Positions 1 to 64,000 of a stretch of 64,000 bases of DNA are shown here, in pieces; the first letter of the stretch is position 1, and each line of letters opens with the position of its first letter. Made by a program: the position numbers and the translations under genes. Under the pieces are notes generated by a model. It was not told the DNA's origin and searched no databases. It worked only from the letters and a program-made list of their open reading frames with translations. Origin of the DNA: Bacteroidia bacterium (GTDB taxonomy: Bacteria > Bacteroidota > Bacteroidia > J057 > JAIXKT01); the NCBI GenBank assembly GCA_026932145.1, contig JAIXKT010000044.1, positions 1 to 64,000 of the forward strand, in the 5' to 3' direction.

Positions 1-65
1 ATGATTAGAATTATGCTTAACAGAATAAAAAAATAAATTTTAAACAACCTCTAAAACCTATTGAA

Positions 66-1508
66 ATGGTTTCTTGCGAACATCCTGATGTCTTGCTAAA
101 AACATTTCAGAAATTAGCTATTGATGCATCAACTGTTGAAAGGTTAAATCAAAAAATTAGTGAGGCATTGCCTTCAATGCAACAGCAAAATATAGAAACC
201 AAAAACACTGTTCAATCTTTATGGAATAATTATACAAATGAAGTTGCACAACTTAACAAACAAATTGAAGAAGAAATCCAGAAGATAAAACAAAAAACAC
301 AAACATTAAATAACTATATAGTTGATTTTTTCCCAAATGGGATAGTAGCTTCTGACTTATCTGATTCCATAAAAAAACTTACAAATCAAATTTACCTGAA
401 AGAACAAGCTATAAATGATACGATACGCCTGCTCTCTTCTCAAAAAATATTTCATCCTAATCAAAGGAAATTTTCAACTTCTAACAATCAAACAGAAAAC
501 GAAGCTATTACAATAGCTTTAATAGAACAATCTAATCAAATAGAAAGTGAGTTAAGCACAAGCACAGCATATACTGAAATAACTACTGTTTACAATAAAC
601 AAACAGAAGACGTTAAAAAAGCTCAAACCACTTACAGTTATGGCAATATAAACCAATTGTGGGCATTTATTGTTCCTACTGAGGATGAGTTTATACTTCA
701 CCTTTTTGTAAGACGAGATGTATCGAAAAGCCAAGAATCACCCTCAAAAAACACAATATCTACTTATCGAATTAACCTGTCTGTTAATAACTATTCCAAT
801 ATAGCAAAATTAAAAGGAAGTGGAACAAATTATGCTGACGGCTCGATTGTTCCAATTTCAATAGAACTCACCTCTAACGAATATACTTTTGAGGGTTGGT
901 ATGACGAGTCTTATAAGTTAATTTCAAGCAACAATTCTTGCAAAGTAGCTATAAACGGTAGGAGTAGAACCATTACGGCGCGTATAAGCAAAAAAACATT
1001 AGCTACAAATTATGATACAGATAACTCTTCTACTACCACAGAACAACCCACTACTCCTTCAAAGTACTATCCCCCCGCCACCACAAAAACACCCCCCAGC
1101 ACTTCTGCCGATGAGCGTATTATTGAAAATATGGAAGACATACTGGTTGGAAAATGGATTTGTACTAATGATAATTACTATAAAGGGATGATAATTGAGA
1201 TAAAAAAAGATTTTAACAGCGATGAATATGTAGGTAAAGTTATCGAATTACGGTCTGACGCATATACTATTATACAGGGTCGTAGATTTGTACGTTCTAG
1301 TAATAATGAAATCAGGTTAAGTTCATTCAAATGGCGAAAAATCACTTTTGTATCCAATGACCAACTTGATTATTTTGAAGCAAAAGTACTGAAACGAGAT
1401 GGTAGCTATGTACGTGGAATTATTAAATTTTTAAATGACGAAACTATACAAGTAAGTGATAATTCAGAAAGCGGTATAGAAATATATAAACAGCTTAAAT
1501 TTAAATAA
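66..1508 (+). CDS. Unknown protein with coiled-coil N-terminus and InlB-like repeat domain
   Basis: The 480-residue product matches no named family I can recognise. Residues about 20-130 are rich in Gln, Lys, Glu and Asn and look like coiled coil. Residues about 237-313 look like a divergent InlB B-repeat domain (G-T-x-Y-x-D-G-S, then F-x-G-W-Y-D-E). A Thr/Pro/Ser-rich linker follows at about 325-350, and the last 120 residues look like a small beta-rich domain starting G-K-W-I-C. No signal peptide is visible with this ATG. The reading frame is open only back to a TAA at 18-20, so an upstream secretion signal is not hidden in the window. The InlB-like domain usually sits in extracellular proteins, which conflicts with the missing signal. 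Calling it a gene is safe; its role is unknown. Confidence 0.75.
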   Translation: MVSCEHPDVLLKTFQKLAIDASTVERLNQKISEALPSMQQQNIETKNTVQSLWNNYTNEVAQLNKQIEEEIQKIKQKTQTLNNYIVDFFPNGIVASDLSDSIKKLTNQIYLKEQAINDTIRLLSSQKIFHPNQRKFSTSNNQTENEAITIALIEQSNQIESELSTSTAYTEITTVYNKQTEDVKKAQTTYSYGNINQLWAFIVPTEDEFILHLFVRRDVSKSQESPSKNTISTYRINLSVNNYSNIAKLKGSGTNYADGSIVPISIELTSNEYTFEGWYDESYKLISSNNSCKVAINGRSRTITARISKKTLATNYDTDNSSTTTEQPTTPSKYYPPATTKTPPSTSADERIIENMEDILVGKWICTNDNYYKGMIIEIKKDFNSDEYVGKVIELRSDAYTIIQGRRFVRSSNNEIRLSSFKWRKITFVSNDQLDYFEAKVLKRDGSYVRGIIKFLNDETIQVSDNSESGIEIYKQLKFK

Positions 1509-1511
1509 TTG

Positions 1512-1645
1512 TTTGTGGTTTAGACAGCTATTTTTCTCTCTATTGAAGTATAACTGCTATTAAAGTATGCCAATTCTCTTTCTTCTTAGAAAAGTAGATA
1601 GTTCCTCGAACTAATTTCTAATTTGTGATGAGTTATTTTCTCTTT
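1512..1645 (+). repeat. Degenerate copy E of a dispersed intergenic repeat family
   Basis: This gap begins TGTGGTTTAGACAGCTAT, close to the terminal sequence TTGTGGTTCAGAAAGTAT shared by the other copies. It later carries CTAATTTGTGATGAGTTATTT-like sequence that matches internal sequence of the copies at 33177 and 51376. The right end is not recognisable. I infer that it is an eroded relative of those elements. Confidence 0.45.
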
Positions 1646-1695
1646 CCTAGTACCCACCAATCATCCAGATTACTAAATCTATTATTTTTAAGCAA

Positions 1696-2337
1696 ATGAA
1701 GCAGCTATTTTATTTGGGCCTTTTTTTGAGTGGAATATTTCTTCTTCGGTGCGATGGCTCAAAACTTTGTTATATATCCTGCGAAGATAGCTTGCGCCCT
1801 TTTTCTATCAGTTGGAAATCCGATATTGAGGCTCGCTTTCCAACTGTGATTGTTAAATTTCGATATGGAAATGCTGCTTTTTTATGCCAACAAGCAAAGT
1901 TAGGTGTTCCCACAGACTTATTAATACTGCCGGAACCAAACTGGATAGCTAAGTTTGGAATCCGAAATCAGGTTGTTTTGCTGGATTCTACGGCTATCGG
2001 AATAGTTTGCCCCGCTAAACCCAGTACCAATAGCTTTTTTTTACTGCCTACCCATGACCAAAGTTTAGCTCTTTCTATCCAAAACAACCGCTTGACTGCC
2101 CAGCAACGTAATACTTTTTATGTAAATACCGGCGATATAATTCCCCAATCTCTCCGTAAGGGAGTGGGAAAATGTGCCTATTTATATGAATTTCAGGCAG
2201 ATATTTATCAAATGCCATTTCAAAGAATTACTGCTAAAACAACCCCAATTGCAATGATTATTTTCAGAGAAAATCCTGAAATTCAAGATTTTCTGGTAAG
2301 CCTCGCTGAAAAAAAACGATTATTTACAGCGCCCTGA
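1696..2337 (+). CDS. ModA-like periplasmic substrate-binding lipoprotein, orphan
   Basis: The 213-residue product has an N-terminal hydrophobic segment ending in a Cys (F-L-L-R-C, Cys19), so it may be a lipoprotein, although the lipobox is not ideal. The body resembles ModA-type molybdate/oxyanion binding proteins: a Y-G-x-A-x-x-L-x-Q-Q segment followed by G-V-P-T-D-L-L-I-L, then a central G-K-C-A-Y-L-Y hinge-like segment and a C-terminal P-E-I-Q-D-F-L-V-S-L helix. It is shorter than typical ModA (about 250 residues). No permease or ATPase gene (modB/modC) is adjacent. A link to the molybdoenzyme operon 50 kb away is possible but only inferred. Other small-oxyanion binders are equally possible. 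Confidence 0.5.
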   Translation: MKQLFYLGLFLSGIFLLRCDGSKLCYISCEDSLRPFSISWKSDIEARFPTVIVKFRYGNAAFLCQQAKLGVPTDLLILPEPNWIAKFGIRNQVVLLDSTAIGIVCPAKPSTNSFFLLPTHDQSLALSIQNNRLTAQQRNTFYVNTGDIIPQSLRKGVGKCAYLYEFQADIYQMPFQRITAKTTPIAMIIFRENPEIQDFLVSLAEKKRLFTAP

Positions 2338-2419
2338 ATAGCTGTAATCTGGTTGTGGCTCAGATGGTATGATAAAAAAATGGGGTAATAACCGTTATTT
2401 CAACTTATTGGGTTAATAT

Positions 2420-3550
2420 TCAGAACAATAACGAAATAGCGTTAGCATTATTGCCAGGCTGATGTATGCTGCCCGAAACTGCATTCCTAACCGAATGGGT
2501 AACACTTGGCTCGGTATTAGGCTGCCCAAATAACGTCTTTAAACCTAAAAAAGCAAAAATAAGAGCCTCTTTAAAATCTATAATTTCATTGCCTACCAAA
2601 GACAAAGTGATGTTTTTAGATGATAACTTACTGATTAATAATGATTTTGTGTATTCATTATGGAATCCGCCTCCGGTTATTAACGTCTTTGTAGTATCTG
2701 GAGCATATTCTATAATAGTTTCCGTAATTATTTCGGTAAGCCATTGGTGATATGTGTTTAAAATATCTTGCAGGGGAATATTTGCAGATAATAAAATCGG
2801 TATGATTTCTTTTTCAACTATTTCTCTGCCGGTACTTTTAGGAGGAGGAAGTTTTAAGTAAGGCCATTCTTGTAGAATTTGATACAATTCTGGGTTAAAA
2901 TTTCCTTGTTTAGCAAGGTTTCCGTTTTCGTCATAACCGTTTTTTTGGGTAATTTGTTGATATAAAAAATTGGTTATCAGATTGCAAGGCGCGATATCCC
3001 AGCCGATAGCCGGTTTATCCGAAGTATGGAAGCTGATGTTTGCAATTCCGCCAAGGTTTAAGAATACAGGAATATCCGGAAACAAAATAGGTTCGACTAC
3101 GGGAACTAAGGGTGCTCCTTGCCCGCCTAAGGCAACGTCTCGTGTACGAAAGTTCGTTACCAACAAGCAAGGTAGATAGGTAGCCATAGTTTCTCCATCT
3201 CCAATCTGGGCAGTGTAACCCTTTGCCGGATTATGAAATATTGTTTGCCCATGAGAGGCAACAAAATCCGGCCTCAATGCGTTTTTTTTGATAAATACAG
3301 CTAATTCTTTACCCAAAAAATGCCCAAAATAGATGTGTGTTTTCCAAAAAGTCTCTCCGTCTTGGTCCGGCAAACATTTTAATCGTGCATACCATTGCTC
3401 CGGATAAGGGATGTGTTCACATACTTCAAAGTTCCATTTCCATTTTTCACCCTCTTGCTGAAAGCGGACTGCAGCTATATCAAGTCCGTCTAATGAAGTG
3501 CCGGCCATCAGGCCGATTCCTAAAATTTTTCTATTCTGATTTAGGTTCAT
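2420..3550 (-). CDS. anmK: Anhydro-N-acetylmuramic acid kinase
   Basis: AnmK phosphorylates 1,6-anhydro-MurNAc released from peptidoglycan, converting it to MurNAc-6-phosphate during cell-wall recycling in the cytoplasm. The 376-residue protein starts with the family's phosphate-binding segment G-L-M-A-G-T-S-L-D-G-L-D. It contains A-S-H-G-Q-T-I-F-H, a central N-L-G-G-I-A-N-I-S and the late T-G-G-G-F-H-N. Length is normal for the family. It stands alone on the minus strand, diverging from the Fur gene. The MltD-like transglycosylase at 29.9 kb could supply anhydromuropeptides. Confidence 0.95.
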   Translation of the reverse strand: MNLNQNRKILGIGLMAGTSLDGLDIAAVRFQQEGEKWKWNFEVCEHIPYPEQWYARLKCLPDQDGETFWKTHIYFGHFLGKELAVFIKKNALRPDFVASHGQTIFHNPAKGYTAQIGDGETMATYLPCLLVTNFRTRDVALGGQGAPLVPVVEPILFPDIPVFLNLGGIANISFHTSDKPAIGWDIAPCNLITNFLYQQITQKNGYDENGNLAKQGNFNPELYQILQEWPYLKLPPPKSTGREIVEKEIIPILLSANIPLQDILNTYHQWLTEIITETIIEYAPDTTKTLITGGGFHNEYTKSLLISKLSSKNITLSLVGNEIIDFKEALIFAFLGLKTLFGQPNTEPSVTHSVRNAVSGSIHQPGNNANAISLLF

Positions 3551-3699
3551 GTCGTTTAGTGTTCACAAATAGTTAGCAAGTTCTCCCAAAGGTTTCGCTA
3601 CCGAAGTAGAAATAGTTGCAATTACCACTTTTTTTTTAAAATTTTGCAGTCAAAGAAAACCAATATTATTCTTTTTGCGTATAAATTCCCGATTTAAAG

Positions 3700-4179
3700 A
3701 TGCCCGAAAATCCTAAGGTAATCACACAAGAGAAACTTGAATCTGTGAAAAAAATTTTCTCTGCCTACTTAGATAAGCATAATCAACGAAAAACTCCGGA
3801 ACGTTTTGCCATCTTAGAGGAAATTTATTCCCGTACAGACCATTTTGATGTAGAATCTTTATACATTCACATGAAAAACAAACATTACCGGGTAAGCCGA
3901 GCTACTGTTTATAACACATTGGACTTATTGGTAGATTGTGATTTAGTAATTCGGCATCAATTTGGGTCTAACCAAGCACTTTACGAGCGTGCCTATGGAT
4001 TTCGCCAACATGACCACCTGATTTGTATAGATTGTGGCAAGGTTTTTGAGTTCTGTGATCCACGAATTTCTGAAATACAAAATACTATGGGTGATTTACT
4101 TGGATTTGACATTAAACATCATTCATTAGTTCTGTATGGAAATTGTAAAAAAAATGATTGTGCAAAAATGAATGATTAA
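3700..4179 (+). CDS. Fur-family metal-responsive transcriptional regulator
   Basis: This is a 159-residue winged-helix repressor. The DNA-binding part (about residues 20-90) contains [15 protein letters not shown], the Fur recognition helix. The dimerisation part contains H-D-H-L-I-C followed by two Cys pairs, Cys109/Cys112 and Cys149/Cys154, the usual structural zinc site. It could be Fur, Zur or PerR-like; the metal cannot be assigned by eye. The gene overlaps or abuts the downstream STAS gene, so the two are probably co-transcribed. Confidence 0.9.
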
Positions 4180-4189
4180 TCTTAACTTT

Positions 4190-4549
4190 ATGACAGATTT
4201 AGATATGACTTACACACATTATGTCGCTGATAGCAAAGTAGTTGTCTTTTCGTTAGACGGTAGTATGCTGGGAGAAAACGAAAGTGGAAACATTTCAGCA
4301 GACTTTGCTCGCTATTTAGAGCAAGGCTATACGCGGTTTGTTATTGACTTAACGGCTTTAAAACATATCAACAGCACGGGTTTGGGAGTATTTATCACAT
4401 TGATGACCCGAGTCAGAAGCCATAATGGGGAAATGTTATTGAGTAACCCTGCAAAAAATATATTTAATTTACTTTCTATCACTAAATTAAATTCAATTTT
4501 TGGAATAACAGATACTGTTGATACTGCGATAGCACGGCTATCAAATTAA
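4190..4549 (+). CDS. STAS-domain anti-anti-sigma factor-like protein
   Basis: This single-domain STAS protein of about 119 residues is of the SpoIIAA/RsbV type. The phospho-acceptor region I-N-S-T-G-L-G is intact, with Ser62 when counted from the ATG at 4190. Such proteins bind anti-sigma kinases when unphosphorylated, but no kinase, phosphatase or sigma factor gene is nearby. An earlier ATG at 4172 would overlap the Fur gene by 8 nt and add six residues; I prefer 4190 because the conserved domain begins soon after it. purA starts 4 nt after the stop, so Fur, STAS and purA may share a transcript. Confidence 0.85.
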   Translation: MTDLDMTYTHYVADSKVVVFSLDGSMLGENESGNISADFARYLEQGYTRFVIDLTALKHINSTGLGVFITLMTRVRSHNGEMLLSNPAKNIFNLLSITKLNSIFGITDTVDTAIARLSN

Positions 4550-4553
4550 ATTT

Positions 4554-5801
4554 ATGGCAGTTGATGTATTAGTGGGGCTGCAATGGGGAGATGAGGGAAA
4601 AGGAAAACTGATTGATGTTTTAGCCCCTAAGTATCAGATTGTAGCTCGTTTTCAAGGAGGTGCGAATGCCGGCCATACTCTTTGGTTGCAAGGGAAAAAG
4701 TATGTTTTGCACTTAGTTCCGTCCGGAATCTTTCAGGAAGATTGTTACTGCTTAATTGGAGCAGGAGTTGTTTTAGATCCCATTACGTTTCGGGAAGAAG
4801 TTTTACAGTTAGAAGCGGCAGGCATTCCTGTGCGTAAGCGGTTAATGCTCGCAAAGCGTACTCACCTGATATTACCCGGCCACCGAGCTATTGACGCAGC
4901 CCGAGAATTAGCACAAGGTTCACAAAAAATAGGCTCTACATTACGCGGCATTTCTCCCGCTTATGAAGATAAAACTGGAAGACGCGGCCTCAGAATAGGA
5001 GATATATCAATGGCAGACTTCAAAACGCACGTCCGCCGTCTTACAGAAACACATAACATCTACTTAGCCCTGCTAAATGCCCTTCATGTTGCGGATAAAC
5101 AGATAGATGAATTTTTAGATGCTACACAGTGGATTGTAGAGAATATTTCTATCATTGATGCTGAAGACTGGCTTTATGACCAGATAAACGCAGGCAGTTC
5201 CGTACTTGCAGAAGGAGCACAAGGTTCATTATTAGATATAGATTTTGGTTCTTATCCCTATGTAACCAGCTCTAACACAGTTGTTTCTGGTTCATTCACC
5301 GGATTGGGAATACCGCCCAGATTTATTCGTAATGTATTTGGTGTTTTTAAGGCTTATTGTACCCGAGTAGGGAACGGCCCTTTCCCCACCGAGCTACATG
5401 ACCAAACCGGTGAACAGCTCAGAACATTGGGAAACGAATTTGGAGCGACTACCGGAAGACCCAGACGTTGTGGCTGGTTAGATATTCCTGCCCTGCGTTA
5501 TGCTATCCGAAGAAACGGCGTTTCACACCTACTCATGACCAAAGCAGATATTCTTGCAGAGCTCCAAACAATCCAGGTTGCAACACATTATTTGGCAGAT
5601 GGGCAAGAACTATCTTTACCTCCATATAACGCAAATGCCGCAATAATACCACAATATCAAACCCTACCCGCGTGGTCTAAACCTACCTCAATAAACGCCC
5701 CCGCTCTGCAGCAGTATATTCAACTGATTGAAAAAGAAGTACAAACTAAGATTCATTTTCTATCAACCGGGCCTGAGCGAGAATCTTGGGTGGAACTCTA
5801 A
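4554..5801 (+). CDS. purA: Adenylosuccinate synthetase
   Basis: PurA uses GTP to couple IMP and aspartate into adenylosuccinate, the first committed step to AMP. The N-terminus G-L-Q-W-G-D-E-G-K-G-K-L is the classic phosphate-binding loop with the catalytic Asp. F-Q-G-G-A-N-A-G-H-T (IMP/GTP binding, catalytic His) and E-F-G-A-T-T-G-R-P-R-R-C-G-W-L-D follow. The 415 residues are close to the usual 420-430. It begins immediately behind the STAS gene. Confidence 0.97.
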   Translation: MAVDVLVGLQWGDEGKGKLIDVLAPKYQIVARFQGGANAGHTLWLQGKKYVLHLVPSGIFQEDCYCLIGAGVVLDPITFREEVLQLEAAGIPVRKRLMLAKRTHLILPGHRAIDAARELAQGSQKIGSTLRGISPAYEDKTGRRGLRIGDISMADFKTHVRRLTETHNIYLALLNALHVADKQIDEFLDATQWIVENISIIDAEDWLYDQINAGSSVLAEGAQGSLLDIDFGSYPYVTSSNTVVSGSFTGLGIPPRFIRNVFGVFKAYCTRVGNGPFPTELHDQTGEQLRTLGNEFGATTGRPRRCGWLDIPALRYAIRRNGVSHLLMTKADILAELQTIQVATHYLADGQELSLPPYNANAAIIPQYQTLPAWSKPTSINAPALQQYIQLIEKEVQTKIHFLSTGPERESWVEL

Positions 5802-5932
5802 CTGAAGTTTCTGCGATAAGGTAAAATAATAACATGAATTTATCATTTTTTGTATGACTTGCTTATTTTATTTTATTAATAGGCTGATTATCAAGAATAT
5901 ATTAAGCGATTTAGGAGTATAAAAAATCAAGT

Positions 5933-6964
5933 ATGACTCAGTCTAATTTTGTTGATTACGTAAAAATTTACTTTCGCAGTGGTGCCGGCGGGAAAGGTGC
6001 CGTTAGTTATAGAAGAGAAAAATATGTGCCAAATGGAGGGCCTGATGGCGGCGATGGCGGTAATGGCGGCGACATTCTCGTTAAGGGAGATAAACAGCTT
6101 TGGACTTTATTAGACTTAAAATATCGCAAATTTATTAATGCAGACCCCGGAAAACCGGGTAGCGGAAGCCGGTGTAATGGAAAAAGCGGAGCTGACACTG
6201 TCTTGAAAGTACCGCTTGGCTCAACATTTTATGATGCTGATACACAGGAGTTTATAGGAGAAATCACTACTGACGGGCAAGAACTTTTATTATTAAAAGG
6301 CGGAAGAGGCGGGTTAGGAAATTATCACTTTCGTACATCTACGAACCAAGCACCGGATTACGCACAGCCCGGAGAACCCACCCAAGAACGCACTGTTATT
6401 ATCGAACTGAAAACCTTAGCTGATGTTGGCTTAGTGGGCTTCCCTAATGCCGGAAAATCGACCCTTTTGGCAGCACTTTCTTCCGCAAGGCCGCAAATCG
6501 CAGATTATCCGTTCACCACACTTGTACCAAATCTCGGAATTGTGCAATACAAAGATTATCAGTCTTATGTAATGGCTGATATACCGGGAATCATTGAAGG
6601 AGCACATACCGGAAAAGGGCTGGGAATCAACTTCTTACGGCATATTGAAAGAAACCCTGTTTTATTATTTCTAATTTCGGCTACCCATGAAAATATCCTT
6701 CAAGAATACCAGATTTTACGTAGTGAATTAGAAAACTATCAGCCGGAACTCTTAGAGAAGGAATTTGTGGTAGTTTTAACCAAGATTGACCTGATAGCTG
6801 ACCCCGAAATCATCGCTGAAAAATTAGCCTTACTACCTTCAGATATTTTAAAAATAGCTATTTCAGCAGCTACCGGCCAAAATTTGGCTACCTTAAATGA
6901 CCTTGTATGGCCAATGATTCAACGAGCCAGAAAAAACTATGGTACTGAAACTTCTTTCGTCTGA
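5933..6964 (+). CDS. obg: Obg/CgtA ribosome-associated GTPase
   Basis: Obg is a GTPase that acts in late 50S ribosome assembly and growth control. The first about 158 residues are the glycine-rich Obg fold (G-G-P-D-G-G-D-G-G-N-G-G-D). The G domain follows with G1 G-F-P-N-A-G-K-S-T, switch T-T-L-V-P-N-L-G, G3 D-I-P-G-I-I-E-G-A and G4 T-K-I-D. It lacks the long C-terminal extension of some Gram-positive homologues. Its 3' end overlaps the convergent thioredoxin-like gene by 28 nt. Confidence 0.97.
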   Translation: MTQSNFVDYVKIYFRSGAGGKGAVSYRREKYVPNGGPDGGDGGNGGDILVKGDKQLWTLLDLKYRKFINADPGKPGSGSRCNGKSGADTVLKVPLGSTFYDADTQEFIGEITTDGQELLLLKGGRGGLGNYHFRTSTNQAPDYAQPGEPTQERTVIIELKTLADVGLVGFPNAGKSTLLAALSSARPQIADYPFTTLVPNLGIVQYKDYQSYVMADIPGIIEGAHTGKGLGINFLRHIERNPVLLFLISATHENILQEYQILRSELENYQPELLEKEFVVVLTKIDLIADPEIIAEKLALLPSDILKIAISAATGQNLATLNDLVWPMIQRARKNYGTETSFV

Positions 6965-7440
6965 ATAAGCCGATTAACCTCGTCCGTATCCACATTTCCG
7001 ATACAACTCCAGATTTTTTCACCACTTGGATTTAGCAAAAAGTAAGTCGGAAAAGAATAAACACCTAAATCTTGTAATGCCAAAATCGTTCTATCTCGTT
7101 CACTATCAACTCTAAGGAAATTCCAATTACCTAATTTAGCTTGATGAGAAAGTTGTTTTTCAAAAGGTTCATTCGTAATGGCGATACCTTCAATATTTGG
7201 TTTTGAAAACAACGCGGCACTTACTTTGGGCATACCCTCGTGGCAATCTCCACACCACGTTTGCCAAAAAACTACTAATTGAAACTTTCCATTAGGCTTT
7301 AGAAATACTTGCTTTCCTTCCCAAGAATAAAGGTTTATTTGGTTAAAAAAAATCTCCGGAACTACTCGATACCTATCATATAAAAAAAGAAAAAGAAATG
7401 CTAATACTATAATTACAAGCAATTTATATGTATATTTCAC
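6937..7440 (-). CDS. Membrane-anchored thioredoxin-like (TlpA/ResA-type) protein
   Basis: The 167-residue protein has an N-terminal membrane anchor (about residues 5-20) and a periplasmic thioredoxin fold. The active site is W-C-G-D-C (Cys63, Cys66), followed later by the cis-Pro segment Y-S-F-P-T-Y. ResA/TlpA relatives reduce cytochrome c haem-site Cys pairs or other envelope thiols. The substrate here is not known, but the periplasmic cytochromes at 56.5-58.2 kb would need such a function. The start is a GTG at 7440, with a TATATTTG -7-like box 34 nt upstream. The gene's 3' end overlaps obg. Confidence 0.85.
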   Translation of the reverse strand: MKYTYKLLVIIVLAFLFLFLYDRYRVVPEIFFNQINLYSWEGKQVFLKPNGKFQLVVFWQTWCGDCHEGMPKVSAALFSKPNIEGIAITNEPFEKQLSHQAKLGNWNFLRVDSERDRTILALQDLGVYSFPTYFLLNPSGEKIWSCIGNVDTDEVNRLIQTKEVSVP

Positions 7441-7473
7441 AATAGGTTGCGGTTAATAATCAATCTTGCAAAA

Positions 7474-7481
7474 CAAATATA
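7474..7481 (-). promoter_or_regulatory. Bacteroidota -7 box (TATATTTG) for the thioredoxin-like gene
   Basis: Reading the minus strand, TATATTTG matches the TAnnTTTG consensus exactly and sits 33 nt before the GTG start. No convincing -33 TTTG element is seen at the usual spacing. Confidence 0.4.
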
Positions 7482-7590
7482 ACCTTGATTTAGTTGTTTT
7501 CAGCGTCAGCATTTACGTTAAAAAAATAGCGCGGAATTTCTATTTAACACAAAATTAAAATTGATTTCTAATCATCTTATATCCAATAAG

Positions 7591-8412
7591 CTATCTTTGT
7601 TTTACTAACTTTTTTCGTTGTACATAAGCACTAATCAAGATGCTTACTTCATAAAGTCCCCACATAGGAACTCCGAGTAATATTTGGCTTAATGGGTCTG
7701 GCGGGGTCAAAATGCCGGCAACTATCAAAATGATAACAATTGCGTGGCGGCGATACTTTCTCATAAAAGCAGGTGTTAAAATCCCCAACCTTGATAAGAT
7801 GTATGAAACAAATGGCAGTTCAAATAAAATCCCTCCTGCAATGCTAATTTCGGTAATTAATGAAATCACGTCCCCAATTCGCCAGATATTTTGTACCTCA
7901 GGAGCTAATTTAAAAGAAGATAAAAATCGGACGGAAAAAGGTGTAATCACAAAATAGCCGAAAACAAAACCCGTGTTGAATAAGATAAAAACAGACCAGA
8001 ACGCCCAGCGGGCTAAACTTTTTTCGGAGCTACGCAAGCCAGGCTTCACAAAACGCCATACTTCCCACAAAATATACGGAGAGCCTACCACCAACCCGCC
8101 CATAAAAGCTAAAAAAAACGCCCGCGTAAATTGCTCATAAGGCTCCGTAGCCTGAAAAACAACATCTATTTTCTCAAAACATAAATCCTTATTAACCATA
8201 CAAAGCCAAGCATTTACCGGAAAATTTGGGCGAAAAGGAGCCAAAACAACTTCTGCTATAACCTGATCTAAATAGTTGAAAACCACTATCATCAATATTC
8301 CTACCACACACAGGCTTCGTACCAAATGCCACCTAAACGCCTCCAAATGGTCCAAAAAGGACATTTCTTGTTCAAGGTTATTCTTTGATTTTCTACTTTT
8401 AAACCGAAACAT
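7591..8412 (-). CDS. tatC: Sec-independent (Tat) translocase subunit TatC
   Basis: TatC is the membrane receptor for twin-arginine signal peptides. The 273-residue protein opens with the diagnostic F-L-D-H-L-E-A-F-R-W-H-L-V-R-S segment and has about six membrane spans. The Bacteroidota-type periplasmic loop between TM1 and TM2 is long. It is not adjacent to either tatA gene (28.2 and 58.8 kb), so the Tat system is scattered. A likely client is the molybdoenzyme catalytic subunit at 51.8 kb, which carries an R-R-K-F-L-K Tat motif. Confidence 0.95.
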   Translation of the reverse strand: MFRFKSRKSKNNLEQEMSFLDHLEAFRWHLVRSLCVVGILMIVVFNYLDQVIAEVVLAPFRPNFPVNAWLCMVNKDLCFEKIDVVFQATEPYEQFTRAFFLAFMGGLVVGSPYILWEVWRFVKPGLRSSEKSLARWAFWSVFILFNTGFVFGYFVITPFSVRFLSSFKLAPEVQNIWRIGDVISLITEISIAGGILFELPFVSYILSRLGILTPAFMRKYRRHAIVIILIVAGILTPPDPLSQILLGVPMWGLYEVSILISAYVQRKKLVKQR

Positions 8413-8551
8413 CTTATTTCTCGCAGCTAAACTACAAAGCCCTTGCTTATTTCGGTAAAAAAAACCAAAATATCCGAATATTTTTAAACCACCTGTTTAG
8501 CTGCCCTTTGAATGTTTGGGTAAAATTCAATGCTGAATTATAAAATTATTG

Positions 8552-8559
8552 TACCTTTG
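8552..8559 (+). promoter_or_regulatory. -7 box TACCTTTG immediately before the lipoprotein ATG
   Basis: This is an exact TAnnTTTG match. With transcription normally starting a few bases downstream, the mRNA would begin almost at the ATG at 8564. No clear -33 element is present. Confidence 0.4.
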
Positions 8560-8563
8560 TTTG

Positions 8564-9136
8564 ATGCTTCGGTTATTTCGGGTTCGTTGGTTGTTTTTTG
8601 TGGCTGCACTCAACTTAATATCCTGCGGGGAAGTAAGTTATATCATTAAAAACGAGGTTGTTACACTTTCTCCACAATGGTCAATAGTGGGTGACCACCT
8701 TAATCAAATAGATAGAACAATCGGTATTTTAGAATCAAGTATAACCTCAGTTAAAAATGAGTTGGCTCAAGCTGCCAGAGTAAACAACGAAGAACAAAAA
8801 GAACAAGCTCAACAGCGAGTAGCAGTTTTTGTTGAAAAATATCAAGGCCATACCCGAAAATTTAAGCAAACCTATCAGCGTTTACGTAAAACCTATACTA
8901 AGTATCGTACCGAATTTAACGAATGGGAAACCAATATCCTTAGTGATAACATTACTGATAATCAAGGAGCTACCGTAACGTTAAAACAATTTAAAAGAAA
9001 ATACAAAGATATTTTTAATGATACCAGCACAACCGAAATACAGCTAAATCAAGAAATTTTAGACTACAATACAAACATTCGCCAGTTAGCTGAATCTATG
9101 GGTGTTTATACCAGCTACGAAATAACCCTAAAATAA
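8564..9136 (+). CDS. Coiled-coil lipoprotein of unknown function
   Basis: Starting at the ATG at 8564, the protein of about 190 residues has a short positively charged N-terminus, a hydrophobic stretch and a clean lipobox L-I-S-C-G, so it should be a lipoprotein. The mature part is highly charged and rich in Gln, Glu and Lys, with heptad-like helices. An in-frame TTG at 8549 exists but adds nothing useful. A TACCTTTG -7 box at 8552-8559 lies only 4 nt before this ATG, which suggests a very short or absent leader. The next gene (bestrophin-like) follows after 7 nt, so the two form an operon. Confidence 0.8.
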   Translation: MLRLFRVRWLFFVAALNLISCGEVSYIIKNEVVTLSPQWSIVGDHLNQIDRTIGILESSITSVKNELAQAARVNNEEQKEQAQQRVAVFVEKYQGHTRKFKQTYQRLRKTYTKYRTEFNEWETNILSDNITDNQGATVTLKQFKRKYKDIFNDTSTTEIQLNQEILDYNTNIRQLAESMGVYTSYEITLK

Positions 9137-9143
9137 ACCCCGT

Positions 9144-9974
9144 ATGAATAGCAAAGTATATGTTGGGAAATTATACAGCAGCTTAATCAAAATCATTAAT
9201 TACAAGACAATTACCATTACTTTTTTGTCTTTGGGAGCTACCTACATTTGCCATCATTTTGGTTATACGGCAGACTTTCCGCAGGCGTTGATAGCCACAG
9301 CTATCGTTTTCCCGATTGTTTTTTCCATCAACTCTGCTTACCAACGGAGAGAAGCAGCCCTAAAAAGCCTTGCCCAAATAAAATCAGGCGGTTTATGTAT
9401 TTACTACGCTGCCCGAGATTGGGGAGACCCTAAGTTTGACCAGAATAACCCATTCCCAGAACGAGTAAAATCTTTATGTTTAGAACTTTTAATGGATATT
9501 GAACTCTTTTTCATCGCTCAAGAAGAAATTGATACCCAACGAGAACAAGTAGTTTATAGCCGATTTTCAGATTTTTCTAAATTGATTAGAGAGATGAGAA
9601 CCGTTGGTATTACACCAAGTGAAATATCCAGACTTAGCCAATATCTAAACAAAATGATAATGTGTTTTGAAGAAATGAAACTAATCATCAGCTACCCGAC
9701 TCCAATCACATTACGAGCTTATAGTAAAGTATTTATATTTTCTTTTCCGATAATTTACGGGCCTTTTTTTGCCCACACATTCAAAGACTATACCAATGGA
9801 TTAAGCTACGTTCTGCCAATTTTATACTCATTTGTTTTAGTTAGTTTAGATAATATTCAGGAACATTTAGAAAATCCTTACGACCAGTTAGGAGAAGACG
9901 ATATTCGAATAGAAGTAAAAGAATATATGAAACTATTTGTGGATCAGGAGAAATCGTGGGATATAAGCGCGTAG
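9144..9974 (+). CDS. Bestrophin-like (RFP-TM) membrane protein
   Basis: The 276-residue protein has hydrophobic segments at about 25-65 and 195-235. The C-terminal half has the bestrophin signature: an I-S-Y-P-T-P-I-T-L-R-A-Y segment before the third span, and L-D-N-I-Q-E-H-L-E-N-P-Y-D-Q just after the last span. Bestrophin relatives in bacteria are pentameric anion or cation channels. It is co-directional with and 7 nt from the lipoprotein gene. Family assignment is by motif reading only; ion selectivity cannot be given. Confidence 0.65.
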   Translation: MNSKVYVGKLYSSLIKIINYKTITITFLSLGATYICHHFGYTADFPQALIATAIVFPIVFSINSAYQRREAALKSLAQIKSGGLCIYYAARDWGDPKFDQNNPFPERVKSLCLELLMDIELFFIAQEEIDTQREQVVYSRFSDFSKLIREMRTVGITPSEISRLSQYLNKMIMCFEEMKLIISYPTPITLRAYSKVFIFSFPIIYGPFFAHTFKDYTNGLSYVLPILYSFVLVSLDNIQEHLENPYDQLGEDDIRIEVKEYMKLFVDQEKSWDISA

Positions 9975-9988
9975 TTAAGTAGCATCCT

Positions 9989-12616
9989 ATGCGAGGTTCT
10001 GATAAAAACAAGGCAGAAACTCCTTTGATGCGCCAGCATCGGGAAATAAAGACAAAATATCCGGGAGCTATTTTGCTCTTTCGGGTAGGTGATTTTTATG
10101 AAACTTTTGGAGAAGATGCTATCATTACTGCACAGGTTTTGGGAATTACGCTAACCAAACGCTCTAACGGAGCAGCAGCCGACCAAGAATTAGCCGGATT
10201 TCCGTATCATTCGTTAGATACTTATTTACCAAAATTGGTTCGAGCAGGGCATAGAGTTGCTGTCGTTGACCAATTAGAAGACCCGAAACAAGCCAAAGGA
10301 ATTGTTAAACGCGGCGTTACCGAATTAGTAACGCCCGGAATCGCTTTGAATGATAAAATATTAGAAACCAAGCGCTACAATTATCTAATGGCAATACTTT
10401 TTAGCCATAGCACTACCTCTGCCGCATTTATAGAACTTTCTACTGGAGATTTTTTTTGCTTTTCAGGAAAACCAACGGATATTCAAAAAGTTACTTATGC
10501 TTTACAGCCAACTGAAATTATCGTAGGCCGTACTGATTATCCCAAATTGATAGAACTTTTGGGTAAAGATTATCATATTTTTCGCCTTGAAGACTGGCCT
10601 TTTCAGTATGATACTGCATACAAAATTTTAACCCACCATTTTAGAACTGCTTCTTTAAAAGGTTTTGGCGTTCAGGAAGAAGAATACGGAATCCGAGCTG
10701 CCGGCGCACTCTTGCATTATCTGCATGAAAACGAACAAAAAAATCTTTCCCATATCCATAAGATTTACGTACTCCCGCAGCATGATTTTATGATGATGGA
10801 TAAATTTACCTTACGAAATTTAGAAATCATTGAACCCATTCATCCCGAAGGTAAATCATTAGCTGATGCCTTAGATTGCACTTTAACACCAATGGGCGCA
10901 CGGTTACTGCGCCGGTGGCTCGTATTTCCGCTATCCGACTTGCAACAAATTCAATATCGGCAAAATACCGTAGAAACTTTCATTATTCAGCAGCCTAAGC
11001 TGGCGGAATTAGCCAGTTTCTTGAAAAATATCGGAGACTTAGAACGAACAACGGCACGGTTAGCAGCCCGTAAAATATCCCCCAGAGAAGCTACCCAACT
11101 CCGAAATGCCCTCCATTACTTTTTTCCACTATTTGAATTATTGCAGCAAGTTGCCCCGCAAACAACTCAAACACTAATTCCCGTTATACCTGATATTCAA
11201 GAGGCAGTTACATTGCTCAAAAAAACGTTGCTTCCAGAATGCCCCGTGCAAACAAATGCCGGAAATATTATCCAAGATGGTATATCTGATAAATTAGATG
11301 AATATCGAAACATCCGCCTACACGCTCAAGCGATTCTATCAGATATTCAAGAACGAGAAATAACAAAAACCGGAATTTCCACCCTAAAAATATCCTTCAA
11401 CAATGTTTTTGGCTACTATATCGAAATCACCAATGCCCATAAGCACAAAGTTCCGCCGGATTATATCCGAAAACAAACCCTAACAAACGCAGAACGCTAC
11501 ATAACTCCGGAACTCAAGCAATTAGAGGAAAAAATATTACACGCCGAAGATCGTATGGTTCAATTAGAATCTGAACTGTATCAAGAACTAATCGAAAAGC
11601 TATTGGCGTGGGTTACGTCTATTTCGGCAGCGGCTAAAGCCGCTGCCGAAATAGACGTATTGCGTTGCTTCGCTTGGAATGCAATTAAGTTACAGTATTG
11701 CAAACCGGAGTTTCATGAAAACCCTACACTTGAAATTATAGAAGGCCGTCATCCTGTAATTGAGATATTGCTCCCACGAGATAAACCATTTATACCAAAC
11801 GATATTTATTTATCTCCTGATAATCAACAGATTTTGCTGATAACCGGCCCGAATATGTCTGGTAAGTCTGTTATTTTACGGCAAACGGCGTTGATTGTTT
11901 TGCTGGCTCAGTCGGGTAGTTTTGTGCCGGCTACCCAAGTGCGCTTAGGAATTGTGGATAGGCTCTTTACACGTGTAGGTGCGAGCGATAACGTTTCTGC
12001 CGGCGAAAGCACATTCATGGTAGAAATGAATGAAACAGCACAAATTGTGCACCAAGCAACCCCCAGAAGCCTCGTCCTGCTCGATGAAATCGGGCGCGGA
12101 ACCAGCACCTATGACGGAATCTCAATTGCATGGGCATTGGTAGAATACCTGCATAACGAACCCAGCATTTCTGCAAAAACCTTATTCGCAACGCATTATC
12201 ATGAATTAGCAGCCTTAGATGACCAACTCCCCCGCGTTCAAAACTATCACGTTCAGGTACAAGAAACCCAAGAAGAAATTATTTTCCTGCGAAAAATAGT
12301 ACCCGGAAATAGTGAACACAGTTTTGGTATCCATGTTGCAGAGCTCGCCGGAATCCCCAAACCGATTACCCAACGCGCCCATGAAATCTTAAAATGGCTT
12401 GAAAGCCAAAGAGATAATAGACCAGCCGAAAACCAAAACCTGCCTACTATCAAAAAAACAAAAATTCAACAGCCGCTACAGCTTCAGCTATTTGCCTTAG
12501 CTGACGAACAAGCATTTAAAGTACGAAAAGAAATTGAAGAAATTGATATTGAAAGACTTACTCCCATAGAAGCCCTCTTGAAATTGCAATATTTAAAACG
12601 TCTTTTAGAACACTAA
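9989..12616 (+). CDS. mutS: DNA mismatch repair ATPase MutS
   Basis: MutS recognises mismatches and starts mismatch repair. The mismatch-reading motif G-D-F-Y-E-T-F is at residues 34-40 (Phe36 and Glu38, as in classical MutS). The ATPase domain has Walker A G-P-N-M-S-G-K-S at about 618, L-V-L-L-D-E-I-G-R-G-T-S-T-Y-D (Walker B and signature) and A-T-H-Y-H-E-L. The 875 residues are full length. Its stop overlaps the convergent gene at 12613 by 4 nt. Confidence 0.98.
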   Translation: MRGSDKNKAETPLMRQHREIKTKYPGAILLFRVGDFYETFGEDAIITAQVLGITLTKRSNGAAADQELAGFPYHSLDTYLPKLVRAGHRVAVVDQLEDPKQAKGIVKRGVTELVTPGIALNDKILETKRYNYLMAILFSHSTTSAAFIELSTGDFFCFSGKPTDIQKVTYALQPTEIIVGRTDYPKLIELLGKDYHIFRLEDWPFQYDTAYKILTHHFRTASLKGFGVQEEEYGIRAAGALLHYLHENEQKNLSHIHKIYVLPQHDFMMMDKFTLRNLEIIEPIHPEGKSLADALDCTLTPMGARLLRRWLVFPLSDLQQIQYRQNTVETFIIQQPKLAELASFLKNIGDLERTTARLAARKISPREATQLRNALHYFFPLFELLQQVAPQTTQTLIPVIPDIQEAVTLLKKTLLPECPVQTNAGNIIQDGISDKLDEYRNIRLHAQAILSDIQEREITKTGISTLKISFNNVFGYYIEITNAHKHKVPPDYIRKQTLTNAERYITPELKQLEEKILHAEDRMVQLESELYQELIEKLLAWVTSISAAAKAAAEIDVLRCFAWNAIKLQYCKPEFHENPTLEIIEGRHPVIEILLPRDKPFIPNDIYLSPDNQQILLITGPNMSGKSVILRQTALIVLLAQSGSFVPATQVRLGIVDRLFTRVGASDNVSAGESTFMVEMNETAQIVHQATPRSLVLLDEIGRGTSTYDGISIAWALVEYLHNEPSISAKTLFATHYHELAALDDQLPRVQNYHVQVQETQEEIIFLRKIVPGNSEHSFGIHVAELAGIPKPITQRAHEILKWLESQRDNRPAENQNLPTIKKTKIQQPLQLQLFALADEQAFKVRKEIEEIDIERLTPIEALLKLQYLKRLLEH

Positions 12617-13500
12617 CGCCTATTTTGCCTCCGTTGCGTCTCAAGCCATAAAACGGTATTCCTTACTCCTTGAGCAAAGTGTTGAAACTTTTCTTGGTTT
12701 GACTTATCAACTATGTTATGTGCCAAACGCTGCCCCCCAAAGTAAAATGAAAAAAATAAACCATAACCAACTAATGCACTGCTTACATAGTAATGATTTA
12801 ATAACCAATAACTTCCTATAAAAACAAACGCAGATTGAATCATCATTGAGGAAATTCCTTTGTACCAGCTTCCGGCATAAATCTGCCCTAAGCCCGGAAA
12901 AAAAGATAACCTTTCTGCTAAAATAGGGTTTTTAAACTTTGGCAACTTCCATATTTTTAACAATGAATCTTTTACAGTTTCATTCGCCCAATCTTCTATA
13001 AATTGTTTGTATAAATTCTGCGTAATTTGGATATTCTCAAAATTCTGAATATCAAGCATTGACAAGATATGTAACCATTGGCACTGAATAGAATCCTGTT
13101 TGTTTGCCGAAGATAAAAAATCCATTACGGTATTTCGGCAAGCCTGAAAATTGCCTATTGTGTAATAAGAAACAGCTAATTCATACCGAACTTGCTGCGC
13201 AATCTTGGGGCTAAGGGAATCTATAGAGATCCTAAGCAATGTTTTTAAGGCAAAATCATATTTTTTAACTTGCTGATAAATAGTAGCTTTTTCCAACAAA
13301 ATAGCGGCAGTATTATCATTATTTTTTTCAGAATGATTAGAAGTTTCCTGAAAATACCGTTTTTCGGTTTCTACTATTTTTTTCAGCATAGAATCCGGTA
13401 ACTGTAATAATGGCTGCGCCGGTGCGTTAGGGATAGATATAACGAATAGGCAAACGCAGATCCAGTAATAAAGTTTGCTTGAATGTATCAAATTTTTCAC
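12613..13500 (-). CDS. Secreted/membrane protein with PGxGxxYAG (DUF5683-like) domain, copy 1
   Basis: From a GTG at 13500 the product is about 295 residues, beginning V-K-N-L and running into a signal peptide that ends near A-P-A-Q. The central part is helical and tetratricopeptide-like. The C-terminal part has F-P-G-L-G-Q-I-Y-A-G-S-W followed by two membrane segments. An upstream ATG at 13548 would put an extra 16 residues ahead of the signal, so GTG is preferred. It overlaps the end of the upstream paralogous gene by 74 nt. Function unknown; such PGxGxxYAG membrane domains are common in Bacteroidota. Confidence 0.75.
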   Translation of the reverse strand: MKNLIHSSKLYYWICVCLFVISIPNAPAQPLLQLPDSMLKKIVETEKRYFQETSNHSEKNNDNTAAILLEKATIYQQVKKYDFALKTLLRISIDSLSPKIAQQVRYELAVSYYTIGNFQACRNTVMDFLSSANKQDSIQCQWLHILSMLDIQNFENIQITQNLYKQFIEDWANETVKDSLLKIWKLPKFKNPILAERLSFFPGLGQIYAGSWYKGISSMMIQSAFVFIGSYWLLNHYYVSSALVGYGLFFSFYFGGQRLAHNIVDKSNQEKFQHFAQGVRNTVLWLETQRRQNRR

Positions 13501-14305
13501 GATAACTAATACCCACACTAAGCGCGCTCCCCCAGATGTTTCCAACATAAAATACTGTAAATAAAGAACTTGAAATTATCATTTGCGGCGAAAATCGTTT
13601 GTCTATATGCCATGCATCCCAAACCAATGCGGCTAAGATAACTTGCTGTAAAAATGCTGTATAAGCACTCATTTTTTTGCCGGCATATAATTTCCCTGCT
13701 CCCGGAACGGCAGCCGAAAGTACACCTGCTAAAAACGGGCTTTTGTGTGGTAACTGCTTATAATCTCTATAACGTGCCCACAAAGACTCTTTCAAAGTCA
13801 ATAGCTCAGGAATAGCTGTCTTAAATATTGGTTCTTCCAAGATGCGAATGCACTTTTTCGGCTGATGCGAAAGTAGCCCCAAACCGGCATCTAATAAATG
13901 ATGATATAGCTGGATATTATTATTTGAAGATATTGGCATCTCTTCTATAATAGAAACTGCCCGATTCAGACTGTCAGGCAATGCAGCTAAAACCAACTGC
14001 CCCATCCCTGCATGAAATAATAAACTATCATGTCGAATACCCTGAAATAAAGTAGCTGCAAAGTCTAATTTATTGATAGCTAACCAAGAACAAGCGGTGT
14101 AGTATAAAGTTGAATCGGTATGATATTCTTTTGGCAAAGTTTGAAAGTGGTAAATACATTCTTCATAAAGAGCATTATGATATAGATGTGCCGAAAAGCT
14201 GCTTTCAGATTGCGCGGCTCCCTGCCACGTAATTATAAAGAATAAACCCGCCTGAAAAAAGCTAAAAAAATTTAGGCTCAAAAAATACCGACACCAAGTT
14301 AGCAT
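13427..14305 (-). CDS. Secreted/membrane protein with PGxGxxYAG (DUF5683-like) domain, copy 2
   Basis: This 292-residue paralogue of the following gene has the same plan: a signal peptide, a helical repeat-like middle and A-V-P-G-A-G-K-L-Y-A-G-K-K followed by membrane segments. The ATG at 14305 is preceded by a minus-strand TATATTTG box at 14324-14331. The gene diverges from ychF with only 29 nt between start codons, so both promoters share that space. The two paralogues are translationally coupled by a long overlap and probably act together. Confidence 0.75.
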   Translation of the reverse strand: MLTWCRYFLSLNFFSFFQAGLFFIITWQGAAQSESSFSAHLYHNALYEECIYHFQTLPKEYHTDSTLYYTACSWLAINKLDFAATLFQGIRHDSLLFHAGMGQLVLAALPDSLNRAVSIIEEMPISSNNNIQLYHHLLDAGLGLLSHQPKKCIRILEEPIFKTAIPELLTLKESLWARYRDYKQLPHKSPFLAGVLSAAVPGAGKLYAGKKMSAYTAFLQQVILAALVWDAWHIDKRFSPQMIISSSLFTVFYVGNIWGSALSVGISYREKFDTFKQTLLLDLRLPIRYIYP

Positions 14306-14334
14306 GAAATCTTAATTTCGCACCAAATATAACT

Positions 14335-15429
14335 ATGGGATTCAAATGTGGAATTGTTGGGCTACCCAACGTAGGAAAATCTACCTTATTTAATGCATTA
14401 TCTAACAACCAAGCCGAAGCAGCAAATTATCCTTTTTGTACAATAGAGCCAAATGTTGGAATTATTAAGGTTCCGGATAGCCGCTTAGATGCCTTGATAG
14501 AATTGGTAAGGCCGCAAAATGTAGTACCTACGGTCGTCCAAATTGTGGATATAGCCGGCTTAGTAAAAGGTGCCAGCAAAGGAGAAGGACTCGGAAACCA
14601 GTTTTTAGCAAATATCCGCGAATGCGATGCTATCATACACGTTTTAAGGTGCTTCCAAGATGAAAATATTGTGCACGTAGAAGCAAGCGTTAATCCTTTA
14701 CGAGATAAAGAAATTATTGATACAGAGCTGCAACTCAAAGACTTAGAAGCATTAGAAAAACGCTTAGATAAAGCTAAAAAAAACACCAAAGGCGGAGATA
14801 AAGCCGCTATTCAGGAATTAGAATTAGTGCAGCAGCTGATTAACTTTGTGCAGCAAGGAAATTCTGTACGGACGTACCCCCAAGATGACAACATGGCTAA
14901 TTTGATTCAAGATATGCGTTTGCTAACCGCTAAGCCTGTTTTGTATCTCTGTAATGTTGATGAAGCCGGAATAGCTACTGAAAATGAATACGTTAAACAG
15001 GTTCGGGAAGCAGTAGCTACCGAAAATGCGCGGGTCATTGTTGTTTGTGCAGCTATTGAAGCGCAGATTTCCCAGTTAGACCCTGCCGAACAAACAGACT
15101 TTTTGGAAGCATTAGGCATACAACAATCCGGATTAAATCAGTTAATTCATGCTGCATACGGATTGTTAGGCTTACAAACCTATTTTACTGCCGGTGTCAA
15201 AGAAGTACGTGCATGGACAATCCCGTACGGAACCAAAGCCCCACAAGCCGCAGGCGTTATTCACTCTGATTTTGAACGCGGATTCATCAGAGCAGAAGTT
15301 ATTAAGTTTAAAGACTTTGTATTTTATAAATCTGAACTTGCCGCAAAAGAAGCCGGAAAATTAGCCATACAAGGAAAAGACTATATCGTAGAAGACGGCG
15401 ATATACTCCACTTCAGATTTAATGTTTAA
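14335..15429 (+). CDS. ychF: Obg-like ATPase YchF (OLA1 family)
   Basis: YchF is a ribosome-binding P-loop ATPase of the Obg superfamily. G1 is G-L-P-N-V-G-K-S-T-L-F-N, G3 is D-I-A-G-L-V-K-G-A-S-K-G-E-G-L-G-N, and the G4 position reads N-V-D-E, the family's departure from NKxD that favours ATP. A TGS domain forms the C-terminus (Y-F-T-A-G-V-K-E-V-R-A-W through G-D-I-L-H-F-R-F-N-V). The 364 residues are full length. Confidence 0.97.
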   Translation: MGFKCGIVGLPNVGKSTLFNALSNNQAEAANYPFCTIEPNVGIIKVPDSRLDALIELVRPQNVVPTVVQIVDIAGLVKGASKGEGLGNQFLANIRECDAIIHVLRCFQDENIVHVEASVNPLRDKEIIDTELQLKDLEALEKRLDKAKKNTKGGDKAAIQELELVQQLINFVQQGNSVRTYPQDDNMANLIQDMRLLTAKPVLYLCNVDEAGIATENEYVKQVREAVATENARVIVVCAAIEAQISQLDPAEQTDFLEALGIQQSGLNQLIHAAYGLLGLQTYFTAGVKEVRAWTIPYGTKAPQAAGVIHSDFERGFIRAEVIKFKDFVFYKSELAAKEAGKLAIQGKDYIVEDGDILHFRFNV

Positions 15430-15790
15430 GCAGTAATATCTTAGATACTAAGTATTATTTCTATTAATAAATAAGTAAATTTACGGATCATCCTTAATAG
15501 AATTACTTCTATAATCCAAGCCTGAAGTTATCATGAAGCTGGATTGCACCTTATTAATTAACAATTAATTCATCTTTAAAATAAAAACCTTACTGATAAA
15601 CAAGTCATTAAGTTAATAAAATTTTCTATTCGTGATATTTTTATTTTTAGAGAAAAATTTATTTCCAAAAAATCAAAAAAAAACACCATTGAGATGATAA
15701 TACGGCTATTAGTTTAAAACTTTTTTTAAATTTGTAGCGTATAAATTCATTTAAACTTACTTAATAATAGATTAAAATTTCAAAAGTTAT
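15430..15790. other. AT-rich gap upstream of the giant secreted-protein gene
   Basis: This 361-nt gap holds no gene. TAAATTTG at 15727-15734 fits a -7 box, giving a leader of about 50 nt for the next gene. The weak inverted pair CTTAG-ATA-CTAAG near 15440 is too short to call a terminator. No other structure is seen. Confidence 0.4.
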
Positions 15791-18700
15791 ATGAAACAAT
15801 TTTACTTATTCCGTTTATTCTTTGTCATTTTCATAATTGTACATCACAATAGTTGGTCGCAAGTATTCTGGACAGAAGATTTTAATGACGTAGGTGCAGC
15901 CACTCGTTGGAGTACCGAGAATGGCTCCGGCAGCAAGACAAACCCCACTCCGGCAGGCGTAACGGGTCTTACATACATCGCTAACGACCCGTGTAACAAC
16001 TATTTTGTTATCAATGACTTCAATACCCCTGAAAATAATCCTTTCGGTGTATTGCCCATAAGTTCTACCGCCAGCTACAACACACGGTTTGTTCGAGGCA
16101 GAAACTATAACTGCTATGCTCCCAATGATTTGCCTAATCCCGACCCGGGAGGCGGCGTAACGAATAAGAGTCTGCACATAACGTTCAAGGGCTGCTCCGA
16201 TAGCTACGCCTTTGGAATGAACAACGGGCCGGAAGATTATGCCGATGAATATTCACTCATCAACATAGACGGTTCGTCTTCGCCGGGCGCATCAAATAGC
16301 GATCAAACAGCTTATCTAACCCAAGACATTAGTACCGTAGGGCAATGCAATATTCGCTTAGAGGCACAGTTCTTTTTGGGGGGAGATGCCGCCGCCGCTC
16401 ATTCTTATGGAACAGTCTTATACAGCATTAACTCTGGAGGCACTTGGAAAATCCTAGCAGATAACATTATCCCGTCAATGTTTTTCATAGCCGGAACTTG
16501 CAATAATTGGGAAGCCCGTAGCTGGTTATTACCTGCTGAATGTGAGGGGATTACCACATTACGGATAGCTTTTCGCTGGCGAAATGATGCCAACGCCATT
16601 GCAACAACAGCTGACTATACCCTCATGGCCGGCTTTAACGTAGATAACGTAGTTTTGAAACAAGTAGGCCCTACTGTGGACTTTGACTTTGGCCAAGCAG
16701 GAGACACACGTATTACTTCTTGGTCTGGTTGCAAAATGCAGGATGTAACCACATTGAGAAACATGAGTTCCGGAGCCGGTATTACAGGCTATTCGTGGAA
16801 TATTCCAGATGCTGTTTATATCAATGGCACCAACACTACTGATTTTGAGCCTGATTTTCGTTTCCCAGAAGCTGCTTCTTTTGGCACCAAAACCATCACC
16901 TTAACAGCCTATTATGGTGCCGGATGCTCTGTAACTTTTTCCAGAAACATCACCCTAAGCTCTTGTCCACCTTATCTTGAATTTACTGCTAAATACACTA
17001 CCCTCTGCGCAACTACCCCTGCTCCTGTTTCAGGCTCTATTACAGTAGATACGCTGATAAACACAACGACTTCTCCGGCAGGACGTGGTGTTGTAAGCTA
17101 TACATGGACTATTACCGGCCCCGGTGCCGTTACCTATGTAAACAGCACTAATAACACCTCCGTGAACCCACAAGTAACCTTTGGTGCAGTAGGGCAATAC
17201 ACAGTTCGGTTAGACGCCAGCAATTTAGACGGAGCCGGAACTAACAGCCCGCTCACAAAAACAAACTACATAAACGCCGTGAGTTGCGAATGTGGAACCG
17301 CAGCCGCCGGAGACATAGCCATTGTAAGCTATGATTGGAGCGTAGCTGCTAACTTTTTAGGCTGGAATGTTACACAGAACCAAGGAAGTAGCTTCTGTGG
17401 ATCCCTCGGTATGCCTAATATATGGAATGTATCTGACAAAGAGTCTGCTCGTCCTCCAAATACTTGTGGGGCTGCTAATCAAGGAGATATGAGTTTATTT
17501 TTTGGTGTTGCCAGTATGGGAGCTGCGCACTGCTCTACTCCCCACAACGAAACAGACATCATACAAAGCCCAGTCATTAGTACTGTGGGGTATAATAATC
17601 TTACTCTTCAATTTGACTTTATCGGTGGTGGAGGAACTTCATACGCAGCCTTTCAATACTCTACTGATGGTGGAACTACTTGGATTACTCCTGCAGCACC
17701 TGCATTCACAACGGCTAATCCTGCTGTGCCCGGGGGCTCTAATTTAACCAATATGAAAACTAACAACAGTGGTTGTGGTGGTCAAGGGAAATGGACAAGA
17801 GTAACTTGGGCTATGCCTGCTGCCTGCGAAAATATTGCTACATTAAGACTTCGCTTTAGTTTTAGTATATTTAGTAGTGGCGGAGCTGCCGATCCATCTT
17901 TTGCTGTGGATAAACTAAAGATTACGACACCGTTACCTCCTTCTCCACCTTCTACTTGGGTAGGAACTACTGCGGACTGGAATACCGCTGCCAATTGGAA
18001 TACAGGAGTCGTTCCTAATGCCGGAACGAGCATTACGATACCTGATCCGGCAACGTTAGGAATGGGAGGATTTATGCCCGCTATCACAGCCAATGCCGTA
18101 GCCTTAAACGTTTGTAACTATGGAACAATCACAATAGGAAACGGGGGCACAAACGTATCTCTTTCTATCGGCGGATTCTTGAATAACTTTGGAGCCATTA
18201 CCACCACAAACAACAATAGCGGGGCAGATATTATCTTTAACGGAGATAATTGCAAATATCGCGGAGGCGGCCTAAATAATGATGTTGATTATCAAGTAGG
18301 TACAAGTTCTAATCATAAATTAACCTTAGAGGCAGATTTATCTTGCCGGTCATTTAATCTAAATGCAGGTACTTTTGATATATCTAATTCAGCTTTAACG
18401 TTGAAAAAGGATTTCACCAGAGCTGCTGCCACTACGCTCACGACTACAGCTACCAGTTCGTTTATATTTAATGGTCCGATGGCAGCTAATTGGACAAATC
18501 CGTATAGCAACCCTCCGGGGGCGGTTATTTCGACCCAAGATGTTACTACTGCTCAAAACATCACCATAGGTCTGGCTACCACTTTCCCAAATATTTATGT
18601 TCGTAAGCAAAGTGATCCAAACATCTTAACCTTAGCTTCTGCCCAGACTTATACGGTTTCAAGTTTATTGCAAATTGAATCTGGCACCTTAGATGCCAAT

Positions 18701-21019
18701 ACAAGGACACTAAACGGAGGGGCTGCCGTGTCCATGACGGGTGGGCAATTGCGCTTATCAAAAACATCTGCGACACTACCGGAAATCACCGGAATATACA
18801 CACTAACAGCCGGTACTATTGACTTTTACGGAGCCGGTGCTCAAACTATTCGTTTGCTCCCTTCCGGAAATTCTACACCATATTACAACATGATTTTTCA
18901 AGGGAGTGGCACCAAAACCTTATCAGCCGGAACAACTACTTGTAATAACGCTGTAACGATTCAAAGCACTGCTTTGGTTGAAGTTTCTACCAATACTTTT
19001 AATGGTCCGGCAACACTTACTATGGCCGCAACCGCTTGCAGTTTACGTGTTTCAAAAGTAACAGGCTCCCCTACTTTGCCCGAACTTACCGGTAGCTATA
19101 CCCTAAATTCTCCAAGCGTCATAGAACTATACACTGCGGCGGCTGGCACTTTTACCCAGTACTTGCGCACCGCAAGTTACTCCAGACTATTATTCTCAAA
19201 CCCAACAGTAAACTGCAATATAACTCGCTATTTATCAAATAATACCAGCGTTAGTAGCCAAGTAACCATCAGCAATGCTTCAGGACTTTCAAATGTTATT
19301 GATATACAGAATTTCACCTTTGGAGGTACTGCCAACTTAGCTATGGCAAATAAGAGTGTTCTAAGAATATCCAAAAATGGTGCTGTTATCCCTGAATTTT
19401 CTGGAACTTATACCTACACCGATGGAGGCAGCATTGCCGCTTCACCTACCGTAGAACTTTATGGCAGCGGTAATCAAACCCTACGCCTTGATGCCGGATA
19501 TCGAAATCTTTTATTCAGCAATGTTGGTACAAAGACCTTACAAACAGGTACAACCACAGCAAGCAGACAGGTTTCTATAACAAACGGCGTAGTGGTCGTT
19601 CCCTGAAGCACAGACCAATTTAACGGTACTGCTGAGTTAAATATGACCGGTGGTGAACTGCAAATTGCCACTTTACAAAGCACTGCAAACCCGATTCCCC
19701 AATTTACCGGAACATACTCGCTCACGGCAGGACGAGTTACTGTCAATGGTACAGGGTCTCAAACCATTCGTTCTGCTGCTTCAACGCCAACTGCAACTTA
19801 CCATGAGCTAAACTTTGCCGGATCCGGAGTCAAAACACTGTCAGGAGACGTTACTGTAAACTCTCGGTTACTTTTAAACTTACCAACCTCTACTGGCAAT
19901 TATGTTAATGCAGGTATTAACATCCTAACAGTCAATAATGATGCGGTTGGCGCAGTAAACAGAACCGGTGGGCATATCGTTGGAACCCTTAGACGTGCTG
20001 TTGATAATACTACCTTTCCGCTAACCTACTTTTATCCGGTAGGTAGTGATAACAGTAGCACAGCTACTTACTACGAGCCGCTATTTGCAGTGCTTAACTC
20101 AACATTTCCGGGTGTCAACTTTTTACAATCTTTCTTCAGCAAAGCGACTCCTTCCTCAAATTGGTCTCCTCCACTTTCAGAAAATGGAAATAGTTACACT
20201 GATATTGAAGATGAGGGCTTTTGGGACTTAACCCCAACGACTGGGCCTTCCGGCTCTGTTAGCTATGGAGCGCGGGTAATTCCTTCTTCCGGCTGGGCTT
20301 ATTCAGGAACTAACTTAGCATTAGTGAAACGGTCTCCCGCATCTCTTGACCCAGATAATAAATGGAACTGGCATTCAAGTACCCGAATATCTGATTTTGA
20401 AAGAACGGATTATACAACGTTTTCAGAATTTGGAATAGCCTCCGGTTCAACTCCTTTGCCAATAGAAACCAGCCCTTTAACAGCTTGGCCTGTTCATTCA
20501 AATCCGTCTATTTTGCTACAATGGCAAAGCTTGATGGAAGTGAATCTGAAACAATATGTATTACAAAAAAGTTTAACCCTAAACTTTGAGCATTTTGAAG
20601 ACATTACCACTTTAAATGCTCACGGAAATAATTATATCTATAATTATCAGGATTTTCAGATAATACCTAATCAACTATATTATTATCGTTTTAAAGCTGT
20701 TGATAAAGATGGGAAAACACAATATTCCAATATAGCAACAGCGATATTGAATAATGAGCAGAATCTATCTTTTCAGGTATTTCCAAATCCGGCTAAGGAA
20801 ACTATCAACTTCTCCATTTTTACGGAGGACAAGGGAAATTTAGTCATCGAAGTGTTTGATATAGCACAAAAAAGAGTATTACATTTTTCAAAAGAAATTC
20901 CTGAAAATCAGGTTTATGCTCACAAATTTGATCTTGACGGTTTATCATCAGGGGTTTATGCTTACCGTATATCATTGAACGGAAAGATTATTACAGATAA
21001 GTTTTTAATAACTCGCTAA
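15791..21019 (+). pseudogene. Giant type IX-secreted adhesin-like protein split by an in-frame TGA
   Basis: The locus encodes about 1740 residues in one frame, interrupted by TGA at 19604-19606. Downstream sequence continues in the same frame with homologous repeat sequence, so this is one gene. In order it has a signal peptide ending W-S-Q; repeated beta-sandwich/MAM-like segments (D-F-N-D-V at the start and Y-D-W-S-V near 515); PKD-like domains at about 295-500; a W-V-G-T-T-A-D-W-N-T-A-A-N-W leader near residue 717; about four modules of about 100 residues; and a C-terminal type IX sorting domain beginning V-F-P-N-P-A-K-E-T. The stop removes the last repeat and the sorting domain, so a truncated product should not be secreted properly. 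TGA is an ordinary stop elsewhere in this window (obg, tatC-side genes, mobA). A sequencing error is the main alternative. Confidence 0.85.
18776..19990 (+). repeat. Four tandem modules of about 100 codons inside the secreted protein
   Basis: Modules start near 18776, 19075, 19387 and 19691, each with a [LI]-P-[EQ]-[LIF]-[TS]-G-x-Y-[ST] motif, then a G-x-[QG]-x-x-R-L segment and a T-K-T-L-[SQ] segment. Spacing is 299, 312 and 304 nt. The modules are diverged, so they are old duplications rather than a recent expansion. The TGA falls between modules three and four. Confidence 0.7.
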
Positions 21020-21039
21020 ACTATCCATTTCAAACTAAG

Positions 21040-21080
21040 CATTTTGGGCGTATCTATTTTGATTAGATACGCCCAAAATG
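21040..21080. terminator. Perfect 17-bp hairpin, bidirectional terminator
   Basis: CATTTTGGGCGTATCTA and its exact reverse complement flank a 7-nt loop. It lies between the convergent secreted-protein gene (stop at 21019) and kdsA (stop at 21210), and is followed by TTT on the plus strand. This fits an intrinsic terminator working in both directions. Confidence 0.75.
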
Positions 21081-21085
21081 TTTGG

Positions 21086-21196
21086 GAGTGGTTCAGAAAG
21101 CTATGATTCCATTGGTGGAGCATTATTGTAATCTGGGCATCATGGTTTTCTGATCATAATTTCAGTCTTTCTCAAGCTATGCTGTTTGAGCTACAA
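21086..21196 (+). repeat. Copy A of the dispersed intergenic repeat family
   Basis: It begins AGTGGTTCAGAAAGCTATGA, shares ATTGGTG-GCATTATT and GGCATCATGGTTTTCT with copies C and D, and ends with a degenerate inverted terminal sequence (GCTGTTTGAGCTACAATC). It is about 110 bp long and non-coding. Confidence 0.65.
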
Positions 21197-21209
21197 TCAA
21201 AGTATCAGA

Positions 21210-22049
21210 CTATTCTATGTTGGTGGCGGTATGCAGTCTGAGTATTTTTGTTAAAAGCGGTTCAAGGTTTGGGATTTTCAGCATATTAGGTCCGTCACTG
21301 GGGGCGTTATCCGGGTCTGGATGAACTTCTAAAAACAAGGCATCCATTCCTACTGCTGCTGCTGCTGCTGCTAATATCGGTACAAATTCACGTTGTCCGC
21401 CACTACGGTCTCCTAAACCTCCGGGCTGTTGAACACTATGGGTAGCATCAAAAACAACCGGAAAACCTAACGCCTGCATCTGCGGTAAACCCCGAAAATC
21501 TACTACCAAAGTATTGTAGCCAAAAGAAGTACCCCGCTCGGTTAGCAATATATTTTCACAGCCTGATAGCATTAACTTTTCTGCAACTCCCTTCATATCC
21601 CAAGGGGCCAAAAACTGGCCTTTTTTTACATTTACGGGTTTACCTGTTTTAGCTGCCGCTACCAATAAATCTGTTTGCCGGCATAAAAAGGCGGGTATCT
21701 GCAAGACATCTACTACTTGAGCGGCTACTTCTGCTTGCCAACTCTCATGTATATCTGTCAAAACAGGTAATCCTGTTTTTTGGCGAATATCTGATAATAC
21801 TTGTAACCCATATTCTAAGCCATTCCCGCGAAAAGAACGGTTAGAGCTTCGATTTGCCTTATCAAATGAAGCTTTAAAAATAAATGGAATATTTAACTTG
21901 CTGCATACGGCCTGAATTTCAAGTGCAATTTGAAGTGTTAGTTCGGGCGTTTCTACAATACATGGCCCGGCTATCAGCACTAAGGGATTCTGATTCCCAA
22001 TGAGAATATCCCCTACACGGCACACACGGGTATGTAGTGAATTTGCCAT
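21210..22049 (-). CDS. kdsA: 3-deoxy-8-phosphooctulonate (KDO-8-P) synthase
   Basis: KdsA condenses phosphoenolpyruvate with arabinose-5-phosphate to make KDO-8-P for lipopolysaccharide inner core. The 279-residue protein shows I-A-G-P-C-I-V-E near the N-terminus, [12 protein letters not shown], then L-T-D-I-H-E and [11 protein letters not shown]. It touches the upstream enoyl-CoA hydratase gene (1-nt overlap). This places the organism among Gram-negatives that make KDO. Confidence 0.96.
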
Positions 22050-22828
22050 TAATTTCCGGTAAAGTTAGGGGAGCGTTTTTCTACAAATGAACTTACACCC
22101 TCAATGTAATCATGGGTTTTACCTGCAATTTCTTGGCTAAACATCTCTGATTCAAGTGCTTTTTCTAATGAAACGGAACCTGATTGGTGCAGCATCCGCT
22201 TAATAAGCCCGATTGCTTTGCTTGCAGATGTTGCATATTTTTGAGCTATTTCAGCAGTTGCAGAGTCTAACAATTCGGGACTTACTACCTGATTAACAAT
22301 TCCTTGTGTAAGTGCTTCTACGGCGGAAATTTTATTACCGAGTGTAGCATATTCAAATGCTTTTCGGTATCCCACAAGGCGCGGAAGCGTAAACGAACTG
22401 CCGGTATCAAGAACCAAACCGATATTAACAAAAGCAAAGAGTAGGGATGCCTGTTCGCTGGCTATGATATAGTCGCAAGCGATAGCTACACCGGCACCGG
22501 CACCGGCAGCTATTCCGTTTAATTTTGCAATAAAGGGTTTCTCTATTGTTTGAATCAGTTTTGCTTTGGGATTATAACGGTTAGCCACAGACTCCCCTAA
22601 TGAACGGGTTACGCCGGCAACATCTTTGAGGTCTTGCCCAGAGCAAAAAGCCTTTCCCGAACCGGTAATTACGATGGCTCGCACAGCACTATCTTTGTCA
22701 GCCTTCTTGAGTGCATCTATAAATTCTGCACTCATCTCATTGTTGAAAGCATTATAACGATCCGGACGATTAAAAGTTATCGTTAAAACGCCGGAATCAA
22801 GTTCGTACAATAGTGTGTTGTAGTTCAT
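22049..22828 (-). CDS. Enoyl-CoA hydratase/isomerase family protein (PaaG-like)
   Basis: The 259-residue crotonase-fold protein has the oxyanion segment A-F-C-S-G-Q-D-L near residue 62 and [12 protein letters not shown] near 110. The segment G-L-V-L-D-T-G-S-S resembles the catalytic Asp loop of PaaG (epoxyphenylacetyl-CoA isomerase), and the usual hydratase Glu pair is not evident. No other phenylacetate genes are in the window, so the substrate is uncertain. It sits between fabD and kdsA in a tight minus-strand operon (2 nt from fabD). Confidence 0.8.
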
Positions 22829-22830
22829 TT

Positions 22831-23730
22831 TTAGGTTAATTGTGGGGGGATCATTTGGTGGCCGGTAACGCTTACGTTTCGTAAAATTCGTTTTACCAGT
22901 CCTTGTAATACCTTGCCTGGCCCAATTTCAATATAATGTGTGAAGCCGTCTTGGTGTAAGTTACGAACTATTTGTGTCCAGTAAACGGGGGATGTTAGCT
23001 GCTGAATCAGGCGTTCTCTGATAACGCCGACATCAACGGTTGGTTCTGCGGATACATTTTGGTAAATAGAGCAAACAGGAGGTCTGATTTCTGTATTGTT
23101 GATTGCTTCGGCGAGTTTTGCTCGTGCTGACTCCATCAGTGGGGAATGAAAAGCACCGTTTACAGGAAGTATTTGTGCTATTTTAGCTCCGGCTTCTTTG
23201 GCAGCTACTGCCATTTTTTCAATACCTTTACAGCTACCGGAAACAACTAATTGATTGGGTGAGTTATAGTTAGCCGGCCATACGTCTCCTATTTTTTGGC
23301 AGAGGTGCTCTACTTCTGCGTCTTCTAAGCCAACTATAGCGGCCATAGCACTGGGGGTGGCATCACAGGCTTCCTGCATAGCCCGTGCACGCGCCAGCAC
23401 TAACCGAAGCCCGTCTTCCCAATCAATAGAGCCAATCGCCGCTAACGCCGAAATCTCTCCCAAAGAATGACCCGCTATTGCAGCAGCATCTTTGGAGATA
23501 TTCATCGTTTGAGCTAATAATACTGAATGAACATAAATAGCAGGCTGAGTTACAGAGGTTTGCTTTAGCTCCATATCTGTTCCGTTACACATAAGGGCAG
23601 TAAGAGAATATCCGACTATTTCATCTGCACGGGCAAACTTCTGCCGTAAATCCTCAGAATAGCTGGATAATTCCCGCCCCATACCTGAGAATTGCGAGCC
23701 TTGGCCTGGAAAAAGGTAAACGACTTTCAT
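22831..23730 (-). CDS. fabD: Malonyl-CoA:ACP transacylase
   Basis: FabD moves malonyl groups from CoA to acyl carrier protein for fatty acid synthesis. The start is placed at the ATG at 23730, giving M-K-V-V-Y-L-F-P-G-Q-G-S-Q, the normal FabD N-terminus (299 residues). A longer frame to 23781 would read through the -7 box. The nucleophile motif G-H-S-L-G-E and the later G-A-F-H-S-P-L-M His motif are present. It leads the fabD-hydratase-kdsA operon. Confidence 0.95.
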   Translation of the reverse strand: MKVVYLFPGQGSQFSGMGRELSSYSEDLRQKFARADEIVGYSLTALMCNGTDMELKQTSVTQPAIYVHSVLLAQTMNISKDAAAIAGHSLGEISALAAIGSIDWEDGLRLVLARARAMQEACDATPSAMAAIVGLEDAEVEHLCQKIGDVWPANYNSPNQLVVSGSCKGIEKMAVAAKEAGAKIAQILPVNGAFHSPLMESARAKLAEAINNTEIRPPVCSIYQNVSAEPTVDVGVIRERLIQQLTSPVYWTQIVRNLHQDGFTHYIEIGPGKVLQGLVKRILRNVSVTGHQMIPPQLT

Positions 23731-23744
23731 TGTATTTGGGTTCG

Positions 23745-23752
23745 CAAAATTA
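23745..23752 (-). promoter_or_regulatory. -7 box TAATTTTG for the fabD operon
   Basis: This minus-strand TAnnTTTG match lies 14 nt upstream of the fabD ATG at 23730 and supports that start over the longer reading frame. Confidence 0.45.
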
Positions 23753-23980
23753 CATCTTTTAAAAATAAAACCCGCATACATCCATAGCTTTTTTCTAAGA
23801 CCTCGCTGAAAGTTAAACCATAGCTTAAAACCTAAATTCTAATGTTAAGACTTTTAAGCTAATATCCAAAAAAATTTGGAATCAGATAATTAATTTTAGT
23901 TGGAAAAATAAGGTTTTTGTTAAATCTATCTTGTTTTTTAAGACTTTCGCGAAAGATTTTTTAGGGTAGAATTTATTGGG

Positions 23981-25474
23981 ATGGAAAAGTACGATGTATG
24001 TGTGATCGGGAGCGGCCCTGCTGGTTTTGCAGCAGCAATGCGCGCATTAGATTACGGAAAAAAAGTGGTGCTTATTGAAAAAAACTTAGTTGGCGGTGCC
24101 GGCGTTTTTAATGGAGCACTATCCTCAAAGACACTCTGGGAACTCTCTAAGGATATTCGCAAACTAAATGTTACCGATAGAGGATACGTAATAGAGCGAT
24201 ATGAAGTTGATTATCAAGAAATTACCAAAACAGTTCATGCGGCTGTTATGGAAAGAAAAAAACTATTATTACATCAGATAAATAAGTTACAGGGGCAAAT
24301 TTACCCTGGCCGTTTTCGGCTAATGCGTGGATTTGCCAGCGTTGAAAGCCCGAATACAGTCTCTATTACAGACAAAAAAGGAAATAAAGAAGTCGTTTTT
24401 GCCTATAATATCATTTTGGCCTCCGGCAGTACGCCCAGAAAGCTACCCACTATTCCTATTGATGAGCAAGTAATCGTTACAAGCGATGGTATTTCTAACT
24501 TTAAGGATTTTCCGAAGAGTATAGTTGTTTTGGGGGCTGGTGTTGTGGGCTGCGAATTTGCTACTATTTTTTCCAATTTCGGCAAAACGCAAGTGCGCCT
24601 GATAGATAAAGCACCCCGAATGCTTTCCTTTGAAGATGAAGATATTTCTAAAATCGTAGAAAGTAATCTCAAAAAAAATGGGGTTTTATTTCATCATAAT
24701 GCCTCTTTGGATTGTATGACCATTGAGAATGGGCGCGTAAAATATGTGTTAAATTACCGCGACGGCAGTAAAGAAACACATTATGCCGAAAAAGCCTTAG
24801 TATCTATCGGAAGGGTAGCTTCTTTTGAAAATATGGGGCTTGAAAAAATCGGAATACAATTTACGGACAAAGGAAATATTTGGACGGATGACTCCCGCAC
24901 CTCTGTCCCTAATATCTATGCCGTTGGAGATTTAACTGCAGATATTTCTTTGGTAAATGTAGGTGAATTAGAGGGAAGGCACGCCGTTGAAAGAATTTAT
25001 GGAAATATCTCAAAAACACTTAAGTATGATAACATCTCTACTATTATGTTTTTGCATCCGGAAGTTGCCGGAGTAGGGTTAAATGAAATAGAAGCCCAGA
25101 AAAAAAATATCAATTATCGAGTAGCTACCTATAGTTATTCCCATATTCCCAGGGCAATTGCGATGCGCAACACAAATGGTTTTTTTAAGATTATTGTTAC
25201 AGATGACGAAGAAATGCGTATTTTGGGTATGCGCGCCATTGGAGAGCACGCCTCCAGCGTGATAGAAGCCGTCTCTTTATTGATTTCGATGAATAAAGGG
25301 GTGTCAGAACTTGCGGAACTCATTCACCCGCACCCGTCTATGACAGAGGGAATCCAAGAGTGCGTTCGGATGCTATTTGGAAAATCTATTATGAAGCCGG
25401 CTGTATTTACCGAAAACCTAAAATGCTACCGCGTAGTAAATGGACAACGTTTTGAGTTTCACAAAGGAAATTAA
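23981..25474 (+). CDS. FAD/NAD flavoprotein of the disulfide-reductase family lacking the redox cysteines
   Basis: The 497-residue protein resembles soluble pyridine nucleotide transhydrogenase (SthA) and dihydrolipoamide dehydrogenase. FAD binding is V-I-G-S-G-P-A-G-F-A-A-A at residue 8, NAD binding is V-L-G-A-G-V-V-G-C-E-F, and the second FAD motif is Y-A-V-G-D-L. At the place where the family carries the redox Cys pair it reads V-G-G-A-G-V-F-N-G-A-L-S-S-K-T, with no Cys. The dimerisation domain retains the H-P-H-P-S-M-T-E motif. It therefore cannot do disulfide exchange by the usual route; a transhydrogenase-like or quinone-linked role is possible. Confidence 0.75.
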   Translation: MEKYDVCVIGSGPAGFAAAMRALDYGKKVVLIEKNLVGGAGVFNGALSSKTLWELSKDIRKLNVTDRGYVIERYEVDYQEITKTVHAAVMERKKLLLHQINKLQGQIYPGRFRLMRGFASVESPNTVSITDKKGNKEVVFAYNIILASGSTPRKLPTIPIDEQVIVTSDGISNFKDFPKSIVVLGAGVVGCEFATIFSNFGKTQVRLIDKAPRMLSFEDEDISKIVESNLKKNGVLFHHNASLDCMTIENGRVKYVLNYRDGSKETHYAEKALVSIGRVASFENMGLEKIGIQFTDKGNIWTDDSRTSVPNIYAVGDLTADISLVNVGELEGRHAVERIYGNISKTLKYDNISTIMFLHPEVAGVGLNEIEAQKKNINYRVATYSYSHIPRAIAMRNTNGFFKIIVTDDEEMRILGMRAIGEHASSVIEAVSLLISMNKGVSELAELIHPHPSMTEGIQECVRMLFGKSIMKPAVFTENLKCYRVVNGQRFEFHKGN

Positions 25475-25573
25475 ACACCTTTTTAGAATCATTATACCGT
25501 AAAAATCATTCTGTTTATCCAAGATTCACAACAAACAAAAGCAGGTTCACGTACATTTGTTACAGATTCAAAA

Positions 25574-26083
25574 ATGAGTATTCCATTTTGGCAAGATTCC
25601 CAGTTTTACCGCAAGCAAACCTATTTATTACTACTTGCGCTGGTATTAAATGTTATTTTTGTTTATTCGCCGACCTATACTTATACTGATAATGCTGTTT
25701 CTTTGGCAGAAGCTACCGGCGGGCAGGTTCTGCTATTTCAACCACAAGCAACACTTCCGGAAACGCTGATGCTAAAAATGATGTTTCCGCTTACTATCAT
25801 AACTATCCTTACGGTAGTAATTTCGATTTTTACCTTTGCGAATCGAACTAAGCAGGTTTTATTTGGCCGTTTTGCATTTTTAATGCAAGTTGCGTGCTTG
25901 GTATTGTCTTATCTCAGCGGGGATATTTTACAATCACATTTTACGGTTACCTCTCAATCCGTTAAAATGTCTTTTAGCTATGGGTTGATATTTCCCGTAT
26001 TGAGTTTACTGTTAATAGCTGCTGCAATCAAATTAGTTCAACGAGATATTAAACGGCTTAAATCAATGGACCGTTTACGGTAA
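25574..26083 (+). CDS. Four-span membrane protein (DUF4293-like)
   Basis: The 169-residue protein has four hydrophobic segments (about residues 15-35, 70-90, 100-120 and 135-155) and a basic C-terminal tail. The layout matches the small Bacteroidota DUF4293 family, but the N-terminal family motif is not clear. A TACATTTG box at 25552-25559 sits 14 nt before the ATG. lepB follows after 10 nt, so the two are probably one operon. Function unknown. Confidence 0.65.
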   Translation: MSIPFWQDSQFYRKQTYLLLLALVLNVIFVYSPTYTYTDNAVSLAEATGGQVLLFQPQATLPETLMLKMMFPLTIITILTVVISIFTFANRTKQVLFGRFAFLMQVACLVLSYLSGDILQSHFTVTSQSVKMSFSYGLIFPVLSLLLIAAAIKLVQRDIKRLKSMDRLR

Positions 26084-26093
26084 TTTTTAAAAC

Positions 26094-27230
26094 ATGACTT
26101 GGAAATTTTGGCAAAAAAGCACAACCGCTAATTCCAAAGAAAAGCCTAAAAAAGGCCCCTTTCGGGAATGGTTAGATGCTATTGTGTGGGCTGGAAGTGC
26201 CGCTATCATCATTCGCAGTTTTTTCTTAGAACTGTATATGATTCCAACAAGCTCTATGGAAAGTTCCCTTTTAGTAGGTGATTTTCTGGTAGTGAGTAAG
26301 TTTCATTACGGAACCCGTCTGCCTATGGTGCCACTTTCAGTGCCATTTGTGCATAACAAGCTACCATTGGTAAATGTCAAATCTTATTTAGATTGGATAG
26401 TTTTACCATACTTGCGCCTGCCCGGAATTACAGAAGTAAAGCGTAATGATGTGGTAGTCTTTAACTATCCAGCGGATGATATTGAACCCAATAACCCGGA
26501 TTTAGGCCCCGTTGCTGAAACCAGTATAAAAGAAAACTACATCAAACGTTGTGTGGCTATTTCGGGAGATACATTACAAGTTATTAATCATCAAGTATAT
26601 ATTAACGGAAAAGTTGGTTTTAACCCGCCCGAAATGCAGTATAGCTATGATGTGCGTACCTCTCAGGAAGGCTTTAATCCAAAAGCGTTAGGTGAATTAG
26701 GCTTTCGCGACCCAGAAGATAGTAACCGAAATTGGGGAGAAATAGGACCAGGGCAATATCGGTTTGATATGACAGCCAAAACAGCGGCTACGATTAAATC
26801 ATGGAGTAACGTAACCAAAGTAGAGCCCGTTATCTTAGACACCTCCATTTATTTAGATAATATTTACCCCAAAAGCCCACTATTCAAATGGAATTATGAC
26901 CAATTCGGCCCAATTATTATCCCCAAAAAAGGAATGACAATTTCACTAACAGACTCAAACATAGCTACTTACAAGAGAGTTATCGTTGCTTATGAAGGCC
27001 ATACCTTAGAAGGTTCTGCCGGAAAAACTCTGATTGACGGAAAGCCGGCTACCACTTACACCTTTGAAATGAACTATTATTTTATGATGGGTGATAACCG
27101 AAATAACTCATTAGATGGCCGTTTTTGGGGATTCGTTCCAGAAAGCCATATTGTTGGGAAGCCCTTGATTGTTTTATTTTCTAAGGAAAATGGAATACGC
27201 TGGGGACGTTTCTTTCGTTTAATAGATTAG
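26094..27230 (+). CDS. lepB: Signal peptidase I
   Basis: LepB cleaves signal peptides of secreted proteins on the periplasmic face. After one N-terminal membrane anchor the catalytic Ser is in M-I-P-T-S-S-M-E-S (Ser54), and the general-base Lys is in N-Y-I-K-R-C-V-A-I-S-G-D (about Lys152). M-G-D-N-R-N-N-S-L-D-G-R-F-W-G closes the active site. The 378 residues include an extra segment of about 130 residues between the Lys and the GDN motif, typical of Bacteroidota. The WD40 gene starts at the very next base after the stop. Confidence 0.96.
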   Translation: MTWKFWQKSTTANSKEKPKKGPFREWLDAIVWAGSAAIIIRSFFLELYMIPTSSMESSLLVGDFLVVSKFHYGTRLPMVPLSVPFVHNKLPLVNVKSYLDWIVLPYLRLPGITEVKRNDVVVFNYPADDIEPNNPDLGPVAETSIKENYIKRCVAISGDTLQVINHQVYINGKVGFNPPEMQYSYDVRTSQEGFNPKALGELGFRDPEDSNRNWGEIGPGQYRFDMTAKTAATIKSWSNVTKVEPVILDTSIYLDNIYPKSPLFKWNYDQFGPIIIPKKGMTISLTDSNIATYKRVIVAYEGHTLEGSAGKTLIDGKPATTYTFEMNYYFMMGDNRNNSLDGRFWGFVPESHIVGKPLIVLFSKENGIRWGRFFRLID

Positions 27231-28145
27231 ATGCTTCATTGTGAATTTTTTCAGGAATTTTCTGGCCATAGAGGAGGTATTTATCGCTTAGTTCCCGGCC
27301 AAGAAGATATTTTTTATTCTGTTGCCGGAGATGGCGTTGTTGCTCAATGGGAGCTCGGTAATGTAACCGCTACCGCCTTATTGCAAACGGATAGCCCCAT
27401 TTTTGCGGCTTATATTGCACAAGAACAGCAACTTTTCTTTGCAGGTCAGCAAAACGGAATATTGCAAATACTATCCCTACAAACCCGTAAGATAGTTCAG
27501 AAAATCAACTTATCTGCCCCTATCTATGATATTCGGGTGATTCATAACCAGTTATGGGTAGCCTGCGGAAAAGGTTTTTGCGCTGTTTTAGACCTCAATA
27601 ACTTTGAGAAACAGCATACGATTCAGCTAAATAACCAAAATATCCGTACAATCCTTCCAATTCTGGGTAAACAACAGGTGGCAATATCCGGCAGTAATGG
27701 AAAAATTTATCTTTTAAATTCCAATAACTACCATATTTTGCAGGAATGGCAAGCCGCTGTTAGAACGATTTTTACTTTAGTAGAAAAACCGGCTTCTAAC
27801 CTGCCCATTCTGTATAGCGGCGGCTTAAATGCAGTATTAAATCGGTGGTGCATTAACCCAATCAACAAAGAAGTAGAAATTTCTGCCCATCTTTTTGCCA
27901 TTAACCAAATTATTATCATTCCAGAATTTAGTCTATTAGTAAGTGCTTCATCGGATAAGTCGTTTAAAATTTGGGACTTAGAAACATTAACTTTATTAAA
28001 GGTTATTGATCCCACTAAGCCAAAATCTCATATTGCCAGTATAAACACTATTTGCTGGCTACCTAACGCACAAATGTTGGTAACCGCAGGAGACGATAAG
28101 AGAATATTAAGTTGGAAAATTTACCGTAACCAGCACAACAATTAA
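27231..28145 (+). CDS. WD40-repeat protein
   Basis: The 304-residue protein is built of beta-propeller repeats. The clearest are S-A-S-S-D-K-S-F-K-I-W-D-L and T-A-G-D-D-K-R-I-L-S-W-K near the C-terminus; earlier blades are degenerate. No signal peptide is seen, so it is probably cytoplasmic. There is no gap between it and lepB, so it is translationally coupled. Interaction partners are unknown. Confidence 0.85.
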   Translation: MLHCEFFQEFSGHRGGIYRLVPGQEDIFYSVAGDGVVAQWELGNVTATALLQTDSPIFAAYIAQEQQLFFAGQQNGILQILSLQTRKIVQKINLSAPIYDIRVIHNQLWVACGKGFCAVLDLNNFEKQHTIQLNNQNIRTILPILGKQQVAISGSNGKIYLLNSNNYHILQEWQAAVRTIFTLVEKPASNLPILYSGGLNAVLNRWCINPINKEVEISAHLFAINQIIIIPEFSLLVSASSDKSFKIWDLETLTLLKVIDPTKPKSHIASINTICWLPNAQMLVTAGDDKRILSWKIYRNQHNN

Positions 28146-28158
28146 GCAGAAAAAGAAC

Positions 28159-28166
28159 TAACTTTG
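28159..28166 (+). promoter_or_regulatory. -7 box TAACTTTG upstream of tatA
   Basis: This is an exact TAnnTTTG match 33 nt before the tatA ATG. No convincing -33 element is seen, so it is a candidate only. Confidence 0.35.
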
Positions 28167-28199
28167 CCAATTATTCAACATTTTTAATTCAAGCAATTT

Positions 28200-28427
28200 A
28201 TGTTTGGTTTAGGTACTGGGGAAATTATCTTAATACTATTAGTTATCCTTGTTTTTTTTGGTGCAAAGCGCATACCTGAGCTAGCGAAAGGGCTGGGAAA
28301 AGGTATTCGAGAGTTTAAAGACGCTTCACAAGGCATACAAAATTCTGTACGCAAAGAAATTGAAGCAGACGTAGAAACTACTAAGCGAATTGAACCCAAC
28401 ACAACAGAGAAGAAACTGGAAGATTAG
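28200..28427 (+). CDS. tatA: Twin-arginine translocase TatA/TatE (housekeeping copy)
   Basis: The 75-residue protein has one N-terminal span, then the diagnostic F-F-G-A-K-R-I-P-E-L-A-K-G-L-G-K hinge and an amphipathic helix with a charged tail. TatA oligomers form the protein-conducting part of the Tat system. It precedes gatA by 6 nt and is separate from tatC (7.6 kb) and from the second tatA in the molybdoenzyme operon (58.8 kb). Confidence 0.93.
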   Translation: MFGLGTGEIILILLVILVFFGAKRIPELAKGLGKGIREFKDASQGIQNSVRKEIEADVETTKRIEPNTTEKKLED

Positions 28428-28433
28428 GAAGTC

Positions 28434-29879
28434 GTGAATGTAATTCAAGATAATATAACGTTATCTGCTTATTACCAGCTTCGGCAGCTAATAGCATCAG
28501 GCGAAGCTACTTGCGTGGGAGCTGTTCAGACTTGCTTAGATAGCGCAGCTAAGTATGCAAATTTGAATGCCTTTATTGAACTCTTTACGGAAGAGGCTTT
28601 ATTGGCTGCCCATGAGTCTGATAAGCGGTTTCAAAATAACACTGCTCGCCCCTTAGAAGGATTAGTCCTTTCTATCAAAGACAATATTTGCCTGAAAGGC
28701 CACACATTAACGGCTTCTTCAAATATCTTAGGAGAGTTTAAGTCCTTGATAACGTCAAGTGCTTTGCAGCAACTGATTGATGCTGGGGCTATTGTGCTGG
28801 GCAGGACGAATTGTGATGAGTTTGCGATGGGTTCAGCCAACGAATATAGCCGTTATGGTGCTGTAAGAAATGGTTTAGATACGGATCGCGTTCCGGGGGG
28901 GTCGTCCGGTGGAGCCGCCGTTTCTGTTCAGATAGGTGCCTGCCACGTAGCCCTCGGCAGTGATACGGGCGGGTCTGTCCGTCAGCCAGCTTCTTTCTGC
29001 GGCCTATTTGGCCTAAAGCCAACCTACGGAAGAATTTCCCGTTATGGCGTTATCGCCTACGGATCCAGCTTTGACCAAATCGGCATATTAGCTCACAGTG
29101 CCTTAGACATCGCTATTGTCTTAGAATACCTTGCCGGCCAAGATCCCAAAGACAACACCTCTTCAACCCAGCCGGTATCAAACTATTTTAGCCAATCACA
29201 AGAAACCATTAACCCTAAAAGATTTGCTATTTTACGCCAAACGGTAGAGTCAGAAGGACTTCAGCCGGAAATTAAAGATATTTTTTTGCAAAAAGTAGAA
29301 CAGCTATCTGCCGCAGGACATCATATTGAGTATGTGGACTTTCCTTACTTAGACTATTTAGTTCCTGCTTATTACGTTTTAACGACTGCAGAAGCCTCTT
29401 CAAATCTGGCAAGGTTTGACGGTATTCGTTATGGATACCGGTCTCAAACTGCCAAAACGTTGGATGAACTCTACTGTATGTCTCGTTCCGAAGGGTTTGG
29501 GCAGGAAGTTCAACGGCGAATTTTGTTAGGCACATTCGTACTCTCTGCCGGCTATTATGATGCCTATTACACAAAAGCCCAAAAAGTGCGTAGAATTTTA
29601 TTTGACTATACGCAGAATTTATTAACCAACTTTGACTTTTTAATTTCCCCTACTACACCCACAACTGCATTTTGTATCGGAGAAAAACTAAAAGACTCTA
29701 TCAGTATGTATCTTTCAGATATTTATACCGTTCAGGCAAACTTAGCCGGCAATCCTGCTATTTCTATTCCTATCGGTGTAGATAACCGAAATCTACCTAT
29801 TGGTTTGCATCTTTTAGGGAAGCAATTTCACGAATCAGAATTACTACAATTTGCTCAATTTATTTCAAAAACTTCTTAA
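28434..29879 (+). CDS. gatA: Asp-tRNA(Asn)/Glu-tRNA(Gln) amidotransferase subunit A
   Basis: GatA supplies the glutaminase activity of the GatCAB complex, which amidates misacylated Glu-tRNA(Gln) or Asp-tRNA(Asn). The amidase-signature triad is visible: Lys in L-S-I-K-D-N-I (about 81), Ser in G-G-S-S-G-G-A-A (about 155) and Ser in S-D-T-G-G-S-V-R-Q-P-A (about 180). Length 481 is normal. The start is a GTG at 28434. gatB and gatC are not in the window. Confidence 0.93.
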   Translation: MNVIQDNITLSAYYQLRQLIASGEATCVGAVQTCLDSAAKYANLNAFIELFTEEALLAAHESDKRFQNNTARPLEGLVLSIKDNICLKGHTLTASSNILGEFKSLITSSALQQLIDAGAIVLGRTNCDEFAMGSANEYSRYGAVRNGLDTDRVPGGSSGGAAVSVQIGACHVALGSDTGGSVRQPASFCGLFGLKPTYGRISRYGVIAYGSSFDQIGILAHSALDIAIVLEYLAGQDPKDNTSSTQPVSNYFSQSQETINPKRFAILRQTVESEGLQPEIKDIFLQKVEQLSAAGHHIEYVDFPYLDYLVPAYYVLTTAEASSNLARFDGIRYGYRSQTAKTLDELYCMSRSEGFGQEVQRRILLGTFVLSAGYYDAYYTKAQKVRRILFDYTQNLLTNFDFLISPTTPTTAFCIGEKLKDSISMYLSDIYTVQANLAGNPAISIPIGVDNRNLPIGLHLLGKQFHESELLQFAQFISKTS

Positions 29880-29884
29880 CCTTT

Positions 29885-31459
29885 ATGAAACGCTCCATTA
29901 TCATATCATTGCTATTTTTTTTAACCAACTATTTTGTTGGGATTTCGCAACACTCTGCCGGAGAACCTATTATCCCTGAAAATACGGCTGTTGCAGAAAT
30001 TATGGATAGCCTCTTAGCCGATTATGAAATGCAGTTTTTTTATAAAACGCGGCAAGATTCGGTGAATCAAAATCGTTTTGGTTTTGCACCTGACTATATC
30101 CCTCGATATAGTCAGGCAGAAACTGCACAACGCATCAAAGAGTTATGTACTGTTTTTCCGCTTGAATACAATGCTCATGTTCAGGCGTTTATAGATATGT
30201 ACACAGTTCGTAAGCGGGAATTGACCTCACGGTTACTTGGCTTGCAGTATGTTTATTTTCCAATCATAGAGCCGATATTAGATCAGATGGGGATTCCATT
30301 AGAGCTCAAATATCTATGTGTAATTGAAAGCGCATTTAACCCTTATGCACGTTCTCGGGCAGCGGCAGTCGGCCTCTGGCAATTTATCATCGGTACTGGA
30401 AAACAATATGGCTTACGTATTGATTCTTACATTGATGAACGATGCGACCCCTACAAAGCAAGTATTGCGGCTGCAAAATATTTAAAAAATCTATATTCGA
30501 TATATAACGATTGGCCATTGGTTATCGCTGCCTATAATTGTGGGCCTGGAACTATAAACCGAGCAATCCGATATGCCGGCGGCAAAGTTAATTACTGGCA
30601 TATACAACGCTATCTGCCCATAGAAACCCAAGCCTACGTCCCTGCATTCATCGCAGCAACCTACATAATGAACTATGCAGCAGAACATAACCTATACCCT
30701 GTATGGACAGACTTAGCCTTTCCACAAGAATTTATTTCTGTTTCAAATCAAAAAGTATCACTTGACCAGCTTGCCAGTAGATTTAACTGTGATTCCAGAG
30801 TACTAAAGCTGATGAACCCCGAATACAAAACAGGCGTTGTACCTTATGCTACTGCTCCATTTAAGGTACGGGTAACAGACAAAATAGCTGACTGGGTAAA
30901 ATTGCATCCGGAAGCCTTAGAAAACATTACTAGTACTGAACCTTCTACTTATAGTACATATCAGCCAAAATACAACCCAGTGCCGGTTCCTGTTGTCGTT
31001 TCACATACCTCTCCTCCTCCCTCTTCCGCCCCCAATCCTACGAACTCTTACGAAAATATTCCCGTAGGCTCAAAGCTAATTTATCATACAGTAGCCACCG
31101 GTGAATCTATTGGCCAAATAGCTGATAGGTATCATGTAGAAATTGGAAATATCATAAATTGGAATAGCATACAAAACTACTATATCCAGCCCGGGCAAAG
31201 TTTAAAAGTGTATATCCCTGTAAACCAGCAATATGCTTCCAATACAGCAAACCCAGCAGTAAAGGCTTATCCTGCGGCCCCTGTAAAAACTGCCGCCAAA
31301 GGTGCTCGTTACCACAAAGTTCAGTATGGAGAATCTCTGTGGAGCATTACAACACTCTATAAAACAATTGGACTAAGTATTGACAAAATCTGCTCTTACA
31401 ACAAGATAACCCCGCAAACAAAACTTAAAGTAGGCCAATTCTTAATCATTCAACTTTAA
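29885..31459 (+). CDS. MltD-like membrane-bound lytic transglycosylase with two LysM domains
   Basis: The 524-residue exported enzyme cleaves peptidoglycan glycan strands to 1,6-anhydro products. After a signal peptide (residues 1-22) the SLT domain has the catalytic Glu in V-I-E-S-A-F-N-P (about 148), A-A-V-G-L-W-Q-F-I and A-A-Y-N-C-G-P-G. A Pro/Ser linker separates two LysM domains at about 400-443 and 475-522. It starts 5 nt after gatA. The AnmK at 2.4 kb could recycle its products. Confidence 0.93.
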   Translation: MKRSIIISLLFFLTNYFVGISQHSAGEPIIPENTAVAEIMDSLLADYEMQFFYKTRQDSVNQNRFGFAPDYIPRYSQAETAQRIKELCTVFPLEYNAHVQAFIDMYTVRKRELTSRLLGLQYVYFPIIEPILDQMGIPLELKYLCVIESAFNPYARSRAAAVGLWQFIIGTGKQYGLRIDSYIDERCDPYKASIAAAKYLKNLYSIYNDWPLVIAAYNCGPGTINRAIRYAGGKVNYWHIQRYLPIETQAYVPAFIAATYIMNYAAEHNLYPVWTDLAFPQEFISVSNQKVSLDQLASRFNCDSRVLKLMNPEYKTGVVPYATAPFKVRVTDKIADWVKLHPEALENITSTEPSTYSTYQPKYNPVPVPVVVSHTSPPPSSAPNPTNSYENIPVGSKLIYHTVATGESIGQIADRYHVEIGNIINWNSIQNYYIQPGQSLKVYIPVNQQYASNTANPAVKAYPAAPVKTAAKGARYHKVQYGESLWSITTLYKTIGLSIDKICSYNKITPQTKLKVGQFLIIQL

Positions 31460-31589
31460 GACTATAAAAGATTGTTTTAAGCCATTGTTTGGTGGTTTTT
31501 GGTAAAAAAACTTAGTGCGGAGTATAAACATAGTTCATTTATTTACGGGATTTTCTTCCTTATTCTTATGATGAGATACATCATCAGCT

Positions 31590-32900
31590 ATGCCTATTCT
31601 GTTACGACAAAGAATTAAGACAGCTCGTAACCTGCTATTGCACAGCGAGACAGTACAGCGGTTCATTAAACTTTTTTCCGTTGATGTGCTGGTTCGCACT
31701 TCCAGTTTCTTACTGTTACCGGTTTATTTACGCTTAATGTCCCAATCTGAGTTTGGGGTTTATGGTTATTTATTTACGGCTATCGGCTTGTTTGCTTCCC
31801 TACTCAATTTAGGTTTGTACGTTTCTCAAACAAAACTATGGTTTAAGCCGGAAATCAATCGGGGGGATTTAGTATTCACAATCAACGTGTTATACTGGGG
31901 AGTTACTATTTTGACCTTAATAATTCTAAGTATTTCCGGCTTAGATAATGTGTTACTAAACCTGCTTTTTAAACAAGATATTCAAATTGCTCCTTATCGA
32001 GGTGCTATTTATCTGGGAATTTGCGCCAGTTTAATTTCCTTATTTTTTCAAAATCACTTAACAAATTCGGAATTAACGACCACATTACAGCGTTACAATT
32101 TCACAAAGATACTGGCTATCCATACATTAAGCTTAGCTGCATTACTTGTGTGGAGGCAAAATACTTCCGGAGTTCGCTTATATGCACAATATTTAGCAGA
32201 GTTAGTAATTAATATAGTATTTCTGCACACTTATATCCGTTATTTTTCGTTTACTTTTGACAAGTCATTGGTTATCCCGATTTTACGATTAGGTATTCCC
32301 GTATTTGGATCATCTATTGCCGGGTTGTTTTATAACTTCATGGATAGATTTTTACTTGAAAAATATGTTTCTTTGAGTGAACTCGGTGTCTATAATTTAG
32401 GGATGACTTTGGGAAGCGTTGTGTTATTAATCCTAATGTCGTTTTATACCTTGTATATGCCTCAATTTCTGAAAATTAGCTCTATTGTAGAATCAGTTTT
32501 TACCAGCAAACGTGTTTTACGGCGGCTTATCTTAGTTTTGGTATCAGTTGGAATTGCTATTTGGTTTGGAACATGGTTTGCTCTAACGGTAGGTATTATC
32601 CAAGTAAAATACGACTCTGTGTTGCATTTTTTACCAATATTATTAGTTAGTTATTTATTTCAGAGCATTAATGTTATTTTAGTGTTATTTTATGTTAAGT
32701 TTGATGATACTCGTTATGCGTTATTCACCAGTTTAATATTAGCTCTTATCAGTACTGTTCTAAATACTTTATTGATACCGATTTGGGGAAATATGGGAGC
32801 GTCTATTGCTGGAGCGATTTCGCATGGGCTTTGTGTGTTTGTAAATTTATTTTTCATCAGAATGCTTCTTCACAGCAAATCAGATGTAGAAACAATATGA
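31590..32900 (+). CDS. Polysaccharide flippase (Wzx/MATE-like MOP superfamily)
   Basis: The 436-residue protein has about 12-14 hydrophobic spans and an early S-S-F-L-L-L-P-V-Y-L-R-L-M-S-Q-S-E-F-G-V-Y-G-Y segment typical of O-antigen/lipid-linked oligosaccharide flippases. A mid-protein F-M-D-R-F-L-L-E-K-Y-V-S-L-S-E-L-G-V-Y-N repeats the same pattern in the second half. No glycosyltransferases flank it, so its substrate is unknown. Its stop overlaps the next start (ATGA). Confidence 0.85.
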   Translation: MPILLRQRIKTARNLLLHSETVQRFIKLFSVDVLVRTSSFLLLPVYLRLMSQSEFGVYGYLFTAIGLFASLLNLGLYVSQTKLWFKPEINRGDLVFTINVLYWGVTILTLIILSISGLDNVLLNLLFKQDIQIAPYRGAIYLGICASLISLFFQNHLTNSELTTTLQRYNFTKILAIHTLSLAALLVWRQNTSGVRLYAQYLAELVINIVFLHTYIRYFSFTFDKSLVIPILRLGIPVFGSSIAGLFYNFMDRFLLEKYVSLSELGVYNLGMTLGSVVLLILMSFYTLYMPQFLKISSIVESVFTSKRVLRRLILVLVSVGIAIWFGTWFALTVGIIQVKYDSVLHFLPILLVSYLFQSINVILVLFYVKFDDTRYALFTSLILALISTVLNTLLIPIWGNMGASIAGAISHGLCVFVNLFFIRMLLHSKSDVETI

Positions 32901-33109
32901 AAAAAGACTCCCAAAATAGCTGGTTATTTCGCTTCTTAGGTCTTGGTTTACAAATGGTTGCTTTTATTTGCGTGGGTTTTGGAGGGGGATTATGGATAGA
33001 CCATTCATTGGGAAACCAGTCTAAAATAGCTACTGTATTCGGTGCGCTAATAGGCTGTTTAGCCGGAATGATTTACGTAGTGCGTGAAGCCCTAAAAAAA
33101 CCTAAATAA
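32897..33109 (+). CDS. AtpZ/AtpI-like small membrane protein
   Basis: From the ATG at 32897 (ATGA overlap with the flippase stop) the product is 70 residues with two spans. The motif G-G-G-L-W-I-D-H-S-L-G matches AtpZ/AtpI, which usually precede the F0 ATP synthase genes and assist c-ring assembly or Mg2+ transport. No atp genes follow within the window, so its context is unusual. A longer frame from 32783 lies inside the flippase gene and is not credible. Confidence 0.75.
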   Translation: MKKDSQNSWLFRFLGLGLQMVAFICVGFGGGLWIDHSLGNQSKIATVFGALIGCLAGMIYVVREALKKPK

Positions 33110-33176
33110 ATTTCAAATTGATAACTTGTTGTGTATTTGGGTTTCGTAAATGGATGCTGAACGCGATTAAAAATAC

Positions 33177-33360
33177 GGGGAGCTCAGAAAGCTGTGATTT
33201 CATTGGTGAATTATTATTGCAATCAAGGTATCATGGGTTTCTTGTTTCTCAGAAAAGCGCGTGATATTCCTGACAAATATTCTGTTTCTAACTTGTAATG
33301 AGTTGTTTACGTTTTTTTGTTTTCTAAACAAAGAATTATTTCCGGCAGGTGGAGCACAAG
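33177..33360 (+). repeat. Copy B of the dispersed intergenic repeat family
   Basis: It starts GGGGAGCTCAGAAAGCTGTG, continues ATTTCATTGGTGAATTATTATT and shares CCTGACAAATATTCTGTTTC-TAACTTGTAATGAGTT with copy D (reverse strand). The right end (GGTGGAGCACAAG) is only faintly like the inverted terminus. It occupies most of the 358-nt gap between the atpZ-like and marR genes. Confidence 0.6.
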
Positions 33361-33431
33361 TAATACTAATCTCCATTTTTTCAATTCAATTTTTAATATA
33401 GTTAATAGCATTAACTGTTTGCATATCTAAC

Positions 33432-33439
33432 TATCTTTG
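33432..33439 (+). promoter_or_regulatory. -7 box TATCTTTG for the marR-emrAB operon
   Basis: This is an exact TAnnTTTG match 28 nt before the marR ATG. If MarR autoregulates, its operator would be expected around here, but no clear palindrome was identified. Confidence 0.4.
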
Positions 33440-33467
33440 CGCTCTAACTTTCAATCTCATTTTAGTA

Positions 33468-33929
33468 ATGGAAGAAAGACTATCAGTAGGACGGCATTTA
33501 GCACAATTAACGAAACTTTATGCCGGTGTTATCAGTAAAAAGTTGGAGCACCTTGATATTGAAAGATACTTTCATGTATTACTTACTATTGATAAATCAG
33601 AAAATAAAATTACACAACAAGAGGTTGCAAATCAATTAGAATTAGATAAAGTAACTATGGTAAAAATGGTAGATTATCTGGCCCAAAAAGGTTATCTGAA
33701 TAGAGAACAAAACCCAAATGACCGAAGAGAATATCACCTTTGTTTAACTGAGAAAGCCCAAAAGGTTATTCCTGAAATCAAAGAAGCATTTCAGGATATT
33801 CATAAAGCAGCAACAAACGGATTGACAAAAAATCAGATTGATGAATTTTATAAAGTAGTTGAACGGATTGACAAAAATCTAAGAAAACTCCCCAACAATA
33901 AAGTAAACATAAGAATCAAGAAATCCTGA
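33468..33929 (+). CDS. MarR-family transcriptional regulator
   Basis: The 153-residue winged-helix protein has I-T-Q-Q-E-V-A-N-Q-L-E-L-D-K-V-T-M-V (helix-turn-helix) and a D-R-R-E-Y-H-L wing, both typical of MarR. It heads a three-gene efflux operon (2 nt to the emrA-like gene) and most likely represses it until a toxic ligand binds. The ligand is unknown. Confidence 0.92.
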   Translation: MEERLSVGRHLAQLTKLYAGVISKKLEHLDIERYFHVLLTIDKSENKITQQEVANQLELDKVTMVKMVDYLAQKGYLNREQNPNDRREYHLCLTEKAQKVIPEIKEAFQDIHKAATNGLTKNQIDEFYKVVERIDKNLRKLPNNKVNIRIKKS

Positions 33930-33931
33930 AA

Positions 33932-34975
33932 ATGGAAAATAATACAACGAAAAAAAAGAACGGAAAAATAATTGGGCGTATTATCATTGCTTTAATCTTA
34001 CTGGCAGGGCTATTTGCCGGCTTCTCTAAAATCCGCGATATGCAAAACTATGAAACCACCGATGATGCTCAGGTAGAAACTGATATTACCCCAATTTCTG
34101 CCCGAGTTTCAGGATATATCAATGAAATACGGTTTAAAGAGAACCAACCCGTAAAAAAAGGCGACACACTTATATTGCTGGATAACCGAGAACTTAAAAT
34201 AAAGGTAGAACAGGCACAATCGGCCCTGCAAAATGCTATAGCTTCACTTGATGTAGCAAAAGCTAATGCCATTGCCAGCCATGCCGGCACAAACACCTGT
34301 CAATCAAAAAATGAAGAACTAAAAATACGACTTGCTTACGCCGAAAAAGAACTGAAACGTTATGCTAATTTACTGGCAGAAAATGCAACCACACAACAGC
34401 AATATGATAAAGCTAAAGCCGACAAAGAGGCTTTAGAAAAACAACTACAAAGTTCCAACGACCAAACCAATGAGTCTATACGGCGCTCAGGAGCTGTTAA
34501 AGAACAGATTAAGGTAGCCGAAAGCATCGTAAACCAAAGAAAAAACGATTTAGAGTATGCCCAGCTAATACTTTCTTATTCTTATATTCTGGCATCTACC
34601 GATGGAATTGTTTCCAAAAAAAGTGTGCAGGAAGGCCAGTTAATTCAGGCATCACAAAACCTGTGTGCTATAGTTACCGATAGTTTGTGGGTAGTGGCTA
34701 ATTTTAAGGAAACCCAATTGGTCAAGATGAAAATAGGGCAAACGGTAGAAGTAGAACCAGATGCTTTTAAAGGAAAAATTTCTGCAACAATTGAGTCTTT
34801 TTCGGGAGCTACAGGAGCTAAGTTTTCCTTATTGCCTCCCGATAACGCTACGGGTAATTTCGTGAAAGTGGTGCAACGTATTCCGGTAAAAATTTTACTG
34901 GATAAAAACAATGAACTTTATAAAAAACTGAAGCCGGGTATGAGTATTTATGTTAAAGTAAACATCAACTCCTAA
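33932..34975 (+). CDS. EmrA/HlyD-family membrane fusion protein
   Basis: The 347-residue periplasmic adaptor has one N-terminal span (about residues 13-27), a lipoyl-like half (I-S-A-R-V-S-G-Y-I), a long helical hairpin (about 85-200) and the matching C-terminal lipoyl/beta-barrel half (S-T-D-G-I-V-S-K-K-S-V-Q-E-G). It links the MFS pump encoded next to an outer-membrane channel, which is not encoded here. Confidence 0.9.
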   Translation: MENNTTKKKNGKIIGRIIIALILLAGLFAGFSKIRDMQNYETTDDAQVETDITPISARVSGYINEIRFKENQPVKKGDTLILLDNRELKIKVEQAQSALQNAIASLDVAKANAIASHAGTNTCQSKNEELKIRLAYAEKELKRYANLLAENATTQQQYDKAKADKEALEKQLQSSNDQTNESIRRSGAVKEQIKVAESIVNQRKNDLEYAQLILSYSYILASTDGIVSKKSVQEGQLIQASQNLCAIVTDSLWVVANFKETQLVKMKIGQTVEVEPDAFKGKISATIESFSGATGAKFSLLPPDNATGNFVKVVQRIPVKILLDKNNELYKKLKPGMSIYVKVNINS

Positions 34976-35000
34976 GCCCGCCTAACTTCAAAAGTATTTT

Positions 35001-36569
35001 ATGCAACGTATTTCTTTTGATAAATGGGTTATTATTTTTACCGTGGTATCAGCCTCTATGCTGCAACTCATAGATACCTCCATTGTAAATGTTACCCTTA
35101 CTCAAATGATGGGAAATTTAGGAGCTACATTGGGCGATATAAGCTGGGTAGTAACGGCTTATGCTGCTGCCAATGTTGTTATGATAACCCTTTCGGGCTG
35201 GCTGAGTGCCAAATTAGGACGAAGAAATTATTTTACGGCTTCTATTATCGTGTTTACCTTAGGTTCTATTTTTTGCGGCACAGCCACTAATGTATGGGAG
35301 CTTGTGGCTTTTCGGGTATTACAAGGCATTGGTGGTGGAGGGCTTATGTCAACAGCACAGGCTATTTTAATACAAACTTTTCCACGCGAAGACATTGGAA
35401 TGGCTAATGCCATATTTGGCTTGGGTGTAATTATAGGACCAACAATAGGACCAACTTTAGGGGGGTATATTACCGATCATCTATCTTGGCACTGGGTGTT
35501 TTTTATTAATATTCCTTTTGGTATTATAGCTACTGTTTTGTCCCTGCTTTTTATAAAAGATCCACAGGAAACGATTAAAACCGGTAAAATGGACTGGCTT
35601 GCATTGGTATTGCTCATCTCGGCAATTGCTGCTATTCAAATTGTTTTAGAAAAAGGAGAAAGCGAAGATTGGTTTGACACTTCATACATCACGGTATTAA
35701 CACTTATTTCTGTAATAGGTGGCGGTATCTTTATTTGGAGGCAACTTACCGTAGAGTATCCTATTTTAAACCTTCGCTTATTAAAACATTCTCGCTTTGC
35801 TATTGGAACATTTTTTGGTTTCGTTCAGGGCTTTGGTTTATTTGCTTCGGTGTTTATTATTCCGGTATTTTGCCAAAGTATGCTGGGTTATACAGCCGAA
35901 CAAACCGGCTGGTTGCTAATGCCGGGAAGTATTGCCTCAGCCTTTGCTATGCCCGTTGTAGGGCAACTGATGAAAGGTGGAAAAGTTTCCCCGGTACTAT
36001 TGGCTGGTATAGGTTTTGGTTCGTTTATTGTTTTTGTGTGGATGCTCTCCGGAATGACCTTAAATACAGGAGAAAATGATTTTTTTATCCCTTTAATTAT
36101 TCGTGGTGTGGGAATGGGATTATTATTTATTCCCTTAACTACAATTACGGTTTATGATTTGGATAACCGCGATATGCCACAAGGTACAGCACTTACCAAT
36201 ATGGTACGGCAATTAGGAGGCTCTTTTGGAATCGCTATCATGACTACTTTTCTAAGTACACGTTCCGTATTTCACATCAGCCGTTTATCAGAAAGTGTTA
36301 CATCTTTTAACCAGGCCACAATTGAGCGTTTGCAAGGTATTACCGCCTTGCTCATGTCCAAAGGAGATTCTTACAATCTGGCTCAAAGCAAAGCATTGAT
36401 AATGATAAAAGGAACTGTTGCCAAACAAGCTATGATACTTGCCTACAATGATGCTTTTTTATTGGTCGGCATTTTCTTTATGGCTTGTTTACCGCTGTTA
36501 TTATTATTTAATTACAAAGGCAAGAAGAAACCAGAAAAGCCAAATATAGAATTACACTTTGCCGAATAA
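35001..36569 (+). CDS. EmrB/QacA-type (DHA2) MFS multidrug exporter
   Basis: The 522-residue protein has about 14 spans. Motifs include L-I-D-T-S-I-V-N-V in TM1, the antiporter loop G-W-L-S-A-K-L-G-R-R and G-P-T-I-G-P-T-L-G-G-Y-I in TM5. It forms a proton-driven export complex with the preceding adaptor. Substrates cannot be named. Confidence 0.93.
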   Translation: MQRISFDKWVIIFTVVSASMLQLIDTSIVNVTLTQMMGNLGATLGDISWVVTAYAAANVVMITLSGWLSAKLGRRNYFTASIIVFTLGSIFCGTATNVWELVAFRVLQGIGGGGLMSTAQAILIQTFPREDIGMANAIFGLGVIIGPTIGPTLGGYITDHLSWHWVFFINIPFGIIATVLSLLFIKDPQETIKTGKMDWLALVLLISAIAAIQIVLEKGESEDWFDTSYITVLTLISVIGGGIFIWRQLTVEYPILNLRLLKHSRFAIGTFFGFVQGFGLFASVFIIPVFCQSMLGYTAEQTGWLLMPGSIASAFAMPVVGQLMKGGKVSPVLLAGIGFGSFIVFVWMLSGMTLNTGENDFFIPLIIRGVGMGLLFIPLTTITVYDLDNRDMPQGTALTNMVRQLGGSFGIAIMTTFLSTRSVFHISRLSESVTSFNQATIERLQGITALLMSKGDSYNLAQSKALIMIKGTVAKQAMILAYNDAFLLVGIFFMACLPLLLLFNYKGKKKPEKPNIELHFAE

Positions 36570-36770
36570 TAGAGATTATGAAGCAATACTGTCCTAAACG
36601 TTTTTTAAAAACATTTGTATCTTATTGAAAATGAGCAAAATATAAGTACTTTTAAAATGGGATGGTTGTTCTTTAAAACGAGTTGATTATCAATCGCCTA
36701 AGGCATTGTTTCGGACAAGATTGATTTCTGAACTATAACCGATATAACCTTGTTTTTAGCTGCGATATAT

Positions 36771-36803
36771 TTTGAGCTGCTATCACAAATACAATTAACT
36801 TTG
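36771..36803 (+). promoter_or_regulatory. Bacteroidota promoter for fabI (TTTG, 21 bp, TAACTTTG)
   Basis: A -33 TTTG at 36771-36774 and a -7 TAACTTTG at 36796-36803 are separated by 21 bp, the best two-part match to the Bacteroidota consensus in the window. The fabI ATG is 36 nt further on. The rest of the 270-nt gap after the efflux pump gene shows nothing clear. Confidence 0.6.
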
Positions 36804-36839
36804 CGGCGGACTTGTCGAGTCTTGTTTTGAGTTGGTTTT

Positions 36840-37655
36840 ATGGCAGGATACAATCTATTAGCGGGAAAAACAGGAATAATAACGGGTGCATTAGATCCCG
36901 GTTCTATTGCGTGGCAAGTTGCCTTGCGTGCACGCGAAGAAGGTGCTACCTTTATCTTGACCAACGCACCGGTAGCTCTGCGTTTTGGATCTTTGCGGGA
37001 TTTATCCGAGCAAACTAATTCAGAAATAGTCCCTTGCGATGTTTCTGTGCAAGATGATGTAGATAAACTTATCCAGACGGCTAAGGAGCGTTTCGGAAAG
37101 ATTGATTTTTTGCTGCATTCTATCGGGATGTCTTTAAATGTCCGAAAAAACCGCCCTTATACAGATTTAAACTATGACTTTCTACACAGAACGTATGATA
37201 TTTCCGCAATATCATTTCACCGGATTTTGCAGGCAGCACTGCAGCAAGATGTGTTTAATGAATGGGCATCAGTAGTGGCTCTGTCTTATTTAGCAGCTCA
37301 ACGTACCTTCGGCAAATACAACGACATGGCTGAATCTAAGGCATTATTAGAATCCATTGCCCGCAGTTTTGGGTATCATTTAGGGAGGCTCAAAAAAGTT
37401 CGGGTAAATACCATATCCCAGTCTCCCACACCCACAACAGCCGGATCAGGTGTTTCAGGGTTTGATAAAATGATATTATATGCCGAAAAAATGTCCCCAT
37501 TGGGAAATGCAACTGCCTCTGAATGTGCAGATTACGTAATTTCTTTGTTTTCTGACTTGACTCGTAAAGTAACCATGCAGAATCTTTATCACGATGGAGG
37601 CTTCTCTATGGTTGGTGTAACCGAAGAAGTCTTAGAAGCATTACCCACAGAATAG
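36840..37655 (+). CDS. fabI: Enoyl-ACP reductase (NADH)
   Basis: FabI performs the last reduction of each fatty-acid elongation cycle. This 271-residue SDR has the FabI-type N-terminus G-K-T-G-I-I-T-G-A-L-D-P-G-S-I-A-W-Q and the Y-x6-K catalytic pair in Y-N-D-M-A-E-S-K (Tyr160, Lys167). S-P-T-P-T-T-A-G-S-G-V-S-G-F forms the substrate loop. The tRNA-Arg gene starts 4 nt after its stop. Confidence 0.95.
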   Translation: MAGYNLLAGKTGIITGALDPGSIAWQVALRAREEGATFILTNAPVALRFGSLRDLSEQTNSEIVPCDVSVQDDVDKLIQTAKERFGKIDFLLHSIGMSLNVRKNRPYTDLNYDFLHRTYDISAISFHRILQAALQQDVFNEWASVVALSYLAAQRTFGKYNDMAESKALLESIARSFGYHLGRLKKVRVNTISQSPTPTTAGSGVSGFDKMILYAEKMSPLGNATASECADYVISLFSDLTRKVTMQNLYHDGGFSMVGVTEEVLEALPTE

Positions 37656-37659
37656 CTTG

Positions 37660-37731
37660 GGCGCCGTAGTTCAATGGATAGAATAGAAGTTTCCTAAACT
37701 TTTGATACAGGTTCGATTCCTGTCGGCGCTG
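37660..37731 (+). tRNA. tRNA-Arg (anticodon CCU)
   Basis: A cloverleaf can be drawn by hand. The acceptor GGCGCCG pairs with CGGCGCT (one G-U). The D stem is GTTC/GAAT, and the anticodon stem GAAGT/ACTTT closes the loop TT-CCT-AA. The T arm is ACAGG-TTCGATT-CCTGT. The anticodon CCU reads AGG. The 3' CCA is not encoded directly after the discriminator (GCACCA follows). It lies between fabI and hisS on the same strand, 4 and 19 nt from them. Confidence 0.9.
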
Positions 37732-37750
37732 CACCATTTTTTATTTACCA

Positions 37751-39145
37751 ATGGCCGAAAAGATTGGCATACCTCGCGGAACGAGGGATTTTTTACCCGA
37801 AGTAATGTACCGTAGGCAATTTATATTCAATACGCTACGCGACGTTTTTCAGAAATTTGGCTACGAACCCTTAGAAACCCCGTCTATGGAACTCCTATCT
37901 GTATTAACCGGAAAATACGGCGAAGAGGGAGACCGTTTGATTTTTAAAATCCTAAACTCCGGAGACTACAAAAAAGAAATCGCCCCAGCAGATTGGGAGC
38001 AATCTTCGGCCTTATTAGCTACAAAACTGTGCGAAAAAGCATTACGCTATGACTTAACAGTACCTTTTGCCAGAGTTGTTGCTACCCACAAAAACGAACT
38101 TCTCTTACCCTTCAAAAGATACCAGATTCAGCCCGTTTGGCGTGCCGATAATCCCCAAAAAGGAAGATATAGAGAGTTCTATCAATGTGATGCCGATGTT
38201 GTGGGCACTAAATCCCTAATCGTAGATGCCGAATTAATTAAATTGTATGAATTTGCATTCCAAAAACTTGGCTTAAAAAAATTCACCATTCACATCAACC
38301 ATCGGGGAATTTTAAGCGGAATAGCAGAAGCTATCGGCACTCCTGAACGCTTAACAGAACTTTGCACCATCTTGGACAAAATCGATAAAATCGGCATAGC
38401 TAAAGTACTCCAAGAACTTCAATCACGAAATTTTTCTGAAAGTAGTTTAGAAAAATTAACTCCACTCTTAGAGCAAAGTATCAATACCGGCATTTCATTA
38501 ACCCAAATTGCTGAATTTGTTGAAAATACAGAAGAAGGAAAACGCGGAATTAATGAGCTAACCGAAGTCTTTAAACACCTCGAAACCTTTTCAGTAAGCT
38601 GTAAGCGTATTTTGTTTTCACCGCTTCTGGCGCGTGGGCTAAACTACTACACCGGATGTATTTTTGAAGTAACGGCTGATGAAGTGATTATCGGAAGCAT
38701 CGGTGGAGGCGGAAGATATGACAACCTAACCGGTGTTTTTGGCCTACCCGGAATATCCGGCGTGGGAATATCCTTTGGAGCAGACCGAATCTATGACGTT
38801 TTGCAAGAACTAAATCTTTTTCCGGAAAAATGCCACACATTCACCCAAGTACTGATTACTTATTTTGAAGCCGAATCTCTATCAGCCCAAATTTCATTAT
38901 TAAACTCCTTACGCTCCGCCGGAATTTGTGCCGAAATGTTTCCAGAACCCATTAAATTAACGAAACAATTTAATTATGCAGATAAAAAACAAATCAGCCA
39001 TGTCTGCGTTATTGGAGAAACAGAAAGACAGAACAATAACGTGGTCATCAAAAATCTAAAAAATGGCAGTCAAATAGTTATTGGGATGAAGCAGGCCATT
39101 TCATACTTTCAAGAAGTATTGTATGCCCAAGATATTAGCCATTGA
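37751..39145 (+). CDS. hisS: Histidyl-tRNA synthetase
   Basis: This class II synthetase charges tRNA-His. The 464-residue protein begins G-I-P-R-G-T-R-D-F-L-P. It has motif 2 W-R-A-D-N-P-Q-K-G-R-Y-R-E-F-Y-Q-C-D-A-D, the His-specific L-A-R-G-L-N-Y-Y-T-G and motif 3 G-I-S-F-G-A-D-R-I. A C-terminal anticodon-binding domain ends the protein. The last 23 nt overlap tsaD. Confidence 0.96.
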   Translation: MAEKIGIPRGTRDFLPEVMYRRQFIFNTLRDVFQKFGYEPLETPSMELLSVLTGKYGEEGDRLIFKILNSGDYKKEIAPADWEQSSALLATKLCEKALRYDLTVPFARVVATHKNELLLPFKRYQIQPVWRADNPQKGRYREFYQCDADVVGTKSLIVDAELIKLYEFAFQKLGLKKFTIHINHRGILSGIAEAIGTPERLTELCTILDKIDKIGIAKVLQELQSRNFSESSLEKLTPLLEQSINTGISLTQIAEFVENTEEGKRGINELTEVFKHLETFSVSCKRILFSPLLARGLNYYTGCIFEVTADEVIIGSIGGGGRYDNLTGVFGLPGISGVGISFGADRIYDVLQELNLFPEKCHTFTQVLITYFEAESLSAQISLLNSLRSAGICAEMFPEPIKLTKQFNYADKKQISHVCVIGETERQNNNVVIKNLKNGSQIVIGMKQAISYFQEVLYAQDISH

Positions 39146-40139
39146 ATCTTCTTGTGATGATACTGCGATTGCTGTGTGCTGTGGGGGGAAGATTCTGGCA
39201 TCCTTTGTTTCATCTCAGGCGCAGGCGCATACGTCTTACGGAGGCGTTCTACCGGAGTTAGCTTCGCGCATTCACCAGCAGCAAATTACACCCTTAGCGC
39301 GTTTGGCCTGCGAAACAGCCAAAATCAAACCTGCTGACTTAGATGCAGTAGCTTGCACTGCCGGCCCGGGGCTGTTAGGCTCATTGCTGGTAGGCGTTTC
39401 CTTTGCCAAAGGATTAGCACTCGCGTTAGCAAAACCACTTATTGCTGTTAATCATTTGCAAGGTCATTATTGCTCCCTGTTTATCAACCAGCCGAAACCC
39501 GTTTTTCCGATGCTCTGTTTAACCGTATCCGGTGGGCATACGCAATTGGTATTGGTTCATGAGCCTTTAAAGGCTGAGGTTATCTCCCAAACCAGAGATG
39601 ACGCTGCCGGCGAAGTCTTTGATAAGGCTGCAAAACTTTTAAGCCTTCCTTACCCCGGCGGACCAAGCATTGACCGGTATGCCCAAACCGGAAATCCAGA
39701 ACGATTTACCTTTCCTGTTTCACAACTTCCTAATTTTGAATATACTTTTAGTGGATTAAAAACAGCTTTGTTGTATTTCCTGAAAGAAAAATTATCCCAA
39801 AACCCAGATTTTATCAATCAAAATATTTATGATATATGTGCCTCTTTTCAGAGTGCGGTTGTGAAACAATTGGTATCACAACTTACTAAGGCTGCGCGGA
39901 CATTGTCTATAAAACATATCGGTCTTTCCGGTGGAGTTGCTGCAAATTCTGCCCTGCGAAAAGCAGTTACTGATATTTGCCAAAAAGAAAGTTGGCTTTA
40001 TTCCATTGCTTCCCCCAATGTGTGCTCTGATAACGCCGCCATGATAGCCCTTGCTGCTCATTATCAATATTTGCAAGGAACCTTTTCTAACCAGACCTTA
40101 GTTCCTTATTCAAGTATGGGAAGTTCGTTTAGTCGGTAG
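39123..40139 (+). CDS. tsaD: tRNA threonylcarbamoyladenosine (t6A37) transferase subunit TsaD
   Basis: TsaD transfers the threonylcarbamoyl group to A37 of ANN-decoding tRNAs. The 338-residue protein has I-E-S-S-C-D-D-T-A-I-A at the N-terminus, the metal-binding H-L-Q-G-H and V-S-G-G-H-T-Q-L motifs and a late N-V-C-S-D-N-A-A-M-I-A. It begins inside the 3' end of hisS, so translation is probably coupled. Confidence 0.96.
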   Translation: MPKILAIESSCDDTAIAVCCGGKILASFVSSQAQAHTSYGGVLPELASRIHQQQITPLARLACETAKIKPADLDAVACTAGPGLLGSLLVGVSFAKGLALALAKPLIAVNHLQGHYCSLFINQPKPVFPMLCLTVSGGHTQLVLVHEPLKAEVISQTRDDAAGEVFDKAAKLLSLPYPGGPSIDRYAQTGNPERFTFPVSQLPNFEYTFSGLKTALLYFLKEKLSQNPDFINQNIYDICASFQSAVVKQLVSQLTKAARTLSIKHIGLSGGVAANSALRKAVTDICQKESWLYSIASPNVCSDNAAMIALAAHYQYLQGTFSNQTLVPYSSMGSSFSR

Positions 40140-40157
40140 TTAAATTGTTTTACAAAC

Positions 40158-41117
40158 TTGAATCTTCAACTCAATAATATTCGGGAAAAAATCCGCAACT
40201 ATGCGTTATCAATAGGTTTTGAGGCTGTTGGTTTTGCCCGTGCCGAACCCTTAGATACAGAGGCCAAACGTTTAGAATACTGGCTTATGAATGAAAAACA
40301 CGCAGATATGGCTTGGATGCAAAATACATTTGACATTCGCACGAACCCACTGTTGCTGCTACCGGAGGCAAAAACGATAATTGTTGGCTTAGTTAATTAC
40401 TTTGGGGGAAATAACCATTCACTCTTAGAAGTGCCTCGCATATCTCGCTACGCTTGGGGAAAAGATTATCACTATGTGATTCGGGCTAAGTTTCAGCAGG
40501 TATTATCGTTCATTGAAAGTTCCGTTGGGAAGTCAGTAGCCGGCAGAATTGTGGTAGATTCAGCGCCATTTATGGATAAGGTTTGGGCGGTTCGTGCCGG
40601 TTTGGGCTGGATTGGAAAAAATACAATATTGATTCGTCGCAAATCCGGTTCATGGTTCTTCATCGGTGCGTTGCTGATAGACCTGCCCTTAGAACCGGAT
40701 AATACTGTGTCTAAAGACTACTGCGGCCAGTGTACCCGCTGCATAGATGCTTGCCCCACTCAGGCAATATCTCCCTATCAAGTTGATGCTAACCAATGTA
40801 TTTCCTATCTAACCATTGAAAAAAAAGAGGATATTTCTTCGGAACTTTCTGAAAAATTAAAGGGCTGGGCTTTTGGCTGCGATATTTGTCAGGAAGTATG
40901 CCCCTGGAATTCTTTTGCTACTTTGCATACAATAGCAGAGTTTGAGCCATTATCTATCCTATCTGAATTTAAAAATCCTTTAATTACATCACAGCTCACT
41001 AAGTCTCAATTTTATAAGCGAACTCAAATAAGCCCTATTTCCAGAGTACGGCTTCCCAAGTGGGTTAGCAACATAGACTTGGCTGTTAAATCTACCCAAC
41101 AACCGAACATAGATTGA
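40158..41117 (+). CDS. queG: Epoxyqueuosine reductase
   Basis: QueG is the cobalamin- and Fe-S-dependent enzyme that converts epoxyqueuosine to queuosine in tRNA. The 319-residue protein has the ferredoxin motifs C-G-Q-C-T-R-C-I-D-A-C-P and C-D-I-C-Q-E-V-C-P-W-N, plus the family segment D-S-A-P-F-M-D-K-V-W-A. The start is a TTG at 40158; no suitable ATG lies nearby. It completes a tRNA-centred group with hisS and tsaD. Confidence 0.93.
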   Translation: MNLQLNNIREKIRNYALSIGFEAVGFARAEPLDTEAKRLEYWLMNEKHADMAWMQNTFDIRTNPLLLLPEAKTIIVGLVNYFGGNNHSLLEVPRISRYAWGKDYHYVIRAKFQQVLSFIESSVGKSVAGRIVVDSAPFMDKVWAVRAGLGWIGKNTILIRRKSGSWFFIGALLIDLPLEPDNTVSKDYCGQCTRCIDACPTQAISPYQVDANQCISYLTIEKKEDISSELSEKLKGWAFGCDICQEVCPWNSFATLHTIAEFEPLSILSEFKNPLITSQLTKSQFYKRTQISPISRVRLPKWVSNIDLAVKSTQQPNID

Positions 41118-41134
41118 CGAAAAATTTCCACTCT

Positions 41135-42130
41135 ATGCAAAAGAATACGTTACGGTTTTTGATTATTCAAACAGCTTTTATTGGGGATGTTATTTTAATC
41201 ACAGCATCTATTCAAAGGCTGAAGCAGGCTTATCCTAATGCACAAATAGAAGTTGTGGTTCGCAAAGGAAATGAATCGTTATTGCAAGCCGATACTAATA
41301 TCACTCGGTTATGGATTTGGGACAAAAAGAAACGTAAGTTATTCAATTTAATCCGGTTAGGTTTTCAGTTATTCAGGGAGCGTTATACCGGAGTGATTGT
41401 AGTTCAGCGTTTTTTTTCTGCCGGTTGGCTGGGGCTGATGGCACGTACTGACAAACGGGTGTGTTTTTCTGCTAATCCTTTATCTATTTTCTATACAAAC
41501 ACGTATCCACACGAGCTAACCGGAATCCATGAAGTAGAGCGAAATAACTCATTATTGACCTCTTTTTTACCTTCGGGATTTACCGAAGGTTTTGCACGTC
41601 CCTATTTAGTGGCTGCTTCTCAGGAATCTGAAAAAATGAAGCCTTACACTGACCAAACGCCTTACTATGTGATAGCTCCGGCATCGGTTTGGTTTACCAA
41701 GCAAACCCCTCTTGTCATTTGGAAAAATATTCTGGCAAAACTACCTGCTGATAGTACTGTTTATCTGATTGGTGCTCCCAATGACGCGGAATTTTGTTTG
41801 GAATTAGCCCAAGCTCACCCCAATGGAATATCTTTAGCGGGGAAAATTTCTTTGATAGAGTCTTATTTGCTGCTGAAAGGTGCGCGTCAGGTTTTTGTAA
41901 ACGACAGTGCGCCGCTACATTTAGCTTCGGCGGCCAATGTTCCCACAGTATCTTTATTTTGTTCAACTATTCCCAAGTTTGGTTTCGGTCCCTTAGCAGA
42001 AAATTCACAAATAATTGAGGTTAAGAATCTCGATTGCCGTCCTTGCGGGCTTCACGGGCATTCAAAGTGCCCGTTAAAGCATTTCCGCTGCGGCTATGAA
42101 CTTCCTATCCAAGAAATACAGTATCAGTAG
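41135..42130 (+). CDS. Glycosyltransferase family 9 (heptosyltransferase-like)
   Basis: From the ATG at 41135 the protein is about 331 residues (a TTG at 41114, overlapping queG, would add seven). It has the GT9 N-terminus L-I-I-Q-T-A-F-I-G-D-V-I-L and the nucleotide-sugar segment F-V-N-D-S-A-P-L-H-L-A-S-A. A C-terminal C-R-P-C-x6-K-C-P-x4-F-R-C cluster is also typical. It probably adds heptose to lipopolysaccharide core, in line with kdsA at 21 kb. Confidence 0.85.
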   Translation: MQKNTLRFLIIQTAFIGDVILITASIQRLKQAYPNAQIEVVVRKGNESLLQADTNITRLWIWDKKKRKLFNLIRLGFQLFRERYTGVIVVQRFFSAGWLGLMARTDKRVCFSANPLSIFYTNTYPHELTGIHEVERNNSLLTSFLPSGFTEGFARPYLVAASQESEKMKPYTDQTPYYVIAPASVWFTKQTPLVIWKNILAKLPADSTVYLIGAPNDAEFCLELAQAHPNGISLAGKISLIESYLLLKGARQVFVNDSAPLHLASAANVPTVSLFCSTIPKFGFGPLAENSQIIEVKNLDCRPCGLHGHSKCPLKHFRCGYELPIQEIQYQ

Positions 42131-42264
42131 CCGTTTCTTTTGCTTTTGTACCAAGCTCGCTATTGTAGCCGTTGTTAATTTCCACATATTCTTTTGGGTG
42201 GCGATTTGAGGATTCGTCATAACTTTTTGGCACAACAGAGTAAGCTAAGAGATAGTTTTGCAGT

Positions 42265-43434
42265 ATGATTTCGCGTTGGACAAGGAACTTACTCAATAAA
42301 TTGGAGGGCGATAGAGGAATTTGGCTGTCTATATTGTTGCTATCTGCCATATCAGCTTTAGCTGTTTATAGTTCTACGAGTGAATTAGCTTTACGTTTTA
42401 GGGACGGCCATGCGGAGTACTACCTTACGAAGCATCTAACTTTGATGTTTATAGCTTGGGTTGTGATGTATTTTGTCCATAAATTTGACTATCGTGTTTT
42501 TGCTCGCTTTGGTTATTTACTATTGTTTATCACGATAATCTTGCTGGTCTATACGTTGTCGCAGGGTGAAAAAGCGGAAATACATGAGGCAAATCGCTGG
42601 ATTTCTCTTTTTGGGCAATCTTTTCAGCCTTCTGACTTAGCAAAATTGAGTTTGATGATATTTTTAGCCCGCATACTTACCGAGAAACAGGATATTATCA
42701 AAGATTTTAGGAGAGGTTTTTTGCCCATTATTTTTTGGGTGTGCATTATTTGTGGTTTGATAGCTCCTGCGAACCTAAGCACAGCAGTACTTATTTTTTC
42801 AACAAGTTTGCTTATTATGTATGTGGCAGGAGTTAGTACTCGGCATATTTTGGGGCTGTTAATTATTGGTTTAATTGGTGTTACAGTGTTGATGTTTACT
42901 GTAAAACGTGGTAAGACGTGGCAAAACCGTTTGCATGATTATGTAGGGCGCTATATGGATCCGGAATATGAACCCAACTATCAAACACAGCAGGCAAATA
43001 TTGCGATTGCCTCCGGCGGCGTGATGGGAAAAGGTATTGGCAAAAGCCAACAAAGAAACTTCTTACCGCATCCGTATTCAGATTTTGTTTTTGCAATTAT
43101 CATCGAAGAATATGGGCTGATTTTAGGTGGCGGCGGGTTGTTACTGTTGTATTTAACGATACTGATACGAAGTGTAGCCATTGTTACGGTCAGTAAAACC
43201 TTTGGGGCTTTGCTGGCCGCAGGGTTGTCTTTTTTGATCGTTATTCAAGCGTTGATAAATATGGGCGTTGCGGTTGGGCTGCTGCCGGTTACCGGCCTGC
43301 CACTGCCTATGGTGAGTATGGGAGGAACGTCTTTAATATTCACCGGAATTTCTTTTGGGATTATCCTAAGCGTAAGCCGCAGGGCTATTCAAGAAAAACA
43401 AGAAGTGCCCGAAGTTACACCAGTGCCTGCTTAA
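42265..43434 (+). CDS. ftsW: SEDS-family lipid II glycosyltransferase FtsW
   Basis: The 389-residue protein has about ten spans and the SEDS motifs H-E-A-N-R-W-I, F-Q-P-S-D-L-A-K and V-G-L-L-P-V-T-G-L-P-L-P-M-V-S-M-G-G-T-S. FtsW polymerises septal peptidoglycan with a partner PBP. It could also be RodA, but length and C-terminal form fit FtsW of Bacteroidota. No other dcw cluster genes adjoin it, which is unusual. Confidence 0.85.
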   Translation: MISRWTRNLLNKLEGDRGIWLSILLLSAISALAVYSSTSELALRFRDGHAEYYLTKHLTLMFIAWVVMYFVHKFDYRVFARFGYLLLFITIILLVYTLSQGEKAEIHEANRWISLFGQSFQPSDLAKLSLMIFLARILTEKQDIIKDFRRGFLPIIFWVCIICGLIAPANLSTAVLIFSTSLLIMYVAGVSTRHILGLLIIGLIGVTVLMFTVKRGKTWQNRLHDYVGRYMDPEYEPNYQTQQANIAIASGGVMGKGIGKSQQRNFLPHPYSDFVFAIIIEEYGLILGGGGLLLLYLTILIRSVAIVTVSKTFGALLAAGLSFLIVIQALINMGVAVGLLPVTGLPLPMVSMGGTSLIFTGISFGIILSVSRRAIQEKQEVPEVTPVPA

Positions 43435-43443
43435 ACAAAACAT

Positions 43444-43464
43444 ATTGATAATAAATTAGTTATT
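43444..43464 (+). repeat. 21-bp direct repeat, left copy
   Basis: It is identical to 44761-44781. This copy is intergenic, between ftsW and the aspartate kinase gene; the other lies inside the last codons of the kinase. The two bracket the kinase gene 1317 bp apart. Confidence 0.7.
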
Positions 43465-43512
43465 CTGGTTTAGTGTTTTTTACTACTGTTGAAAGATTCT
43501 TTATAAACTAAC

Positions 43513-43520
43513 TACTTTTG
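43513..43520 (+). promoter_or_regulatory. -7 box TACTTTTG just before the aspartate kinase ATG
   Basis: This is an exact TAnnTTTG match ending 7 nt before the ATG at 43528, implying a very short leader. Confidence 0.4.
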
Positions 43521-43527
43521 TCAGATA

Positions 43528-44799
43528 ATGCAAGAGCTAACAATACACAAGTTTGGAGGAGCCGCCCTAAAAAATGCCACTTATATTCGCCGGATAGCTC
43601 AAATCATTCAAGAATTACCCGCAAAAAATACCGTTATCGTAGTTTCTGCCATTGATAAAACTACAAATCATCTTGAAAGGTTAGCAAGATATGCTAAAAA
43701 CCTTGACTCCAATCAAACTCAAAGGCAGTTTAAAAAAATAAAAGAATTTCATAATCAGATAGTTAATGAATTATTTAACGAAAAACTTTATTTTAATACG
43801 GTTGAAAAGCTATCTGTCTTATTTAAAGATCTTGAGCAGATTATAGCTGGAGTTCTTTTGTTAGGAGATTTTCCAGATAGAACCCATGACCGGATTATGA
43901 GTTTTGGGGAGCTTTTTTCAAGCATCATTGTGTATGAATATCTGGCAGCTCAGCAGCTCAGTATTACTTGGGTAGATTCTCGGGAAATAATCATTACAGA
44001 TTCGCAGATAGGCCAGTCAGATGTAATCTGGAGTTTAACGGAAAAATATATCCAACAGAAAATAAGTAGTTTATTATCATCAGGCTACATTTTAACGCAG
44101 GGATATATTGCTGCCAATACAGAAGGAAAAACCACGACCTTAGGTAGAGAAGGTTCGGATTATAGTGCCGCCATCATCGCAGCATCTTTAAATGCCCGGA
44201 AAGTAATTGTTTGGAAAGACGTTTTGGGTGTTTTAACCCAAGATCCTCGCTTTTTTGATAGCCCAAGCCTAATTTCGGCACTAAGCTATGAACAAGCTAT
44301 TGAGATGACTTACGCCGGAGCGTCTGTTTTGCACCCCAAAACCCTGAAGCCTTTGTTTCAAAAAAACATCCCACTACAAGTGCGCTCTTTCTTAGATACC
44401 AAGAACGCCGGAACAATTATCGGAAATTTCCCCTACCTGCATCACCTTCCCATTAAATTAAAAAAAACGAACTTAGCCGCTATCCAGTTTACTATCAAAG
44501 ACTTTAACTATCTTACAAATAAAAATTTATTGGAAATAACAGCCAATGTTTCCGAGCTTAACTTTACCATAACCTTTATACAGCATCAAGCCAGAACCTT
44601 ATTACTCTGTATCGAAAATAGACCAAACGACATTCAAAAACTACGCGAACAAACGATGGATTTATACGACATAACCATTTGGTCGCCGGTTTCTGCCATA
44701 ACTATTCACAATGAACAAACAGAATTTAGCCCAGCCCAAAAGATGATAGCTAAGCAGCTAATTGATAATAAATTAGTTATTGTTTTGCAAGAAGAATAA
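43528..44799 (+). CDS. lysC: Aspartate kinase
   Basis: This enzyme phosphorylates aspartate in the first step to lysine, threonine, methionine and diaminopimelate. The 423-residue protein has K-F-G-G-A-A-L at the N-terminus and T-L-G-R-E-G-S-D-Y-S-A-A-I-I-A-A in the catalytic core. A shortened ACT-like regulatory region follows. It is monofunctional, with no homoserine dehydrogenase part. The canonical K-F-G-G-(S/T)-S reads K-F-G-G-A-A here. Confidence 0.9.
   Translation: MQELTIHKFGGAALKNATYIRRIAQIIQELPAKNTVIVVSAIDKTTNHLERLARYAKNLDSNQTQRQFKKIKEFHNQIVNELFNEKLYFNTVEKLSVLFKDLEQIIAGVLLLGDFPDRTHDRIMSFGELFSSIIVYEYLAAQQLSITWVDSREIIITDSQIGQSDVIWSLTEKYIQQKISSLLSSGYILTQGYIAANTEGKTTTLGREGSDYSAAIIAASLNARKVIVWKDVLGVLTQDPRFFDSPSLISALSYEQAIEMTYAGASVLHPKTLKPLFQKNIPLQVRSFLDTKNAGTIIGNFPYLHHLPIKLKKTNLAAIQFTIKDFNYLTNKNLLEITANVSELNFTITFIQHQARTLLLCIENRPNDIQKLREQTMDLYDITIWSPVSAITIHNEQTEFSPAQKMIAKQLIDNKLVIVLQEE
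44761..44781 (+). repeat. 21-bp direct repeat, right copy (inside lysC)
   Basis: It is an exact copy of 43444-43464. In frame it encodes I-D-N-K-L-V-I near the kinase C-terminus. Confidence 0.7.
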
Positions 44800-44825
44800 A
44801 GTAATGAATATTTAAGTTTTTCTGC

Positions 44826-47645
44826 CTATGCTGAATCGGGTAAATTCAGATGGATTTTAGAATTTAAAAAACTCCACGTTAAAATTATCAAGCGGCAATT
44901 ATCGCATGGTTGTTTAGCCACAAAATCAACCCATGAAGATTTGTAGGAGACCTCCGAATTGGGCTGGTATGACTCAAAGAAGATAGGCGTTGGCTCTGTT
45001 TCCAAAGAACCATAATCCCGCACAAACCCAACCGGAATTATATTTTGCTGCATTAAGTTTGCATATACAACATCGGGATTTTTTTCGTGAATTAACTCAA
45101 CAGAATAGGGAACGATATACAGATTTAAACCCTGCTTAGCTTCTTCCGGCTTGTTTATCATGATTTTACGTAATACATTTGATAAGCCGGGCTGCTGAAT
45201 AACAAAGGCTTTGAGCCTTGAAAAAAAGTCTATTCGATTATAAAAATCAAAGCGAACTTCCATTCTATCTTGATATTCAGATAAAGTTCGCTTAATGAAG
45301 CCGGAAATCACAACTTCCCGCGATTTATTGTAGGTTTCTATAACAACGTGCAGCTTAAGCCGCTGTCTGGTAGATTGAACACCCGCTTTTTGTAGCAAAT
45401 TATAAACAAAAGTGGGAGACTGAAAAGCTAATTGAGAGGCCAAACTATCAGAATCTTCATCAGTAAGTTCTTGATTATTAGGTAAATTACAGATAATTAT
45501 CTGAATACGGTAGGTTATATCCGAATCCGTGTTTTGAAAACAACCTAATGGCTGGATATTATCCCAATCATTGGCCAATATTGAGGTATAGTCTGGATAC
45601 AAAATAACGCCATAGTTTTCCAAAAAAGAGCGCGCTGCCTGTAGCGACTTACCGTGATAGTCTGGGTGATAAAATAGGTAAGTAAAATCTCTAAATTCAT
45701 CTAAGGCTAAACGTTCGAGCATTGGGATTGTCTCTTGATTAAAGCCCAGCAAAATATTGATAATAACATCATTTTGAGGAATAATAGGATTTTTTTTCAG
45801 CCGTGCTAACCGTGAATCCGGAAATTGTACCGTCTTTTTCCAAGGCGTTGCTAAGTGGTTGATTATAATTTCCTCAGAAAAAGTTACCTCAAATTGATTT
45901 CTCGCTAAAACAATAAAAACATCCTGCTTAGGGTCAAAGTTCATTAAACCTGCTCCTGCATACAAGGGTCGGATATTATAGGTATGGTTGGTTATGCTTG
46001 AATCTTCGGCGTAAAAATTGTGGTAAACAGCGATCAAATTAAGTCCCTGATGAAATAAATAAAAGTGTAAGTCTAAAATTTGGTTTTCATTGAGTAAAAA
46101 GCTGCGTTCTTGCTTTTCAAAGCCTATCCAACTTAGTAATTGTTCTTGAATATCAAATTGTTGTTTGAATAATGGGAAGATGCTGACCGTTCCTTCTGGG
46201 TGGCTTAAATTACTTAGCTGCATAAGTTGCTCAAACACGCGGGTACTTAGATACACCCGCAGGGATTGTGCAATCAAGATTCCGGTAAAGTTGGGTAAGA
46301 TAATGGTTTCTAAGCGAATATGTTGCTGTAGCTGTTTTTTCAGGTTGTCGGGGCAGTTTTTGAGGCCGTCAAAGTAGGTATTAAGCAGAACTACCGGCTG
46401 AGCCCGATGTTCTATCCCAAGAAATTCTAAGGTGATGGAAACCGGTGGTCTATCCAAGAGTTCACCCCAAAGCTGCTCCTGTTTTTCTTGCGGAAGTTTA
46501 TTTCCCAGCAATGTTGCGATTACTGCCATAAACTTTTGGAGCACCATAGAGTCTTGGCGTAATGGGTCGTTATAAACCTCTACCGGAATGTAGATATTGC
46601 GGGCAGTATGAATAGCAGCTCGCTCTAAAATAGGAGGTAAAGTAGCACTTCCGGCTACAAAACTGATGTTCCCTAAATCAAAGTATTCCGGCGATATTGT
46701 TTCGTTAATTAAAATTAATTCCGGGGGTGTGGCCAGATAGTTTCGGAAGTTTTCCTGAATAAAATGAAAAATTCGGCTTAGGTCTGGTGAGATTCCGCAA
46801 AAAACAATGGTATCTACAGCCGTTATTTTCCCGCCTCCCACCCGCAGAGTATGTATTTTATCTTGAATAATTGTGGTAACTGTACCTGCAATGCTCCCAA
46901 AGAAAATTACCCCACCGATAATTACCATCAACATTACAAAGCGGCCGGTTAAAGTCTCTACAACTGTACCATCACCGGCCCCTACTAAACTTAGGGCTGT
47001 CCACCAAACTACGTCCCAAAAACTACGTAATTCGGAGCTATGCCCTAACTCAACCAAATAAATAATTCCAATACCGATTAAAATTATCCCAGATGAAAAT
47101 AGTACCGTAATCTGTAAATGTTTTAAGAAAATTTTCCGAACTACTTGATTCAAGCGAATATCTGCAACAAGGTTTCTAAACGCTCTATAACGCATAAGCG
47201 TAAATATCAACGGTCTCCAGAGTTTTAGCAGACGTACCAAACGCAGTATCGTGATATTGAGAATAATAAATTCAAGTGAAACTAACCGCGTTCCTCGCAC
47301 TAACATCAAAATAGGCGGTACAAATAGCGGCGCAAAAGCTGCAAAATCTACTAAACCGGAAAACGAAAAGATATACCGTACCGGTTTGGAACTGGAAATT
47401 ATCCGTAAGAGATATTCAACTAAAAATAAAAAATGAATGGAAGATGTCCAGTCATAGAAAGTTTCTTGCTGAATCGTTTCTTTAAAATGTATTTCTTCAA
47501 AAATAAGAACAGGGATACTAATGATAGTCAGAGCCATAGAGATATTACCCAGTAATCCCATCTTTTTAGATAGCTGTTGCCTTAGAGTACCATTAAAAGA
47601 CTCATCTAAACGCCGTTTAAAACGTAACCACTTTGAAACACGCAT
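44826..47645 (-). CDS. CASTOR/POLLUX-like ion channel with RCK domains and atypical filter
   Basis: The 939-residue protein has six predicted spans in the first 260 residues. An S4-like segment rich in Arg (about 118-170) precedes a pore loop reading S-L-V-G-A-G-D-G (residues 219-226), where K+ channels have T-V-G-Y-G-D. The remaining about 670 residues are cytoplasmic and contain Rossmann-like RCK/TrkA segments (starting V-D-T-I-V-F-C-G-I-S near 275 and again near 650). The layout matches CASTOR/POLLUX-type channels, which gate in response to ligands or Ca2+. The filter makes K+ selectivity doubtful. A minus-strand TAATTTTG box lies 38 nt upstream. Confidence 0.8.
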   Translation of the reverse strand: MRVSKWLRFKRRLDESFNGTLRQQLSKKMGLLGNISMALTIISIPVLIFEEIHFKETIQQETFYDWTSSIHFLFLVEYLLRIISSSKPVRYIFSFSGLVDFAAFAPLFVPPILMLVRGTRLVSLEFIILNITILRLVRLLKLWRPLIFTLMRYRAFRNLVADIRLNQVVRKIFLKHLQITVLFSSGIILIGIGIIYLVELGHSSELRSFWDVVWWTALSLVGAGDGTVVETLTGRFVMLMVIIGGVIFFGSIAGTVTTIIQDKIHTLRVGGGKITAVDTIVFCGISPDLSRIFHFIQENFRNYLATPPELILINETISPEYFDLGNISFVAGSATLPPILERAAIHTARNIYIPVEVYNDPLRQDSMVLQKFMAVIATLLGNKLPQEKQEQLWGELLDRPPVSITLEFLGIEHRAQPVVLLNTYFDGLKNCPDNLKKQLQQHIRLETIILPNFTGILIAQSLRVYLSTRVFEQLMQLSNLSHPEGTVSIFPLFKQQFDIQEQLLSWIGFEKQERSFLLNENQILDLHFYLFHQGLNLIAVYHNFYAEDSSITNHTYNIRPLYAGAGLMNFDPKQDVFIVLARNQFEVTFSEEIIINHLATPWKKTVQFPDSRLARLKKNPIIPQNDVIINILLGFNQETIPMLERLALDEFRDFTYLFYHPDYHGKSLQAARSFLENYGVILYPDYTSILANDWDNIQPLGCFQNTDSDITYRIQIIICNLPNNQELTDEDSDSLASQLAFQSPTFVYNLLQKAGVQSTRQRLKLHVVIETYNKSREVVISGFIKRTLSEYQDRMEVRFDFYNRIDFFSRLKAFVIQQPGLSNVLRKIMINKPEEAKQGLNLYIVPYSVELIHEKNPDVVYANLMQQNIIPVGFVRDYGSLETEPTPIFFESYQPNSEVSYKSSWVDFVAKQPCDNCRLIILTWSFLNSKIHLNLPDSA

Positions 47646-47683
47646 ATAACAATCCCCTACAACCGATTTTGAAACGGCATACG

Positions 47684-47691
47684 CAAAATTA
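47684..47691 (-). promoter_or_regulatory. -7 box TAATTTTG for the channel gene
   Basis: This is an exact TAnnTTTG match on the minus strand, 38 nt before the ATG at 47645 and between that gene and the DUF3127 gene. Confidence 0.4.
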
Positions 47692-47714
47692 TACTGGAAA
47701 AAATTAGTTACCTA

Positions 47715-48104
47715 TCAAAAAGGTAAATCGTCAATAGCGTCAGTAGTAGCAGGCGAAGTGAACCCGGGGGGCTGCTGATAATTAGTTGTTTCTAAATTCT
47801 GGGGCGATGCTTCAGCATTTGATGAAGATGCTGAAACGATTCTCCACGCATCTAAGGTGTTAAAATAGACCAACTCTCCCTTTGGATTTTTCCATTCGCG
47901 CCCCTTCAAGTTAAAACTCACATCAACGGTATCTCCAACCTTAAATTTATCTAAATGAGCGCATTTTTCTTGGGTAAACTCAAGTTTAATAAACTGAGGA
48001 TACATTGGGTTATCTGCGCATATCAAAACAAACTCCCGCTTTTTAAAAGAAGTACTTACTTGCTGTTCTCCAAATATCGCATGAATTTTCCCTACAATAT
48101 TCAT
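47715..48104 (-). CDS. DUF3127 protein (OB-fold-like)
   Basis: The 129-residue protein has the DUF3127 core: G-K-I-H-A-I-F-G-E-Q-Q-V-S near the start, then F-K-K-R-E-F-V-L and D-x-V-D-V-S-F-N-L-K-G-R-E-W. An acidic tail ends D-D-L-P-F, the kind of C-terminus seen in single-strand-binding proteins. The family is restricted largely to Bacteroidota. The SSB-like tail suggests a role on DNA, but that is an inference. Confidence 0.85.
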   Translation of the reverse strand: MNIVGKIHAIFGEQQVSTSFKKREFVLICADNPMYPQFIKLEFTQEKCAHLDKFKVGDTVDVSFNLKGREWKNPKGELVYFNTLDAWRIVSASSSNAEASPQNLETTNYQQPPGFTSPATTDAIDDLPF

Positions 48105-48173
48105 ATTATTTTTCTACAAAAATGCACACTTTTTAGCTTAGAATAACAATATTTTTATGCGTAAAAATTAGGG

Positions 48174-48304
48174 GCGTGGTTCAAAAAGTATAAAAACTAT
48201 GATTTCATTGGTATATCATTATTGCTATCATGGCATCATGGTTTTCTTTAACCACGAAGTTATCCCTGATTACTAATCTTTTTATTATACTTTCTGAACC
48301 ACAA
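48174..48304 (+). repeat. Copy C of the dispersed repeat family, with intact terminal inverted repeats
   Basis: The left end CGTGGTTCAAAAAGTATAA (48175-48193) and right end TTATACTTTCTGAACCACA (48285-48303) are inverted repeats matching at 17 of 19 positions. The 130-bp element has no coding capacity. It shares TTTCATTGGT-ATTATTGCTA and GGCATCATGGTTTTCT with copies A and D. No clear target-site duplication was found. Confidence 0.75.
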
Positions 48305-48354
48305 TCATAAAACATCTTTAAAACTCTTGTAAACTTGCATTTAAAACTACACAG

Positions 48355-49815
48355 ATGTTAAAATTTAAGTTTGAACTAAGTTATCTTTTGTGGATAATAT
48401 TGTTTGCTACCAGTTGTGGGCATAAAGGCAATTCTGGAGATCCTACGGGTTATATAGATGAGGAAACCGTAACTAAGGGATGTTCTATGGATACTGCTAA
48501 ATTTAGACTTGCTAAAATTTTTGAGCCATTATCTAAGGAATCCGAAAAGAATCGGCTACCTGCATCCGCTTCCCTTCATGAATATGCACCTCGCAGGGTA
48601 AGTCAAGGTTCTCAGGGGTCTTGTGTAGCGTTTTCCTCTGCTTATGCAGCCAGAACTATCTTAGAATGTATCGCCACAGGAAAAAGCCCGGATTCTCTGA
48701 TTTTTAGCCCTGCATTTTTGTACAATCAAATTCGCTTGAGCGATTGCAGCGGAGGTTCATATATTCAAGATGCAATGGAAAAAATGATGTCAGAAGGAGT
48801 CGTTCGCTGGCAGGACTTCCCCTATGACCCCAATAATTGCGACCGGCTTCCCAACCAACAACAAAAACAAAGTGCCAAAGAATTTAAAATTGCCGGCTAC
48901 AATAGACTTACTCGAGGAAGTAGCTTCGATATTGACTTAGACGCAATTAAGCAAAATATCGCTAAAAAAGCACCCGTTGTAGTAGCCTTACCCGTTGGAG
49001 GAACTTTTGACGACTTATTCGGCTCAAAAATCTGGAAACCAACCCCAAATGACTATAAAGAACTTGAAAAATATAAAAAAAGACAACGCTCGGCCTTAGG
49101 CGGCCACGCAATGTGCCTGATTGGGTATAATGACAACATAGAAGGCGGAAGCGTTGAAATCATGAACTCTTGGGGCAGTGAATTTGGTGAAAGTGGTATA
49201 TTCTGGATGCCATACAAAGCTTTTTATGACTTCTGCATAGAAGCATGGGGGCTTTTTCCACTACCTTCTAAAATAGCTCCCAGCGAACAACTATTTAAAG
49301 TATCTTGTGGCCTTGTGCGGAACAAAACGAAAGAATATATCTCGTTAGAGCAAAAAAAAACCGGTATTTTTATTACCACAGATGACTACCCCGCCAAAAC
49401 TAAATTTAAAATAGAAATTAACAATACCACGCCTTGCTATGCCTATGTATTAGGCCAAGAAACCAATGAAAGTAGCTACATCTTATTTCCATACACCCAA
49501 GAACATTCTCCCTACTGCGGAATAACCGGAACCCGTCTTTTTCCCAGTGATTATTCACTTGTGTTAGATAACATCGGGAAAAAAGACTATATGGCAATTA
49601 TCCTAAGCTTAGAAGAACTTGATATTCAGGAAATAAACAAAAAAATTAATGATATAAACGGAAAAGACTATGCTGATAAAATCAACAAAGCCCTAAAACC
49701 AATACTGATCCCTGCAAATGATTGGTCCGTTCAAACAGGTGAAACCGTAGATATTTCTGTAAAAAAAGCATCAAAAAACACTATCGCTATTGTTTTTGAG
49801 ATTTTAAAAAAGTGA
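48355..49815 (+). CDS. Papain-like (C1-fold) cysteine peptidase lipoprotein
   Basis: The 486-residue protein has a signal with lipobox F-A-T-S-C (Cys21), so it is anchored in the envelope. The peptidase domain has the nucleophile in S-Q-G-S-C-V-A-F-S-S (Cys90), His in G-G-H-A-M-C-L-I-G-Y (about 250) and Asn in M-N-S-W-G-S-E-F-G (about 269), a complete triad. The C-terminal about 180 residues resemble a DUF4384-type beta domain. A D/E-rich protein gene follows after 39 nt. Substrate unknown. Confidence 0.88.
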   Translation: MLKFKFELSYLLWIILFATSCGHKGNSGDPTGYIDEETVTKGCSMDTAKFRLAKIFEPLSKESEKNRLPASASLHEYAPRRVSQGSQGSCVAFSSAYAARTILECIATGKSPDSLIFSPAFLYNQIRLSDCSGGSYIQDAMEKMMSEGVVRWQDFPYDPNNCDRLPNQQQKQSAKEFKIAGYNRLTRGSSFDIDLDAIKQNIAKKAPVVVALPVGGTFDDLFGSKIWKPTPNDYKELEKYKKRQRSALGGHAMCLIGYNDNIEGGSVEIMNSWGSEFGESGIFWMPYKAFYDFCIEAWGLFPLPSKIAPSEQLFKVSCGLVRNKTKEYISLEQKKTGIFITTDDYPAKTKFKIEINNTTPCYAYVLGQETNESSYILFPYTQEHSPYCGITGTRLFPSDYSLVLDNIGKKDYMAIILSLEELDIQEINKKINDINGKDYADKINKALKPILIPANDWSVQTGETVDISVKKASKNTIAIVFEILKK

Positions 49816-49854
49816 TTAATTTAGCCCCCGAATTCTAAACCAAATATATCAACT

Positions 49855-50079
49855 ATGCCTGTTCGCATACAAAAAGACGAAGATGAACTTTTAGAAACAG
49901 AGTCAGACGAAACGTTAGAGGATGATTTCGATGATTTCGATGAAGAATCAGACGATGATTTTGATGAATTAGACGAAGATTCGGAAGAACTTGATGAAGA
50001 CTTTGACGAAGCTTACGAAGACAACTTTGACGAGTTTGACGAAGAAGACACAGAAGAAGACGCAGAAGAAGACTTCTAA
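49855..50079 (+). CDS. Extremely acidic 74-residue Asp/Glu-rich protein
   Basis: More than half of the residues are Asp or Glu, arranged in D-D-F-D-E-(F/L)-D-E-like units; aromatic Phe recurs every few residues. There is no signal peptide. Its coding reality is supported by its position between the peptidase gene and a perfect terminator hairpin 6 nt after the stop. Acidic proteins of this sort can mimic nucleic acids or bind cations, but no function is claimed. Confidence 0.65.
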   Translation: MPVRIQKDEDELLETESDETLEDDFDDFDEESDDDFDELDEDSEELDEDFDEAYEDNFDEFDEEDTEEDAEEDF

Positions 50080-50084
50080 CCTAC

Positions 50085-50132
50085 ATAGGTACTAAACTAA
50101 ATCTTAAAAATAAGATTTAGTTTAGTACCTAT
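50085..50132. terminator. Perfect 22-bp hairpin with AAAA loop, bidirectional terminator
   Basis: The left arm (50085-50106) and right arm (50111-50132) are exact reverse complements. It sits between the convergent acidic-protein gene and recF, fitting an intrinsic terminator in both directions. Confidence 0.8.
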
Positions 50133-50169
50133 GCCGCTTATTACTACCGTTATGTAGTTCAGTAATTAT

Positions 50170-51282
50170 TCAATATAATGTTTGAACTTGCCCGTTTTTT
50201 ACCAACCAGAGAGACGCTTTTATTTGATTAGCAATAGCTTGGCATCTTTCTATTTGTGAATCTGTAATAAACACCTGTGTTTGTTCAAATTGCAGTAATT
50301 GTTGAGCCAGAATCTGGGTACGAAGCGGGTCTAACTTATCAAAGATATCATCTAAGAGAAGCCAAAGAGATAACTGTTTAGTAGTACGTTGATAAGCAAT
50401 CAGACTAAAGTACAGAGCTATACTTGCAGAGTGAATTTGACCTTGAGAGCCAACTTCTTTGAGTGGGCGGTTCTCTACCGTGATTTCTATATCATCTCGA
50501 TGCGGCCCTACAGAGGTATAGCCTAACTGAAAATCTTTTTGCCGGTACTTTTCCCATACTTTTCTTAAATCTACGTAGCTATCAAGTAGTTGCGATTGAG
50601 AATAATTTAATTTTAAGGATAAATTGTACTCAAACCGATTAAAATATTCCTGAAAATATGGTACAATAGCTTGGAGCAGTTGCTTCCGATATAGAATCAG
50701 TTGCTGCCCATTTACGGCCATTTGTTCTTCCCATGCAGACAAAAGATCATTTGTTGTTTGAGGGTTGTGTAACAGGCTGTTACGCTGTTTTAATGCTATT
50801 TGGTAACGGGTAAGATATTCTAAATAGTCAGTTTGTTGCTGGCACAAAAAAGAGTCCAAAAAGGTACGTCTTTCGCTTGCTGGGCCAATAATAACTTCGG
50901 TTTTATTGGGTAACAATGTAATTACCGGATAATGACCAATAAATTGACTTAATCGCCCAATAGGGTTTTGAGATAACCAAAGTTTTTTTCCGTCTGCTTC
51001 TGAATAAGCTACTCGAACGGTCTCTGGGGAAATCTTTGCACCCATATTTCCAGAAACAGCCCAAAAAGGCTGAGCAAATTGAAGTAACTTCTTATCAGTA
51101 GTTGTTCTAAAACTACGCCCAAGGCTTAAAATATGAATGGCTTCTAAGATTGAGGTTTTACCTGCACCATTTAGCCCGCTGATGACAGTATAGGGAGAAT
51201 CTATAACACATTCAGTTTCAGTATGATTTCTTAAATGTTGTAAAAAGAGTTTGATTAGCACAGAGTAGTTGCAAAAATACAT
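50170..51282 (-). CDS. recF: DNA replication and repair protein RecF
   Basis: RecF is an SMC-like ATPase that loads RecA at single-strand gaps. Walker A is S-G-L-N-G-A-G-K-T-S-I-L-E-A near residue 35, the signature region is G-S-Q-G-Q, and Walker B is L-W-L-L-L-D-D-I-F-D-K-L-D. 370 residues is normal. It is not near dnaA/dnaN here. Confidence 0.95.
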   Translation of the reverse strand: MYFCNYSVLIKLFLQHLRNHTETECVIDSPYTVISGLNGAGKTSILEAIHILSLGRSFRTTTDKKLLQFAQPFWAVSGNMGAKISPETVRVAYSEADGKKLWLSQNPIGRLSQFIGHYPVITLLPNKTEVIIGPASERRTFLDSFLCQQQTDYLEYLTRYQIALKQRNSLLHNPQTTNDLLSAWEEQMAVNGQQLILYRKQLLQAIVPYFQEYFNRFEYNLSLKLNYSQSQLLDSYVDLRKVWEKYRQKDFQLGYTSVGPHRDDIEITVENRPLKEVGSQGQIHSASIALYFSLIAYQRTTKQLSLWLLLDDIFDKLDPLRTQILAQQLLQFEQTQVFITDSQIERCQAIANQIKASLWLVKNGQVQTLY

Positions 51283-51375
51283 AATGCTATCCAGAAATAT
51301 GCGATTTGCTATTCATCAATTCACACCTGAAACAATTATTCAAAGAGGTGCAATGATTTATGCCGTTGAACTTGG

Positions 51376-51644
51376 GTTGTGCTTCAGAAAGTATGATGAA
51401 GTTTTTGGCCATAAAGACTAACCTTATCGTCTATGCCAAAAGTCAAACTAACTGCTACTTGACCACTCGTTGCCAAAGTGCAAAAACAACTAAGAATAAA
51501 TATAAATAACTCATTACAAGCCAGAAACAGAAGATTTGTCAGGAGGGCTACTTGCTTTTTCAAGAAAACAGAGAACCATGATGCCATAGTAGTAATAATG
51601 CTTCACCAACGAAACAATAGCTTTCATATTTTCTGAACCACAAC
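51376..51644 (-). repeat. Copy D of the dispersed repeat family (longest, 269 bp)
   Basis: Ends GTTGTGCTTCAGAAAGTATG (51376) and CATATTTTCTGAACCACAAC (to 51644) form an inverted pair. Read on the minus strand the body matches copies A, B and C: TTTCGTTGGTGAAGCATTAT, GGCATCATGGTT and TCCTGACAAATCTTCTGTTT. A 67-codon open frame inside it is not credible as a gene. The remaining parts of the 518-nt gap between recF and the molybdoenzyme gene hold only the regulatory palindrome. Confidence 0.75.
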
Positions 51645-51697
51645 CCTGAATTATACGTAAACCGGCTAATTTTACTCAATACTACTCTATTTTCAGG

Positions 51698-51715
51698 ATG
51701 TGATTAATATCACAT
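51698..51715. promoter_or_regulatory. CRP/FNR-type operator palindrome upstream of the molybdoenzyme operon
   Basis: ATGTGAT-TAAT-ATCACAT is a perfect 7-bp inverted repeat with a 4-nt centre. It matches the CRP form TGTGA-N6-TCACA and also the FNR-like TGAT-N4-ATCA core. It lies 86 bp upstream of the catalytic-subunit ATG. A degenerate -7 box GAACTTTG occurs at 51758-51765. Control by a Crp/Fnr-family regulator responding to oxygen, NO or cAMP is inferred. Confidence 0.6.
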
Positions 51716-51800
51716 TTTACCGTAATGCTTATCATGTTTTAGCAGAGGAGATATCCGGAACTTTGGCTACATGAATCAACCCGTCTAAAATAATTGAATT

Positions 51801-54800
51801 ATGGGAATCAATAGAAGAAAATTTTTAAAAAACGGGCTACTAACGAGTTTGGGAACGGCTGCTTTTGCCAGCCTTCCATTTGAGGGTTTTAACAAAATAT
51901 TTACATTTTTTGACCCAATAGATGTAGAGAACCCGTTAGCTAAGTACCCGAATCGGGATTGGGAAAAGACCTACCGAGATATGTGGCAGTATGATGAGGA
52001 GTTTACTTTCTTATGTGCGCCAAATGACACCCACAACTGCTTGCTAAAAGCTCATGTAAAAAATGGTGCCGTAGTCAGGATAGCCCCGAGTTATGCTTTC
52101 TCAAATGCCAAAGACTTACAAGGGAATCAAGCCACAGCCCGTTGGGAGCCCAGATGCTGCCAAAAGGGGTTAGCTCTTGCCAGACGCTTTTACGGAGACC
52201 GCCGAGCAAAATATCCCGTAATCCGCGAAGGCTACCTAAAGTGGATACAAAAAGGAATGCCCAGAAATGCTGATGGCACAATTTCACAAGAATATCTCCA
52301 AAGAGGAAAAGAAGCCTTCGTTAAATTAACGTGGGAAGATACTTTCAAATACACCGCTGCGGTGTTAAATAACATCGCCCGCACCTACAACGGAGAAGAA
52401 GGAAAGAAAAAACTAACTGCACAAGGCTACGATCCCTTGATGGTAGAAGCTACCGAAGGGCACGGAACACAAGTGTTAAAGTTTCGGGGCGGAATGGCAC
52501 CCTTAGGTGTAACCCGTATCTTCGGGATAAACCGTTTAGCAAACTCATTAGCACTTTTGGATGCCAAGATTAACAATATCGATCCGGAACACGCACACGG
52601 CGCACGCTGCTGGGATAGTTATGCTTGGCATACTGACTTACCTCCCGGACACCCAATGGTAACCGGTGCCCAAACCGTTGACTTTGACTTAGCTTGTGTG
52701 GATCACTCTGACCATATCGTTGTTTGGGGCATGAATTGGATAACTACCAAAATGCCTGATGCTCACTGGCTTACAGAAGCTCGTATGAAAGGTGCCAAAG
52801 TTACTGTAATCGCTTGCGAATATAGTGCTACTGCCAACAAAGCAGATAACCTTATCGTATGCCGCCCGGGAGTTACACCAGCATTAGCACTCGGGTTCGC
52901 TCACGTAATCATCCGCGACAAATTGTATGACGCAGACTTCATGAAGAAATTTACCGACTTACCATTCCTAATCAGAATGGATAACCAAAAAATCCTGAAG
53001 CCTACCGACATCATCAAAAAATACCAGAAACCGGGATTAAAAAATTACATCGAAGTCCTAAAAGCCGGTGAAAAAAACAAACCCTCTCTAAAACAAGGAA
53101 TACCTTTCGTAAGCGAAGAATTAGCAAATGAATGGGGAGACTATGTAGTGTGGGATGAAACCAAAAATGCACCAACTGTCGTTACCCGAGACGATTACGG
53201 CAAATTTATGTACGACAAAGGCGTGAACCCAGCCCTCGAAGGTAAATTTAAAGTTAAAATAATAGGGGAAAAGAAAGAAGTAGAAGTTCGCACAGTCTTT
53301 GACCTGATGAAAGAATACATCATGGACAACTTTGACCCCAAAACCGTAGAAGAACTTACTTGGGCACCCATACAAGGTATCGAAACAGTAGCCAAAGAAA
53401 TAGCTAAAAACAAAGGCAAAACGATATTTGCTACCGGAATGGGACCTAATCAATTCTTTAATAATGACTTAAAAGACAGAGCTGTACTATTTTTAGCAAG
53501 CATTACCTCAAATATAGGTAAAATAGGTGGAAATGTCGGTTCTTTTGCCGGAAATTATCGTGGAGCTTACTTTTCTGGATTAGCTTGCTACATCGCAGAA
53601 GACCCATTCAATCCGGAGTTGGATACCACCAAAGCACCCAAAGTAAAAAAATATTTCCATTACGAATCAGCTCACTTCTTTAACAATGGAGATAGAATTT
53701 TACGGATGGGGAATAAAAACATGACGGGAAAAACCCACATGCCCGCACCTACCAAATCTATTATGGTTTCCAATGGAAACTCTCTCTTAGGAAACTCAAA
53801 AGGGCATTATGATAACGTAATAAACGTTTATCCCCGAATTGATTTTATCGGTGTATCAGAATGGTGGTGGACAGGCTCTTGTGAATATGCAGATATTGTA
53901 TTTGCCGTTGATTCTTGGGCAGAGTTTAAGTTTCCGGATATGACTATTTCTGTTACAAATCCGTTCTTATACACATTTCCCAGAACTCCACTCAAAAGAA
54001 TTTTTGATACTCGAGGCGATATAGAAGTCTTAGCCGGAATCGCATCCGCTTTTGGAGACCTGACCGGAGATAATAGATTTAAAGATTATTTCAAGTTTGT
54101 TCATGAAAATAAGCCGGAAGTGTATTTACAACGGATATTAGATACCAGCCAAGGCATGACCGGCTATAAATTTGAAGAAATTGAAGCACTTGCCAAAAAA
54201 GGAATCCCCTCATTGGTGATGACACGCACCACCCCAAAATATGTGGGAATGGAGCAAGTAGAAGAAAATAAACAATGGTACACCAAATCCGGCAGGATGG
54301 AATTTTACCGCGATGAACCGGAATTTATCGAAGCCGGCGAAAACATGATAGTATTCCGCGAACCCATTGACTCTACTTTTTTTGAACCAAACGTCATTGT
54401 TTCCAAAAAACATCCTTGCATTATGCCCGATACTCCTCAAAAGTACGGCGTAGATACCAATAATTTAACAACAGATGTGCGTCAAGCAAGGAATGTAGTG
54501 AAACCGTGGAGTGAGGTTAAAAACACTAAGCATCCGCTCCAAAACGCAGATAAGGACTTTAAATTTATTTTCCATACACCTAAATTTAGACATGGTGTGC
54601 ATACAATGCCGGTAGATACCGATATTATCGCAGTTTGGTTCGGCCCATTTGGAGATATGCACCGCCAAGATAAGCGGAAACCGTATGTTACTGAGTTATA
54701 TGTGGACATTAACCCATTGGATGCCAAAGAGTTAGGTGTAGAAGACGGAGATTATGTTTGGATAGATGCAGATCCTTCGGATAGGCCATTTCGAGGCTGG

Positions 54801-55283
54801 CAGCAGAAAAAAGATAGCCCTGAATATGAGCTATCCCGCTTAAAAGCTCGTGCCCGCTACTACCCCGGAACCCCAAGAGGCATTACCAGAATGTGGCATA
54901 ACGCATACGGATCAACCTACGGCTCTGTAAAAGGTGCTAAAGAAAACGAAAGCGGTATTGCCAAAAACCCAAAAACCCATTATCAATCTCTTTTCCGTAG
55001 CGGCTCCCACCAAAGTTGTACCCGTGCTTGGCTCAAACCTACACTCTTAACGGATTCTCTCGTTCGTAAAAATAACTTTGGGCAAGGAATCGGTAAAGGC
55101 TTTGAAATTGACGTTCACGGTGCTACCGGAAACCCACGCGAATCTTTTGTAAAAATAACCTTAGCTGAAAGAGGCGGATTAAACGCAGAAGGACTATGGG
55201 AAGGCGCAACCGAAGGAATGAGACCTACCTATGAAGATAACGACTTTAAAAATTACCTCAAAGGCGGATTCGTGAAAAAATAA
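51801..55283 (+). CDS. Tat-exported type II molybdopterin oxidoreductase, NXR/NarG-like catalytic subunit
   Basis: The 1160-residue protein should carry Mo-bis-MGD plus one Fe-S cluster. The Tat signal is R-R-K-F-L-K at residues 5-10, so it acts in the periplasm. The FS0 site reads C72-x3-D76-x3-C80, with C119/C120 downstream; the middle position, Cys in NarG, is Asp. The expected Mo-ligand Asp is Asp279 in [26 protein letters not shown] follows. Length (about 1150) and these segments fit the nitrite oxidoreductase/periplasmic nitrate reductase branch better than selenate, chlorate or perchlorate reductases (about 900). The substrate could be nitrite, nitrate or another oxyanion. It heads the operon and is 34 nt from the beta gene. 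Confidence 0.85.
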
Positions 55284-55317
55284 CTTGAAAATTACTAACA
55301 ACTAAATCTGAAAACAA

Positions 55318-56445
55318 ATGGCAACAGTTAATAATTGGCAGCTTAAACGAGAAATGGAGTATCCATACGAAGAAGCTAAGCCTAAAAAACAAATTACATA
55401 TATTTTTGATACAAATAAATGTATCGCCTGTCAAACTTGCACCGTAGCTTGTAAAACCACTTGGACTTCAGGGCGCGGTGAAGAAACAATGTTCTTTAAC
55501 AATGTTGAAACGAAACCTTACGGAAGCTATCCGCGTAAATGGGACGTTAAAACTTTGAAACTCACAGAGCAGCAATGGGATAATGCAGGCGTTTTTAAAG
55601 GTAATACCATCTTTGAAAACACTGCTCCCGGAGAACGTGTACACGGCTTTCGCCCAGATGAAAGGAGTTACGCTTACCCAAACATCGGAGAAGATGAAGT
55701 TATCGGAACAATGGAAAAGGGCGCGTTCTTCAATGGTGTACATAATGTCTGGATGTTCTATTTAGCCAGAATTTGTAATCATTGCTCGTACCCTGCTTGT
55801 TTAGCAGCTTGCCCCAGAAAAGCTATCTACAAACGCGAAGAAGACGGGATTGTGCTGATAGACCAATCTCGTTGCAGAGGCTACAAAGAATGTGTTAAGG
55901 CTTGCCCATACAAAAAAACATTTTTTAATATGGTAACTCGTGTATCAGAAAAGTGTATTGGATGCTATCCCTTGATAGAAAAAGGTGAGCAGCCACGCTG
56001 CGTAACTACTTGTATCGGCAAAATCAGATTACAAGGATTTATGGAGGACGCTAAGGAACCCAGAAAAGATAATCCGATAGATATGATTGTGCGGATAAAA
56101 AAAGTAGCTTTGCCGTTGTATCCACAATTTGGGACCCAACCCAATGTTTATTACATCCCACCGGTTCATGTACCCAAAGATTTTCTATTTCAGATGTTTG
56201 GCCCGGGTGTAGAAAAAGCTGTAGAAACATATCGTAACATGAAAGATGATAAAGAACTTTTAGCAGCGTTCTTACTGTTTGGAAACAGTAGCAAAATCAC
56301 TCACTCTTACAAAGCAGAAGCCAATCATGCCGTAGGTTACGACGCTGCCGGAAATGAAATCATTAGAGTTCCTTATACAGAACCTGTATTCACACGCCCG
56401 CACTGGGATGAAAGTTTACAAACATTCCGCCATAACAATCCGTAA
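55318..56445 (+). CDS. Four-cluster Fe-S electron-transfer (beta) subunit, NxrB/NarH-like
   Basis: The 375-residue subunit passes electrons between the catalytic and haem subunits. Cluster ligands are C35-C38-C41-C45, C153-C156-C161-C165, C186-(Y189)-C192-C196 and C213-C216-C228-C232. Tyr189 replaces the fourth Cys, in the place where NarH has Trp, predicting three [4Fe-4S] and one [3Fe-4S] cluster. It has no signal peptide and is presumably carried across with the Tat substrate as a folded heterodimer. C-R-G-Y-K-E-C-V-K-A-C-P-Y-K-K is typical of type II beta subunits. Confidence 0.9.
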   Translation: MATVNNWQLKREMEYPYEEAKPKKQITYIFDTNKCIACQTCTVACKTTWTSGRGEETMFFNNVETKPYGSYPRKWDVKTLKLTEQQWDNAGVFKGNTIFENTAPGERVHGFRPDERSYAYPNIGEDEVIGTMEKGAFFNGVHNVWMFYLARICNHCSYPACLAACPRKAIYKREEDGIVLIDQSRCRGYKECVKACPYKKTFFNMVTRVSEKCIGCYPLIEKGEQPRCVTTCIGKIRLQGFMEDAKEPRKDNPIDMIVRIKKVALPLYPQFGTQPNVYYIPPVHVPKDFLFQMFGPGVEKAVETYRNMKDDKELLAAFLLFGNSSKITHSYKAEANHAVGYDAAGNEIIRVPYTEPVFTRPHWDESLQTFRHNNP

Positions 56446-56490
56446 TTCAAAAAGTATTATTTTTAAAACCAAAATTAAAATTACCGAACT

Positions 56491-56871
56491 ATGAAAAAAA
56501 TCATTCTAATCAGCACAATATTATGTATGGGTTCACTCTACGTTACTGCTCAAAATGCAGCCCAAGGAGAAAAAGCCTTTAAGTCAATTTGTGCAGCCTG
56601 CCATAGTGTAGGAAAAGGTAAAGTAGTTGGGCCAGATTTATCCGGCGTAACAGATAGAAGAACAGAAACTTGGCTGTTGAGTTTCATTAAATCATCACAA
56701 ACAATGGTAAAAAAAGGAGACCCCGTTGCTGTGAAACTATTTAATGATTACAATAAAATTCAGATGCCAGACCAAAATATGACCGATCCACAGATTAAAG
56801 ATATTTTGGCTTACGTCAAGAGTTTATCACCCAAAACCACAGCACCTGCAAGTGCTCCCCCCAAAAAGTAA
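56491..56871 (+). CDS. Periplasmic monohaem cytochrome c
   Basis: The 126-residue protein has a signal peptide ending V-T-A-Q, a haem c site C34-A-A-C37-H38 and a likely axial Met92 in K-I-Q-M-P-D-Q-N. It is class I cytochrome c. It is about three-quarters identical by eye to the N-terminal domain of the next gene product. It probably shuttles electrons between the molybdoenzyme and the respiratory chain. Confidence 0.93.
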   Translation: MKKIILISTILCMGSLYVTAQNAAQGEKAFKSICAACHSVGKGKVVGPDLSGVTDRRTETWLLSFIKSSQTMVKKGDPVAVKLFNDYNKIQMPDQNMTDPQIKDILAYVKSLSPKTTAPASAPPKK

Positions 56872-56902
56872 CCTGCTTTAAATAACTTTTAATATATTCA
56901 AA

Positions 56903-58165
56903 ATGAAGAAGTTCATTGTAATAGCTATGCTAATTGGGTTTGTTATGCCTAAGCTAACAGCTCAAAATGCAGCAAAAGGAGAAAATACATTCAAAGGGAT
57001 TTGCGGTGCTTGCCACACAGTTGGAAAAGGTAAACTGGTTGGCCCGGATTTGTCCGGCGTAAATGAACGCAGAACACAAACTTGGTTGTTGAGTTTTATC
57101 AAATCATCACAATCTATGGTAAAAAAAGGAGACCCTATTGCCGTAAAATTGTTTAATGAGTTTAATAAAATCCCGATGCCAGACCAGAATTTGACGGATG
57201 TACAGATTAAAGATGTATTAGCTTACATTGGAAGTTTATCTCCCAAGAGTGCTGCTCCTTCAAAAACAACCACAACTCCCGCTACAACAACAACTACACC
57301 CCAAGCCTCTGCCGGAAACCCACCTAACTGGGTAAAAGCAGATAACGAAGTTAAGTGCGTAAAAAGTACCAAACAAATTGACCCTAAGTCAGTAGCAAAT
57401 GATCCTGTTTGGAATAAGACAACTTGGAAGAAATTAGCACTGTCTCCCCAAAACGTAGTTTATCCTAACTTACCGAAGCAATCTGTAGATGGAATTTCCG
57501 TCAAGAGTGCCTACTTCGGAAAAGAAGTGTATTTCTTAATTGAATGGGCTGATGCTACCAAAAACACAGAAGTTGATGCGGATAAGTTTTGCGACCAGTT
57601 AGCAATTCAATTGCCTTTGGACCCCGGAAACATTCCCAGTTATATGATGGGCAATGCCGGCGGCCGCGTTCACATAGTTCATTGGAAATCCGTTTGGCAA
57701 AATGACGTAGAAAAAGGTTTTCAAGACGTTACCCAAAAATACCCAAATATGTGGGTTGATGTTTATCCCGGTATGGAATACTATCCTGACAAAAACCAAA
57801 TGAACTATGCTAAAAATATCACCGCAGAGCAAATGGTTGATGCCGGAAAAACAAACACAATGCCCGGTACATATTCCAAAAACCCAATGTCCCAAATCAA
57901 ACGGACATCTACCGTAGAAGAAGCATCCGCAGAAGGATTCGGTACAATGGCTACCCAGCAAAACCAGCAAGCAAAAGGCTGGGCAGTTTGGCAAGATGGA
58001 AAATGGACAGCCTGCATCGCAGTGCCCGTTAATACAGACGATAAAAACAAAGCCAAAGTAAAAACAAAAACCAAAGTAGCATTCGCTATTTGGGACGGAG
58101 GAAACGAAAATATCGGAGGACGCAAGCACTTTATGCCTTGGGTGGACTTAACCTTAGAACCTTAA
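56903..58165 (+). CDS. Cytochrome c fused to ethylbenzene-dehydrogenase-type haem-b domain (gamma subunit)
   Basis: The 420-residue protein has a signal peptide (ending L-T-A-Q), a class I cytochrome c domain (C34-G-A-C37-H38, Met92) and a Thr/Pro linker (about 120-140). The rest (about 145-420) resembles the haem-b-binding gamma domain of ethylbenzene dehydrogenase and relatives: N-D-P-V-W-N-K-T, then S-A-Y-F-G-K-E-V-Y-F-L-I-E-W-A-D, and A-F-A-I-W-D-G-G. Fusion of both haem domains in one chain would take electrons from the beta subunit straight to a c-haem. No membrane NarI-type subunit is present. Confidence 0.88.
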   Translation: MKKFIVIAMLIGFVMPKLTAQNAAKGENTFKGICGACHTVGKGKLVGPDLSGVNERRTQTWLLSFIKSSQSMVKKGDPIAVKLFNEFNKIPMPDQNLTDVQIKDVLAYIGSLSPKSAAPSKTTTTPATTTTTPQASAGNPPNWVKADNEVKCVKSTKQIDPKSVANDPVWNKTTWKKLALSPQNVVYPNLPKQSVDGISVKSAYFGKEVYFLIEWADATKNTEVDADKFCDQLAIQLPLDPGNIPSYMMGNAGGRVHIVHWKSVWQNDVEKGFQDVTQKYPNMWVDVYPGMEYYPDKNQMNYAKNITAEQMVDAGKTNTMPGTYSKNPMSQIKRTSTVEEASAEGFGTMATQQNQQAKGWAVWQDGKWTACIAVPVNTDDKNKAKVKTKTKVAFAIWDGGNENIGGRKHFMPWVDLTLEP

Positions 58166-58176
58166 CCTCAATAATA

Positions 58177-58791
58177 ATGAAATCAACCCCAGCCTTGAAT
58201 ATTGATTTGCTGAATGCCGACATATATCGGCTTATCGCAAATTGCTTTGACTTTCCAAATCAAGATAGGTTGTTCGCAATTAAGGAAATGGCCGGAGGAC
58301 TTTGTAAATCTGGCCATCCTAACCCAGAAATTGCTAATATACTCACTACTTTGTGCCAATCTATTAATGACGAGGAAATCCTGTATGACTATTCCCTAAT
58401 CTTTATCAAAGGGGGCGTTCCGTTGAGCGAAACCCATACTTTACAAAGATACAACAGCGTAACAGATGTAAATGCGTTTTATTATGCTTTTGGTTTTCAG
58501 CCCAAAACCGGCGAGAACCCGGATTCTATCATGTATGAATTGGAGTTCTTGGCAATGCTACTCCTAAAAGCAGTTATTGCACCCAACGAAGAAGCCCAAA
58601 ACATTACCCAAAAGGCATATCAAGACTTTTTGATTGAGCATACCGCAGAGTTTGCCATATCTTTAGCCCAAAAAATTCGCGAAGGGAACGCAGGTACTTT
58701 CTTCTTCACAGTTTCATTCTTATTGGAAACATTTATCCGCTATGAACTTGAACGCAATCATCTAACCATAAATCATTGCGATACCCCATGA
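58177..58791 (+). CDS. TorD/NarJ-like molybdoenzyme maturation chaperone
   Basis: Starting at the ATG at 58177 (M-K-S-T-P-A-L), the protein of about 204 residues is all-helical. It has Y-R-L-I-A-N-C-F-D-F-P near the start and Y-D-Y-S-L-I-F-I-K-G and E-L-E-F-L-A-M-L segments typical of the TorD/DmsD/NarJ family. Such chaperones hold the apo-catalytic subunit until Mo-cofactor and Tat export. The upstream start at 58090 lies inside the gamma gene and is rejected. It overlaps tatA by ATGA. Confidence 0.85.
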   Translation: MKSTPALNIDLLNADIYRLIANCFDFPNQDRLFAIKEMAGGLCKSGHPNPEIANILTTLCQSINDEEILYDYSLIFIKGGVPLSETHTLQRYNSVTDVNAFYYAFGFQPKTGENPDSIMYELEFLAMLLLKAVIAPNEEAQNITQKAYQDFLIEHTAEFAISLAQKIREGNAGTFFFTVSFLLETFIRYELERNHLTINHCDTP

Positions 58792-58979
58792 CATCGTTAA
58801 TCATATTCTTGTTTGCTACCTTAGGCACGACGGAACTAATCCTAATTGCTTTTGTGTTGTTGATATTTTTCGGCGGAAAAAGAATCCCAGAGCTAATGCG
58901 TGGTTTAGGAAAAAGTGCTGCCGAATTCAAAAAAGCTAAGGACAACGTTGAAGACGAAGTCCGCAACCTAAAGGAATAA
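58788..58979 (+). CDS. tatA: Operon-embedded TatA/TatE
   Basis: From the ATG at 58788 (ATGA overlap) the protein is 63 residues, with one span followed by F-F-G-G-K-R-I-P-E-L-M-R-G-L-G-K and an amphipathic helix. It is a paralogue of the 28.2-kb tatA. Its place between the chaperone and cofactor genes suggests a translocase component made together with the molybdoenzyme. Confidence 0.92.
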   Translation: MTSLIIFLFATLGTTELILIAFVLLIFFGGKRIPELMRGLGKSAAEFKKAKDNVEDEVRNLKE

Positions 58980-58982
58980 AAA

Positions 58983-59963
58983 ATGCTGTACGATAATTTC
59001 AACAGAATTCATAACTACTTACGTATTTCAATTACAGATAAATGTAATTTTAGATGTAGTTATTGTATGCCGGAGGAGTGTTATACTTTCACCCCGTCCG
59101 AAAGACTTATGAATGCTGCTGAAATAGAATCAATTGCCCGTGAGTTCGTTTCATTGGGAATCAATAAATTACGTTTAACAGGCGGTGAACCGCTGCTCCG
59201 AAAGGATTTTGCAGACATTCTAACCCGCCTATCAAAACTGAATATTGAACTACTGATAACAACTAACGGGCTGCTTTTAAACCAATACATAGACACAATC
59301 AAAGCAGCAAAAGTTTCTACCATTAACGTAAGTTTAGATTCCCTAAATCCGGAAACCTTTTTTCAGATTACCAAAAGAAACGCTTTTAAGCAAGTTTGGG
59401 ATAATATTATGCTTTTGCTGCAAGAGGGAATCCGAGTAAAAATCAATGTAGTAGCTATCAAAGAGTTCATAACCAAAGAAATCTTTGATTTTCTCGAATT
59501 AACAAAAAACTTACCGCTTCATATTCGTTTTATTGAGTTTATGCCTTTTGCCGGAAATAACTGGACAAGTGATGACGTAGTTACTGCCGCTCAACTATTA
59601 AAATTGGTTTCAGAAAAGCATAATATCGTTAAACTCATCGATGAACCTCACGCCACTGCCAGAAAATATAAAGTAGTGGGATACGAAGGAACGTTTGCTT
59701 TCATCACCACGATGACCAATCAATTTTGTGGAGACTGTAATCGTGTAAGATTAACGGCAGACGGTAAACTCAAAAACTGCTTATTTAGCAGAGAAGAAAC
59801 TGACCTACTAACTCCATTTAGAAAGAACGAGCCAATTGTTCCACTGATTGTAGAAACAGTAAAACGGAAATATCCCGCTTTGGGCGGGCAATTCCAGCCA
59901 GATTACCAAACCATTCAGCCCCAAGTGCTAATCAATAGAAGTATGATTGGCATTGGTGGTTAA
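58983..59963 (+). CDS. moaA: GTP 3',8-cyclase (MoaA)
   Basis: MoaA is the radical-SAM enzyme that begins molybdopterin synthesis from GTP. The 326-residue protein has the SAM cluster C21-N-F-R-C25-S-Y-C28. A second, C-terminal cluster is in F-C-G-D-C-N-R-V-R-L-T followed by L-K-N-C-L-F-S, and the protein ends in the functional Gly-Gly. It starts 3 nt after tatA. Confidence 0.97.
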   Translation: MLYDNFNRIHNYLRISITDKCNFRCSYCMPEECYTFTPSERLMNAAEIESIAREFVSLGINKLRLTGGEPLLRKDFADILTRLSKLNIELLITTNGLLLNQYIDTIKAAKVSTINVSLDSLNPETFFQITKRNAFKQVWDNIMLLLQEGIRVKINVVAIKEFITKEIFDFLELTKNLPLHIRFIEFMPFAGNNWTSDDVVTAAQLLKLVSEKHNIVKLIDEPHATARKYKVVGYEGTFAFITTMTNQFCGDCNRVRLTADGKLKNCLFSREETDLLTPFRKNEPIVPLIVETVKRKYPALGGQFQPDYQTIQPQVLINRSMIGIGG

Positions 59964-59977
59964 TTACTTAAAAAATC

Positions 59978-61153
59978 ATGGTTTCCGTTCATGAAGCAAA
60001 GCAAATCATTGATACACAAATCATTCTCAAACGAGCGGTTTACGAACTAAGTTCTGATTTAGTTGGAATGGTATTAGCCGGAGATATTACAGCACAATGT
60101 AATGTTCCGTCTTTTGATAATTCTGCAATGGACGGATACGCCTTTTGCTTCCAAAAAGACAAAGCAAGTTATCAAATAACGCAAAAAATCAAGGCTGGTG
60201 AAGTATCCGAAAATCCTATTGGTTTAGATGAGGCAGCAAGAATCTACACCGGTGCACCAATTCCTATGGGCACAGATACCGTTATTCAGCAGGAAATTGT
60301 ATCTATTCAGGAAGGCAGAATTTCTTTTGACCCACAACGAATCCGTTATGGTGCAAACGTCCGTTTACAAGGTAGCCAATGCAGACAAGGGGATATTGTG
60401 GCCAAAGCCGGAAGTTTGATAACTCCGGGAATGATAGGCTTAATGGCATCCGTTGGAGCAACGCACATTCCGGCATATATCCCGCCCAAAATCAGCATTA
60501 TCACCACTGGCGATGAATTGATAACCCTAAAAGATCCCTTAACTTACGGAAAAATTTACAATTCTAACAGCGTAGCCCTACAAGCATATTGTAAACAATT
60601 AAACATTCAGATACAATCAGTTAGGCACATTCCAGACGACCCTGATATTACGTTGGAACATATAACAGACTGTTTAGCATCCTGTGATATGTTAATTTTA
60701 ACAGGTGGTATTTCGGTGGGGGATTATGACTATATTCGTTCAAGTTTGAATCTTGCCGGAGTTACCCAGCGATTTTATAAAGTTAAGCAGAAGCCCGGTA
60801 AACCGCTATTTTTTGGCCATAAAGATAATACGTTGGTTTTTGCTTTGCCCGGAAACCCGGCTGCGGTATTAGCTTGTTTTAACCAATACATAAAGCCATG
60901 TATTCGTAAAATGATGGGTTTTTCGGCTGTTTGGGAGCCAGACGCAGTTCTTCCACTTCAAAATACCTACCAAAAACATACCGGTTTAACCCACTTTGCA
61001 AAAGCATATACAAACCAATCTTTGGTTAGAATTTTAAGTGGCCAGCAGTCTTTTGATTTATTACCCTTTAACGAGTCCAATTGTTTCGCAGAAATTCCGG
61101 AAGATATTGCTGAGGCCGAGCCAAACTCGTTATTATCTATTTATTACTGGTAA
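59978..61153 (+). CDS. moeA: Molybdopterin molybdenumtransferase MoeA
   Basis: MoeA inserts molybdate into adenylated molybdopterin. The 391-residue protein has D-N-S-A-M-D-G-Y-A, T-G-A-P-I-P-M-G-T-D, I-I-T-T-G-D-E-L and L-T-G-G-I-S-V-G-D-Y-D-Y, plus L-P-G-N-P-A-A-V. MogA/MoaB, which adenylates molybdopterin first, is not in the window. Confidence 0.96.
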   Translation: MVSVHEAKQIIDTQIILKRAVYELSSDLVGMVLAGDITAQCNVPSFDNSAMDGYAFCFQKDKASYQITQKIKAGEVSENPIGLDEAARIYTGAPIPMGTDTVIQQEIVSIQEGRISFDPQRIRYGANVRLQGSQCRQGDIVAKAGSLITPGMIGLMASVGATHIPAYIPPKISIITTGDELITLKDPLTYGKIYNSNSVALQAYCKQLNIQIQSVRHIPDDPDITLEHITDCLASCDMLILTGGISVGDYDYIRSSLNLAGVTQRFYKVKQKPGKPLFFGHKDNTLVFALPGNPAAVLACFNQYIKPCIRKMMGFSAVWEPDAVLPLQNTYQKHTGLTHFAKAYTNQSLVRILSGQQSFDLLPFNESNCFAEIPEDIAEAEPNSLLSIYYW

Positions 61154-61154
61154 A

Positions 61155-61889
61155 ATGATTGATAATCAAACTCTCTTGATATTATTACTTGCGATTACTG
61201 CCTTTTTATATGCTTCGGTTGGGCATGGCGGCGCGAGTACATATATAGCATTATTAACTTTGTTTCATATTTCACCTATAGAAATCCGCCCAACTGCGTT
61301 GATTTTAAACATACTCATTTCATTTATATCTTTTTTGATGTATCGAAAGGTTTGTAAATTCCCAACACGGCTATTTTGGATTTTAATAATTGCTTCGGTT
61401 CCGGCTTCATTTTTAGGGGGAAAGTTACTGATAGACACATCTTTGTATCGTAAAATATTGGGCATCATTTTACTATTTCCGGTAGCCCGCTTTTTGGGGA
61501 TAATACCGACATCAGACAAACAAATTATAGAGCCAAAAGTAGGCTTAGTATTGTTGATTGGTTTAGTAATAGGATTTGTTTCCGGATTAATTGGTATTGG
61601 CGGCGGAATTTTACTTTCCCCAATTGTGTTGTTATTGGGTTGGGTGAATATGAAAGAAGCTGCTGCATTAAGTGCATTGTTTATTTTTTTTAATTCAATA
61701 GCCGGTTTAGCCGGTTCAAGTTTAACATCTTCCATACCAAGTGAATACGTGCTGTGGTACTTACCATTTACATTGGCAGGAGGCTTAGCCGGCGCTTATG
61801 TGGGCGCACAACGATATAACCTAAGAACATTAAAATACGTTTTGACCACAGTGCTCCTGATTGCAGCGGTTAAACTGATTGGGATATGA
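61155..61889 (+). CDS. TSUP (TauE/SafE) family permease
   Basis: Starting at the ATG at 61155, the 244-residue protein has about eight spans and the paired family motifs V-G-H-G-G-A-S-T-Y and I-G-I-G-G-G-I-L-L. TSUP proteins move sulfite, sulfonates or other organosulfur anions. It lies 1 nt after moeA and overlaps mobA by ATGA, so it belongs to the cofactor operon. Its cargo here is unknown; a link to molybdate or to sulfur for molybdopterin is speculative. An upstream frame from 61038 lies inside moeA and is rejected. Confidence 0.85.
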   Translation: MIDNQTLLILLLAITAFLYASVGHGGASTYIALLTLFHISPIEIRPTALILNILISFISFLMYRKVCKFPTRLFWILIIASVPASFLGGKLLIDTSLYRKILGIILLFPVARFLGIIPTSDKQIIEPKVGLVLLIGLVIGFVSGLIGIGGGILLSPIVLLLGWVNMKEAAALSALFIFFNSIAGLAGSSLTSSIPSEYVLWYLPFTLAGGLAGAYVGAQRYNLRTLKYVLTTVLLIAAVKLIGI

Positions 61890-62473
61890 AACAAGACTTC
61901 TTAGAAATCGTTATTTTAGCCGGAGGCAAAAGTAGCCGTATGGGGCAAGACAAGGGCTTAATGCTTTTTCATCAAAAACCTATGATAGAATGGATTTTAG
62001 AAGCCTCACTGAAAACCAATTACCCTGTCCGAATAATTGCCAATAACCCTGCTTACAGCCAGTTTGGAGTTCCTGTGATTTCGGATATTATTCCAGAAAA
62101 AGGCCCAATGGGGGGACTTTTCACGGCACTAACAACCACAAAATCTAAGTATGTTTTTTTACTAAGTTGTGATACACCCTTGATTAAAAACGAGATACTT
62201 CAATACATGATTTCTAAACTAACTACCCAAGAAGTATTGGTAGCTTCTTTGCAAGGCAAAATACTGCCATTATTAGCTATATATCATTCTGATTTAAAGA
62301 AAGTTGTTTTAGAAAATATTTCTTCAAATAAATTAAAGATGCAAGAGCTCATTAGGTCATTGGTTTATCAAGAGTTAGAAATACCAAACTTTTTGGCACC
62401 ACAACCGGAGGTATTTGCAAACATCAACACAATAGACGAATTTGCCGAATTACAAAAAGGAGTAGTTTTATGA
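61886..62473 (+). CDS. mobA: Molybdenum cofactor guanylyltransferase MobA
   Basis: MobA attaches GMP to Mo-molybdopterin to form the MGD used by the DMSO-reductase family. The 195-residue protein has L-A-G-G-K-S-S-R-M-G-Q-D-K-G-L and later L-L-S-C-D-T-P-L, with the expected length. Its presence fits the bis-MGD enzyme encoded upstream. It overlaps both neighbours by 4 nt. Confidence 0.95.
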   Translation: MKQDFLEIVILAGGKSSRMGQDKGLMLFHQKPMIEWILEASLKTNYPVRIIANNPAYSQFGVPVISDIIPEKGPMGGLFTALTTTKSKYVFLLSCDTPLIKNEILQYMISKLTTQEVLVASLQGKILPLLAIYHSDLKKVVLENISSNKLKMQELIRSLVYQELEIPNFLAPQPEVFANINTIDEFAELQKGVVL

Positions 62474-62700
62474 TAAAAGTATTGGCATTTGGGATAGTTG
62501 CAGAAAAAATTCAGTCTAATGAGTTTTATTTAGAAAACATTGCTAACACACAGGAACTAAGGTCTGTTTTGTTAGAGAAATTTCCCAAACTGGGGGATAT
62601 TCGGTTTACATTTTCTATCAATAGAAAGCTGGTGCATGAACTCACTGCAATAGAACCTAATAGCGAAATTGGGCTATTGCCGCCATTTTCAGGAGGCTAA
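62470..62700 (+). CDS. moaD: Molybdopterin synthase sulfur carrier subunit MoaD
   Basis: The 76-residue ubiquitin-like protein ends P-P-F-S-G-G; the terminal Gly-Gly is thiocarboxylated to deliver sulfur to precursor Z. It starts inside the mobA stop and lies 1 nt before the activating enzyme gene. Confidence 0.93.
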   Translation: MIKVLAFGIVAEKIQSNEFYLENIANTQELRSVLLEKFPKLGDIRFTFSINRKLVHELTAIEPNSEIGLLPPFSGG

Positions 62701-62701
62701 T

Positions 62702-63802
62702 ATGAGCAGATTTGAACGCCAAGTTATTTTACCCGGCTTTGGAACAGCAGCACAAAATAGGCTGAAAAAATCAAAGATATTAGTAGTAGGAGCCGGCGGC
62801 TTAGGTGCTCCGCTTTTGTTATACTTAGCAGCAGCCGGTATTGGAGAAATAACCATAATAGACGGAGACACGGTTTCAGAATCCAACTTAAACCGCCAAA
62901 TATTGTATGGATACCCGGAAATAGGAAAATCCAAAGCAACATCTACAGCAGCCTATCTTCAACAAAAATATCCAGACATCGGTATTAAAGCTATAGAAGC
63001 ATTTATCACAACCCAAAATGCGGTTTCAATCCTCTCTGACCATGATTTGGTCATTGACGGAACAGACAATTTCTCAACACGTTATCTACTAAGCGACGGT
63101 TGTTATTTATTGCAGAAGCCGTTAGTTTCAGGTTCGATTTATAAATTTGAGGGACAAGTAATCGTTTTAGATGCTCAAAAATCCCAAACTCGCCCCTTAA
63201 CATATCGAGATTTGTATCCCCGCCCGCCGGCTCCCGAAGAAGTTCCCAATTGCAGCGAAATAGGTGTCTTGGGAGTATTACCCGGAATTATCGGAACAAT
63301 AATGGCCTCCGAAGCTATCAAGTTAATATCGAATTATGCTCCGGCAATAGCAAATAAAGTACTGTTTTACAACCTATTACAAAATAGTTTTTACGAAACA
63401 AGCATATTAGAGAACCCCGAAGCATTAGCGGATGCACCACAAACAATCAAAGATTTTGAGCAAATGAATTATGCAACCCTTTGCGGGCTATCCCGCACCA
63501 TTTCTTGGCATGAAGTGCTGCAAACAATCACTCAAAAGACAAAAAATATTTTGATAGTAGATGTTAGAAATTCTGATGAACTCCCTAAACCCCACAAAAT
63601 CAACTACCTAAATATTCCACTAACGGAATTAGAATGCCGAAAAGAAGAAGTTTCGGCAGCAGAAACGATCTATGTATTTTGTCAGGCCGGAGTTAGAAGC
63701 CAAAAAGCGGCTCAATTTCTTGAAAGAACTTATCCTAACAAAAAAGTTTTTTCTATTGAAGGCGGAATCAATCAATTACAATCAACTTTGCACGTTTTTT
63801 AA
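62702..63802 (+). CDS. moeB: MoeB/ThiF-type adenylyltransferase fused to a rhodanese domain
   Basis: From the ATG at 62702 the protein is 366 residues. The E1-like domain has V-G-A-G-G-L-G-A-P, then D-x-V-x-x-S-N-L-N-R-Q and D-G-T-D-N-F. A C-terminal rhodanese domain (about 270-366) has the active Cys in F-C-Q-A-G-V-R-S. It should adenylate MoaD and load sulfur on it, much like eukaryotic MOCS3. The typical zinc Cys pairs of MoeB are not evident. A ThiS-directed role is possible but the neighbours favour MoaD. Confidence 0.9.
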   Translation: MSRFERQVILPGFGTAAQNRLKKSKILVVGAGGLGAPLLLYLAAAGIGEITIIDGDTVSESNLNRQILYGYPEIGKSKATSTAAYLQQKYPDIGIKAIEAFITTQNAVSILSDHDLVIDGTDNFSTRYLLSDGCYLLQKPLVSGSIYKFEGQVIVLDAQKSQTRPLTYRDLYPRPPAPEEVPNCSEIGVLGVLPGIIGTIMASEAIKLISNYAPAIANKVLFYNLLQNSFYETSILENPEALADAPQTIKDFEQMNYATLCGLSRTISWHEVLQTITQKTKNILIVDVRNSDELPKPHKINYLNIPLTELECRKEEVSAAETIYVFCQAGVRSQKAAQFLERTYPNKKVFSIEGGINQLQSTLHVF

Positions 63803-63809
63803 TTAATTT

Positions 63810-64000
63810 ATGGAAAAAAAACCTAAGAATATATTTGTTGCAGGGGCAATTTCTTCGGAGAAAATAGCCACCTCAATCCAAAACCATTCAACCAAGCTAA
63901 GTATTGGTGGACATAGCATTTTTTTAGGTCAAGTTCGAGCAGATACTATTGATAATCAGGAAGTTCAATCCATTCATTATTCTGCCTATGAGCCAATGGC
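63810..64000 (+). CDS. moaE: Molybdopterin synthase catalytic subunit MoaE (truncated by window end)
   Basis: The first 63 codons are present. I-F-L-G-Q-V-R-A-D and H-Y-S-A-Y-E-P-M-A are hallmark MoaE segments (usually G-x-V-R and Y-E-A-Y-xx-M-A). It forms the MoaD/MoaE synthase. The gene continues beyond position 64000, so a fusion to MoaC or other parts cannot be excluded. Confidence 0.93.
   Translation, partial: MEKKPKNIFVAGAISSEKIATSIQNHSTKLSIGGHSIFLGQVRADTIDNQEVQSIHYSAYEPM

Follow-up and report, generated by a model that had tools for sequence, protein, structure and literature searches.

In periplasmic NXR-type enzymes, the partner of the haem b held by the gamma subunit is still only proposed (PMC8387239, PMC3578206). 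The window analysed here, a stretch of 64,000 nucleotides of DNA from a Bacteroidia bacterium (contig JAIXKT010000044.1), contains an operon of this type in which a cytochrome c is encoded twice, once as a gene of its own and once as the N-terminal part of gamma. This arrangement raises the question of what a haem c joined to the enzyme would do, how the two copies arose, and which way electrons would pass through them. We think it fairly likely, taking all of the evidence below together, that gamma took in an operon cytochrome c as a tethered relay, with the solo cytochrome as a free carrier, in an enzyme that reduces nitrate.

The operon and its fused gamma subunit

The genes from alpha to the chaperone (Table 1), with intergenic gaps of 45, 31 and 11 bases, are in keeping with a single operon. 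The best PDB match of alpha is NXR-A of Kuenenia (7b04_B, 845 bits). Alpha contains Y-4x-D-11x-QT at residue 274 and an FS0 motif of the Asp form (C72-N75-D76-C80 with a Cys pair at 119-120), and its Mo and FS0 motifs agree with the Kuenenia residues. The aspartate Mo ligand and the presence of the FS0 ligands in alpha are those of the type II DMSO reductase family. The NCBIfam type II models are the best or near-best matches for their four subunits, with scores that all lie under the cut-offs (alpha, 298 of 985 bits; beta, 281 of 481, or 280.8 against a curated 480.7 for the iron-sulfur subunit model; gamma, 113 of 170; chaperone, 59 of 152, at 8e-16). We take these models to represent the EbDH/Ser/Clr side of the family, and for that reason the wider type II placement is retained. 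The Tat signal on alpha and the non-membrane EB_dh gamma correspond to the periplasmic NXR/NAR clade, and gamma is of the EB_dh type without a membrane helix instead of the membrane type (NarI) of NarGHI. No 19-residue stretch of gamma after residue 60 exceeds a hydropathy of 0.68, which speaks against a membrane-anchored gamma. The same scan found no membrane helix in the solo cytochrome beyond residue 60, the maximal values for the two cytochrome-bearing proteins being 0.31 and 0.68. On these sequence features, the locus is predicted to encode a soluble, periplasmic molybdoenzyme of the NXR/NAR type with an alpha-beta-gamma composition.

Table 1. Features of the molybdoenzyme locus, with positions counted from the first base of the window.
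Feature	Position	Strand	Description
Alpha (NxrA/NarG-like)	51801..55283	+	1160 aa; Tat-type signal RRKFLK; molybdenum active site
Beta (NxrB-like), iron-sulfur protein	55318..56445	+	375 aa; Fer4 domains (Pfam)
Solo cytochrome c	56491..56871	+	126 aa; N-terminal hydrophobic leader; short Pro/Ala-rich C-terminal stub; Cytochrom_C 3.2e-13 (Pfam)
Gamma, cytochrome c domain and leader	56903..57250	+	About residues 1-116; CXXCH at 34, Met92
Gamma, Thr/Ala/Pro-rich linker	57251..57325	+	About residues 117-141; from the sequence and pLDDT <50 in a low-confidence model
Gamma, EB_dh (haem b) domain	57326..58165	+	EB_dh 2.3e-26 at residues 167-408 (Pfam)
TorD/NarJ-like chaperone	58177..58791	+	ATG at 58177, listed ORF opens at 58090; Nitrate_red_del 7.2e-8
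Downstream cofactor block	58983..63802	+	MoaA-like at 58983-59963 (MoaA domains, Pfam), then further ORFs

The other ORFs of the downstream block presumably encode MoeA-like, TauE-like permease, MobA-like and MoeB-like proteins, an assignment made by reading the sequence. MoaA-, MoeA-, TauE- and MobA-like ORFs also accompany the patchily distributed operon in many relatives. A transfer of the operon together with its cofactor block is suggested.

The duplication itself had been read from the sequence by eye, with about 77% identity over 99 residues. Both of the ORFs on which the original prediction rested (126 and 420 aa) were found, the second of them (56903-58165) beginning with a cytochrome c that is joined through a Thr/Pro-rich linker to an EB_dh domain. 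BLASTP aligned the solo cytochrome with residues 1-120 of gamma without gaps (84 of 120 identical, 70%, E 3e-60), so that an objection from low identity falls away, and without the signal peptide the identity is 77/97 (79%), close to the estimate. Each protein contains a single CXXCH (residues 34-38), a Met92 and an N-terminal leader, as expected for class I c-type cytochromes and as had been noted for the haem site and the methionine; by its position, Met92 would be the distal haem ligand in both copies. The N-terminal part of gamma is also matched by the Pfam Cytochrom_C model (8.9e-10), and its best PDB matches are 2l4d, a cytochrome domain, and 6btm_A, which is the A subunit of alternative complex III. 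The Pro/Ala-rich stub that ends the solo protein is similar to the beginning of the gamma linker.

The C-terminal part of gamma has Kuenenia NXR-C as its best PDB match (2e-22), with 73 of the 229 aligned residues identical in the printed alignment. Met155 and Lys305, described as the haem-b ligands of NXR-C (PMC8387239), align with Met249 and Lys408 of gamma. As both ligands are kept, an EB_dh domain devoid of haem ligands, which would have spoken against the proposal of a gamma with two haems, is ruled out, and gamma has putative sites for one b and one c haem, as had been proposed. Gamma could be modelled only with low confidence (mean pLDDT 61.6, 16 sequences, with the linker at 117-141 below 50). 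The fold of this low-confidence model matches the gamma chains of 7b04 (1e-14) and 2ivf_C (1.8e-10); its eight PDB matches at E <= 0.001 comprise three gamma subunits and five carbohydrate-binding proteins of similar beta fold, and the cytochrome 2l4d matches at 0.008. The fused gamma is the only EB_dh match in its own genome, which speaks against a second gamma elsewhere.

Distribution and history of the fusion

An EB_dh domain preceded by a cytochrome c is not confined to the window, as a search of other genomes recovered the fused gamma in G042 and G474 as well. Fifteen operons of this kind were compared, a count that includes the window and in which five duplicates were merged (G042 = L047, G527 = L048, G472 = L049, G597 = L052 and G286 = L051). 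Gamma is fused in three of them (the window, G042 and G474), a separate cytochrome c is encoded nearby in seven, and none was seen in five. Six of the separate genes lie upstream of alpha (L048, L049, L050, L052, L054 and G465), and that of G455 lies downstream on the opposite strand. A related cytochrome c gene is absent from the stretch examined in G286 and L055, where the operon is in view, and none was seen in L053, G467 and G523, where the contig breaks off within alpha. The window alone among the 15 operons has a cytochrome gene between beta and gamma, and it alone combines fused and solo copies; the other two fused gammas occur with no solo gene in the operon. As to the labels of these records, L055 is labelled Nitrospirae, and L051 (JAGFIZ010000051.1), titled Bradyrhizobiaceae, is a contig of G286, a genome placed in the phylum of the window, so that its public label looks wrong.

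A hydrophobic helix at the C-terminus (hydropathy 2.18-3.02) is present in five of the seven separate cytochromes but not in those of L050 and G465. In these five (L048, L049, L052, L054 and L083, the locus of G455) the cytochrome c has a long linker of its own that precedes the membrane helix. A similar linker runs into the EB_dh domain in the fused gammas, as though a membrane tether had been swapped for an enzyme tether.

Wider searches returned few further relatives. With the whole of gamma as query against 60 near genomes, a full-length match beyond its own was obtained only in G042, the remaining matches being mostly to the cytochrome domain. The EB_dh domain matched in 10 of 395 genomes across the phylum, as a whole domain only in the genome of the window and in G286. 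It matched in 12 of 395 genomes of the class, in 11 of them over most of its length; ten of the 11 belong to the window's kind and G046 (29%) to another. An alignment-based scan of named genomes gave 9 loci. Viral contigs gave 13 pattern matches and no relative, and among plasmids 12 records matched; of the 10 listed, none covered more than 80% of the query and most covered the cytochrome part only.

In a tree of NxrA, the fused operons are monophyletic (100/99), and their sister is G286 (100/99); one outgroup row, G046, is on a very long branch, and omission of G046 and G474 yields the same order. As read from these gene arrangements, a cytochrome of the kind that is encoded separately in relatives was joined to gamma. 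The cytochrome tree, of 41 rows and with many weak forks, places the two copies of the window as sisters (100/88) within a clade that contains the domains of G042 and G474 (93/91). Third codon positions are alike at 59/97 sites of the two copies (59/95 in the comparison with relatives), against 37/95 between the fused copy and G042 (p 0.002) and 43/93 between the fused copy and G474 (p 0.04), a pattern that gene conversion could also produce; a whole-codon comparison with G474 was not significant (p 0.10). At shared residues 49 of 72 codons are identical, compared to 29.7 expected from codon usage, and the pair is therefore lineage-specific. The estimates for the pair are dN 0.12 and dS about 1.08 (NG86; YN00 gave no value), and the resulting dN/dS of about 0.11 points to purifying selection. 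Thus, the “recent domain duplication” that had been proposed holds as a real and lineage-specific event, but not as a very young one, which the silent-site divergence rules out.

The order of events implied by the original prediction, in which one copy of a tandem pair became fused to gamma, is probably reversed, because the fused gamma occurs without a solo gene in G042 and G474 and the solo cytochrome falls inside the fused clade. We consider it quite likely that the solo gene arose later, by a partial copying of the fused gene that took in the leader, the haem domain and a stub of the linker. We read this partial copying as having followed the split from G042, or else the pair as having been kept alike by gene conversion. 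The opposite order, with an older solo gene that gave rise to the fused domain and was later lost in G042 and G474, seems unlikely to us. It would agree with the occurrence of separate cytochromes in relatives, and the AU test does not reject a tree in which the three fused domains are held together with the solo outside (p-AU 0.163), or one in which the fused domain of the window is held with that of G042 alone in a smaller set (p-AU 0.195). However, the two copies are sisters inside the fused clade, they share more third positions with each other than the fused copy shares with either relative, and the separate genes of relatives lie before alpha or downstream, never between beta and gamma. 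As to which cytochrome was first fused to gamma, a single clade of the operon cytochromes was neither supported nor rejected in the smaller set (p-AU 0.342).

Direction of the reaction

The genome that contains the window encodes NirK (347 bits, cut-off 296), NosZ (932 bits, cut-off 625) and a qNOR (3ayf match, 7e-159), the last on a 5.4-kb contig of a bin with 3.01% contamination. NrfA was not found in the genome, which speaks against nitrite reduction of the NrfA type. The three PF00384 proteins of the genome are this alpha, the B subunit of complex III and a NuoG-like protein, with no other nitrate-type molybdoenzyme among them. Alternative complex III is represented by its A (6btm_A, 7e-94) and B (6btm_B, 4e-213) subunits. 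With NirK, qNOR and NosZ all encoded, and this alpha the only molybdoenzyme of nitrate type found, we favour nitrate reduction over nitrite oxidation and regard it as the likely direction. The rest of the denitrification chain is complete, and this enzyme is the only one found that could carry out its nitrate step. It had been suggested that electrons could leave the complex. This presumes nitrite oxidation, and in a denitrifier-like genome their entry through the c haem is more likely. Among the 12 genomes searched for NirK (11 with this operon type, and G046), only one exceeds the cut-off, with G474 just below it (295.0 vs 296.3), and the denitrifier setting is therefore not general.

Two further proteins of the genome deserve mention. 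One (L058, G000:C3:39503-40729), of 447 aa, belongs to the oxidase/NO reductase superfamily and gives only weak matches to solved cNOR and oxidase chains, the best at 4e-12. The other is a cytochrome c ORF (L004, G000:C16:10797-11057) located just upstream of nosZ (C16:11213) and distantly related, with 36% identity, to the domain of the window.

Operation as a nitrite oxidase, with electrons passing from nitrite via Mo, the Fe-S clusters, haem b, the fused haem c and the solo cytochrome to cytochrome c oxidase, is an unlikely alternative for which several points can nevertheless be made. The nearest solved enzyme is a nitrite oxidoreductase, the Mo and FS0 motifs are shared with Kuenenia, a cytochrome c oxidase subunit I is encoded in the genome (574.5 bits, under the curated 670.75), and a high-potential cytochrome c is named as a requirement for nitrite oxidation by this group of enzymes (PMC6050957). 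Against it stand the NirK, qNOR and NosZ of the genome and the lack of a second nitrate-type molybdoenzyme among the proteins found, as well as RuBisCO, the sole carbon-fixation marker looked for, which was not found in the genome. The sequence of alpha also argues against it, being 39.8% identical to the NOB/anammox-like alpha of G046 and matching Kuenenia NXR-A at 845 bits, compared to 1732 bits for G046. These scores suggest that alpha lies outside the Nitrospira/Nitrospina/anammox clade of known nitrite oxidisers. A distance of this order (about 40%) is given for Nitrotoga and the Hydrogenobaculum enzyme (PMC8387239), and their group is described as including several nitrate reducers (PMC6050957).

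The G046 locus (L086, G046:C42:269000-282000, at 5387-12276), located on a 318-kb contig of a genome in the class Bacteroidia, contains an NXR near the anammox type. Before it lies a gamma that combines two c haem sites with an EB_dh domain and is the only EB_dh protein found in that genome. The locus may belong to a nitrite-oxidising member of the Bacteroidota, or its contig may have been misbinned.

Periplasmic NXR-type enzymes are described as reversible (PMC8387239, PMC6050957), and a further study states the direction of nxr-like enzymes in its non-NOB genomes as unknown (PMC9306079). A tethered haem-c arm and a free twin might then let one reversible complex of a Bacteroidota denitrifier switch between the two directions, taking electrons from the quinol pool when nitrate is respired or passing those of nitrite to an oxidase, but we regard this as distinctly improbable.

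A proposed tethered haem c and its free twin

For a nitrate reductase, the following relay can be proposed. We infer from the conserved motifs that haem would be attached to both cytochrome copies. The c haem of gamma, on a flexible tether of about 25 residues, would be able to dock near the Met/Lys haem b of the same subunit and to pass electrons between haem b and the periplasmic cytochrome pool, and the solo cytochrome would move freely, carrying electrons between gamma and the chain in the membrane. The net flow would run from quinol through alternative complex III and cytochrome c to the gamma haem c and haem b, and from there through the Fe-S clusters to Mo, where nitrate would be reduced to nitrite in the first step of denitrification. 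For EbDH, whose haem b is bound by the same Met/Lys pair, a haem potential of +256 mV and a cytochrome c as probable acceptor are reported (PMC8840923), and the haem b of Kuenenia lies behind a surface groove at which a partner is proposed to dock (PMC8387239). By the gene-fusion argument, a cytochrome that is separate in seven and fused in three of the 15 operons is probably a partner of gamma; the lack of a related gene in the stretches of G286 and L055 speaks against a general partnership.

A tethered relay is thus the best reading of the c haem, which would not replace an outside partner. That the fusion makes a separate acceptor dispensable, as had been proposed, does not follow, since a c haem on a tether still depends on some partner beyond the complex; the operon itself encodes a free twin of the domain. 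A redox-idle or structural cytochrome domain, kept as a remnant or an assembly aid while the solo protein alone serves haem b, is a highly doubtful reading: Kuenenia NXR and EbDH do work with haem b and an outside partner, and the linker looks disordered in the low-confidence model, but CXXCH and Met92 are kept in both copies of the window at a dN/dS of about 0.11, and a domain with CXXCH is retained in all three fused operons.

Among solved enzymes, NXR-ABC of Kuenenia stuttgartiensis (7b04; PMC8387239) has in common with the window an alpha, a beta and an EB_dh gamma, the Mo and FS0 ligands, a Met/Lys haem b and the lack of a membrane anchor. NXR-C is described as carrying haem b only, in an enzyme that forms part of tubules, whereas the gamma of the window has an added c domain and a solo cytochrome gene adjoining. 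EbdABC (2ivf; PMC8840923) is likewise soluble and periplasmic, with a Met/Lys haem b in gamma and a cytochrome c as probable partner, but it acts on another substrate and its gamma has no c haem. The unfused Bacteroidota operons (L048, L049 and L052, for example) share with the window alpha, beta, an EB_dh gamma, TorD, a MoaA-like gene and a cytochrome c of the same family, and differ in that gamma is unfused and the cytochrome gene separate, in five of seven cases with a C-terminal membrane helix of its own.

The closest precedent for the fusion is alt_NxrC of Nitrospina gracilis and Nitrospira moscoviensis (PMC3578206, PMC6606698), in which c site(s) and a haem-b EB_dh-like domain occur together, as in the window, where one CXXCH and an EB_dh domain are found on the same protein. 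Some of the Nitrospina proteins are predicted to be soluble, like the gamma of the window. The alt_NxrC proteins are described as alternative or extra gammas with one to three c sites (1-3 in Nitrospina, PMC3578206; two in Nitrospira alt_NxrC_2, PMC6606698), several of them with membrane helices. In contrast, the gamma of the window has one c haem of another cytochrome subfamily, is the only gamma of its genome and lies inside the alpha-beta operon. By sequence, the cytochrome domain of the window does not belong with the di-haem c proteins of the alt_NxrC type and groups with single-haem Bacteroidota cytochromes. The di-haem proteins of Bacteroidota themselves contain two CXXCH and match the EB_dh query weakly (eight weak matches in the phylum); the two CXXCH precede an EB_dh-like end in all five loci examined (L036, L037, L040, L041 and L043).

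A haem c and a haem b on one gamma-like protein are therefore already published. Distinct here are the single c haem of another subfamily, its place on the only gamma of the genome, the separate cytochrome of relatives and the free twin. No report of a fused cytochrome c-EB_dh gamma in Bacteroidota was found in the openly licensed PMC literature, searched mostly as titles and the beginnings of abstracts. A cytochrome c that is separate in relatives and covalently joined here is genetic evidence for the partner of gamma, and the fused gamma could be used as it stands to test the haem b-haem c step. The operon adds a candidate route of nitrate reduction in Bacteroidota that searches by marker genes could miss or call nitrite oxidation. 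As a modest variation on a known enzyme, it points to which carrier the enzyme uses.
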